NCBI RefSeq assembly: GCF_024713945.1
Contig: NC_134682.1
Coordinates: 3,417,001 to 3,481,000 of the forward strand
DNA length: 64,000 nt
Reading direction: 5' to 3'
Origin: Dermatophagoides farinae
Lineage: Eukaryota; Arthropoda; Arachnida; Sarcoptiformes; Pyroglyphidae
Both the position numbers and the translations under genes were made by a program. Shown one piece after another: positions 1 through 64,000 of the stretch. Each line of letters starts with the position of its first letter. The first letter of the stretch is position 1. A model generated the notes under the pieces. It saw only the letters and a list, made by a program, of their open reading frames with translations, was not told where the DNA came from and ran no database searches.

Positions 1-756
1 CAAATAGGGCTAATTTAAATTGTCTGATTTCTGTAAATCGATTATCTTGATGATAAATTATGATTGATCAATTGTGATCGATCGATCGATCGATGATAAT
101 AAAAACAAAATTAGCACAACAAATGATAATTTGATATAAAAACAAAAACAAAAACAATTCATATGATCATCATGATGCCAAGATGGCCAAATGAAAACAC
201 ACTTATACACATACACACACACGGACACCAATTATCGATCCAAAATGGTCAAAACAAAAATGAAACTTTGTTGTTTTGTCAAATAATTAGATCACATCAT
301 CATAATTGTAATTATATTCAAAACTATGATAAAATGAATCAAATGAAACAAAAATCAATGAATAAATGATGAAACAGCACTTTTTTTTGGTGAATAGACT
401 GAGAGAGTGATGAAATTCTTGTGATTACAATTGATCAGTAGAGGCAAATGGATATTTTGAAATGAAAAAAAGAATGAATTTGAATCTGGATCGATAAACA
501 ATGTAGAATTGATGCAGAATCTGCGAGAAATCAAAGTTCAAATGTCGCATTAAATGAACTTTTTTTTGTTTGTTTGATACACAAAATCAAAAGAAGAGAA
601 AAAAAAATCCCAGTGATTATCAATTTGAATCGAGAATTACTATTTTTTTTCTGGATCGTTTCAAACGATATGTGGCTACATGAAAAGCGAAATGAAAAGT
701 GAAAATAATTTGAACATTTCCGAAATGGTACGATATGATGGTGCCATGTCCATATC

Positions 757-758
<2 letters not shown>

Positions 759-828
<70 letters not shown>
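759..828. repeat. (TG)n microsatellite
   Basis: About 35 uninterrupted TG units, the longest dinucleotide run in the window. It lies in non-coding sequence and should be length-polymorphic. Confidence 0.95.
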
Positions 829-831
<3 letters not shown>

Positions 832-3800
832 TGTGGTATGACGCCGGGCGTTTACCGATGATGATGCTGCTAGCTAGTCTATAGTTCCAGAATGAAAAAA
901 AAATTAGAAACTAGGTTCCACTATCAAAACTATGGCAAAAAAAAAACATTACAATTTCAAATGGTGTATGCGCATATTATACACCACTAATAATTTGTCC
1001 TTGTAACACACACACACACACACATACAATTGTGTTACAATTTTCTAAATGTAATGTACATGATGATCTACAATGGTGGATTCTTAAAAAAAAAACAGGA
1101 CAGAGAAAGAAAGAATCCAAGACATCATCATCATCAAATAAAAATGACAAAGAATAATAATAAAAAAAAATCCTCAACAACAATCATGATTTCATGAAGA
1201 AATTATATGTTGTCGTTGTTGTTGTTGTTGTTGTTGAACATCGTAACCAAAATACAGGAAAAAAGATATGGAGAGAGAAAAAAAATGAAATTCTTGTCAT
1301 AACGACAAATAAAAAAAAAAAAAAAAAATATCTGACCACCATATAACACGCACACACATATTTTCATATCGACCACACACACACACACAAAAAAAACAAA
1401 CATTTTTTTTCATTTTATTGGCCTACGGTGTTCATCATCACAATTTTTTTTTGGTCAATCCTCTTTAGTTGTATTCAATTGATAAATATTTATTTTTTTT
1501 CAACATTCCTTTTCATATATTCCCCCCACACACACATTTTTTTTTATTGTCGACAAGAATTTGACCTACAAAAAAAAATCCAGAATCAAAAACAAAAATG
1601 TGGTGTCTGTAGAGAGGATGAATAAATGTGAAAACAAAAATTTCAATGAATTTTTTTTCAATTCTCAACAAACAAACAAAAAAAAAATTTTTTTCAACTT
1701 TCAATTGATCAAGAAACAAATGTTGAATAATCGATTTTTGATATGTGGAAAAAAAACCGGAAAAATTAAAATCAACACCCACACACACACATAAACATAA
1801 CCAGTGAATTCTAACCAATCAAAAAAAAAAAAAAAAAATTGATAATCGCGTGAGTTTATGGTGATTATAATGTCGACAAAAAGGTTATCATCAATTATTT
1901 TTGAATATAAAACACGATCAGTTTCTTTATTTTTTTTCTTTTTTATACCATAGATAGATACACAGTTATTAGATGGATTGATGATTGGCTTCCCATTTTT
2001 TTTTGTTGTCTCAGTTCTTTCGTTCATTATTTGAATGAAGGATAATCTCTCTATACGTATTTTTGTTGCTGTCTTTGAACAAATAATTCTAGTCTCGTAC
2101 ATCATGAATTAGATATGTGTGTGCGTGTGCGTGTGTGACAATCAAGAGAAAGAGAGAGAAAGAATGGAAAAAATGTAATCATATCAAATTGGAATTTTGA
2201 CTTTTTTTTCCATTTCAAACTACTGCTACATTCTGATCAATGTTTGAAGATTATTCTCAGTGTTTGGCTTGAGTTGATACACAAACAGAGAACATTTATC
2301 ATTTAACGAAATTGAATTTGAACATTTATTCATCTACCTACATAGTATCGATTTTTGTTTTTTTTTCAAACAAGCAAGTCAGAGGAAGAAAAAAATTTTT
2401 TTTCCTGTATTATAATAATTAATTATAACTGAATATTTTCAACCATCATCAATATTATCATTGGAAAATATTTGAGCAAACATAATATTCTAGTTAGTTC
2501 TCGATATTTTTTTTTTATTTTTATTTTGAATGTTAATCCTGAATAATTTTATCTATAATATTCATTCGTTCATTTATAATTGACTAATTAAAGGTTTTCA
2601 TTTTGAATTGTTAATGTTTTTTTTTTTGGCAATTTGAAAATGTTTGGAATTTTTTTTCCTGTCCCTCGACAAAATTCTTGAGGGCTTTTTATTCCAATAG
2701 ATTACATTAATTTATGTTTTCTCTCTATCTGTATATGGTTCCATATGGTTTACACATACAGTGGAAGATCATTATTCATTATCGTTAAATTGATGATGAC
2801 AGTAATTGGAAACAGTGAGAGAGAGAGAGAGAAAATAAGTTCAAAGGTCTCAAAGGTCCACGAAAAATATGATGATGATGAAAAATTGATCCAAAAAAAA
2901 AAATTGCATGGCTTTTATCGATCAACACACCACCAAGTATTATATGAATGAACCAAGTGGAAATGGAAATAAATCAATTCCCTATTCATTCCCCACTTTG
3001 CTTGGATGAATAAAATTTTAACAAATTTTTATTTTTATTTTCATTTTTTGTTGTTGTTGTTGTTGTTGAAATAAAATAATGAATGTGACGATGTTTGACA
3101 TATACAGGGCGTACAAGGTCAAAAATTCACTGTGTTTGTATCCAACTAAAATGTTGGTTTATTATTATCATTCCTGGAACGATTTGTTCCATGAAAAGAA
3201 AAAATCATCATCATCATCATCATCATGATTGTTATGTTTGTTAATTCCATTTATTATAAACAACAAACAAAACAATTTAAATTGAGGTCGTCGTCGTCGT
3301 CGTCGTCATTGTTAGATTAAAATTAATTATTTGCCATTCCGTTTTTTTTGTTTTGTTTTCGTATTCGTATTGTTTCATCTCATCATTTGAATTCAAATTC
3401 AAATGCCAAAGAAAAAAAAACGTTTATAATAGCTGTTGTTGTTGTTGTTGTTGTTGATTTTGTTGTTGTTTGCGTTTTGTTGTTTATTTTTTTCGAACAA
3501 TTTCATGTTAATGTTGATGATGGTGAATAAACAAAATGAATGTAGAATTTTTTTCATTCTAATCATCATTATCGTTGTGTGTGTATAAATAGAAGACAGT
3601 TGGAAAAAAAACCACCGTCTAGAAAACCCTAAGGAACGGTTTTACAGGGATCAAAATAAAATTTTCCATTGAATTAGAAATTTTTTGTTTTTCGATTGTT
3701 GTTGTTGTTACCAAATTTAGATCTATAGTTTTTTTTCTGTAAGAATACTACAGAATCTCAATCAACAATGTTGTGCAACAAAAAAAAAAAAACAAATAAA

Positions 3801-6800
3801 TAAATAAATATCTGCTGTCCAGATATATATATTAGGTTCTGGTTCACATTTGTCTATTTGTTTTGTTGTGTATTTGTGTATCTTTGATTTAGTAATGAAC
3901 TAATAATTTATGAAACTTGATTCAACAACAATAACATTGTTGGAATTTAAATTGGAATTTTTTTTCGTTTTTTTTTCTCATTAACAAATCAACCAAAAAT
4001 CAACAAAAAAAAAATGAAAATGAAAATCAAAATTTTTTCCATTGCATTACATGAATAAATGATACAGAAAGATTATTTCAACATTCCAATAATCGAATAG
4101 TTGTGTGAGTGTGTGTGTGTGTGTGTGGGTGGGTATTTTAAATTTTAAAATTTCACGTTATCTGATGACGACGACAGCGATAAAAAAAAATCAAACATCA
4201 TTCTCAATCATCTGAATGAAATGTTAGATAAACATTATCAAATGATTGAAATTGATTCGATCAACCAATTTGAATTTTTTTTTTGAAATTTTATTTCAAA
4301 GAAATGAAATCCAAAAAAAAAATCCAAACAGATATTCATAAATTCTTCACTTTGACTTTCTCTCTTATTCAATATGTCTATATGTCGATAAATATTGATG
4401 AAATTCTAAAAATTCTGATATAAACAACTGGCACACGCACACACACACAAAAGAATCTTGACACATTTTTTTTCTGCTGCTGTTGTGCATTGGAAAAAAA
4501 ATGTAATGAGGTGAACACAACATTTCAGTATGTTTTTTCAGTGTAACAGCGAGCGACAGAGAGAGACAGAGAAACGATTTTCTGAAAAAAATTCTGGTTC
4601 CATGAACAAAAAATTAATGGAATAATAAAAAAAAACCGACGCATGATTGAATTTCAATTTAAAAACATCAACAATCAAAATCCAACCAAAATTTTGGAAT
4701 TCATACAATAACAACAACAACAACAAAAATCGAATGGAATGAAATGGTGAGCCAAAAAAAATAAGTTTCTTGAAATAAACAGAGAATATTCATTTGATTA
4801 TCAAGAAAAATGCTAATCGTAATCGACCAACATCCACTGTCCAGCAGAAAAGAATTGATGTTTAATGTAATTTTAATCGGCCAACTGATAATGATGCTGA
4901 TCATGATGATGATCATGATGATGATAATGACCACCCGAATGAGAAGAAAAGAAAAAAAAATCTGGATTTCAAATCTTTGAAAATAGAATGAAAAAAATAA
5001 TAATATTCCACTTGGATGATTACGAAAATTTATTCTACAGAATTTTTTCAAACAGTTCCGGACATGTGTAATGTACGAGATTCCATTCCATTCCATTATT
5101 CTTGGCGTTTGATTTATTTCATTTCCAAAAAAATACAAATAGGATGAATGAACCAGAAAAAAACAATTTTTGTCATATTCAAAATCTTGAAACTTTTTTT
5201 TTCAACATTCTTGTTGTCACTTTAAGAAAATGAATAAATGACAATGAACAAGAATAAAATTGTTGTTATTCATTTGACTTTTTTTGGGATTGCAAAAAAA
5301 TACTAGTCGGTCTCGATTTAAATTGACCTAATTTGTCTGCACATTATCATCATCAACGTCACATTGTATTGAGTCATTGTCACCCGATGGTGTGTCTAAC
5401 AATAACAAAAAAAAACACGATCATAGCGAATACAAATTTTTCCTCAATTCATTCGTAATGTTTTTTTTTTCATTCTTTCTTTTTCTTCTTTTTTTCTACA
5501 GAATTCAGATTTGATAAAATGAGAAATGTGGAATAAGAAAAGAAAAAAATCACTTCAATTCTCTTTCATTTGAATGGTTGAAATAGAAACGAAAAACTTT
5601 TTTTTTTTGGTGGGGAAAAAAAAAGAAAAACGAAAAATTTTTCCTTTCAAGAAAATGAATGATAGATCATTTCGGCATCATTTATGGTGAACACAGAATC
5701 TAAATGATCAGATTCTTGTGTAAAATATTAAAATTCCGGATTTTCAACAACAAAAACTACAACAACAACAACAAAAGCGAAAACTTTAAAATTGGACAAT
5801 TTATCTTTTTTTTTCACGAAAATACTGTTCAATGACTTTGTTGAATGTTTAATCATACACACAGGCACACAATAAAGATTGAACATTCAAAAGCAATGAA
5901 TGAATGAATGAATGAAAGAATCAAATTCAGAATAATAAAAATGGTGTTGATGTTATGAAATGAGAAATGGAGAAGCGGCGAAAAGAAACAAAAAAAAAAA
6001 CTTTTCATGAAAATCAAAATCTATTGCTTTTCTCTTCCCTTTCCACACGCCCACTGATACACGGCTTTATCCTAGAAAAAAAAGTTTTAAAACTTTTTTT
6101 TTCTGCAAAGTTTACAACAACAGAAAGTAATGTGAATGGAAAATAAGTGAAAATAAAAATGAAGTAATCAAATATCGATCTTTTTGGTGAACGAAAAACA
6201 AAACATTCTATCAATTTTCAATTTCAATCAAAATCAAAGAATGAAATATTAATCTCATAATCCGATTTGTATTTACATTTATATTAATCTTTGATTCATT
6301 CATATAAATTTCTGTCGTTGTTGTTGTTGTTGTTGGTTTGTTTGCATTTTCTTTCATCATCATCATCATCATCATTGTATCCGTCAATGTTAAAACAATA
6401 ATAAACAATGTACACACACACAAACACGAAAATGTAATTCGTAGTCATTGGATTTTCTAAATTTATAACTGTTTTCTTTTTTCATTCATTCATTCATTTA
6501 TATGTCTGTCTGTGTATGAAAAGATCAATAAGTGTGTATAATAATAGTAATAATATTTCGAAAAGCGGATATAAGAAAAATCATTCGATCGATAAGAGAA
6601 AATTTTCAGGAAAAAAAAACAAACATACAAAAAGATATTTATATGTTCGTGTTGTACGCGTTATTTCTCTTTTTTTTCGGGTAATAATTTCATATTCCAG
6701 TCAACTGAATCCATGCTGTGACAAATAACTGCATGTAGATTGACAAAATAGAAACAGTACAAAAAAAAAAATATTCAAATCCTAGTCTTTTACAGACACT

Positions 6801-9800
6801 AGAATATAATAAGCGTGTATGACATGTATATTTTTGGAAACAAATGAAAATGAAAACAACCAAAAAAAAGTAATGGTCATTCATTCATGAAATTGTCATC
6901 TTTATAATAATCATCATAATGTTTGATCATGATGAATCAAGAAAGAGAGAGAGAGAGAAAGAAAGAATAAAGATTAAACGAAACGAAACGGAAAAAAGTT
7001 GCAATTAATGACAGAAAAAAAACTTGAATATTCTTTTTGTTGTTGTTGTTGTTTTTGTTATTCTTCAAGTCGATGATCGTGTGTGGTGAATAATATTGTA
7101 AACATCATCATACAGCATCAACAACAACAACAACAACAACAAAAAACCAGAAATGAAAAACATTACTGTATGAGAAACACCAACAACAACATCATTGTGA
7201 TTATGATTATAATTCTGATTCTTTTTTTCTGCTCACATCCAAATATTCATTTTTCATAATAATTCTAAGTATAATGGACGAATTCCAACCAAATTCATTA
7301 ATTCGGATATTTTCCAAGATTTTTTTTATTTTTCTTTTTGCTCGTTCTCATTTCTTGTTTCTTTCTAGGCAAAAAAAAAGCTTAAATGGAAAATGGAAAA
7401 TCGACATATGAATATACATTGTATATATACATTTGTGTATGTGTACACATATATACGATACGAATCTGGAACACTAGAAACCGAAAACGAAACCGAAATG
7501 AAATGAAAATAATCAAAACATCGTTAAATAGAAAATCCTGAAAATACTTCTATTATAAATGGTGAATACGTGTGTGTGTTTTTTTTTTTTGGCCAAAATG
7601 TAATATCCGTTAACTTTATGCAAATCTCGTTCGAAATTTTTTTTTGTTGAAATTTTTTTTTCATTTTCAACACACACACTTTCCGCTTCCACCTCTGGCT
7701 TTCTTTTTTTCGTTCTCATGTAAAGCCATCATCGCTACATCTCTATATATATAGATTGAATATTGTTGTTGTTGTTGTTGTTTGATTCTGGATTCCAATT
7801 TTTTTTTTTCGATAAAATCCTTGACGTACACACACACACAACAGAAGAAAAAATACCATGTTGACTAAGCCGGGAATTCAAGAAAAACGAATACAAGAAA
7901 ATAACGACAAGAATATTCTATTCATCTATTATATAGATGAAAGTAAAGCGAGAGAAAAAAATGGAAAATTTTCAAAACATTTTCATGCATTCTTTATGAT
8001 TATTATCATTATAATAATAACAACAACAACAACAATTCAACAGCATATATCGGGTATATATACATTTTTTTTGTTACTTTCACTATATTCTTGATTCAAA
8101 GATAAATATGATGCTTGTGCGTGTGTGTGTGTGTGTGTCGTATTCAAAGGGAAAAATCTAACCAAACCCAAAAACATCAGCAACTAGCATATGAGAAATA
8201 GAAAAAAATATTTGCTTGCTTTTCATAGAAAAAAAACATTCAATATTCCAAGAAAAAGCACACACACACACACACTCGCACATTTATGTACATGAAAAAA
8301 ATCAAAATTCTTGACATTCAAAACGAAGAGAGAGAGAGAGAAAGAATGAAAAACAAATCTACAGAAAAAAAATATCCAAAATAAATGAATGTTTTTCATT
8401 TTCATTTATCTGAAACGAAAAAACAAAACAAAACAAGTAAAAAATCAAGATTCCATTAATATTTATTTTGTTTTCGTTTCGATTTTTTTTTCTCTATCTC
8501 TGTTTGCAATGTTTTATTTGACTAAAGAATTTTCTTATTCGAAATACATTGCTGCTGTCATTTATCCACATTCATCCATTCTACCACCCCCTCAAACACA
8601 CACACACACACCATGTAATGGTAAATATTTTTGTTCCAGGAACGAGAATTTGAACCAAAAAAAAAAAAACAAAACAAAACAAAACAAAAAACAAACAAAC
8701 TAAACATCGAATCAAAGAAAAGTGAGAGAGAGAGAGAAGTGAAAAAAAAGACTCGTGACTGATGATGAATAAAATCTTATAGAATGAAAGAATTCATGAA
8801 ATCTTTACAAACAAAAAAAATGATTATAGAATAAAGTGAATGGAAAAAGATAAATAAATAAATTATTGATTGAAAATCTGCCAAAATACCTACTAAAATA
8901 CAACTACAACAACTACTACTACTACGATTAAGACTAATTCAAAAACGATGGACGAATAAATAGAAATCATCATGATCATTTGTCTTTGTTCGTCCGTTCA
9001 TTCATTCATTCATTCAGTGAATTGAATGATTTGATTCGAAAACATTCTTTCTCGCCTCACCCATCCCCTCTACACTTAAGGAAAAAATCAAACAAAATTC
9101 GTTCAACTAAAGTTTCTGTAAGGGGAAAATTCTTTTTTTTTCACACCATCACCTTTAAAGATAAATCAATGAATGAATGCACAAGAAAATGAATAAAAAA
9201 AATAAATCAGAAAAGAATCGATATTGTCTAATGGAATTTATCAACTTTCACACACACACACACACACTCTTTACATGAATATTCTTATTGCCTTTAGGCT
9301 TCACAATATATCGAACCAATAATAACAGTAACAGTGACCATCATTAATAAACAGGAAAAAAACAAGCAATGTTTTCAATTGGTTCCATATACAAAACAAA
9401 ATAAAAAAAATAGTTCCAAGTGGTATTCAAACAACAACCATACAATACATTCACACAACCAACCTCTAAAAGAATATTACCGATATTAATCGAAGCAAGA
9501 CAACAACAACAACAACTAAAAAAAATTCACTTATGATTGATATGATACAAAAATATTATTATTTGATCCACCGATATATAATAATATCGATCGATTGATT
9601 GTTAATAAATCCTTCTATATAGTATAAATAGTTTCCTGAACCAAACGCACACACACACACGCAAATATTTTCATCTTTGGAACAAATGTTTTTTTTTGTT
9701 GTTGTTGTTGTTGCAATCAATCAATTGATGATGAAGCCGTATCGAAGAAACGAAAGAAAAAAAAATTAAGTATTGGTCAGTTTTAAAATGCAAACGGGTA

Positions 9801-10253
9801 AATGAATTTCGATTTTTTTTTCACCAAGAAAAAAAAATTATCACCATTAAACATGAACAGATCGATGAAATGATTTGGATATGACCAGTGTGTGTGTGTG
9901 TGTGTGTTAGCAAAGCAAAACAGAATAGAAAAAAAAGTTTGAAATATGTTCATTCTATACCAATATCATAGAATGAATGAAGAATCAGCAAAATTCATTT
10001 TGACAATGAGAATAGTGGGAGAGAATAGTCTTTTTTTGACTATATATTTGTTTTTCTTCTATACAGTGAAAAATAATGTCAATCGGATATGTATCATAAT
10101 CATTGAGAAAGGAAGTTTATTGTTGCAGATTTTTTTTCTTGTGACTACAAAAAATCTGACAAACTTGACAGAATCGACAATTTATTTTCATTTTTTTTGT
10201 TTTTGTTTTCTGGTTCAAAGAATTTTTTTTATTCACTAATATTTTGCCGGTTT

Positions 10254-10255
<2 letters not shown>

Positions 10256-10292
<37 letters not shown>
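10256..10292. repeat. (CA)n microsatellite
   Basis: About 18 uninterrupted AC/CA units in non-coding sequence. Open frames reading through it as alternating His-Thr are artefacts of the repeat. Confidence 0.95.
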
Positions 10293-10293
<1 letters not shown>

Positions 10294-12991
10294 TGCATAA
10301 ATTCAATGATGACATGAAAAAAAAAATCAAATCACATCTGAAAAACAAAAATTCTCATTCAGTTTTTTTTTTGGTCGAATGAAACAATGTTTTGACCATT
10401 TCCGGTATTCAAAAAATGAAAAAAAAACTATGATTCAATGTTGTTGTCAATGATGGTGATGATGTTTTAATTTTCATTATGTGTCTGTGTACATAAAACG
10501 GAAATTGTTGTTTGTTTGTTTTTTTTTTTTGGATGGCCAGTTGATCGTGCGTATCATCATCGTACGAAATAAAAAAAAAATGAAACGATGCGTTTCATAA
10601 CAAAACAACGAGAACAGACCATTGTTTTTTTCTGTTCGGTAATGACCAAGAGGAAAAAATTTTTGCCCATCAATTGAGAGAAGAAACAACAAATCCAATG
10701 CTCTAAATCACTGGACTTTATCGTCAATAGCTTCATAGTCGAGAATATTCGAGAAAATTTTTTTTTTTTTTTTTAATTTTGACATTCATTCAAAATGGCA
10801 AGTTGTTGTTGTTGTTGTTGTTATTGTTGTTGTTGATCATTATCATTGATGGTCCAAATTCGAAATAATCATCATGTCAAATTAGTAAATCAACAGCGGA
10901 ACAAAGTGGGGGGAAAAAATGAAATTTATTTTCAATTTTTTTTTAAATCATTAAAACCATTCATATGAATTTCATAATCGTCAAACAACAACGGAGATAA
11001 ACAGAAAAAAAACAAAACAAAAATCGTCAAATTGATGAGGATTAACTCTCGTTTTTTTTTGTTCACTGTTTATTTTCATTCACAACCAAAACAACAACGA
11101 TAACAACAGCAACTGGTCTGTAAATGTCAAAATAGTACTGTTTTTATTATTATCTTGTGTTCATTATTATTGAACATCAAACATTGAATAATGTTTTTAT
11201 GTAATCCTTGAATCCAAAAAACCATGAATACAAATTAGCTTGAAGAAGAAAAAAAAATAGATTTCATCTTTTAAATATATGTGTGTCTGTCCAGTCTATT
11301 TAAATCTTGATTTTTCCAACTTATATGGCTTCAATCATCATCATCCTAATCGATTTACGTTTCATTTCAATGGAAATGAATTTGTGATTTTTCTTTTCAT
11401 TGGATTTTCCGGTATAGTTTGTTACGAATGATGATATCTAATATTTCCATCATATGATCATTCTTATGAACTTTGGATTCTACCAGTTTTTTTACATTAT
11501 TGAGTGTGAATTTTTTTTTCTCATTCATTGTTATCATTATCATTTAGATTCTTTGATCATTTTTTTCGCTTCTTGTGCTTTTTTTTCATGTTCTTTTGGA
11601 TATAATTTTTCAAAAAAAAAGTTGGTCGATACTATCCTATACAAGACTACGGATATTACATTTAAATGTTGGTAGTTTGTCTTGGTGCTGTCTGTGCGTT
11701 CAACAACATCAATCATTTTTGGTATGAAAAAAAAGCGTCATGCTAAAACTATGTGTGTAATAGCAATTCTTTTGGTAAAAATGTATTTTTAGTAGAGATT
11801 ACATAATCGCTATGGTCTTTAAAATGGTGAAATGAATTGAAGAAGAAAATTTTTTTGTAAAAAAAACCCAAGAATTGCACAAAAAAAAATCGAATCATCA
11901 TACAATTATGACGCCAATGCAACAGTTTTATTTGATCGTATCGTATCGGATGAAGGCAAAAATTATCATTTTTCATTTGGCCAAAATGATTCAAATTAAT
12001 GAATTTTTTTTTTGTTGTTTCGCTCCACCCAATTGAAAATTTTAAACGAGACCAAAAAAAAAACAATAAGAAAAAAAAAACGAAAGTTTTCTCATTCTAT
12101 TCATTTTGGCTTGGTTTCCGTACAATTCTTCAAATTTCGGTCCAATGAATGATTTGGTATTTCTGCTGCATTCAGTTATATATTGTTATCATCATCATCA
12201 TCATCGTAGTAGTAGTTGTAGTTGTAGACATCATCAATTAACCAAAAAAAAAAAAAAAAAATGGAAAGAAAGAAAGAGAAAATCACCATCATTCCTGAAA
12301 ATGATGATGTTGTGTGGACCATGTGGATTGAAACAACCCCACACGATAATGGAACATCATCATCATCATCACTGAATCATGGAATCCAAGTATATAAAAA
12401 AAAAAATAAAATAATTGGATATGGATCACAACCACTGTAGTCATTCAGAATAGCGAAAACTCTATTATTATAACTTTATTCATATCTTTCTTTTTTTTAT
12501 TCTGGCTGGCTCTTGCTTGTCTCACTACTAATGATGATTTATATATATATAATATATATATATTGAAAAGAAAAGTGCAAGTAGAAAAAATAAAATAATA
12601 CTGATGATGAAAATAATACCATTATTTAAAATGGGATTAACCATCATCATCATCATCATCATCGTCGTCGTCGTCGTTGTAGTCGTTGATTTCCAAAGAT
12701 TAATCCAAAGAAAATGATGTTGATGATTGTGAAGTAAAAATGCATCGAACAAAAAAAAAAAAAAAAAGGATTTCATTCTTTTCCAATCAAATAACTGAAA
12801 AAAGGATTCGAATCAAAAAAAAAAAAAAATATTCACACAAAAAGGTAACAATAACGATGATATACATTGTTTGAAAAAGCAAATTTTATTTTTTTTTATT
12901 CATTCATTCATTCATTCATTTATTAATCAAATCCCGGGAATAATAATATTTGTAATTATGGAAAAAAAAATTATTTTGATTTTTTTTTTTA

Positions 12992-13300
12992 CTAATCATC
13001 GTATCCATATCTACTGGATCCATATCCACTACCGTATCGGCTACTGGATCCATATCCACTACCGTACCGGCTACCGCTTCCATATCGACTACCGCTTCCA
13101 TATCGGCTACCGCTTCCATATCCACTACCGCTACCATATCTGCTTCCATAATTTGATCCATAACCACTGTAGCCATAGCTATTATCGTCATAACTTCGTC
13201 GTGATCGATAGATATTACTAGGAGGAAAACTTTGAACAGTTTGTGTAGCCACCACCATAACGATGATACCGATGATGAAAATTAAATTGAATCGATTCAT
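12992..13300 (-). CDS. Secreted Gly/Ser/Tyr-rich repeat protein
   Basis: A single-exon gene for a 102-residue protein. Residues 1 to about 24 are a clear signal peptide: a basic start (MNR), the hydrophobic core LIFIIGIIVMVV, then TQTVQS before the likely cleavage site. The mature part has a short basic stretch (RSRRSYDD) followed by tandem units of the type RYGSGS / GYGSG. I chose the ATG at 13300 because the upstream in-frame ATG at 13375 lies before the signal peptide and close to the predicted transcription start. A TATAAATA box at 13390-13383 and a possible AATAAA at 12924-12919 fit a compact gene. The composition resembles arthropod cuticular glycine-rich proteins or glycine-rich antimicrobial peptides, but I cannot assign either. 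The repeats also create repetitive open frames on other frames and strands, which are shadows. Confidence 0.75.
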   Translation of the reverse strand: MNRFNLIFIIGIIVMVVATQTVQSFPPSNIYRSRRSYDDNSYGYSGYGSNYGSRYGSGSGYGSGSRYGSGSRYGSGSRYGSGYGSSSRYGSGYGSSRYGYDD

Positions 13301-13382
13301 GGTTGAATTTTTTTTTTGTTGATAGTGTAGTTTATTCGATGATTTTCGATATATCAATAAAAAAATCCTATTCAAATACTTC

Positions 13383-13390
13383 TATTTATA
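13383..13390 (-). promoter_or_regulatory. TATA box of the Gly-rich secreted protein gene
   Basis: TATAAATA on the minus strand, 83 nt upstream of the ATG. Transcription would start near 13355-13360 and leave a 5' leader of roughly 55-60 nt. In an A+T-rich genome a chance match is possible, but position and strand suit the gene. Confidence 0.5.
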
Positions 13391-14057
13391 TGATTTTGTT
13401 TTTCATTTGGTCTGCAGAAATCATTCAGAATGAACCACTGATTAGCGCATTGACATCCTGACAAAATTAGTACAATCGATAAGATAAGTTGCAAGTGACA
13501 AATTTTATTGTTTTCCAGATTTTCAATTCTCTATTTCATTCCAAACAACAATGATGAAAAATTTCACCGACACAAAATGATTAAGGTTTTATCGCATTTT
13601 TTTTTTTGTTTTTGTTTACAGCCCAAAAAAAAAAAAAATTTATGTCTACCAGTGTCAATAAAATAGCCATGCAAAAAAAAAGGAAAATTTGTCATTTCGT
13701 TGAATTTAATAATGAAGCAAAAATGTTCAAATACAAAGGATTTTCAATTTCCGATCAATGAAAACATGATGATGATGATGATTTGATTTTTTTTTATAAA
13801 AAAAAAAATATATTTGACAACAACAGAACAGCAGTGTAGAGTGGATTTAATTTATTGAACAAACACAAAAAAAAAAAATCAAGAACCGAAATTTTTTTTC
13901 TCTTTAATTCAAAATCAAATTGGGTAAATGAATTGGAAAATGGATGAAAATTAATATTTTTTTTTTTAAAGCATAAAACATGTAATTTAATGATGGAGAG
14001 AGAGAGATAGAAAATTTTGAATAATAATTATCTATATATGATGAAAATGATTCAATC

Positions 14058-14088
<31 letters not shown>

Positions 14089-15135
14089 TTATCATTGTTG
14101 ATGTGAATTGTTTTTTTTCCCTAATGAACAGTTATTATTATAAGGTATGAGATGAGATGAGATATAAAAAACATTGATATTTTGTTGCAAACTAAATGTG
14201 AAAAAAAAGAATGAATGAATGAATAAAAAACAATGTTTTCTTCAAGAAATAAATGTAAATTATTATGTTGTGAATCTTTTTTTTTTGCCAGTGACAAATT
14301 GACAAATATTTCAAATAGTGTACACATAACTATAGTATATTATAATGTATGATGATGATGATGATATTCTGTAGAACTGGCATATTTTTTTTTCTTTTTT
14401 TGGTGGGTAGGTGTGATATAGAAAATTAGAGATTCTATTTCACTATGTGATTGCATGAATCAGTGTTGTTGGTTGGTTGGTTGGTTGGTTACAAGATTTG
14501 ATTTTTCTTTCACAGGATATCATTATATTCTCGTGCATGTTTGCATGTGTGTGCATTGTGTATACATTAATGAAATGAAAAGTAAAGTTCCAATACACAC
14601 ACACACAGAGAGAGAATATAGAATTAAAGAAAAAACTTTAATGTGTCACAAGCATGTTTTTTTTTATTCTTGAATGTCTATGTCTGTACGTATTTCATTT
14701 ATTAGAGAATTTTTGCTTTTTAGAATCATGTTAAAAAAAAGAGAAGAAATATATATTAGATTCTAAAAAAAAACATTGAAAACAAGTGACAGACACATTG
14801 ATGTAAACATGTTCTCATTTTACCTAATAAATTATTGATCGTGATATGGTAGTTTTCTTATTTCTTCTTTGTGTGTTTGTGTCTTTATCATGACGAAAAT
14901 CCAGAACCAATGTGAATGAAAAAAATGAAAATGTATGTGTGGGTGTGTGAGTATGGTTGAATTAAATGAATGAATGATTGTTGCAAACAGATTGAAATGT
15001 GAAAATCATAATAATAATAATTGCAAATGAATGTAACCAACGAATAATAATAATGATGAAGAGATGAAATTAATCTAATTAGTAGTTGAAAGTTGTTGCG
15101 TCACCATTCTTTGGTGATTTTGATGTTAATGTAAG
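13391..15135. other. Intergenic region, no gene seen
   Basis: About 1.7 kb between the Gly-rich gene promoter and the NASP stop codon. It contains a GATT repeat near 14060-14090, GATG runs, a TTGG repeat near 14466-14490 and poly(A). The NASP 3' UTR must occupy its right-hand part. I see no supportable coding sequence. Confidence 0.5.
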
Positions 15136-16923
15136 CTATTGTTTTTCTTCATTTGTTGTTGTTGTTTGATAAGTCGATGATTCGGTGGTTGTTGTTGTTG
15201 ATGATACTAAAGGTGTGGCAACATTGCCATTATTCGTTGATGATGATGAACATAATTTTTTATTTGGAACATTCACATTATCATCATTTGTTGTTGCTGA
15301 TGTACCATTTTCTTTATTACTATTACTATTACTACCACTGTTACCATCGATATCATCGTCACGCTAAAATTAAAAAAAAAAATCCAAATGTTAGAATATT
15401 TGTTTTTTTTGATGCTTCACTTTTATCTCATCACTTACTTTACGTTTAATCAGATGTGTAATGTTTGTAATTGGTTTTTCCAATTTACGAAATTCTTGTG
15501 TCTTTTCACGTTCTTTTTTATCGACCATTTCCAAACGATCCATTATACGACGACCACTTTGAATCTGTTCTTTCATATCTTCAATCTTCAATTGTATCTC
15601 AGGTATCAGACTTTCTAATTGTTGTATTTCACTTTCTAATGTTGCTTTTTCAAATGTATCCATATTGGTAGTGTCTTTTTCCTTTAGATTATCGATACGT
15701 AATTTAATAACATCCAATGCACTTTGAAAACAATTATTTGATGTTTCACAATCATATGATGATGATGTTGCTACGGTTGAATTTGAATGAATTAATTTAA
15801 ATGAATATGCAAGACCTAAATAATGATAGGTGACGGCAATTAAACGATCATCCGGTTTCAATACCCGACGACGATGTTCCAGACATTCATTTAACAATGC
15901 AATAGCACCATCTGGATTTTCCCAATCAATACTGATTTCGCCAAGTTTTTGTAATGCTTCAGCATAATTTAATGATGTTTCATTATTATCCAAATGTTGG
16001 CTATAAATATCTCTGGCAGTTGTTAATACTTCATATGCGATTTCAATATTGGAAGCATTATCTTCTTCTTCATCATCATTATTTGCAGTACCACCATTTG
16101 TTGCTGATGTTCCAGGAACATCAGCCGATGACGATGATGGTCCTTTCGATGTTGATGGCTGTTGTTGTTGTTCCATTAGATCAATGTCCATTTGTTTTTC
16201 ATTTTCATTACTATTTGTTTCAACATTATCTTCCACTTCATCTCCATCTTCTTCATCAACTTTAGCTTTTTCTTTTTGACCATCAACATTATTTTCTCCT
16301 TCTTCTTGTTCCTCTTCATCACCTTCTTCACCGTCGCCGTCATCATCATCATCATCTTCACCACTATCTGGTTGATCTAAGAGAATTTTTTTAGGAAAAA
16401 ATTAGATCAAAATTAAACAGAAATATCAAAACACACTTACTTTCAACATTGACAATACCACCATCAAGACCTTCTTCAAGACGTGACATTTCATATAATG
16501 CAATACCATAATTTAGATAGGCTTCAGCACATTCAAGTGCACGTAAACCATATAGATGGCCAAGAAATTCACATGCCGTTTCAAAACAAGGTACAGCTGA
16601 ACGATAATCTGAAACGATCATATGACGTTTGCCATGTTGCATCGATTGTAATGCTTCGGTTAATAATTCTTTATCACTGAAAAATAGAATGGTGAAAAAA
16701 AAATAGCAATCGAATCCTGTAGAATAAATACTTACGGTTCAGAAAATTTTGTCGAACTACTTGCAACATTGGAATCATCATGATGATTTACATTTTTTGT
16801 TGATGATGATGATGATGATGTTTTCGATTCTTCCAAATTCGATGATGATGTTGATCCAACAATATTATTTGTTGTTTCATTTGTTGTTGTTGTTGTTGTC
16901 GCTGATGATGGATTATCGGCCAT
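15136..16923 (-). CDS. NASP: NASP-like histone H3 chaperone (SHNi-TPR family)
   Basis: Four exons joined by in-frame GT-AG introns: 16923-16736, 16676-16441, 16376-15439 and 15363-15136, giving 529 residues. The N-terminus (MADNPSS) is Ser/Thr-rich. Residues 63-141 begin the TPR region (DKELLTEALQSMQHGKR, then YRSAVPCFETACEFLG and AEAYLNYGIALYEMSRLEEG). Residues about 143-190 are a strongly acidic Asp/Glu stretch. TPRs resume at about 249-370 (NIEIAYEVLTTARDIY, YAEALQKLGEISIDWENPDG, LIAVTYHYLGLAYSF). A coiled coil at about 382-420 follows, then a low-complexity Ser/Thr/Asn tail. TPRs interrupted by an acidic insertion are the hallmark of NASP/Sim3/Hif1 proteins, which bind histone H3 and H3-H4 and maintain the soluble histone pool in the nucleus. 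Assignment rests on domain order and characteristic segments. Confidence 0.9.
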
Positions 16924-18509
16924 GATTTGATTTCGAATTTCGAAATGATAGCACAAAATACTGATTTTTTCAAAATCAAAATGATTGAATATCCTAATAA
17001 AAATGATTGTGATAAATAAAGATTTTTTAAAATTTACTTTAGTTGATGATTAATGATTAGAAGAAAAAAATGACAAAAACTTGAAATAATCGAAGAAAAT
17101 GTGCCGCGGCCACACAAAAAAAAACAAACACAAAAGATTTTTGTCAAGCGCCAACAAGCAACACTTTTTTTCTGTTTGTATTTGTTTGTTATAATCAAAA
17201 CCACCACCACCACAACAACAACAACAACCACAGTTTGATCTAAGTATCGTCACATTAAGCGGCTTCTTAAACGAGGGAAAACATTGGTGATGATGTTCTG
17301 CGGGCAAAAAAAAAAAGTATGGCAGCTGCTGCCAGATATCGTCATCGAGCACACAAGCGGTGTGTGTGAATTCTCATTGAACATTCGCAAGAATTAGTGT
17401 GTACACGGCCGGTAGAGAAAAGAATGAGAACAAAAATCTTCTTGTGCCACCATCTATTGTCGGATTCTGGAACTATAAAATTCGAATAAAATAAAATTTT
17501 TCTCTCATCATCATCATTGAAGTGTATTTGATTTTTAATGAATGGACGAGTGATTTTTTTTGTTCATATTTTTTTTAAAAATGAATTTACATTTCCGGTT
17601 CATGAATGTTTGTTCGAGTGTGTGTGTGTGTGTGTCAATACAATGGCATTCAAAAATTCTATGATTCAGAAAATTGGTTTGTTAAACATAACCAGTTTCT
17701 TTTTTGGATTTTATCCATCATTTATAGCATACAATCAATTAGAATCAATCCATCAACAAAAACGAAAAAAATGTGAATAACCCGAATGACAATTGATAAA
17801 TTCATTTATTCATCCATTCATCCATCCATTTTTTACATTTTGATTCAATTTTTTTCATTGTTTGTTCACTGGTCAAATGGTCAATGGTATATTTTCGTGG
17901 TGGTTGTATAATAAATAACTCACACAAACATTGTTGGTTGAAAATTTCATTTCATTTACCAATTTTGTTTATTCACCACCACCATTATTACCACCATTCA
18001 ATCATCAGGTTGTTAGATATGTATACACAACAACACTACCTGCATTTATAACAACAACTTGTTGGGGTTATACCCTTATCATCATCATCATCATCATCGA
18101 TATCACTCACACACGCACACACAATATACATGAACACAGAGAATTGTATTGAATGACCTGAACCGGTAACGTGAACCCTTAAATCAAATGAACGTCATCA
18201 ACAATATATAATAAATAACATAAGGTAAAAAAAAACTTTTTTCTTTTTTTGTTGTTCAGTCCGTTTTGTTCACCAACCCAACCATTCATTCATTGTATGT
18301 CTGTGCGTGTGTGTTATATTCTTCATTGATCGATATATTGCCATTGGATTGTGGTTTTTCTTTTTCAGAACTAAAGAAAAACAACAACAACAACAACAAT
18401 TGTTGTGTATTAGACATGTTTTTTCTGTTTGGCTATAAGATTACATCATTATTTTTGTCTTGTTACTAATCATCATTGATGATTAATCTGAAATAAAAAA
18501 AAAGAAGAA
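16924..18509. other. Divergent intergenic region between NASP and the masquerade-like gene
   Basis: About 1.6 kb between the start codons of two divergently transcribed genes, so it should hold both promoters. A locally GC-richer patch at about 17230-17420 (with CAGCTGCTG and GGCCGG) stands out from the A+T-rich background and may be the NASP core promoter or 5' UTR. A 45-codon open frame at 17643-17780 (+) has a hydrophobic middle and a basic tail but no other support. Confidence 0.45.
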
Positions 18510-21481
18510 ATGTTATTATTTAAATTCAAATCATCATCATTTGCATTATTCCTATTATTATTATGTTTACATCAATCATTCAATCAAAATCATAATGTTC
18601 ATTGTACGGAAAATATCAAATGTTGATGAAAATCATCATCAACAACAACAACAATTGGATACGGAAAGATCACCATCGAATGAAACGGGCTATTTTTCAG
18701 GTAAATTTTTCTGAATGAAAAAAATTCCCAAATTAATTATCATTTTATAATTTAGATTTATGGAATACATTAACAACGGTGAATAAAACATCATCATGTC
18801 CAGGTGAATGTGTTCATGCTATAACATCAATATTTTGTGATAATGTTATTGAAGATAATGTTTCCTGTGGTGGTCATCTATCTCGTTGTTGTGTTTCGAA
18901 TAGCCAATATTATCAGATATTTGGTCATTTACCTACTCAATCATCATCATCATCATCATCGGAAAATTCAGATATTTTCGAATCGAATATATCGACTGAA
19001 CAATCACAACCAACAACAACTGAAACATTTAGTGTTATATCAAATAATCATCATCTAACGACAACCACGACATTGGCGCCGATGACCACAATAAATCATC
19101 AAGAACCATCATTATTCTATACAAATACAGATTATCAGCAGCAGCAGCAGCAGCAACAACAACAGAATTCAAGTATAAAAACAAATCCATGTCCAGTACA
19201 ATGTACATCAATGCATGCAAGTAATGCATTCTGTTTACGTCCATTGTATGATGCTTATTGTCCAAATTCGAATAATGATGAAGAATGTTGTCTAGAAATT
19301 GAATCACCATCAACATTGGATACAATGACAAAAAATTTTATCAAATTAATACAACAAACAGTAGCTATGAATCAAACGAAAAATATTGGTGCCGAATTTC
19401 AGCAACATTCTGTCTCATCATCAACACCGTACACTATAACCACGACAACAACAACAACAACAACTCAATCATCATTACCGCAATGTGATGGAACATGTGT
19501 TGTACCATTATTTCATATGTTATGCGATGAAATTGATCATAATCAATATTGTGCACATGGTTATTGTTGTGTAAATCGTGATGAAATTATTTCTACAACA
19601 ACAACAATGCCAACAATTTCACCATGTGATGGTACATGTTTACCGGTCATTCTAAGTGGAATGTGTACGAAACCATCGGAGCTAGTATTGAAAACATTAG
19701 ATTGCGGTACTGGTACTATTTGTTGTGCACGTGGTAAAATTGATCAATCATTCCAATCAATTATTCCTGGTTTATCTGGTAGTAATAATAATTATCCAAA
19801 TCATCATCAAATATCAATACAACAACAACCACCAAGAGTACAATTACCATTAATTCCCGTAAGGAAAAATAATCATCCACCATCACCATTATCATCATCA
19901 TCATCATCAACGATTCTAATGGAAACTGGTAATAATAAAGTTCATTTTCGACCACCAACAAATATTCCAGATAATTCCGGATATGTTCCAACAAATGATG
20001 ATAATATTATGCAATCATCATCATCATCAATTAATGAACAACATAATTTTATTTGTCCAGGAAAATGTATAAATTCAATGTTCAAATTTACATGTTTAGG
20101 TGGTTATTCAATAAATAAACATTTTAAATGTTCTACTAAAGGACAAATATGTTGTGCTTCAAATGTTGATATTGAAAAATTGGAAATATTTCTGCATAAT
20201 ACAAAAATGGTCCAACAACAAGTTCCACCACTACCACAATCACCACCACAACAACAACAACAAATGTCGCAAGCATCTAAACCTAATCCAACGCTAACAT
20301 CACAAATTCTACAACCATCGAATGATAATAATAATAATAATAAACCACCAGTAGCAGGAATAGTTTCGATTGCGGCACCAATAATGAAACCACCAATTAT
20401 AACACATTCACCAGTACCAATCCAATCATCTAACAATGAAAATATGTTAGGTTTGTATCAATATGTTTTTTGTCAGTATCCTCCAATATAACATATGTTT
20501 TAATTAATTATAGATCTTCCACCTTTGCAACAACAACAACATCAAAAACAATCATCACATGTATGTGGTATAAAAGGATCAAAACGTAGTCAACGTGTTG
20601 TTGGTGGTAGTGATTCATATCCAGGTGAATGGTGTTGGCAAATAGCATTGGTTAATCAACAGAATAAATATATTTGCGGTGGTGTATTGATTGGAAAACA
20701 ATGGGCATTAACAGCAGCACATTGTGTTACAAATTACTTACGTAAAAATGAAGCTATTTTTATTCGTGCTGGTGAATATGATCTTACACGTAATAATCGT
20801 TTTGGACAAATGCAAAAAGTACAGACAATTTATGTACATCATAATCATAATAGTCAATCATTGGATAATGGTAATCAATCAATCTATTATGGATTTATCA
20901 ATCAATCATTTGAAAATTATTTTATATTTTTTCTACCTAATAGATATTGCTCTAATGAAACTTTTATCACCAATCGAATTGAATCCAAACACATGTTTAG
21001 TATGTTTACCTACATGGAATACGAATCGTTCATCATCATCATTATCACGAGATAAACAATGTACGGTTACTGGTTATGGATTTCAACATGAATGTAAGTG
21101 ATATTAATTCCACTTTTTTTTGGTTAAATTGTAATCAATTCGTTTTTTTTTGTTTCAGCTGGACCAATTGCATTAAGAATACGTGAAGCATTAATACCTA
21201 TCGTTGATGATCAACAATGTATAATGAAAATTAATTCCGTTACGGAAAAACAATTTATATTACCGGCAAGTAGTTTCTGTGCCGGTGGCCATGGTGGCAA
21301 TGATGCCTGTCAAGGTGATGGTGGTTCTGGTTTAGTTTGTCATACAATAGATGGTTATTATGAACTTACTGGTTTAGTTTCATGGGGTTTTGGTTGTGGC
21401 CGTAATGGTGTACCGGGCGTTTATGTAAAAATATTAGCATTTATCGGTTGGATTAATCAAATTGTTAGTACAAATGCATAA
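18510..21481 (+). CDS. mas: Masquerade-like clip-domain serine protease homologue
   Basis: Exons: 18510-18700, 18756-20450, 20514-20870, 20944-21093 and 21159-21481; roughly 900 residues. Exon 2 encodes five six-cysteine clip-like domains starting CPGECVHAITSIFC, CPVQCTSMHASNAFC, CDGTCVVPLFHMLC, CDGTCLPVILSGMC and CPGKCINSMFKFTC, separated by Ser/Thr/Gln/Pro-rich linkers. Exons 3-5 encode a trypsin-like domain: activation-like site SQR/VVGG, TAAHC with the His, DIALMKL with the Asp. The serine motif reads GDGGSG instead of GDSGGP, so the catalytic Ser is Gly and the domain should be inactive. Five clips plus a dead protease domain is the architecture of Drosophila masquerade, a secreted factor in cell-matrix attachment; related homologues act as cofactors in phenoloxidase cascades. 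Oddity: the signal-peptide ATG at 18510 is one base out of frame with the rest of exon 1 and meets TGA at 18624-18626. Confidence 0.85.
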
Positions 21482-21584
21482 GTTGGTAGGAGAGGGTTAT
21501 ATAATATTCATCTCATCTCATTTTATTTCATTTGTGTCATAAAACATATTCAACATATATTAATTTCATTTGTAAAATTTACAT

Positions 21585-21590
21585 TTTATT
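21585..21590 (-). terminator. Candidate poly(A) signal, four-TM gene
   Basis: AATAAA on the minus strand about 91 nt beyond the stop codon of the four-TM gene, inside the presumed 3' UTR of the convergent masquerade-like gene. Confidence 0.45.
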
Positions 21591-21642
21591 TCATTTTTGC
21601 TTGACCACACTTCATATTGATGATAATTCTTTTTTTTAAAAA

Positions 21643-21648
21643 AATAAA
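21643..21648 (+). terminator. Candidate poly(A) signal, masquerade-like gene
   Basis: AATAAA 162 nt after the stop codon. The position is typical for a 3' UTR, but chance matches are frequent at this base composition. Confidence 0.45.
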
Positions 21649-21680
21649 TATTCAGGATTGGAAATGATATAGAAAAAAAA

Positions 21681-22464
21681 TTAAATCTTTATAGTATGAC
21701 GAAAATCAATTATAAATGGATAATTTTCATCGAAAATTGTTGTTGATAATAAACGACGTTGTTGTTGCCGCTGCTGTTGCCGCTGTTGTTGTTGTTGTTG
21801 TTGTCGTTGATAATCATGATGATGATGCCAATACCATAAACGAATATAAATGACAATCAAAATATTAACTGTAATTAATAGAATTAGAAATATTGAAGTT
21901 TCCAAACAATTTTCTCGGCTTTGTCCAAACCACAGTAATGGATCATGTATCATATGTATGATGGCGATCATTAATGTCATTATTATGAATGATGAATATA
22001 TTATTGTTAATAAAATACGTTCACCAATCACGCCGATTATGCCGATTATTGATATTATCGATGTAAATATTATAAAACTAATCGTCAATAATAACATTGA
22101 ATCCTATGAATATTCAAACATAATTATCATTAGAATGATGAAAAAACAAACTGGAATTTTTTATTATTTTTTTTTTTCGTTCATTACAAACCTTCATTTC
22201 CTGTAATTTTAATTCATCATCGTCATTTTTATTATCATCATTTTGTTGTCGCTGTTGTTCATATTCATAATGAACAATAATTTCATCGATAACAATGATC
22301 GGTATGAATGAACGTAAAATGATCGATAGCCAACAACCAAATATTAATAATGATAATATTGTTCGAATTGATTGATAAAATTGTAATGATTTTAATAACA
22401 TTTTTCCATTTTTTTCCAGTTTTTTTTGTTTTTGTTGATATCGATATGTTTCTACTGAATTCAT
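21681..22464 (-). CDS. Unrecognised four-transmembrane protein
   Basis: Two exons, 22464-22192 and 22103-21681, joined in phase 0 with a donor GTTTGT and an acceptor TTCATAG; 231 residues. Hydrophobic helices lie at about 34-58, 94-117, 121-143 and 158-181. Helices 1 and 2 are separated by an acidic, Asn/Gln/Asp-rich segment (about 60-91). After helix 4 comes a His run and a Gln/Arg-rich tail (about 184-210). The topology recalls tetraspanins and other 4-TM families, but there is no CCG motif and no large cysteine-rich loop between helices 3 and 4, so I do not assign it. The initiator ATG at 22464 is the first in frame. Its upstream neighbour on the same strand is PAICS, about 295 nt away, which leaves little room for a separate promoter. 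Confidence 0.7.
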
Positions 22465-22678
22465 CAAGAATCCTTGATGATTATGAAACTCATGTAAACA
22501 TCTCTATAAATCGCTCTGTATGCGCATCTATTTTCACATATTTCAAGGACAATTATATAGAATTTGACATTGAAATATATTCGTGTGTGCGTGTGTGTGT
22601 GAGTATTCAGATATCTTCTGGTTATTTTATTTCGGTTATCATTATTTGAAAGCATCAAAAACAATAGACAACAAGTCA

Positions 22679-22684
22679 TTTATT
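22679..22684 (-). terminator. Candidate poly(A) signal, PAICS
   Basis: AATAAA on the minus strand about 75 nt after the PAICS stop codon, in the short gap before the downstream four-TM gene. Confidence 0.45.
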
Positions 22685-22758
22685 TTAAAATGAAATTTTT
22701 CAATAAAAACAGAAAAAAAAATTTCCAATTTCATGTTTTCGGTTTTTTTTTGTTTCAT

Positions 22759-24423
22759 TTAGATTTTCGAATGAATCAATCGAACCACCTGATAGGTTTG
22801 AAATGTACGAATTGTAGACCAAACAAATGCATCGCTTGTACCGACAATATTTGCACACATTATAGCAGCATTGTCAGCACCGATTACGGTTCCAGTACTC
22901 ATACCCGATGGTATACGTAATGAAGACCAAATATCGGCTTGTAATATTGAAACATCTGTTGTGGGTGGTGTGCTAATCACTGTTTATTTAGCAAAGGGAA
23001 AAATACAAAACAAAAAAAAACATTTGAATCATAAATATAAACTTGGAAAATCATTACAAATCATTACCTGGAATTGGAAGATTAGCTGCCAATACCGGAC
23101 CAAGACCATTACTCATACCGGCAATAGCAACAACAACTTTACAAGATGGCCATTGTAGAATTTTGGCTGCCATTTCCAATGTTTTCTGTGTAGATTTATG
23201 TGCCGATGCAACATGTACATCAACAACATAGATTTTATATCGATTCATCAATGTATCTTTAATTTTCATTGCATATTCTTTATCGGATGGTGATCCAACA
23301 ACAATAGCAACAGTTGGTGCTACAACACCTTCAATTTTTGACATATCCGGTTTTGTAGGTATCAATGAATTGAATAATTTCTGTGTACGTTCGGCAACAA
23401 TTTCAAAATTAGCTTTCACTAAATTCAATGCATCTTCATCGATCTTTGAATTGTCCATGTTACGATAAACTTGTTTGTCTAACATTAAACGTTTTTCACC
23501 ATTTGGCCATAAACGCCATGAATCATTATCGATTACATCAGCAACGACAATCTGTTTGATACCATTCTCTTCATATACACCAAATTCAATTTTCATATCA
23601 ATCAATGAATGATTAACCGTTTGCCAAGCTATTCATAAATATCATCATTAAATTAAATTAAATTCAATTCGAAAAAAAAGAAACAAATTTATCTAACCTC
23701 GTTCAAGTACTTCGAAAACTAAATTCGTTACACGATACATTTCCTGGACATGGTCAGCGGTAATAATCATATCACCAATATTTAATTTTGCACCAATCAA
23801 TGTTTCTTCCGACCAGAATGGATCATGATTAGCATCATCTTTGTAAAATGTTTCCAATTTTAATGGTGCAAATCGATAACCTTCTGGAACATGTGGATGT
23901 CTACGAAGAAATGAACCGGTTGCAATACGACGACAAACCCATTCAATCGGTATCATTGAACAACGTTTAGCAATAAATGAACGTTTTGAATCGGGATTTG
24001 ATTCCGCAACTCTTGATACAAAATGTGTACGTATACCGATGGCATTTAAATATTCAAATATAGCACAATTAGTTTGTGTAGAAAGAATTGATTTTCCAAC
24101 TAATGTATGTGATTTTGCACCATCACCTGCAGTGATACGATCCTTGCTCAATATATAAACGTGATTACGATGTTTTGCGTTGGATGATTTAAATGAATAA
24201 ACTTGTTTTGTTTTACCTTCGATCAAAATATCGCCAATATCAGATTTACTAATTTCTGTTTGTAAAAGAAGAAGAAAAAAATTTTTTTATTATTATTTAG
24301 ACTTGAATCTCGAATGTTTCATCATCATCATCATCATCATTTTTTTTTTTTTTTTTTGATCATTGATCAATTTGATTTAAGTACATTTATTGTTACGAAA
24401 TTTGAATTAATTAACTCACCCAT
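22759..24423 (-). CDS. PAICS: Bifunctional AIR carboxylase / SAICAR synthetase
   Basis: Four coding exons: 24423-24420 (ATG plus one base), 24255-23698, 23628-23068 and 22979-22759; 447 residues, close to the animal enzyme. It carries out two successive steps of de novo purine synthesis in the cytosol: carboxylation of AIR to CAIR and ligation of aspartate to give SAICAR. The SAICAR synthetase domain fills about residues 10-270: EGKTKQVYSF (nucleotide binding), KDRITAGDGAKSH, IEWVCRRIATGSFLRR, VVADVIDNDSWRLWP. The class II PurE-type AIR carboxylase domain fills about 290-447: VVGSPSDKEYA, VASAHKSTQKT, AIAGMSNGLGPVLAANLPIP and SSLRIPSGMSTGTV. All introns keep frame. The first coding exon is only four bases, yet the exon 2 frame has no ATG before EGK, which supports the split start. 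A TATCGATA word lies about 340 nt upstream. Confidence 0.96.
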
Positions 24424-26516
24424 TTTTTCTATGTTTTTTTTTTATTTAGATGAAAAAAAATATATTCAGATTCCTGCAAGGAAGAACAAATTATCAAGGT
24501 TATCAAGTTTTTTTTTCTTCAAAAATTTAAAATGGACACACACACACACAGAGACAAACACACGAAGAGACAGTGTCGATTGAATGATGATCGATACCAA
24601 AAATAAATCTTCGATTAAATAGTTTTTGCAATGTTTTTTTTTGCAATTATATGTGATGATGAATGGTGATGGTAGTGGTGTATGACCAAGTTGGAATTTT
24701 TTTTTATTTATTTACCATAAGAAAAACAAACAAACAAACAAAATGAACGTATACGCGTTTTATCGATATGCGACAGAAAATGATGGCAAGAAATCAATCA
24801 TTGATTCAGATTCAGATTAATCGAAGATAAAATCGTCTTCGCGAAAAGCGGACAATACAAATCCCTCCAATGTTCATTGATTGTATCATCATCATCATCA
24901 CCAAACATCATAAGTTTTATTCAGATCAGGCCATAATTTTTTTTTTCGTACGTATGATTCCAGTGATTGGAGAAATTCTTTTTTCTCTGTTTTTCATTCA
25001 TTATAGATCATTTAATATTCTTAATCGTACTACTACAACTACTACTAATACTATTTTTGGAATTTATTCAAATGAAAAAAAAGCAAAAAAACAAAACAAA
25101 CAACACTAATCAATCATCAATATCATTGAATCTGATGTTGCCAATCATGAGAGAATGAGATCAAAGTTCATGAAAATACCATCATCAAATAAACAGTGTT
25201 TGATTGAGTGAGTGAGTGAGAGATAAAAATAAGCGAATTTCCGATCACATCATTATAATTATCATTTTTTTTTTTGATTTTTTGATTTTATGGTTTAATG
25301 ATACGATTTTTTTTTGTCTGGTAGTCCAAACCATAATGATAATAAATCGAGATTGTTCTGGAAAAATTAAAAGTTAAATCTGTGAAAAATTTTGTTAAGA
25401 ATTTTGTCAAATTTTTTTTTTTTTTTTTTTTTTGCAAATCCGAATCGAACATTATAAACATCTTTTTGAATCGAACAAGTCAGTTTTGATATGTCGTAAA
25501 AAACATAAATACATACAATACACACAACGTGATATTGAGGACAATCACCTTTTTGTGGATTTTCAATCATTTTTTGTTGTTGTTGTTTTGTTTCTTATAT
25601 GTAATTATACGATGATGTTTCAGCTAGATTCATCAATAATGAATTGTATTCAATGGCGGCGAGGTGGGGAGGGGGGAAGAAGAGAAAATTTTGTCGAAAG
25701 ATGATAGAGAAACATGAAAATAAAATACAAGAGCTAATAATGATTATCATCAAGTGAATAAGCGATCCATTTGGAACGAATTAGTGCGTGTGTTTATGTG
25801 AAATCAGGATACTCTTATTTTTGTTGATTTGATTGATTCAAAAAATAAAAACATGCTACACATATAAATAAATATATATTACAAGGCTACAAGGTCGACA
25901 AATTTTTTTCTTTTTCATTTTTTTTGATTATCCAATATCAACGACGACAACAACAACAACACAAACACTGTATATATGAAAGGATACAGTATTTTTTCTA
26001 GATTAATCAACACAAAAATCACATTTGTTGAAGAAAAATAAAATGTTGAAATTGATGTTATTTTCGAAGAAAAAAGATAATTATTTTCAAAAGAAAATAG
26101 AGAACATTTCCATTATCATCAATATTTATTTGACCATCAATTTATTATGATAATGTTTTTTTTTCTCTCGTATTCAAGAGAGAGAGAGAGGGGGGCGGAA
26201 AATTCGACCGTTCAACACAAAATTAATGAAAAAAAAAAGAAAGAAAAAGATTACCATTATCATATCCACATTTTGTATTTTGTTTAATTTTTTTCTGGGG
26301 AAAAAAATGTTTTTTGAAGTTTGTGATTAAACACAGAAAAAAAAATTTATTTGTCGATGATGGAATAATGAAGAGACATTGAATTTGTTCGTTTGTTTGT
26401 TGTCGTTGTTCACAAATTTTTGAACATTTTTTTTTTGGTTATATTTCCATATGGTTGATTTATGGGGTTTTTCTATCGACGAAACCATCGCCAATCAATA
26501 ATAATTATCGGACAAA
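24424..26516. other. Intergenic region between divergent PAICS and FATP-A
   Basis: About 2.1 kb that should contain the 5' ends and promoters of both genes. It holds CA runs, a GTGA repeat near 25207-25220, GA-rich patches near 26185 and poly(T), but no supportable coding sequence. The PAICS-proximal part has an exact TATCGATA word. Confidence 0.5.
24761..24768. promoter_or_regulatory. DRE-like palindrome TATCGATA upstream of PAICS
   Basis: Exact match to the core of the insect DNA-replication-related element bound by DREF, 338 nt upstream of the PAICS start codon. In flies this element marks promoters of proliferation and housekeeping genes. Whether mites use it is not known to me. Confidence 0.3.
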
Positions 26517-28820
26517 ATGTTCAAAATGGCCGAAATAATTGGATTGATAAGAAAATTACCAAAACTATTCTTTATTATGATATTTCGTGATCTCGTGTAA
26601 GTTTGTTTTTTTTTTTTTTTTTTGCTGATTCCTGTGTGTTTTTATTGTTTTTTTTTTGTTGATATTTAATTCCATTGTGTTTGTGTGTTATTTTAGGTGT
26701 GCAATATTATTTTTCACATTTCAAATACGTATTCGATGGATCATACGTAGAAATCGTGTTTTGGTCAAATATTTTGATTATAATGTTCGCCGTCATCCAA
26801 ACAAAACGGCCATCAATTATAATGGTGAATGTTTTACATTTCAAAATGTTTATGATCTTGCACAGAAAATATCCAATTGGATCGAAGAATCATTACAACT
26901 TGGCCATGATGATGAATGGGAACGATGTAATAGTCCTAAACAAACCGGTGATGATGATTTTCCATTGAATCGTGAAGCAAAAATTTATCGAAAATTCGAA
27001 AATAATGCACGTTGTACACAGATTGGTCTTATGTTTGGTAATATACCGGAATTGGCAAGTTTCATAATCGGTATTGCACGTGTTCGTTGTTCAGCCGTAT
27101 TGTTCAACACAAATAATCGTCGTGATCTATTATTGAATGCATTTCATGCAACAAATTGTAAAGTGTTTATTTTTGAATCAAAATTTCTTTCAGCTATACA
27201 AGAAATAGCTCCACAACTGCCCGATATTCGATTTTTTATGTATGATCGAAATGAATCGAAAAATATTCTTATTGATCCCCATTATAATGGTATAAGTCGT
27301 CAGGATTTAGAATCCAAATATGAAGATCCAAAATGTCAAAAATTTGCTGCCATCTTGAATGCTTATCCAATAACAATGGTTAAAAAAAATTATCCATATA
27401 AAATGTCCGATATGATACAATTTATGTTCACATCCGGTACAACCGGTGGTAATATTAAATGTGTACCTGTGGACAATATACGTTATATTGGTGGAAATCT
27501 TTCACATGAATTAGTATTCGGTTTTCGTCATTCGGATCATTTTTATGTTTGTCTACCTTGTTATCATGCATTTGCCGGTGTTATTGGCTTGAGTACGATA
27601 TTCATCACTGGTAATACGATTACATTGGCTGATAAATTTTCAGCATCAAAATTTTGGAATGATTGTCGTATAAATCAATGTACAGTAAGTATATTTATCT
27701 ATTCATTATCATAATCAGCATTTAACCAATGAAATTTTTTAATTTTATTCAATTATTATTGATTAGATTGCGTTATATATTGGTGAAATATGTCGATATC
27801 TTCTAGCACAACCGGAACATTCGGATGATCAACGCCATTCATTACGAATGATGTTTGGTCTTGGCCTAAATAAAGAACATTGGATTAAAATACGTAAACG
27901 TTTTAATATACCAAAAATTGCTGAATATTATGGATCAAGTGAAGGAAATATTCTTATTGGTATGATGATGATGATGATGATTTGAAATCAAAAAATTCGA
28001 AAAAAAAATTTTCTTCATTTCATTTTTCAAAAAAGCCAATCATCAAAACGTACCTGGTTCATGTGGTTTCATTCCATATTATTATGGTCCATTACTTTAT
28101 ACATTGTGGCCATGTCATATAATTAAAGTGGATCCAATTACATTGGAATTGGTTCGTGATTCAAAAACCGGTCTATGCAAAATGGCACGTAATGGTGATC
28201 TAGGTATGATGGTCGGTGAAATACGTAAAGGACAAATTTTCACCGAATATCTTGGATATACATCTGCGAAAGAATCTACTAAAAAATTAATACGAAATGT
28301 TCGACAACATGGTGATTTTGTTTTCATTTCTGGTGATCTAATGGAAATGGATTTTTATGGTAATCTTTATTTTAAAGATCGTACCGGTGATACATATCGT
28401 TGGAAAGGTGAAAATGTTTCCACAACAGAAATTGAATCAATTATAACACAATTTATTAATCATCAAGACTGTATTGTTTATGGTGTCATTGTTCCTGGTC
28501 ATGAAGGCCGATGTGGAATGTTAGCCATCAATAGTAATAATAATGAAAATAATCATCAGATTAATCTAGATTCTTTATATGAATTTATGAAAAATCGTAT
28601 ACCCGAATATGCTATACCAAAATTCATACGATTCACACGAAAAATTCAATTGACTAGTACACAAAAATATATTAAATATCCATTACGTGAACAAGGTATC
28701 GATCTAAATCGATTAACTGATGATGATCAAATATATTATTTTGATCGTATCAAAGAAAAATATCATCCAATGAATCATGACGTCTATGATAAAATAATCA
28801 ATGGTTTCATACAATTCTAA
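26517..28820 (+). CDS. FATP-A: fatty-acid transport protein / acyl-CoA synthetase (derived group)
   Basis: Four exons: 26517-26596, 26697-27684, 27767-27959 and 28036-28820; 681 residues. This is the first gene of a five-gene array. The family (FATP/SLC27, ANL superfamily) activates long and very long fatty acids to CoA thioesters via an acyl-AMP intermediate at membranes, which drives uptake. A hydrophobic/basic N-terminus is followed by HPNKTAINYNGECFTF. The P-loop at about 272-281 reads TSGTTGGNIK, one residue longer than the usual TSGTTGxPK. Next come PCYHAFAG, DKFSASKFW, EYYGSSEGN and the FATP signature YFKDRTGDTYRWKGENVST (about 531-549). An extra hydrophilic segment (about residues 90-125) precedes IGLMFGNIPE. 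A candidate AATAAA lies at 28932-28937. The frame is intact across all introns, so the gene looks functional. Substrate specificity cannot be read from sequence. Confidence 0.9.
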
Positions 28821-31800
28821 ATGAATGAATGAATTTGATTATTTCAAAAACAAGAAAAATCTATCATTTCATCATCATCATCATCATTATCATAAACATT
28901 GAATTATTGATTGTTGAGATTATAATTCATCAATAAATCATTTCAAACATCAAAATAGTTCAACATAAAAACAAGTTTTTTTTTGATTTCTTCCTCCACA
29001 CCCATACAACAACAACTCGGTGACATTTGACATTTTCATTTTCGATTCATATTTTATTCTATTAAATTATAATTTCCAGATTTTTTTTTTATCTGTAGAA
29101 AAAATACCAAATGAGATTATTTGAATAATAATAAAATGAAAAAAAAATAATTTGCAAAAAAATCTTTGAATCTTTTACATTGAAATTATTGATTTGTTTC
29201 ATTTTAGATGATCTGATTTTTTTCAAACTTTTTTTTGATACAAAAAAAAATTATCAGAAATAGCTGTTTCACATGTCAAAATCATCAATATCCAATCGTC
29301 AAAACAACAACAACAACAATTAAAAAAATTAATGAGAACAAAAAACACATATTGTCCCGGCGATAATATTTGAAATGAAATGAGAAAAAAAAAGATTCAT
29401 TTTTTCGAATGATAATGTTTGTACATTATTTGTGTTTTAGGATACAATTTTAATCAAATATGAAGACAATCATGGGAAAAGAAGCCAAAAAAAAATGAAT
29501 ATAAATTTAAGAAGATTGGAATTTTTTCCTAACGTCGAAATTTGTCATTAATTACATTTCATTCAATCATCATATAACATTCCGAACGACAATTCATGTT
29601 TATTTATTGAAAAATTATGGAACGAATAAGTGAACAAATTAAATATTTTTTCAAACTTGTTTATTTAACGTTTGTTCGTGATTTAAGGTATGTCTGTCTG
29701 TTTTTTTTTCACGGTTATGAAATTTATATTAAGTAATTTTTCTCTACCGTTAAAAAAAATCCTTTTTTTATAGGTTTTTTGCAGTGATTATTAGACTTTT
29801 ACTTCGTCTGAAATGGAGTAATCAAGCGGTGGTCACTTGTTTCGATAAGGCTTGTCGTAAAAATCCTATGCGTACGGCAATCATTTATCAAGGACGTGAT
29901 TATTCATTTCAAGAGATTGAAAATTTAGCCAATAAAATATCCAATTGGTTTGAACAATGTCTTCATTTAGGTTGTGATGATGAATATGAAAAACAACAGC
30001 AAATCAAACAACGTGAAGAAGAAATGCAGCAACAACAAGGACAAGAGAATGAGAATTTATCACCAAATGTTATGAATTTAATTCGTCGACATCAAAATTC
30101 GATTAAAATTGGTCTAATGTTTGGTAATGTACCAGAATTTGCTAGTTTTCTGATCGGTATTGGCCGTGTAAGATGCGCATCTGTTCTATTCAATTTTAAT
30201 CATCGAAGTGATCTGCTTGTCAATGCATTTGAAGCATCAAATTGTAAAATATTTATTTTTGAATCCAAATATTTATCCGCAATAAAAGAGATTGCAACAC
30301 GGCTACCAGATGGCATTCGTTTAATAATGTATGATCGTAATATCATCAATCAAAATAATGATGGTACGACTTCATCAAAACATGGACTAAATCTTGATTA
30401 CAAAGGATTTACACGTGAAGATCTTATCAATGATAATATCGTTGAAGCGGATGAAAAATTTTCCCAGTTACTCGATTCATATCCGGTTACTAGTGTTCAA
30501 AAGAATTACCCATATAAAATTAATGATATTTTTTCCTATATATTTACATCTGGTACAACTGGTGGTAAAATTAAAGCTGCAGCAGTGAATAATTATCGAT
30601 TCTTGGGTATCAATTATTTGATGGATTTGTCATTTGGTTTGAAAACCAGTGATAATTTTTATGTTTGTGTGCCAATATATCATGGAATGGGTGCTGGTAT
30701 GGGTATTGGTTCAACATTAGTAAATGGTAATATAACAACATTGGTGGAAAAATTTTCGGCATCAAAATTTTGGAAAGATTGTTATGAAAATAAATGTACA
30801 GTAAGTGTATTCTTTATACTGTAAAATGATTGTTGTACATGGATTAAGTAAAATTTTCTCAATTTTTTTAGGCTGCTCTTTATATTGGTGAATTATGTCG
30901 AATATTATTAGCACGACCACCGGGTGAATATGATCGTAAACATATGGTTAAAAAATTTATTGGTGTCAGTATGAATAAAAAGATTTGGACCAAATTTATT
31001 GAACGATTCGGGATTCAAGATGTTCATGAATATTATGGTTCTACTGAAGGAAATGCCATTCTTTGTAAGTAACAATTTTTGTTGTTGTTCATATGAGATT
31101 TTGATTCATTTTTTTAAAGTTAATCTAATGCAAGTACCTGGAGCATGTGGATTTTTACCATATTATTATGAAAAAATTATGCGTCTATTTTATCCGATAC
31201 AATTTTTAAAAGTTGATCCAGATACTAAAGAATTAGTACGTGATCAAAATGGATTATGTATAACGGCTAAACCTGGTGAAACAGGAATGTTGGTTGGTGT
31301 TATACGACAAAATGTTCAAAGTTCACATTTTCTTGGCTATTCATCTGTGAAAGAATCATCGAAAAAATTAATAAAAAACGTACGACAAAAAGGTGATTAT
31401 GCATTTGTTTCTGGTGACTTAATGGAAATGGATTGTGATGGTAATCTTTATTTCAAAGATCGTACTGGTGATACTTTTCGTTGGAAAGGTGAAAATGTAT
31501 CGACAACAGAAGTCGAAACGATTATTTCACAATTTATTGATCATAAAGATTGTGTTGTATATGGTGTAGCCCTACCCGGTTATCCAGGTCGTTGTGGTAT
31601 GGTATCATTAACTGATCGTAATCTGGATCTCGAAAAATTTTATGATTGGATGAAAACACGTGCTCCTCAATATGCTATACCGAAATTTATACGATTCGTT
31701 GATCAAATCGAAACAACAACTACACATAAATATATTAAATATTCATTGCGTAATGATGGTATCGATCTTGATCGATTGAAATCAAATGAACAAATCTATT

Positions 31801-31883
31801 ATTTTGACCGTGATAATCAACGTTATCAATTGATGGATAAAGATGCTTATGAAAAAATTATTAATGGTACGATACGGTTTTAG
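28821..31883. repeat. Tandem duplication unit 1 (spacer plus FATP-B)
   Basis: The FATP-A to FATP-B spacer and FATP-B form a unit repeated directly in the next 3.06 kb. Both spacers begin with nearly the same sequence after a stop codon (GAATGAATTTGATTATTTC in the first copy). They continue in parallel through the same poly(T)/TTATCAG landmarks and end with matching leader sequence (CATTCCGAACGACAATTCATG) before the next ATG. Confidence 0.85.
29617..31883 (+). CDS. FATP-B: fatty-acid transport protein / acyl-CoA synthetase (derived group)
   Basis: Four exons: 29617-29687, 29774-30800, 30872-31064 and 31120-31883; 684 residues. Intron positions and phases (2, 0, 1) match FATP-A. The P-loop at about 282-291 reads TSGTTGGKIK, again one residue longer than canonical. 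The equivalent of the YHxxAG segment is YHGMGAG. The SSEGN-type motif is EYYGSTEGN, and the family signature YFKDRTGDTFRWKGENVST is intact. The N-terminal insertion is Glu/Gln-rich (QREEEMQQQQ) and ends before IGLMFGNVPE. Protein and introns are very similar to FATP-C, so the pair is a recent duplication. A candidate AATAAA lies at 32020-32025. Function is as for the family: esterification of fatty acids to CoA coupled to uptake. A binding or regulatory role instead of catalysis cannot be excluded because of the P-loop change. Confidence 0.9.
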
Positions 31884-34800
31884 ATGAAGGAATGAATTTG
31901 ATTATTTCGAAAACATGAAAAATTTATCATTTCATCATCATTATCATAAACATTGAATTATTAACTTCGATCACAATTTATCATAAATCTTTTCAAACAT
32001 CAAAGACCAACTGTAATCCAATAAAAACCCATTTTTTATTTCATCCTCCACACCCATACACATTTGACATTTTTCCTTTTGATTTATATTTTATTCTATT
32101 AAATTATAACTTTCAGACTTTTTTATCTGTAGAAAAATACCCAATGACATTATTTGAATAATAAAAATGAAAAAACAATTTAATTTGAAAAAAATCTTCG
32201 TATCTTTATCATTGAAATTATCGATTTGTTTCATTTTAGATGATCTGATTTTTTCAATCTTTTTTTCGATATAAAAAAACATTATCAGAAATAGCTGATT
32301 TAAATATCGACAAGCATCATAATGAATTAGTTATCAAAATCATCAACATCCAATTGCCAAAGCAAAAAAAAAAAATTTTAATGAGAACACAAAAAATACA
32401 TATTGTTCCGGTGATAATATGTCGAATAAAATAAGGAACAAAGATTCCTTTTTTTGAACGATAAATGTATGTTCATACATTATTTTTATTTTAGGGTACA
32501 AATTTACCCAAAAATAAAGACAGTCTTGCGAAAAGAAGCAAAAAAATTGATTATAAATATAAGCAAATTGGAATTTTTCCCTTTGCCAAAATTTGTCATT
32601 AATTTAATTCATTTCACTGTATCATCATATAACATTCCGAACGACAATTCATGTTCATTTATTGAAAAATTATGAAACAAATACTTGAACAAATTAAATA
32701 TTTTTTCTCACTTGTTTATTTAACGTTTGTTCGTGATTTAAGGTATGTTTGTCTATGTTTTTTTTTCTCGGTTATGAAATTTATGTTAAATAATTTTTCT
32801 GGACCATTAAAAAAATCTTTTTTTTATAGGGCTCTTGTAATTCTTATTAGAATTTTATTTCGTCTGAAATGGATGACATGGACTAACCAAACGGTGGTCA
32901 CTTGTTTTGATAATGTTTGCCGTCAAAATCCTACGCGTACGGCAATCATTTATCAAGGACGTGGTTATTCATTTCAAGAGATTGAAAATTTAGCCAATAA
33001 AATATCCAATTGGTTTGAACAATGTCTTCAATTAGGTTGTGATGATGAATATGAAAAACAACAACAAATCAAACAACGTGAAGAAGAAATGCAGCAACAA
33101 CAAGAACAACAGAATGAAAATTTATCACCAAATGTTTTGAATTTAATTCGTCGACATCGAAATTCGATTAAAATTGGTCTAATGTTTAGTAATGTACCAG
33201 AATTTGCTAGTTTTTTGATCGGTATTGGCCGTGTACGATGCGCATCTGTTCTATTCAATTTTAATCATCGAAATGATCTACTTATCAATGCATTTGAAGC
33301 ATCAAATTGTAAAATATTTATTTTTGAATCCAAATATTTACCCGCATTAAAAGAGATTGCAACAAGGCTACCAGATGGCATTCGTTTCATAATGTATGAT
33401 CGTAATATCATCAATCAAAATAATGATGATGGTACGACTTCATCAAAACATGGACTAAATCTTGATTACAAAGGATTTACACGTGAAGATCTTATCAATG
33501 ATAATATCGTTGAAGCGGATGAAAAATTTTCCCAGTTACTCGATTCATATCCGGTTACTAGTGTACGAAAGAATTACCCATATAAAATGAGTGATATATT
33601 TTCATATATATTTACATCTGGTACAACTGGTGGTAAAATTAAAGCTGCAGCAATGAATAATTATCGATTCTTGGCTATCGATTATTTGTTGGCTATACCA
33701 TTTGGTTTGAAAACCAGTGATAATATTTATGTTTGTGTACCAACATATCATGGACTGGGTGGTGTTATGGGTATTGGTTCAACATTAGTAAATGGTAATA
33801 CAACAACATTGGTAGAAAAATTTTCGGCATCAAAATTTTGGAAAGATTGTTATGAAAATAAATGTACAGTAAGTGTATTCTTTATGCTGTAAAATGAATT
33901 AAGTAAAATTTTCTCTTATTTTTTTAGGCCGTCATCTACATTGGTGAATTATGTCGAATATTATTAGCACGACCACCGGGTGAATATGATCGTAAACATA
34001 TGGTTAAAAAATTTATGGGTGTCGGTATGAATGGTACAGTTTGGACAAAATTTGTTGAACGATTTGGTATTCAAGATATTTATGAATATTATGGTTCTAC
34101 CGAAGGAAATACCGCTCTTTGTAAGTAACAATTTTTTTGTTGTTGTTCATATGAGATTTTGATTCATTTTTTTAAAGTTAATCTAATGCAAGTACCTGGA
34201 GCATGTGGATTTTTACCATATTATTATGGTAAAATTATGCGTCTATTTTATCCGATACATTTTTTAAAAGTTGATCCAGATACTAAAGAATTAGTACGTG
34301 ATCAAAATGGATTATGTATAACGGCTAAACCTGGTGAAACAGGAATGTTGGTTGGTGTTATACGACAAAATGTTCAAAGTTCACATTTTCTTGGCTATTC
34401 ATCTGTGAAAGAATCATCGAAAAAATTAATAAAAAACGTACGACAAAATGGTGATTATGCATTTGTTTCTGGTGACTTATTGGAAATGGATTGGGATGGT
34501 AATCTGTATTTCAAAGATCGTACTGGTGATACTTTTCGTTGGAAAGGTGAAAATGTATCGACAACAGAAATCGAAACAATTATTTCACAATTTATTGATC
34601 ATAAAGATTGTGTTGTATATGGTGTAGCCATACCCGGTTATGCAGGCCGCTGTGGTATGGCAGCATTAACTGATCGTAATCTGGATCTCGAAAAATTATA
34701 TAATTGGATAAAAACACGTGCACCTGAATATGCTATACCGAAATTTATACGATTTGTTGATCAAATCGAAACAACAACTACACATAAATATATTAAATAT

Positions 34801-34941
34801 TCATTACGTAATGATGGTATCGATCTTGATCGATTGAAACCAAATGAACAAATCTATTATTTTGACCGCGATAATCAACGTTATCAATTGATGGATAAAA
34901 ATGTTTATGAAAAAATTATTAATGGTACTATACGATTTTAA
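31884..34941. repeat. Tandem duplication unit 2 (spacer plus FATP-C)
   Basis: Second copy of the spacer-plus-gene unit, in direct orientation right after the first. Differences in the spacer are mainly substitutions and small indels in poly(A)/poly(T) and repeat tracts; the coding parts are closer still. Confidence 0.85.
32672..34941 (+). CDS. FATP-C: fatty-acid transport protein / acyl-CoA synthetase (derived group)
   Basis: Four exons: 32672-32742, 32830-33868, 33928-34120 and 34178-34941; 688 residues. It is a close copy of FATP-B in exons, introns and leader. The introduced differences keep the frame, e.g. a small insertion around KWMTWTNQTV near residue 40 and one extra Asp in NQNNDDGTTS. 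The P-loop at about 286-295 is TSGTTGGKIK; the next segment is YHGLGGVMG; EYYGSTEGN and YFKDRTGDTFRWKGENVST are intact. Intron 2 is about 12 nt shorter than its FATP-B partner. The intact frame argues that both copies are retained as genes. Confidence 0.9.
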
Positions 34942-36559
34942 AATGATCCAAAGGAAAAAATTTCCATTAAATGTTTACCATTTGTTTATGATAACAATAA
35001 TCATTGGTTCGGAAAAACAATAATGTTTATATTAATTTTTACAATTTTACGAACATGTATTCATTCAATCAATTAGTTATTTACAAAATTCAATGATAAT
35101 TTTTTTTCCAACTCCACTCATGTCTAATTTTTTTTCTCTTTCTTTCTTTTTTTTTGGTAAAATGTTAATGATGATGTTCATCATCATCGTATTTTAATTG
35201 CCCATGGCAATCCGTTGTATCCGATACGAATATTTTTCTTTATTATCCGGGAAAAAAACATCAAACAACAACAACATCACATAAACTAGAAGCAAGTTCA
35301 AATATTTTTTTTTCTACTTGTGTTCTTTATTTGAGAGACAACACACACACACGCACACATGATTTAATTTTTTGTTGCCCAAATGACCATGTGTAAAGAT
35401 TTTTGTTCCATCTTATTTTTTTTTTTCGTTTCCTAAGCTGATTATACATGTGTGTGTTGTGCTCACACATAGAGAGAAAGAGAAAGAGAGCTTGATTTGA
35501 CCGTCGCCCCTTGACTTCCTTTCTTCTTCTTCTTTCGTGATCCGTTTTTTTTCTAATCGATCTATCGATTTATCAATCGGATCTTGGATACTTTCGTTGC
35601 TTATCTCTATCTGTATGTGTGTGTGTGTGTTTGTGTTTGTGTGGACAATCGATCATAAAAAATTTAATCATCGTCTTTGATTATTTCCGTTATCATTCTT
35701 CAAGAAAACAAAAAGACAGACAAATATTCATTTCATCTTGTTATCCAATGCTAGTCATCAACCTAAACCTAAATTATTTTATCATCAGCAAAAAAAAAAT
35801 TTCCTCTTGTTCCATTTCTCAAATGTTCACATGGTTGATAATGATTCCAATTAATGATTCGATTCAATTTCAATTGATTGATTGAAAATAGGTTGAAAAT
35901 AAACCATGTTTTTCTGTAATCATTTTTGTGATAAAACAATTCAATGAATTAAATTCTCAATTGATTTGTTAACATTTGTGTGTCCCAATTTTTTTTTTTT
36001 TTTTGTTCTCTTGAAAAACAAATTTTTATCACATGATTCGATAAAAATGATGATGATAATGATTGATTTTCTTTTTCGTTTTTATTACCATGAAAATGAA
36101 ATAAAAATATGAATTTCATATATTTTTTTTACCTGGTTCAGTGATTGTTTTCCTATTTTCGTTTCATTTTTTTAAAAATTTTCCTTTTCAACCATATATT
36201 TTTTATTATTAAAATTGAATTTACATACAATAATTATAGCCAATTTTCATTTAAATTTTTTTTGTTTTGTTCATCATTTATTTCCTCAAAAAATATGCGA
36301 ACAACAAATAATCACAGTAAAAAAAAAACAAGAATGTGGTGATCAAAACATCCTTTAACTGTGAAATCAAATGTATTTTTATAAGTTGTGTAATTGACGT
36401 ATTCAATGACGTTATTCATTTTTGATAACAAAAAAATAAAAATAAAACAACAACAACAAAAATTCTTCAAGTGGAAATCCCAAATTTTATTTTTTGTTCA
36501 AATCTCATCACCTCAACCCATATTCGTTGTTAATTATTTCGCCATTCGACAACATAAAA
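34942..36559. other. Spacer between FATP-C and FATP-D
   Basis: 1.6 kb of A+T-rich DNA with CA/TG and GA runs and poly(T). It does not obviously continue the 3 kb duplication unit beyond the FATP-C stop. I see no supportable gene. Confidence 0.5.
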
Positions 36560-38958
36560 ATGTCATTCATTATAGCTGAAATGATACGAAAATGGAGCAA
36601 ATTATTCTATGTAATATTAACAAGAGATGTTCGGTATGTGCAAATATTGAAAATTCTTGTATTTAATTTTTTTGTTTTACATACACACTAGATCCATATT
36701 CTTGTTATTTACATTTCAAATCAAAATGTTTTGGTATAAACGCAAAAATCGTATTATGTTACATTTTTTCGATGAAAATGTACGAAAATTTCCAAATAAA
36801 ACGGCTATCATTTATAATGGTGAACATTATACATTTGAATATGTTTCCAATCTTGCTAATCGTATATCGAATTGGATTGAATCAACATTAAAATTTGGTC
36901 ATGATGATCAATGGGAATCATTAAATCAGGTTTCGGTGATTGGTAACAATGACAATGATAATGTTAATAAAAAAGAAACTATGATTGAATCAAAAATCTA
37001 TCGACAATTTGATGATAATTTACAAACAACTCAGATCGGTCTAATGCTTGGTAATATACCGGAAATAGCCAGTTTTATTATTGGCATATCAAGAGTACGT
37101 TGTTCGGCCGTTATGTTCAATACAAATCATCGTTTGGATACATTGATCAATGCATTCAATGCAACGAATTGTCGAATATTCATTTTTGAACGGAAATATT
37201 TTGATACCATTAAAGATGTTGCTGAACAATTACCGGATATAAAATTTTTTATGTATGATCGTGATGCCATTAAACAAAAACAATCGCCAACAGAATTACT
37301 TTCAATTGATTTCAATTATAATGGCATTAGCCGGGATGATCTCATGATGATCAATAATAATAATGATGATGATGATGATGCTAATTCAATCATTGAACGT
37401 GCAATACAATTCTCTCGTCTATTACAATTATATCCAATTGTATCGGTGAAGAAAACATATCCATATAAATTTACGGATAAAATGATCTATATATTTACAT
37501 CCGGTACAACCGGTGGTAATATTAAAGCATCACCAGCTGATAATGTACGACAGATTGCATCATATTTTTCACAATGTCGTGCATTCGAAATTAACCATAA
37601 TGATAATGTTTATATCTGTCTTCCTTGTTATCATTCATTTGCCGGTATTACCGGTCTTGGCTATATGTTTATTGGTGGTACAACCATTACATTGGCGGAT
37701 AAATTTTCAGCATCAAAATTTTGGAAAGATTGTTGCCAATATCAATGCACGGTATGTTATAGTAATGATGGTGATTGATTGATTGATTTTTTCTCATTTG
37801 TTTTTTGTGTAAATCTTAATTCGAACAAAACAAAATAAAAAAATGAAAATTTTCTAGGCTGCCATTTATATTGGTGAAACATGTCGATATTTACTAGCAC
37901 AACCACATCGGCCAGAAGAAACGAAACATTCATTACGAATTATGATGGGACCAGGTATGAAACGTGAAATTTGGCGTGAATTTCAAACTAGATTCCATAT
38001 CCGTCGTATTGGTGAATATTATGGATCAACCGAAGGCAATGTTCAAACATGTAATAATATTTTGAATTTTGAAAAAAATTTCTAAAAATTCTATTTATTT
38101 CTTTCACATATTTATAGTCAATATGACAAATGTCGAAGGATCATGTGGATTCATACCTTATTATTATGGATTTCTTTGTAAATTTTTCTTCCATGTTTAT
38201 CTGATCAAAGTTGACCCAGAAACAATGGAACTTGAACGTGATCGTTATGGTCTTTGTAAATTTGCTAGACCAGGTGAAACTGGAATGCTTGTCGGTCAGA
38301 TACGTCCTGGACATTCGTTTTCAGAATTTCTTGGCTACACATCAACACAGGAATCGACGAAAAAAATTGTTCGTAATGTTCGTTCAAAAGGTGATTTTGC
38401 ATTCGTTTCCGGTGATCTAATGGAAATGGATTTTTATGGTAATCTTTATTTTAAGGATCGTACAGGAGATACATTTCGTTGGAAAGGTATAAAATTCAAA
38501 TTGAAATTAAATCAATTCCTAATAATGATTTTTTTTCGTTTTGCATCGTCAAAATCATAGGTGAAAATGTATCAACAACCGAAATTGAAGATATTATTTC
38601 ACAATTTACCAATCATAGTGATTGTGTTGTTTATGGTGTTACCGTACCACATTGTGATGGTCGGGCTGGTATGCTGGCCACAAATGATCGACAATTAGAT
38701 CTGAATGGATTTCATCAATTTATGCGTGCACGTGTACCCGATTATGCTATACCGAAATTCATACGTATCACTGATGATATCCAAATGACATCCACATTGA
38801 AATTCATTAAATATCCATTACGTAAAGTTGGTTTTGATTATTCACAAATGAAACCAGATGATCAGCTTTATTATTTTGATCGTCAACAATCAAAATATCT
38901 ACTTGTGGATGGTGAAACATACGAACGAATCAATAATGGACAGATAAAAATTTCATAA
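36560..38958 (+). CDS. FATP-D: fatty-acid transport protein / acyl-CoA synthetase (derived group)
   Basis: Five exons: 36560-36633, 36692-37751, 37858-38050, 38118-38486 and 38561-38958; 697 residues. It shares the introns of FATP-A to C and has one more, phase 1, splitting the signature between RWKG and ENVST, exactly where FATP-E also has one. The P-loop at about 294-303 is TSGTTGGNIK. Other motifs: PCYHSFAG, DKFSASKFW, EYYGSTEGN and YFKDRTGDTFRWKG. Asp/Asn-rich insertions lie near residues 95-120 and 225-245. It is closer to FATP-A than to B/C in the segments compared by eye (FIIGI.RVRCSA, PDIKFFMYDR). A candidate AATAAA lies at 39277-39282. Membrane-associated fatty-acid activation is inferred from the family. 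Confidence 0.9.
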
Positions 38959-41900
38959 AACAAAAATGATGGAATTTTTTTTTTCGAATCATCTCATTGC
39001 TCATACTAATGGCCCATAGATGGCGTAAAATGTTTGATGAATAATTTTTTGTTTCAAATCAAATTTTGGTTTTTTTTTTTGATTAATTTCTGGTTTTATT
39101 TTGTGTTATGTTGTTGTTGTTGTTTTTATTGTTTCCTAACAATTATAACTGTGTAACCATTGAATTCAAATGAAACATTTTTTTTTTTGGAAAAAGAAAA
39201 AGCCATATATTGTGCTTGTATGCATCCATTAATGGATGTAATTTTGTTTTTTCATTTGAATCTCAATGTTTGAATCAATAAAAGAATGGATCATCATCAT
39301 TATTTACACATCAATAGTTTTGAGAAATAAGTAGAGAAAAAAAATCAATCATTTAATTGTTGATCAACAGATTCTGACGTCAAAAATAATGATGGTTCGA
39401 TGAATGTTTAGTGAAAGAGAAAAAAAAATTATAAACAATGAATCGTTTTTAGTGTTTTTTTTTCTCATTGAAAAACAATTTTCGTTGATAAACAATGAAA
39501 CAATATTTTTTTTTCGTTCTTGCTGCTTACCACTACATTTTCTGTGTATTAATTAATTAATTGTTGAATGAAATCATTAAAAATTGGTTGCAATATGATT
39601 ATGATTAAATTGCATGAAATTAATTTATTCACAGGTTTTTTTTCACTCTCTCTCTCTCTCTCTCTCTCTTTCTTTTTAGAATTTTCAATAAAACCAAATA
39701 TGTATTGAATTTCAGATTTGGAATAAAATTTAGGTCGAAAATGTTCAACTATATACTAATGATTAATGCTTGATTGATTGAAAATTATCCATCAAGCAAG
39801 CGTTAATTGATGGATAATTTTCTTAGTGTTCAAATACGAAAGAAAAAGTTTCAGGAAAAAAATTTTCCAGCATTCATTTTCACACTAATAAACAGATATT
39901 GTTTTATTTATGCATAGAAAACAAAAGATCATATTCACCTGTTGTGTTGTGTTGTGTTTTTTTTTTGTGCAAACATTCCACACAAAAAACAAAAAAAAAC
40001 CGGAACTTTTATTGATAACGGAACAACAACAACAACAAATACAGGAACGTATGTACGTAAAACATTTTTTTCCACAATCGATTTATTTGATTTTCTCTTT
40101 TTTTTTTGATCAACGAGATAAATTAACAACAAATTTAGGTCCAAACATTCAAGTTTCTCTCACTCTCTCTCTCTTTCTTTCTTATCATTTTGATTTTTCC
40201 TATATCTCATTTGATTATCATCATTGTCAATCATCAAATGAAGAAAAAAAATGACTATCATTAATGATCCTCGGGCCAATCAATCCAAGAAAAAAAACTA
40301 GCTGCAAATAGGGCCAACAAAAATCATTTCAAAATTTTTTTTCCATTTCTTACTTGGTTGATTTTTTTTTCTCCTTTCTTTTTTCTCTAACGTTTTTTTT
40401 TCTTATTTAAACGTAATCATCCATTATTCATCAATGATAGAAATATCAGTATTGTAACGACGGACGATCATTACAAGCAACGGTGTTGTGTAGGAAAAAA
40501 AAGGAAAAAAAGAGAGAGAGAGAGAGAGAGTGAGTGAGTGAAAGTGAAAAAAAACTGGATATCGGTCAACGAAACCGAAAATTCGTATAAAGATTGAGAG
40601 TTGTAGAGAAAAAATGCACAATAAAAACTAGAGGAAAAATGTAAAAGAGAAAATTAAAAAAAAAAAAAAAAAATGGATGGATACTTTTACATGCACACAC
40701 ACACACACAAACACGATGTATTAGGATGGATGTTGAAAATCTTAAACATCTTATCAACATTGGCACTGCACATATACATATTTTTTATATGAAAACAGTA
40801 AAACGATAAACAACAGCAGTGATCCTCATCATCATCATCATCATCATCATATCAATCAGATACAAAGTCAATCGATCGATTGATCGAACAATCATTCATT
40901 CAATCAATCAATACAGTCATACACATCATTCAACAACAATAAATAACAGGCAAAGTTGATTCGAAAAGAAAAAAAAAATTTATATATAAAAAACAGTGAA
41001 ACAAACATCAAAATAAAAAGATTGCAGAAATCGTCATTATGTGATCATCAATGAAAAAAAGAACGTAATCACGAAACTCAAACAACAGTCATTCATATTT
41101 GTGCATGTGTGTGTGCGTACGTCATCATAAAATCATCGTGTTTTTTTTTGTTTGGATTTCTGTTTTTCACTGTTTTATTATTATCGTCACATTCACTTTT
41201 TAATCCATTCATTTGAAAATCTGATTCGTAACATTTTTTGTTTTTCTTGTGAAAAAAAAACAAAAAATCCTTTGATTGCATTTGTGTGTTTTTTTTTTTT
41301 TTTTTTTTTTTTTGGTGGAAAACAAGATTTTTTTTTTTTGCTATAAAATCTGAAAAAATACGACCAACATTCGTTGTGGGGGATTCCGAAAAAAAACCAA
41401 AAAAAAAAAAAAACCAAAAAAAAAACAAATAATTTTAACAGCCGCCACACTTCAATCATTATCAACATTACAAATTTAATCTTTCAATTCTTATTGTTGT
41501 TATTGTTGTTGTTGTTGTTGTTGTTGTTATTGTGATTGAGGCTAACGACGACAACAACAACCACCACCATCACCACCACCATCAACAAATAAATGATGAA
41601 AAAAAATATGCTGTTCACATTCAAACGATGACGTCATAATCAATTATTAATTGATTGGGCAGAAGAAAAAAAAATTTCAAAACTGAATAGCAAAAAAAAA
41701 AAATTCGAAAGAAATAAAAAAATTCTACCAATTCATTATTGCAATTCTGATTAATCATCATTGAATACGTTGACAAAAAAAAATTTCATTCATTCATCTG
41801 TTTGATTGGGATTATTGCTCATTGATTATCATTTTGTGTTTGTTTGTACTTTGATAATTAAAAAAAAAATTCCATCATATTGAAAAAAAATCATCATCAT

Positions 41901-41962
41901 CATCATCATCATTGCTTTTGTTCCAAAAGTCAATTTATTGATTAATAAAACACCATACAAAA
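38959..41962. other. Spacer between FATP-D and FATP-E
   Basis: 3.0 kb with the probable FATP-D 3' UTR at its left end and the FATP-E promoter and 5' UTR at its right end. In between are a CT run (39645-39669), GA runs, CA/TG repeats, ATC repeats and long poly(A)/poly(T). No supportable coding sequence. Confidence 0.5.
39645..39669. repeat. (CT)n microsatellite
   Basis: About 12 CT units in the FATP-D to FATP-E spacer. Confidence 0.9.
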
Positions 41963-44900
41963 ATGGTACTAGTCTATGTAACATTATTTGTCGCCCATAT
42001 TGGTGAACAAGTTATCAATTTTAATCTATGGACAATTGCATCATTATTATTGGCCAGTGGTCTAACATTTTTAGCATTTTTCTGGGATTTTGTACGACGA
42101 TTTTATTTTACATTCTTTCGTGATATAAGGTTCGTAATAATAATAATGATGAATTTTTTTTCCTTGTTTCGATAATTGTATATTATATGATAATAATAAA
42201 ACAAATTTATATCCTCGATATAAATCAATTGATCGATTTAACAACAGCAACAACAACAACAAAAATAAACAAAGAAAAATAAAACCTAGCTTTTTCAGAA
42301 GAAGGAAACATGAGAAAAGTTTACTGAAATTTGAATCAAAATGAAAACAAAAAATAGATAAAAGAACAGCAACTATATATTCATTTTACATTACGAAATT
42401 GACATTTCCCATTTATAATCGAGGAAAATCTAAAATGAAAAAAATTTTTTTTTCTTTAATTTCGATCAATCATCATCATCATCATCGTTTATTGATGATG
42501 ATGATGAATAATAAAGTTTCATGAATCAAATTTTAATATTATCATCATCATCATCATCATCATTGTCTATGATTTGATGATTTGCCAACGCATTTGCATC
42601 TCCGTTTCCACCATCATCAAATAAACACACACACACACACATGTATTATCTATATTCACACTTTTATCAATTGTTTGGTAAATTCATATTTTTTTTCTTG
42701 TCTGCTGTTTTTATTATTACCATTTATACCATTATTATTGTTGTTGACGAGGACATTTTAAGATTAAAAAAAAAAAATATGTTTTTGTTTGATTGTTTGT
42801 TTGTTGTCTGTTTGTCTGTTTGTGTGTGTGAGTATAATTATAATTATCACACACACACACACGAGTTTGACAGCGATTTTTATTTTAATGCGAAATGAAA
42901 ATGGATTTTTTTTTTCATTGAAAATGGATGATGATGATGATGATCATGATTGTGATTGTGATTGTGATTGAGAAAGATGAGAACAACAACAACAACAAAC
43001 AACAACAACAACAAACACATATCCTCTTTTTTTTGTCTTGTTTTGCTGTTTGTCAAATTCATTGCTTTGTTAACCCGCTAAACATAATTATTATTATGTG
43101 ATTTTTTTTTATTTTGTTCTTGTCTCCTCTATATTTGCCAAAATGTCATCATTTTGTTTGTTTGTTTGTTGTTTTTTCTATTTGTAAAAAAAATTTTGTT
43201 TTTTTCCGCTTACAAGGTTTCTGATTTTATTAGCAAAAAAAACAAGAGACAAGAGACAAAAGACAAAAAGAGTTTTGATTGATGACCATCAACACAACCA
43301 ATCAAAATTTTCATCATCAACATCATATTTATCAAACTGAAAATTATTATTGTTTACATCTAGTGTTGTTCCGGTGATGACCAAAATTCAATCATCATCA
43401 TCATCATGAGGATGACCATTCATTCTCTGAATATGACGATGGTGTGATTTGTGTTCGTAAGAATTGATTTCCGATAAAAAAACAACTAACCAAACGAAAA
43501 ACATTTGCATTTTTTGTTTTGTTTTGTTTCAATCAAAATTCCGATTTGTACAAAAATATCAAAGAAAGAGAGAGCGAGAGAGATGGAGAGAATTGATAAT
43601 CAATAATATTTAGACGGATATCCTGTTGTTGTTTATCATTATCATCGTCATTGACAATTTTCTTTGCCTGTATTTTTTTTTCATTCTAAATTTTGCTCTT
43701 GTCATAATTAGTAATATAAATCTGATATATTATGATAATGTATGATATAGATGGCCAGTAATAATTTCTTTTCATTTTCATATCTTGTCTTATCTTAATT
43801 TCTTTTCGTTTGCTTTCTGCTACTTCTGCGGCTGCTACTGTTGTTGTTGTTGTTATTGTTGTTGTTGTTGTTGTTGTTGTTGCAAAAAAAAAAGACATTA
43901 TCCAATTATCCAACATGATTATTCATAATTAAAAACCTTGAAATGAAAAAAAAAATCATGAAAATTCTCATTTTTAAAGGATTTAAAGAACTTTTATGTG
44001 GTTTCAATGTCAATTTTTTTCTTGCACTTTCATCACCTTGGTCTAGAATCGAATTTCTTTTTTTGTACCAAAAAAAAAACAAAACAAAAAAAATCCATTT
44101 TTGCATCGATTTCATTTCCAATCAAGGATATTGATCTCGTAAAAAAAATCCTCCATCAATAAAAAAAAAAAAAAAAAATAGTGAATGAGAGAGAAATGTG
44201 CAATCCGCTAATGATTGGTAATCATAATAATTTCAAAATAAATGATTTTTGTCGTTACATTGTAATATATAGGGACAAACAAGCAAGGTGAATCAATACA
44301 AATGTCCAGTCATAATACGATGATGATGATGATGAGAGTCCTTCATGGATCAATTTTTGTTGAATTGCTGATTGATAAATTGATTGATTGATTGATTCAT
44401 TTTTTTTCTATACTTTTTATTTCAACAGTGCCGGATATGCATTGGTTAAATCTCGTTATTTTATGATTAAAAATCGTAATTCTAATGTACCGAAATTATT
44501 TTCATTATTGGCCGAAAAATATCCAGATAAAATATGTTTCTATTATAAAGATGAACAATGGACATATGATGATATTGAAAAATTTTCAAATAAAGTTGGC
44601 AATTATTTTGCATCCATTGGTTACAAGAAAAATGACGAAATTGCATTGGTAATGAATTCACGGCCAGAATTTGTTGGCATTTGGTTAGGTTTAGCCAAAC
44701 AAGGTATTGTAACGGCATTTATTAATACAAATCAACGTATGGAAACATTAGTACATTCAATCACTGTTGTCAATTGTAAAGCGGTAATTTTTGATGCTAC
44801 ATTAGCTAAAAGTAAGTGGTTTTTTGTTTCGTCTTGATTACACTTGAAAATTATTCTGAATATTTTTTTTTTATTATTTATAGATATTGAAGAAGCAATA

Positions 44901-46555
44901 CCATTGATTGAAACAAAACGTCCAGGTATGATGTATTATAGTTATGTTGGTACAGATCCACCATCGGTAAAAGCATCAGAACAGGATTCAGAAACGATCA
45001 GAAAAATCAATGCAAAATGTTTGGATAATTGTATCGAAAATATGATCTATACACGGCCACATGCTATTGATGATCAATCAATGGGTGATAAATTATATTA
45101 TATTTTTACATCCGGTACAACTGGCCTACCAAAAGCGGCTGTCATTCGTCATCATCGTTATATATGGATTGGAATGATTTTACGGAATTTATTCCGCATT
45201 AGTGATAATGATATTCTTTATTTAACATTACCATTATATCATAATAATGCCGGCACCATTGGCACATGTCAATCGATTATATTCGGTACAACAATTGTAT
45301 TGCGTGATAAATTTTCAGCATCACAATTCTGGGATGATTGTGGCCGTTATAATTGTACGGTATGTGTTTATTTTTTTTCAAATTTTCTGTGACATTTTTT
45401 TTCTCTTATGAAAATTTTAATTCAATTTAATGATCTTGATAAGGTGGCCATGTATATTGGTGAATTATGTCGATATTTATTGGCACAACCGAAAAAAGAA
45501 ACCGATACAATGCATAAAGTACGTTTAATGTTTGGCAACGGTTTGCGGCAAGAGATTTGGAGGGATTTCAAAAATCGTTTTCAAATCCGCCAGATTGGCG
45601 AGGTTTATGGTTCGACCGAAGGAAATGCCAATGTTGGTAAGTATCTGTGTGTGTGTTCTTATAGGATTGATTTAATGATTTTCAAAATTTTTATTTACCA
45701 CTCCCATTTGGTAGCTAACTTTGATTTCACTGAAGGTGCATGCGGTATTATACCATGTTGTGTTCCATTCATTTGTCGTTTTGTATTTCCGGTTACGGTT
45801 ATTCGTGTTGATCCAGCAACTGGTGAACATATCCGCGATCGTAATGGTTTATGTAAATTGATTAAATCAGGTGAAATTGGTGAAATTGTCGGCATGATAC
45901 GAGAAGATCCAGGGCAATCATATCCTGGTTATGTGAACAATGATGCAACAAAGAAAAAAATCATACGAAATGTTTTACATCATGGTGATAGCGCATTTCT
46001 TTCCGGTGATCTAGTCGAAATGGATTTCTATGGTTATCTTTATTTTCGTGATCGTACTGGCGATACGTTCCGTTGGAAAGGTATGAGAAAGAAAGAAATT
46101 GTTTTTTACATTTGTTTGAAAATTTTAATTTAATTTTCTTAATTTTGAAATTCATTCAAGGTGAAAATGTATCCACAAATGAAGTTGAAGCTGTCATACA
46201 GAAAGTAGTCAAACTATCCGATTGTGTTGTATTCGGTGTTTCCATACGTAATTGTGATGGTAAAGCCGGTATGGCCGTTATTGCCGATCCAAATCATACG
46301 GTTGATGTGGAAAATTTATATTATCAATTGGAAAAACGTTTACCAGCATATGCAGTACCATTATTCATACGTATAGCACCGAAAATTGATTTGACAGCAT
46401 CATTTAAATTGTCTAAATTTTCATTGGAAAAAGATGGTTTCAATATTAGTCATATTCATGATCCATTATATTATCTGGATCGTAAATCTAAACAATATAT
46501 TCGTATGGATCAAAATGTTTATGATGATATTCAAAATGGCCGTATTTTCTTGTGA
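41963..46555 (+). CDS. Fatp: FATP-E: conventional fatty-acid transport protein (SLC27-type)
   Basis: Six exons: 41963-42129, 44429-44811, 44884-45359, 45444-45636, 45715-46080 and 46161-46555; 659 residues. Exon 1 encodes a 55-residue N-terminus with a membrane segment (IASLLLASGLTFLAFF) that the other four genes lack. The P-loop at about 259-267 is the canonical TSGTTGLPK. Then come PLYHNNAGTIG, DKFSASQFW, EVYGSTEGN and the signature YFRDRTGDTFRWKG|ENVSTNEVE, split by an intron. Length, motifs and membrane segment match animal FATP1/4-type enzymes, which couple uptake of long-chain fatty acids to CoA activation at the plasma membrane or ER. Intron 1 is 2.3 kb, by far the longest here. An extra phase 1 intron between exons 2 and 3 has no counterpart in A-D. 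It is probably closest to the ancestral copy of the array (inference). A candidate AATAAA lies at 46964-46969. Confidence 0.93.
42130..44428 (+). other. Long first intron of FATP-E
   Basis: 2.3 kb with a donor GTTCGT and an acceptor TTTCAACAG. It contains ATC, TTG, CA and CAA repeats. Its length in a genome of short introns suggests regulatory content or an unannotated alternative 5' exon; I see no coding sequence in it. Confidence 0.6.
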
Positions 46556-49398
46556 TCTAATCATCATTATTCATCATCATCATCATCATCATCATCGATT
46601 ATTAATTCCACCGTTTATTATTAATGTGGCTTTTCCACTTATCAACAACAAAAAGAAAAAAAGAAAAAACCAAATCAAATCATGGCATGACATGAAATCT
46701 ATATCGATAATTCTCATCATGATATTTAGGTTATTTGATGATATGGATGGCATTTTTTTTCAGACATTTTTTTTCTGACTGAACTTTCTAACTTCATCAC
46801 CACCATCATCATCATCATCATCATCATTATCACATTCCATTAATTATTTTTTTAGCTTTAAATCATTGAATCAATTTATAATTTTGGGATTATTTTTTTC
46901 GGTTCGATAAATTATTGAGACATTTTTTTTTCTCACCCCTTTCATAAATCATCAAATTCATTCAATAAATCAATCAATCAATCAATCAATCAATTGTTAA
47001 AAAAGAAAAAAAAATTTATAACATTAAAAAACATTGTCACAAGATGGCGTTACTGAGTGTTGTTTGATTTTTGGAGCAAATTTTTCTGTTCGATTTATAT
47101 AGATTTTATAATTCCAGAAAATAAAAAAAATAAAAATAGAAATTTAAATTTTTATAATCAAACAAAACGATTCATCCAATCCAATCTAATCCAATTGTTT
47201 TATGAACCTTGACGACAGAAGAAAAACAACCAACCAAAATCAACCAACCAGCCAATTTATTTAATTTTAAACAAAAATGTGGCTGATGATGATGATCATA
47301 AATTATCTCAATAAATTTTTTTTTTTTTAATAAAAATCCAATCAAATGATTGTGATAATTCAAAAACAATGCGCATATTTCAGTGATGATGATGATGAAG
47401 AATGTGTAATGTTCTGAACATTTATATTTATCAAAATTGAAAAAAAAACAAATGTTTGTTGTTTACAAATTATATATTTTATATTAGAGATTATTGTTGT
47501 TGTTGTTGGCCGTATATATAATAATAATAATAATAATAAAACTCGACAACAAGTGTGTGTATATATTGACCGGTAAGAACCGGTTTCAACTGGAACCGTT
47601 TTTATTTCTGGTTTAATAATAATAATAAGATGAAAATCTTTTTTATTTTTTCTCTTGATTTCCAGAAAATTAAAACCAAAAAAAAAAACCAAAAAAAAAT
47701 CCAAATTTAAAACACACTTATTATTGCATAGCAGTCAAACTGTGTATACAAAAACCTTATTTGGATACATTACATTTTTATTAGATCATTCGATAGATAT
47801 ATGATGAATTTTGATCTTTGTTTTTTAAATCAATATCAATATCATCAATAAATAGTATCATCATTTGTAAAAATCCTCGATTGATTTTCAATTGATAATG
47901 TACACTGCGTGTATGCTTGAGGTTTTCTTTCAATTCTCAGTCACAAATCATCATATCTATATTGATCGTGTCATCGTTTTTTTTTACTTTAAGAAAATAA
48001 TATTCAAAAAGGAAGAAAAAAAAACAGGCACACCATGAGACTGTTGTTATTTTTATCGGTGTGAAAGAGAGAGAAAAAAAATGAAACAGACACACACACA
48101 CACGCAATATCTATGAAAGTGACATAAAGTGTGTGTGTGTGTGTGTGCTGGTATATGGGCGTATGATGATGATGATGATGTGAAATTTGAATAAAAAATC
48201 ATCAACTAATAATAAATCAAACCAAATTTGGAACCGTCAATAATAATAATAATTGAGAATAATGATGAAATCAAAATTGAAAATTTCACATTCAATTTCT
48301 GTTATGGTTCTTTTATATTATTTTCAATCATTCGATTGATCGATCGATTGATATTTATTGATTTTTCCGTTTCTTTTTGTTGTTGTTGTTGTTGTTGATT
48401 CCTATAAACAATACCGCTTTTTTGATATTACCATCATCATCATCATCATCATAATTATGATGACATTAATAAAAACACATTTTTTTTCTACACGGATTTC
48501 AATTCAATTCACACACACACACACACACACCAAATGATAATGATGGATTTGATATCAGCCAAGTGCCAGCCAGCCAGCCACATCGCATCTAATAAAACAT
48601 AAAATGATTTTATTCATTTTTTCATTTAATCTAAGTCTTTTTGCCACTCTCTCTCTCTCTCTCGAGATAATCGCGAAATTAAACAAAAAAAAAAAAAAAA
48701 AGAAAATCGGTTTTAGAATCATCGCACAAATATACAAATAATCAACTGGTTGTAGCGATATATTTTTAAAAAAAAAAATGTCTAATGATGAACTTTGAAA
48801 CAAGGCCATAAATTTTTTTTTTTCGTTTTTATACATCGTCAAGTTCATCATTGACCATAATTTTTGATAATTTATTTTTTTTTATATTTCGATGTAATGT
48901 GTCTGTTTAATGAATATTGATATATATAAACACATCTTGAAGAGAAAAAAAAATGATTGACAAGAAAAATCGAGAAAAAAAACTAGAATAGACTAGAATT
49001 TATGGAAATTTTTCGTGATAAATCTTTCTGTTTTTTTTTTTTGTTTGTTGCTTGACCGATAAATAGAAAAGAAATAGAATTAAAGACATGATGACAGAAA
49101 TATTTCATAAAAGCATGATTACCTGATTTATCAACATCATTATCAACAACAACATTTTGTTCTGATAAGCATCATAATTCTTGTGCATGTGTGCGTGTGT
49201 CTTTGTCTGGTATTTTATTTTTTTTTTTTTTTGGTGAAAACAACAACAAGATGGTCATAAAATAATTACTTAATAAAACATTCTTTAGTTCTGGCGTTGT
49301 TCCATCATAATATGTGCTGTTTGGAACATCATCATTTGATGATCCATAAATAAAATTTTTATTTTTATTTCATTTTATTGAAATTATCCATTAATTGG

Positions 49399-49563
49399 AT
49401 GAAATTCTTTTATTTTATAAAGATAAGATTCAGTCATAACTGGTATATTTTATTTATCGGAATCCATATCACCAGCATCGTTTTTTTTTGCCATGCCAAT
49501 AATCAATCTATCATCAAGCATAAAGCAGCTGATGATACAAAGTATCATTCAAATACGCTTTAG
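49399..49563 (+). CDS. Possible small secreted peptide (uncertain)
   Basis: A 54-codon ATG frame. Residues about 15-34 are hydrophobic (WYILFIGIHITSIVFFCHA) after a basic stretch (KIRF), like a signal peptide; the remaining 20 residues are hydrophilic (NNQSIIKHKAADDTKYHSN). It is less repetitive than most short frames here. It has no homologue I recognise, no obvious promoter or splice partner, and such frames arise by chance in this composition. Confidence 0.25.
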   Translation: MKFFYFIKIRFSHNWYILFIGIHITSIVFFCHANNQSIIKHKAADDTKYHSNTL

Positions 49564-50275
49564 TGGAAACAACAACAACAAAAAAAACATAAATTTTTTA
49601 AGATAAAAATAAAACGGAGATAGAAAAAAAATCTTTATATGTATGATATATTGATTGTATCGATTGTACAATCGATTTGAACGTCCGGCACACCGTTTTG
49701 GTTTTTGTTGCTGTTGTTGAGTTTTTTTTTTTTGCCAATTATTACAATCGAATTCATTCGATCGTTTTATCAATCAATCAATCAATCGATCAGTCAATAA
49801 TCATACATTAATATAATTAAAAATTTTAATCGCACTGCAAATACAGTGTGAATCTTATTTTTTAAATTTTATCGTTATTTTTTCATCGATGTTACCATCA
49901 TTATCATCATCAGCATGCTTTTCTTTATTTGGTCAAATCCGATATATATATAATGTACTTTGTCAATCAATCGATAATGATATCGAATTAAAAAAAAGCT
50001 ATTTACTCATCATCATCATCATCATCATCATCGATTTATTGCAAATTTTCACAGATTTTTGCCAAATATGAAATTTTAGCTATATTTTCCCTCCCTATAC
50101 CTTATCAACTTAATATCATCAATTTTTTGCTGTGTGTATGCATAATCAAAAAAAAAATCCACCATAATGAAAAAAATAAAGCCATCGAACCATAAAAAAA
50201 AACTTGTAGGCATGGATTATTATTATTATATATGAGCGATCTCACGTATCTGATACTTGATTAAGCCAAAAAAAG

Positions 50276-50281
50276 CACGTG
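50276..50281. promoter_or_regulatory. E-box CACGTG upstream of HES gene 1
   Basis: Palindromic CACGTG about 940 nt upstream of the ATG, outside any microsatellite. HES-type repressors bind CACGTG/CACGCG sites, so autoregulation is possible. Confidence 0.3.
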
Positions 50282-50811
50282 CGATACCCGATCGATATAT
50301 TCAATTAAATTGGATTCGATTCGATTCGTTTTGATTCAATTTAATTTTGTTGCAATTTAACATTGTTTTATTTGTTTTTGTTGTTGTTGTTGTCTACCAT
50401 TAAGTCTCGCGATATTATTCGATACGTGTTGGATACTAATACGAACATCTAATCGAAAAATCAATCAAAAATACCGAAATCGTCTCACACTACCACCACC
50501 ATCACACAAACCACACCATCATCATAATCATCCTCTTTTGATTAATTATCATCATTTCATATTTTTTTTAGTGTAGCAAATTACAATAAAAAGTATGAAA
50601 CAAATTTATGGCATTAAACATATATATATCATTATCAGCATCACCATTCTTATCATCAATGATAATAATAATAATGAAACCAAAATACAATATTATCATC
50701 AAATTGAAAAAAATTAGGTTTTTTCTGTTTCTATGATGTGTTTGTGTGTGTGTGTGTGTGCGTGTGTGTATGTGTATGTGAAAAAACAACCAGAAAGCAC
50801 CATTTATAATC

Positions 50812-50817
50812 CACGTG
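50812..50817. promoter_or_regulatory. E-box CACGTG upstream of HES gene 1
   Basis: Second CACGTG, about 410 nt upstream of the ATG and also outside a repeat. Confidence 0.3.
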
Positions 50818-51223
50818 ATTATAATTTTGATGACGATGATAATAATAATAATAATTTGGGTCCGAAAAAACTCGAAAAATTTTTCTGCTAACGGTATAAG
50901 AAACAAGTAGTGATTTTTTTCCTAGAAATTTATTAAAAACCTTAATTTATTCGTTAATAATCGACAATTGACAACACTTACAAAGTTGCACATCATTGCT
51001 CACCCACCCACCCACAATCAACATTTTTATTATTACATATCTAATTTACGTCTATGAAAATATACGTCTTACGTCTTTGATTATAGAAGAATTTTGATTC
51101 CTCGAAAAGAATTTCAAATAATCATTGAATTTATTTTCATTTTTTATTTACAAATTATGAATTTTTTTTATAATCACTGAATAATTATCAATTATAAAAA
51201 TCTTCAATTAATCCATTGACAAA

Positions 51224-53709
51224 ATGCAACAACAACAACAACAACAACAACAGCCACAACAATCAAAACAAACAGAAAATTCGAACGAAACTATTTCAAC
51301 TTCAACGGCTACGACGACTAAATTGTTACGGCAAACGAAATCACCACGATCATCGTCGCGTTCAACATCACCCTTAAGTCTTCAGATTACTACAACGGTC
51401 GATTCGGTAAAATCAATAAATCCTATGAAAATTGAATCAACCGAGAAGAAAAGTTCGAAATATAAACGGAAAAATATCTGTAATGATGATGATGATGATC
51501 AAGATTGTTGTCCAGATTCATATCCGTCATCTTCTTCATCAAGAACACCAACACCATCGACTACACCGACATCAAGCCGATCTCCATCATTACGACAATC
51601 ACCATCATCATTGACGACGACCACAACAACAACATCAGGACCTTTGTCATCAATCGATGAGAAAATCATCACTTCTTCATCATCATCACAATCTTCGGCT
51701 AAAAAGTATAATAATGAAAATAAAAATGTACGAAATCATTCTCGTATGAATCCAATATTGGAACAGCAACAAAATCTTGTACGACCATTGCAACCAACTC
51801 AAGCTGAATTACCGATAAAACCATTATATTATCAGCAAACAAATGAACAAAAAGAAAAACAACAAATGACAATGATAATGATTACCAATCCTGATCAACA
51901 ACAACAAATTCACAAAGGATCAGAAGATCAAAGAAGCGGTCGATTAGCAGTAGGAGGAAAAGGAAATCATCATCGGGAACAACCGAATCATAAGCATTTG
52001 AATATTTATGAACAACAAAAATTGGCTAATAACAACATACAATTCGAAGTAGAGAAAGCATTTTTTGGACAATCAACATTACAAACACAAGGATTCATCA
52101 CAGCACAACAACATCAAGCATATCATTATCAACAAAATCATCATCATCATCAAAATCAATCGAAAATTTCAGCCATTATTCAACAGCAACAGCCATATCA
52201 TAAGAAAATATCTAAACCAATGATAGAAAAACGTCGACGGGATCGTATTAATCGTTCATTGAGTACATTAAAACAATTAATTATCGATTCAAAACGTTAT
52301 CCAATATCGAATGTAAGTCAATAACAGAATATGATATAATTTTTATAATTTTACTGGTTTTGTTTTACCTCGTTTTTTTGTAGTATAATAAGTCACGTTT
52401 CGAAAAAGCCGATATTTTAGAAATAACGGTAAAATATCTTGAATCATTAGTTTTGGAAGAACGACGTATATATCAACAAGGTTTTGATGATTGTAAAAAA
52501 CAATTATCACAATTTATAAATGAACATTTTAACAATGATGATGATAATAATAGCAATCGGAAACAACAGAAACGAGATTCAGATAATAATTCCAATGATG
52601 AAAATCCTCAATCAATAAAAATGGTTACCGATGATGATCAACAACAACAAAATCAAAATGTTCATCCAGTAAACAATGATGCTAATGTTACTGATGATGA
52701 TAATCAACAACAACAGAAACAAATATTCATGTCAACATTCAATAAAATAATGGAACATTTAGAATTAGTGGGTGAAAAATTGTTTAAAGAAAAACAAGGA
52801 AAAATAATGAGCGTTAATCTTTCATCATTAATTGCCGAATTAAATGAAATTAAAGGTCGTAGTTCATCCATTAGTGGTGGCGGTGATTCCGATGGTCATT
52901 ATTCGGCCGATGAACAACAACAAAATTGTTTCAATGATCATCATCATCATGGTGGCGGTAATAGTTCTGGTTATCAATCTGATAATATATTTTCAACATG
53001 GAATACAACATCGATAGAATCAACATCATCAATAAATCAAAAATCATATGGTGTCATACAACATACTAGAAATTATTTGGAAAAAAATAAACAACAAGAA
53101 TCATCAACATCATCATCATCATCAATTAAAGAAGAAAATCATTCGATTTCATCATCATCATCATCAACGTTGAACAATAATAAAGATTTGGATCAACAAT
53201 CTAAACATTTAATTAAGAAATTAGATCATCTTAGCCTGATGGAACAACATCGACATCGTAGAACTAGTGGTGGTGGTGGTGGTGGTGGTAATAGTGGTCA
53301 TTCATCAACAATGGCCACAAATGATTACGAACAACAACAACAACAACAAATATATCATCCGCTTAAATCTAAATTACTATCATCATGTGGTTCATCATCA
53401 TCATCGAATTCTCCTTCTTTTTCATCATCAACATGTTCATCATCATCATCATCAACAAAATCTGAATATTCACCAAGTTATTCAACATTATTATTAGCTA
53501 ATTCGAAAATTATTCAACATCAACAACAACAATCACCACAACAGCAACAAAAATCATTACGACCAATTGTTGATGCAAATCCATCACCATTTTATACTGA
53601 AATAACATTATCACATCCAAGAACTAATTTTGTTGGTAATGAACGTAATGGAAGTGAATTACCAAATTATGAAGCAATATGGCGACCATGGGGTTGTGGA
53701 CATCAATGA
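51224..53709 (+). CDS. HES gene 1: hairy/E(spl)-type bHLH repressor with internal WRPW
   Basis: Two exons, 51224-52312 and 52384-53709, joined in phase 0 inside the bHLH; 804 residues, long for the family. Residues 1-325 are low complexity (Q, S, T, P). The bHLH lies at about 329-390: basic region KPMIEKRRRDRIN with the Pro typical of HES proteins, helix 1 SLSTLKQLIIDS, then FEKADILEITVKYLESL. An Orange-like segment starts with YQQGFDDCKKQLSQF; a Gln/Asn/Asp-rich stretch of about 80 residues then intervenes before FNKIMEHLELVGEKLF, so the domain may be split. The tail has Gly, Ser and Gln runs and ends EAIWRPWGCGHQ: the Groucho-binding WRPW is followed by five residues, whereas in most family members it is the very end. 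Expected role: DNA-binding repressor that recruits Groucho, often downstream of Notch or in segmentation and neurogenesis. A candidate AATAAA lies at 53942-53947. Confidence 0.92.
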
Positions 53710-54356
53710 ATCGAATGAATCAACGTTTAATCACAATCAATCAATTGATCAAAATTTTGGATGATGATGATGATGATGATGAAATGATTCAATGTTGTTG
53801 GATCACACAACAAAATCATCTTCAATACCATTTTTTTGTTCAAAAAAAAAAAAAAAAAAATATTTTCACATATTTCAAAGGAGGTAAGTGACGCGGGCAC
53901 ACACCCTCATGCAAAACAAAACGAACGTACGAATGATTTGAAATAAATTTCCACAATTTTGAGTGTTTGATTATTGTGTTTATACACGTGTGTGTGTATG
54001 TGTGTGTGTGTGGGTGTGTGATTCCTGTGCACGATTTCTGTTGTTGATCCAATAGCATAATCATTGAATCATTCATCATTTCGGCAAAATTAAGAATCAG
54101 AAAAAATCTTTTTATCGATTTCAAAATTATGAATTTTGCAAATTTTATTCTTATTACTACCATTTAATTTCATAATCAATAATCATTACATTATTATTAT
54201 CGAGATGAAAAAATACAAAATTTTAAAATTCAAAAATGAAATTTGAATATTGAATATTGCGCTTTGCATTTGCAGCACATTTTTCTCTCTCTCTATTTTC
54301 GTTTTTTTTCCCAAAATCCTTCGTCTCTATATTTATCTAGCAAACCAATGTTTTTG

Positions 54357-54957
54357 TCAATGTGTCCATACTGTTACATTCGGATCCAACATCCTGGGAT
54401 GCCGTTGTTCCAGCTCTTCAAATATATCACCAAATGGTCGATCATTAACAATGATAATAGATTCGATATTAATATTAACGTGACACTGCAAAAAAAAAAA
54501 AAAAAAAAATTAACAGAGTAGGAAAACAATGAGTCTAGAATGTATTTAGTGTTGAATGTTTTGTTTGGTAGTAATAAGAATTTGAAAAAAAATAATTTAA
54601 TTCAGAATAATTCCATTTTTCAATTTTAATTTTCTCTTTTTTTCCCATCACCCATATCTGATCATCATCATCATGTTTATTCATCTTAATCACAATCAAA
54701 TTCATCAATATCGCATCTATTACATCGGTACTTACATGACCATCGGGAACCGTAACGAATATTTGGATTAAATCATTTTTTCCCTTTTTTTTCTTCTTAT
54801 TTTTCTTCATCTTTTTTGTGGATTTCTTCTTCAAATTGATTGCCGGATTATCATCATTATCACGATTAATGGTAGCGGATTCGGAAATGGATTTATATTT
54901 AACCGATGATGATAATGGCCGTATTAAACCAACGACAGTATTGTATAGAATTTCCAT
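54357..54957 (-). CDS. Unrecognised Lys-rich protein, two exons
   Basis: Exon 1 54957-54736 and exon 2 54485-54357 join in phase 0 through a strong donor (CAT|GTAAGT) and an acceptor TTTGCAG after a long pyrimidine tract, giving 116 residues. The N-terminus is MEILYNTVVGLIRPLSSSVK. Residues about 44-60 are almost all Lys (KKKSTKKMKKNKKKKKGK), a possible nuclear or nucleolar signal or RNA contact. The C-terminal half is compact and non-repetitive: DLIQIFVTVPDGHV across the junction, then VNINIESIIIVNDRPFGD and FEELEQRHPRMLDP, ending VWTH. Clean frame continuation over the intron into a balanced sequence makes it a credible gene. I do not recognise the family. Further 5' exons upstream of 54957 are possible. 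It lies between two convergent HES genes. Confidence 0.65.
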
Positions 54958-57900
54958 ACTTTTGTTTGGTATTTTTATTTTTGCAGTAATTCACTTCTGA
55001 TGAATGAATGTTTGAATGAATGAATGAATGGTTAGTAATTTTTAATAATTTTGATTTTTTTCTGTAAGTATCGATCTTCAAACATCAATAGGTAAATGGG
55101 GTAAGTTTTTTTGTATTTTTATTTTTTTCTCATCAACAATTCTCAATCACATAGAAGAAATTCCACATGTAGTAATGTATGTGTGTATGCAAATTAGAAT
55201 TGATTGTTTTTCGACAGGTTTCTATTTTTTTTCACTTGTTGAATTGATAAAATAATTTTTTTTTTGCAAAAAGAATTTGACGTCATTTAGTGGTCAATGA
55301 CGTCTTATTCTTTTTTTTAAATGAATTGTATTTAATTGATTGATTGATAAAAATGCTAATAAATTTATATTTTTCCACTTTTTTTTCTCTCCATTCATTT
55401 CCATGAGACTAAAATGTTTTGTTTCGACTTGGACTTGGATTGAATTTTTTTTCCACTCTTTTCTTTATGATTATGGTCATTTCGTTTTGTCAAATGACAA
55501 ACAGGATTTTTTTTTTCTTTGGCCACCACCGCCCACACAATTGAATAAAGATTGCAAGTTAAAAAAAAGAAAAAAGGATTAAAAATCATCATTGAACTTT
55601 TTCGACCTTTGTTGTTTCCATCCACCATATACACAGTTTTGAATTTTAAATATTTTTTTCAAGAATCAAAAAAGAAATTATCCTTTGATTTTTTTTTTCT
55701 CTTGGATAATAATCCCCATCATCCATGCCAAATTGTTGGACCAACAAACACACAACACACACACACACAAAACAAAACTGGTCCGTTCTTCAAAAATTTT
55801 CCAACAGACCAATGAGACCAATCACACAATAACGCACAATGGTCACATAACTGACATTTGGACAATTTGAAGGGATTATTCCTTTTTTTTCTTCTGAATT
55901 GAACGGCTTAAATCTTGGTCCTATGAAATGATGATGGTGGGTCCAAGTCTTTAGATTTTGTTCTGCTCATTGACTCCTTGTTGTCGTTATGTCCTCATGG
56001 TCATCATCATCGTCCAAATACAAATAAATAAATTGATTTGATTGGAAAAAAAGAACTATACAAATGAATGAATAAATGAAAATGGGTTGCAATTTCTTTT
56101 TCATTGGAAAATTTGAGAAAAAAAAATTTTCTATAATCCCAGTGTTTACGGTAAATAATGTAAAATGATCCGAACAAAAAATGCACAGAGAACAATGAAA
56201 TAGAAAAAAAATCAATTGATCGAGGATTAACTCTGTTTTTGTTGTTGTTGCTGTTGTCTTTGATGATGATGGTGATTATTTGAAGTTTGATGGTCTGCCT
56301 TTTTTTTCCTGGTGTCTGGTATGTATATCGTACACTGAGTTTGTACCGTAAATCTCGGTGGTCAAAAAATGAAAATAAAAAATTCTTTAATGGTAAGAAA
56401 GAAACCAGAAACCTTTTCAATTTTTTCTTTCTTTCATTCATTCATTTGCCAAGATCAAGGTCAATTTCGTTTTTTTTTTTTCGTTATTTATTGGTTTGAA
56501 ATTTATTTTTCATTATTTATTGAAATTTTAATTGATTGATTTTTGTTTTTGTTGCAATTTACAATTTGATGATTCGATTTTGATTATTATGACGTTTATC
56601 ATCGTTAACGTCATTGAATTAGAATTTGATTTCATCGAATTTTTTATTATTATTGACTCAATCAATTTATTTTACAATTTGATTCAATTTGAATTTTATT
56701 TCTATATATTTGATTTATTTTCTTTGCACGAGAAATTAACGACCACCCAATCATCCGAAACTATACGTCACACGTGTTTATGTCAAGTTTTATTTTCTGA
56801 TACAAAAAAAAAAATTCATGATGATGAGGTCAACGGGTTTTTATCGACAGATTTTTTTTTGTTTTGTTCCTTTTTGATTTGTGTTACATATTTCATGGAA
56901 AATTATCACTCAATAATTCAATGGAAATAAATCAAAAAAAAACTTTGTTTCAAATTTTTTTTACCCGCTACTTTTTTGGACCGGTTAAATTTGTTGATGA
57001 TTTATGTGACATACATACACTCGCACACACACACACACGTACACGTACACGTTCACATATGGACATTGGCCACTGGTAAATTTGAGCCACCTGAGTTGCT
57101 GAAAAATTATTATTATCATATATAGCCATCCTCCCCTCCATAGCTAATTGGACCAATAAATAAAAAATAATGATATTGGACCATGAAAATGAAATGCAAG
57201 TTTATCATCATCATCATCATTATTATTTATTATTTATGGGATGATAATAGTTTTATAGACTAGTTTCATCGTGATTATCTTTGATTTCATTTTTTTCTTT
57301 ATTTCTTCTATGGCCCATGTTGAATATCAATCAATGAAGATCGATTATCATCGTATTTTTTTCCGGTGTCTACCAATACATATAATAATAATAATAGGAT
57401 TTTTATTTTTCTTTTCAAATAAGAAAAAAAAAGAATTGACCTAACCTGACTTGAGAATGAGAATGACCGAAGCCAACACTACTACCACCACTAACACCAC
57501 TAAATGAACACACGAGCGAGGTCAATAAAAATTAAATTCATTTTTCAGTAGTTTTTAAATTCAATTTTTTTTTCTTCATTTTACCCTTGTGTATATATAT
57601 TGGACAATGACAATTCGTTACGCCTTCGTGTGTGTGTGTGTGTGTTTGATCTTTGAATCAATATATCTGATGATGGTCATCGGATTTTTCATTATCCAGT
57701 TAAGATAAATTTTTTTTTTTTTTGATTTGAGAAACTTTTTTCCTGGTGAGCAACACACATTAGCATGATTAGGATTATTTTATGATTTTACAATAACAAT
57801 AATAACAACAACAGCAATCAATTTGAAATAAATGACCCATTCTCTTTTTTTTTTTGAATATTGGTGTGTTGACCTAGAAAAAAAAATTATCATCATTTGT

Positions 57901-58862
57901 GGATAATTTTTTATTAAATAAAAATGATATATATGTCATTATCATCATATTATGATGAATGGGTAAATTGATCAAATGAGACCGTGCCCTTTCAAGATTG
58001 AAGAGTGTTTAACGCTCAAAAATCATTTGATTGACTTTTTGATTCGCTGTTTTTTTTCTGACCATTTCAGTCTATTTTTTTTTTTTTGATCAAATATTAA
58101 TTAAAAGCACAAAAAAAACTTGAATGGAATTTGAAACCAAAACGAATCAAAATGAAATGTTGAAAATATGATGATTGAAGAGAATAAGAGTGAATATATA
58201 CACTTGATTTTTTTCTTTCTCGGGTCCTCTGATGAAATGTCCAAATGAATGAGATTTATGTCAATCAAACACACACACACAAATGACCAATATACAAGCC
58301 CCTTGTTGTTGTTGTTGTCATTTACTATAGCGGCTAACTTTATTTGAAAAAAAAACAGATTTTTTTTCTTTTTCTTCTTCTTCATTAGTTTTTCTCGCTT
58401 TATATTCAGATCATTTTTGATTGAAAAGAACATTTTTTGCTGTTGCCTTTTTCTCAATGGCAAGGTTCCGGCTTCTATTGAGATTCTTCAAATGTCCATA
58501 ACCATAATGAAGTTTATTTATTGTGTCACCACCGAAACCACCACCAACAACACCAACAACAACAACGACAACAACAACAACAAAAACGAAAAGAAAAATT
58601 CAAAGCAAATACGAATTAAGCAAATACAGCCAAAAAAAAACTGTCAATAGTTATGGTTTTCAAAGTATTTTTTTTCAGGAAAGATAATATTGATTTGTGG
58701 AACAAACCAAAACATTGCATACACACACACGTGCACATGACTTATAATATGGAATGGAATGGAGATAAACACCGAAAAGCATTTTAGCAAACTTTGAAAA
58801 AAATTCTATTCACTCATCGATCAATCGATTTATGAGGTTTCAAAAAAAAAAAAAGATTTACA
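54958..58862. other. Intergenic region between the Lys-rich gene and HES gene 2
   Basis: 3.9 kb of simple-repeat-rich DNA with CA/TG runs and long poly(T), and CACGTG words near 56771 and 58729. No supportable coding sequence. The right end must hold the 3' UTR of HES gene 2. Confidence 0.5.
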
Positions 58863-58868
58863 TTTATT
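58863..58868 (-). terminator. Candidate poly(A) signal, HES gene 2
   Basis: AATAAA on the minus strand about 89 nt beyond the HES gene 2 stop codon. Confidence 0.4.
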
Positions 58869-58956
58869 TCAATGACTTAGCCAAATATAATATAAAAAAA
58901 AATACAACGATAACAAGAACAACAAAAAATTTATATTACAAAAAAAAGAAGAATTT

Positions 58957-59094
58957 TCACCATGGACGCCATACATTTTCATCATCATCAAAACAATCTT
59001 GTTGCCGTCGTGGTTGCTGTGAATCATCATGTTTCATAATCTTTAGATTTAATGGATGATTTTCATGTTGTTGATGATAATCTGATCCATAACC

Positions 59095-59128
<34 letters not shown>

Positions 59129-60075
59129 ATAACACCATCTGAATCATCATCAGTGATTTCTGCATCCGTATCTGATTCTGGAAATCTTTTTCGTTTTCGG
59201 TAATTATTATCCGTTATGATTGTTGTTGTTAATGATGATGATTTAATTATTGAATTAGAATTTGATGATATTGAAGTTGGTGGTGAACATCCATGATTCG
59301 ATGATGATGATGATGATGATAATGATTCAGATGATGGTGCCGGTGATGGTGGTGTTACAAACGTTGTCGTCGTAGTAGTAGTAGTAGCAGTCGTTTGTGA
59401 TCTTTGATGATTATGATTCTGATATGTTATCGATAATGATTGTTGAAGAAATTCTTTCACCGATTCATATGATATTTTTGATTGATTTTTTGTCAAATAT
59501 TCACACATTTGTCGTACACATTCTGAATAACCGGCCATATATTGATCATCATCGATTTTTCCTGTTGATTGTTGTTTTTGTTCCATATGTTCTTGATGAA
59601 GCTGTTTAACATAATTTACTGTCAATTCAAGTATATCGGCTTTTTCTAATTTACATTTATTATTCTGTGTATATTGTCCAGCTGAATCGACAACAATTGT
59701 TTTCAATTGTGATAAACATTGATTTATACGTGCCCGGCGTCGTTTTTCCATCAATGGTTTCGATATACGTACACCGTTCTGTTGTTGTTGATCTAATCCC
59801 AATAATACATTTGGATTTGTATTAAATCTTGTTGTCGGTGTCATTATCATCGGTTTCGGTGCATTATTATTGTTATTATTATTATTTGTGGTCATCATCA
59901 TCATCATTTTTGATTGTGGATTTGGAAATGAAGGACGCTGTTGATGATTCATCATCATTGATGGTATCGACGGTTGAAGTATAATCGATTGATTCATTGA
60001 TTTTATTGGCATCGATAGTGATGATTGTTGTTGTTGTTGTCGATTTGTAGCACGAATATAGGCAATTTTTGTCAT
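58957..60075 (-). CDS. HES gene 2: hairy/E(spl)/deadpan-type bHLH-Orange repressor
   Basis: One uninterrupted frame of 372 residues; the ATG at 60075 is the first in frame. Residues 1-100 are Gln/Asn/Met-rich. The bHLH lies at about 104-164: ISKPLMEKRRRARINQCL (basic region with the HES proline), QLKTIVVDSAGQY, then KLEKADILELTVNYVKQL. The Orange domain lies at about 177-215 (QYMAGYSECVRQMCEYL, VKEFLQQSL). A Thr/Ser-rich linker and an Asp run precede the C-terminal WRPW, which is the last four residues, as in canonical family members. The protein should bind class C/E-box DNA and recruit Groucho. The frame has no intron, like Drosophila E(spl) genes and unlike HES gene 1, although an intron in the 5' UTR cannot be excluded. 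CACGTG words lie 146 and 558 nt upstream. Confidence 0.93.
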
Positions 60076-60220
60076 TTTGTCATTCAATCGTAAATCAAAC
60101 TAAGAATTTTTTCTTGGTTTTGTTTCTCTTTCTTGAACTAGAACAAGATATAGACTGTTATTATGATATGCAACGATACAATTTATATACCTTTTGGTCC
60201 GCTTGTTTTTTGAATATATA

Positions 60221-60226
60221 CACGTG
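60221..60226. promoter_or_regulatory. E-box CACGTG near HES gene 2 start
   Basis: CACGTG about 146 nt upstream of the ATG, at the edge of a TG repeat, so it may be fortuitous. Confidence 0.25.
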
Positions 60227-60632
60227 TGTGTGTATGTGTGCATATTGCCAACAAACATATATGTTTGGGTTGATGGTAGTGCGTGTTTTTTTTTCTTTAT
60301 AAAATTTCGTGTGCTTCGGCAACAATTATTCATTCGTTCATTCATATATGGTTATGCACACGACAACAATATCAAGCTCGCGATTGATTGGTCCATAGCG
60401 GTACTATTGATAATAATTGAAATAAAGAGGCCGGACCATAGGGTACTTTTTTTCCACTGTGATAATAAAGTATAACATATCCACGGGCTGCTACTGTTAA
60501 CAATAACAACAACAACAACAAAAAACTCAAGCAAGCAAAAATAGTATATTTCTTTTGATCATATTGCGCTTGTTACATTTTTTTTTGTTTTTTTTTTGCT
60601 TTGTACAAGCAGGCGCAACAAGTTGGCTATAT

Positions 60633-60638
60633 CACGTG
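60633..60638. promoter_or_regulatory. E-box CACGTG upstream of HES gene 2
   Basis: ATCACGTGAT palindrome about 558 nt upstream of the ATG, outside any microsatellite. Confidence 0.3.
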
Positions 60639-63600
60639 ATCATCATCATCATCATCATCAACGTTGGTAATAAAAATGAAAAAGAAAAAAAATAATGACC
60701 GAAAATTCATAAAAATAAAGATAGATCAAACGGGTTGTAAACAATAAATCTTTAGAACGGTTTTTTTTCCGATTTGACAGTTTCAAAGGTCCCAGTTACC
60801 ATCATCATCATCATCAATGATGACGATGATGACCCTTGTTCTCTCTCTCTCTTGAACTTGTTATTTTTACTATATGAACTAGAGAGATTCGGCATCGTAA
60901 AAAAAAAACAAAATTTAAAGTTTTTGGTAATCCAAACTTCATGAGAGAGGTTTCACATTTCAAGATTTTTTTTTTAAATTCATTGTGTTTGTGTCTTTTT
61001 CATTCGCCGATTGCAACAACAAAAAAAAAATAAAATAAAATTGTCCGATTGGACCTGGAATCTATCAAAAAGAGTGAAAATAATGGTAACAATTTTATAA
61101 CAAAATAATAATGACCAATGATCGAAATCACACAGCAGCAGCAGCCCTTTTTATTTGGTCATTTTTGGTCAAACATTTTTTTTCAACCAGGCTAATTTTA
61201 TGACCAATAAAAACAGCAATATTTATCTATTTATTTTCATCCTTGTTTTTTTTTGGTTAAATGTCTTCATTTTTATTAGAATCAGACTTTTTAATGATGA
61301 TAATTCAATGATTGACCAATTCAATTGACCTGTTGCAGTATCAATAAATGAAAGTAAATTATTTACAAAAAAAAAATACGGTGACCGCCTCCATACCCAT
61401 TCTATTTGGTCATTATTTATAATCGATTGATCGATTATAATGGTTAGAAAAAAAGGTTCATTGACCATCATGAACTATTCTATTATTATTACGGTTCATT
61501 TGACACCTGACACTCTGGGTTTTTTTCCTCAGTTTTATTTTCATTCTTATTCGATTGTGGTGGACACAACAACAAACCATCGCAAATATGTCAAGAATGT
61601 TTTTTTTTCTTGATGATTGAATGAAATTTTTTTTTCACATTGATCAGAAATTCAGACAAAAAAAAACTCTTTGAATGTAATTTTTTGCTTGCTGGAATTT
61701 CTTAATCAATTGTGCATAGATTTTTTTTTGCTGAAATTAAATGTCCAGATTTTTTTTTCGTCATAGCCATCATCATCGTTATCATTATGGAACAAAATTT
61801 GAAATTTTTCTTTCTTTTTTCTTTGGTGACAACAACAACAACAACAACAGAAAACTAATTCAATGATGTATGTTTGATCTATTTTCGATTTATTGTATAG
61901 CGAATAATAATAAAATAAGAAACTTTTTAAAGTTCCATAAGAGAGTGAGGTCAAAGTTCGTTTAAATATATTTTGAACACACACACACACACACACAAAC
62001 ATACATACAAGATGTCATGTCATGTTTTTCAAACAAATGGCAAAAAAATAAAGGCGCGAGCAATAATGAAACAAATATGGACAGCATATGAATACGAATG
62101 CAAATTGAATGAATTCCAAGACAATAAAAATATGGAAATTGAGGAATGAAAGAACAAAAAAAAATTGATTTAAATTCAATTCCAAACAGGTAATAAATCA
62201 TTAATCAACAGGAAAAAAATTGGTGTTAATTTTGATTGGATTTAAATTAGACATCGACAACAGCAAAAATTTTTTTTGTACCAATTGGAACCTAGTCATC
62301 TCTCATAGGTAGAAAAAAAAGTGTGATGGACCTACCACATGCCATTAATCATCATACACACGCACACACAGTATGAATTCTCGTCGTGGATAAAAAAATA
62401 AAATGTTTCAATATTTACCCACAACTGGAAACACAGCAAGAAAACATAAACAAACATGTTACAAACGGGGAAACAAATTGTCAAATAATTCAAAAAAAAT
62501 TGTCAACAACGAACAACATGTAACAAAAAAAAAACAAAAATTTATTGGTTGTTCCAAATGGAACTTCTTGAAAGATGAATCTCTCTCTCTCTCTTGGTGC
62601 TGTCGTCATATTTTTTACTGCCATAATTTGAACTTTCAACTTTTTTTTTAGAAATGAATAAACTGAATTGTTGTATTTATAAATTGCATCACAAATGACA
62701 TGGGTATGAAAATGTTTTGTTGTTGTTGTCTTGGGTCAAATGAAAATTTTTTTTTATTTCTTTTTGTCCACTTGCTTTTGTTGTTTTCATCATAGCCGTT
62801 TGACCCTCCATGTCCATTAATGATGATGATGATGATGATTGTTGTTGTTGTTGTTGTTGCTATTTATGTAACAAATGAAAAATTCAATTTTCATTATTTA
62901 TTTATTATCGTCATCGTTGTAGTCGTTTTGGAGCATATTTTTGAAATGGGCCATATTTAGATCCAGTATGTCTATATATAATGCAAAATGTCTACAAGAC
63001 AAGTGTCCAAGAAGAAAAATATTGATATTCCCTCGATGATGATGAATGCAAGTTCGATTCAAATAAATAGAAAAAAAAAGAAAATCAATTTAAAGAAAAT
63101 TTTTTTTTATTCTTTTCGGTACATTTAAATTTTTTCTTTCATTTCATTTATTCATCAACATTCGGGACCTTGAACTTTCACTTATGATATATACGGTATT
63201 TCATTTCATTCAGGTAAAATTGATAACATTTTGTAGCAAAAAAAAACATCGATTCGATTGATACAATTGAAATTTATTTTCATATCGAATAATTATCAAT
63301 AGAAAAAACATCTGCATTTGAACAACAACAACAAGAGAATCGAACAAATAAACAAATGTTTTTCCTTTTTTTTTACTTTCTTTCGGTATATTATAATATA
63401 TGACAGTGGACATGTTGGACACATGTTTTTTTTTCTCTTAACACCACCGCCAATAATAATAATGGTCAACACACCAATAACAACAACAACAGTGAGTGGT
63501 GATAAATGTTATCGATGATGATGATGATGATGACCATAATCGTTTGGACAACAACAACAACAACAGAATTTTAAATGATCCATTTAAAAGAGACAGTTTA

Positions 63601-64000
63601 GAGAAAAAAAAATCTTAATATTTCAACAATGTTGTTGTTGTTGTTGTTGTTGCTAGAAATAATATCAACAATAACAACAAACCCCTTTTTTTCTAAAATA
63701 TGAATCAATCAATCAAAATGATGATAGACGAATAAGTCAACACTTTGGCACCGAAAATGAAAAATTGAAAAAAACGACGACGACGAAATGATTCCATTTT
63801 TTTTTGTCGTTAAAATCGATCGATCATTTTTTCTCCTGGTGTGTGTGTGTGTGCGTGTAAACATGATATCTGTATATGGTATTCAAAGTTCCGTTTTTTT
63901 TTCGTGAAAAAGAAATTCTTTCATTTTCTCTTGATGAAGAGAATAAAGATTGAGACAATTAAGACACATTTTTTTTTGGCTGGTAAGCCTCATTTACATT

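Follow-up and report, generated by a model that had tools for sequence, protein, structure and literature searches.

Divergent FATP-like genes with an altered P-loop in a tandem array of the house dust mite Dermatophagoides farinae

FATPs are membrane-associated acyl-CoA synthetases whose trapping of fatty acids as acyl-CoA drives fatty-acid uptake, and house dust mites feed on organic debris, shed skin included. Five complete spliced FATP-type genes, here called A-E, lie head to tail within 20 kb of the + strand of the D. farinae genome, and four of them are divergent. This locus raises the question of where the divergent copies came from and whether their products still act as acyl-CoA synthetases. 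The window, meaning the whole stretch of DNA analysed, is 64,000 nucleotides long (contig C6:3417001-3481000) and belongs to a genome of 62,435,336 bases in 22 contigs; coordinates are given in window positions unless a contig is named. A cysteine-protease exon on contig C2 matches Der f 1 (PDB 5vpk) at 66/66 residues, in agreement with D. farinae as the species; of seven ML-domain matches, the one gene compared with the PDB bore only a moderate resemblance to Der p 2 / Der f 2, which taken alone spoke against Dermatophagoides.

Layout of the array and family membership

Gene models were built by translation, with GT-AG splice sites placed by hand via homology. All splice sites in A-E follow the GT-AG rule and none of the five models contains an internal stop. 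The array extends from the start codon of A at 26517 to the stop codon of E at 46555; a preliminary description had proposed five intact one-strand FATP genes between these positions, and all five models proved complete with the same outer limits.

26517..28820, + strand: gene A, divergent FATP-like, 4 exons, 681 aa, GT-AG model; exons 26517-26596, 26697-27684, 27767-27959, 28036-28820
29617..31883, + strand: gene B, divergent FATP-like, 4 exons, 684 aa, GT-AG model; exons 29617-29687, 29774-30800, 30872-31064, 31120-31883
32672..34941, + strand: gene C, divergent FATP-like, 4 exons, 688 aa, GT-AG model; exons 32672-32742, 32830-33868, 33928-34120, 34178-34941
36560..38958, + strand: gene D, divergent FATP-like, 5 exons, 697 aa, GT-AG model; exons 36560-36633, 36692-37751, 37858-38050, 38118-38486, 38561-38958
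41963..46555, + strand: gene E, conventional FATP, 6 exons, 659 aa, GT-AG model; exons 41963-42129, 44429-44811, 44884-45359, 45444-45636, 45715-46080, 46161-46555
Contig C2:83011-85761 (L060:1011-3761): gene F, FATP, found by protein searches with C and E

The first two exons of E are separated by 2.3 kb, and a tblastn search of the window with A-F (E up to 0.1, low-complexity filter) detected no FATP pieces outside the modelled exons. Scoring of the best candidates from the two protein searches brought the FATP genes of the D. farinae genome to at least six, A-E and F, and the other matches of one of these searches, all weak (best E 1.2e-8), were taken for other acyl-CoA synthetases. Gene F is unlinked to the array; it resembles E in its conventional layout and differs in its P-loop, which reads TSGTEG, and in having no intron within WKG^ENV, which is present in D and E. 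None of the 27 candidate stretches on viral contigs encoded a relative.

Membership of the family was supported by profile and structure-database searches. The Pfam AMP-binding model (PF00501) scored over its cut-off in full-length A (107.6 bits), C (104.5), D (109.3) and E (181); in B the main exon passed it. AMP-binding_C was matched in A, B, C and E, with B scanned exon by exon; the full-length D model gave no such match within the threshold of E up to 0.001. Three proteins, C, D and E, were compared with the PDB, and each matched human FATP2 (9vzp) first, with E-values of 3.5e-117 for E, 9.4e-88 for C and 1.1e-81 for D, which exclude a chance match; the next family scored lower by more than 200 bits. 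The mite proteins resemble human FATP2 (SLC27A2; 9vzp, 20zn) in domain order, FATP signature, TEGN motif and C-terminal lysine, and are 31-33% (A-D), 38% (E) and 40% (F) identical to it; A-D differ from it by a P-loop one residue longer that lacks the proline and by an insertion of ~35-41 residues. The column of the C-terminal catalytic lysine is retained in A-F and holds alanine in the FATP2 entry 20zn. The signature YFxDRTGDTxRWKGENVST, previously claimed for five genes, was indeed found in A-E, split by an intron in D and E; F reads YFKDRCGDTFRWKGENIST.

In C and E, the only two proteins scanned against NCBIfam, the top two models were PRK08279 and FadD6 (NF006134, NF038342), which describe bacterial long-chain acyl-CoA synthetases. 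E just passes the PRK08279 cut-off (626.4 vs 625), in keeping with its earlier designation as the conventional member, and C fails (485.4). We regard E as conventional and F as nearly so. A hydrophobic stretch lies near the N-terminus of all six proteins (Kyte-Doolittle 19-residue maxima 1.46-2.28), and its best window contains a charged RD pair in A-D and is uncharged in E and F. Exon 1 is also shorter in A-D.

Relationships and age of the divergent group

Protein identity reaches 89.2% between B and C, 58% between A and D and 49-51% between A or D and B/C, compared to 48% between E and F and 36-40% between each of A-D and E or F. A maximum-likelihood tree was calculated from the six mite proteins, FATP2, which was the sole non-mite animal FATP compared, and 18 of 80 bacterial relatives. 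One branch with support of 100/100 set off A-D, which upholds the proposal that they are a separate divergent group grown by tandem duplication, and another, also at 100/100, united all six mite proteins against FATP2 and the 18 bacteria. E and F formed a pair at 89.3/84 in the best tree (AU p 0.618). A placement of E next to A-D is thus not preferred by the tree, though AU tests rejected neither A-D with E (p 0.40) nor A-D with F (p 0.147); a topology joining E, F and FATP2 without A-D was rejected (AU p 0.00025). Deep relations in this tree are weakly resolved, since FATP2 falls among the bacteria.

Gene structure added a second line of comparison. All six genes have three introns at matching positions and in the same phase, as well as an internal exon that measures exactly 193 nt in every case. 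A phase-1 intron located after LAK in E is present in E and F and absent from A-D, and a phase-1 intron within WKG^ENV is present in D and E and absent from A-C and F. Within the divergent group, A and D were joined by a weak branch (68/68), and a grouping of A with D would mean that the loss of the WKG^ENV intron from A, B and C took place twice. A one-line order of duplication, in which D is nearest the founder and A-B-C lost this intron once, was considered and set aside, being countered by the 58% identity of A and D and by the same weak branch.

It is possible, if on balance doubtful, that A-D represent an old arthropod FATP subfamily rather than a mite expansion and that only B/C is recent. 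All A-D pairs except B/C have dS values of 0.92-1.03 and identities of 49-58%, so the group is not young. On the other side stand the union of all six mite genes at full support and the rejection of the topology that leaves A-D out, although the latter is a weak argument since FATP2 sits among bacteria. The term lineage-specific is likely to hold for the youngest pair, B/C (dS 0.086), and may or may not extend to the whole of A-D (dS about 0.9-1.0). This alternative concerns age and is compatible with the explanation of function that we prefer.

The altered P-loop, constraint and the B/C duplication

The canonical P-loop TSGTTGxPK is present in E (TSGTTGLPK, extending to TSGTTGLPKAA) and not in A-D, where the sequence is TSGTTGGNIK in A and D and TSGTTGGKIK in B and C; one added residue and the loss of the proline are common to all four. 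The form TSG(T/S)TGxPK occurs in 80/80 bacterial relatives and likewise in human FATP2 and E, and the insertion in 0/80, though these relatives, the best 80 of 495 obtained with E, F and FATP2 combined in one query, lean towards conventional forms for that reason. Because of the extra P-loop residue and the missing proline, we class A-D as FATP-like on grounds of descent and signature and do not count them among the typical FATPs. This insertion, the most unusual feature of A-D, is absent from the preliminary description.

The P-loop is one of several conserved positions that changed. We defined a near-invariant set of 104 columns conserved at ≥95% across an outgroup of 80 rows, made up of FATP2 and 79 bacteria (one of the 80 bacterial rows, shorter than 540 aa, was dropped from this count; a further alignment took 34/80). 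A-D keep 88-89 of these sites, compared to 97 in E and 92 in F. Twelve of the 104 are changed in all of A-D; E and F both retain five of the twelve, only one of the two retains a further four, and at the other three E and F differ as well. Among the five are the proline of the P-loop and the GNGL-loop asparagine, both of which occur in 80/80 outgroup rows; the GNGL loop itself becomes GLGL, GVSM, GVGM or GPGM in A-D. A further insertion of ~35-41 residues is placed before the IGLM(F/L) strand. Several motifs are retained in A-D, namely TSGTTG with the following lysine, YH of motif A4, YGS(T/S)EGN, the whole FATP signature, KDRTGDTxRWKGENVST, and the C-terminal lysine; in enzymes of the adenylate-forming superfamily these are established ATP and catalytic motifs.

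The main exon of D was used for structure prediction with AlphaFold2 (input alignment of 40 rows).

36693..37751, + strand: D main exon, with the P-loop variant TSGTTGGNIK and the ~35-41-residue insertion; from alignments and the AlphaFold model

The model reached a mean pLDDT of 86.3 and a pTM of 0.86, and was weakest in the long insertion, where residues 99-109 fell below 50; the P-loop block at residues 271-280 had a pLDDT of 68. Its best Foldseek match in the PDB was 5zrn, the N-domain of FACL13/FadD13 from a mycobacterium (E 3e-13, TM-score 0.57). Enzymes identified by name in the list of 50 matches were adenylate-forming, with TM-scores of 0.53-0.62. The predicted fold of the D main exon is thus that of an ordinary adenylate-forming N-terminal domain, and in the model the P-loop insertion sits in a loop.

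These changes can be interpreted in more than one way. A-D might constitute a distinct mite class derived from FATPs, in which the reshaped P-loop and GNGL loop serve new acyl substrates or a non-enzymatic carrier role; we hold this somewhat improbable. Skin-derived omega-hydroxy or very-long-chain acids are examples of such substrates. Alternatively, A-D might be pseudo-enzymes in which the P-loop change has abolished adenylation, leaving fatty-acid binding, transport or a role as partner subunits. The P-loop insertion with its lost proline and the 12/104 near-invariant sites changed in all of A-D, five of them kept by E and F, would fit such a loss, and reduced activity of A-D is possible since residues kept in all 80 outgroup rows are gone. 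However, the survival of TSGTTG and the next lysine, the A4 histidine, YGS(T/S)EGN, the signature and the C-terminal lysine, together with 88-89 near-invariant sites out of 104, speaks against this interpretation, which we consider unlikely. Given the kept motifs and the constraint on codons described below, we judge A-D most likely to be active with altered specificity and rank pseudo-enzymes next.

Codon comparisons (Nei-Gojobori) are informative on whether the copies are maintained. The older A-D pairs gave dN/dS of 0.36-0.47, and comparisons of A-D with E or F gave 0.39-0.64 at dS >1, ratios that are rough since dS near 1 approaches saturation. For B/C the ratio was 0.60 at the low dS given above, and was below 1 (Fisher p 0.019). 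These values suggest, as far as codons can tell, that A-D evolve under constraint. The array could nevertheless be selectively unimportant, with redundant copies drifting under relaxed constraint, and the B/C ratio is indeed high for an enzyme; with five open frames, a B/C ratio significantly below 1 and the lower ratios of the older pairs, we find this distinctly improbable.

B and C are the product of a recent duplication, which is visible beyond the coding sequence.

28250..31882, + strand: duplicated unit copy 1 (spacer and gene), 87.1% DNA identity to 31331-34940 by identity profile
31331..34940, + strand: duplicated unit copy 2 (spacer and gene), 87.1% DNA identity to copy 1

A unit composed of spacer and gene is expected from unequal crossing-over between neighbours. 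At its left end, 28250..31882 additionally aligns by way of the last exons of A and B, which are homologous. Upstream spacers of B and C differ by 16% and their exons by 4-12%, whereas the chromosome-level D. farinae assembly (62.43 Mb; Der f 1 lies on chromosome 2) is described in the accessible text of its report as having a heterozygosity of 0.52% (PMC11074847); B and C are thus not an allelic pair. That B and C, or more of the copies, are alleles or mis-joined assembly copies, as their similarity and adjacency might suggest, can be practically dismissed given this divergence and the mere 49-58% residue identity of A and D to other copies.

Divergence between B and C is unevenly distributed. 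Exon 3 is 87.6% identical, compared to 96.6% and 100% for its flanking introns, and amino-acid differences are clustered, with 17 in the densest 64 codons (window scan, permutation p 0.013). Positive selection in exon 3 was considered and rejected, as the exon is enriched in silent as well as replacement changes (pN/pS 0.43) and its surplus of amino-acid changes falls short of significance (Fisher p 0.055). The pattern is more simply explained by uneven divergence or gene conversion.

Proposed origin and use of the divergent genes

Based on sequence comparison, we think it probable that the founder of A-D arose by local duplication and then multiplied into acyl-CoA synthetases with altered specificity. 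The founder would have been copied at the array locus, probably from an E-like gene, and would then have acquired the one-residue P-loop insertion, the surface insertion of ~35-41 residues and the changes at conserved sites. Its lineage would then have multiplied, with B and C separating recently via unequal crossing-over. Each protein would sit at a membrane and, as in other FATPs, use ATP to convert a fatty acid to acyl-AMP and then to acyl-CoA, trapping the fatty acid in the cell, and the altered P-loop and GNGL loop of A-D may change the acids used or the rate. A likely use would be the assimilation of dietary lipid from skin flakes or the synthesis of cuticle lipids.

The available literature offers partial parallels. 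FATP was listed among the top expanded families in a mite, according to the accessible part of that study (PMC7936031), so expansion likewise occurred there, in a different mite order. For the sheep scab mite, a relative, skin lipid is regarded as a likely food rich in energy in the portion available of PMC6806590. In a comparison of mite genomes, the accessible text associates fat-feeding mites with faster evolution and with family contraction, not expansion (PMC8175442), which counts against a simple diet rule. A term search of the main text of a stage transcriptome study of D. pteronyssinus (PMC12105342) returned no instance of 'fatty acid transport', 'very long-chain', 'acyl-CoA' or 'SLC27'. 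Neither the D. farinae FATP array nor the P-loop variant turned up in the accessible text of the open-licence literature.

The array represents a modest enlargement of an enzyme family that is already known. Its divergent members, A-D, are a concrete candidate for lipid handling in such mites, and their shared change in a near-invariant ATP loop constitutes a natural experiment on how much alteration the adenylation P-loop tolerates.

Genes flanking the FATP array

The array of FATP-type genes A-E has the following neighbours:

18737-21101, + strand, CLIP/masquerade-type serine protease homologue (matches in adjoining ORFs)
23054-24286, - strand, PAICS-type purine gene (SAICAR synthetase and AIR carboxylase)
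51212-52321, + strand, helix-loop-helix ORF
58960-60099, - strand, helix-loop-helix ORF

The serine protease homologue comprises three CLIP_SPH_mas stretches followed by trypsin-domain pieces in adjoining ORFs. The PAICS-type gene lies directly upstream of the array on the opposite strand, and both helix-loop-helix ORFs lie downstream of it, oppositely oriented.

A sixth FATP gene and allergen genes elsewhere in the genome

Three further loci were placed on contigs C1 and C2 of the D. farinae genome (G000), with L numbers denoting stretches cut from them:

L060:1011-3761 (G000:C2:83011-85761), FATP gene F, sixth in the genome (gene model)
L153:24-955 and L153:2647-3525 (within G000:C2:4450601-4454300), Der f 1 and a second Der f 1-like cysteine-protease gene
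L063:1441-1845 (G000:C1), ML-domain gene

The layout of F is conventional, with one intron private to this gene, and its P-loop reads TSGTEG, a glutamate replacing the second-last residue of TSGTTG. The second Der f 1-like gene, identified by eye alone, is divergent and lies ~1.7 kb downstream of Der f 1 on the same strand. Of seven ML-domain family matches, one, the L063 gene, was compared with the PDB, and its resemblance to Der p 2 / Der f 2 is only moderate. This comparison did not locate Der f 2 itself.

Divergence of exon 3 between B and C

The youngest pair of the array, B and C, was compared across exon 3 (193 nt in each):

30872-31064, exon 3 of B
33928-34120, exon 3 of C

Identity between the two exons was 87.6%, below that of the flanking introns (96.6% and 100%), and the additional divergence falls on silent and replacement sites alike. 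This divergent patch perhaps marks a gene-conversion boundary.
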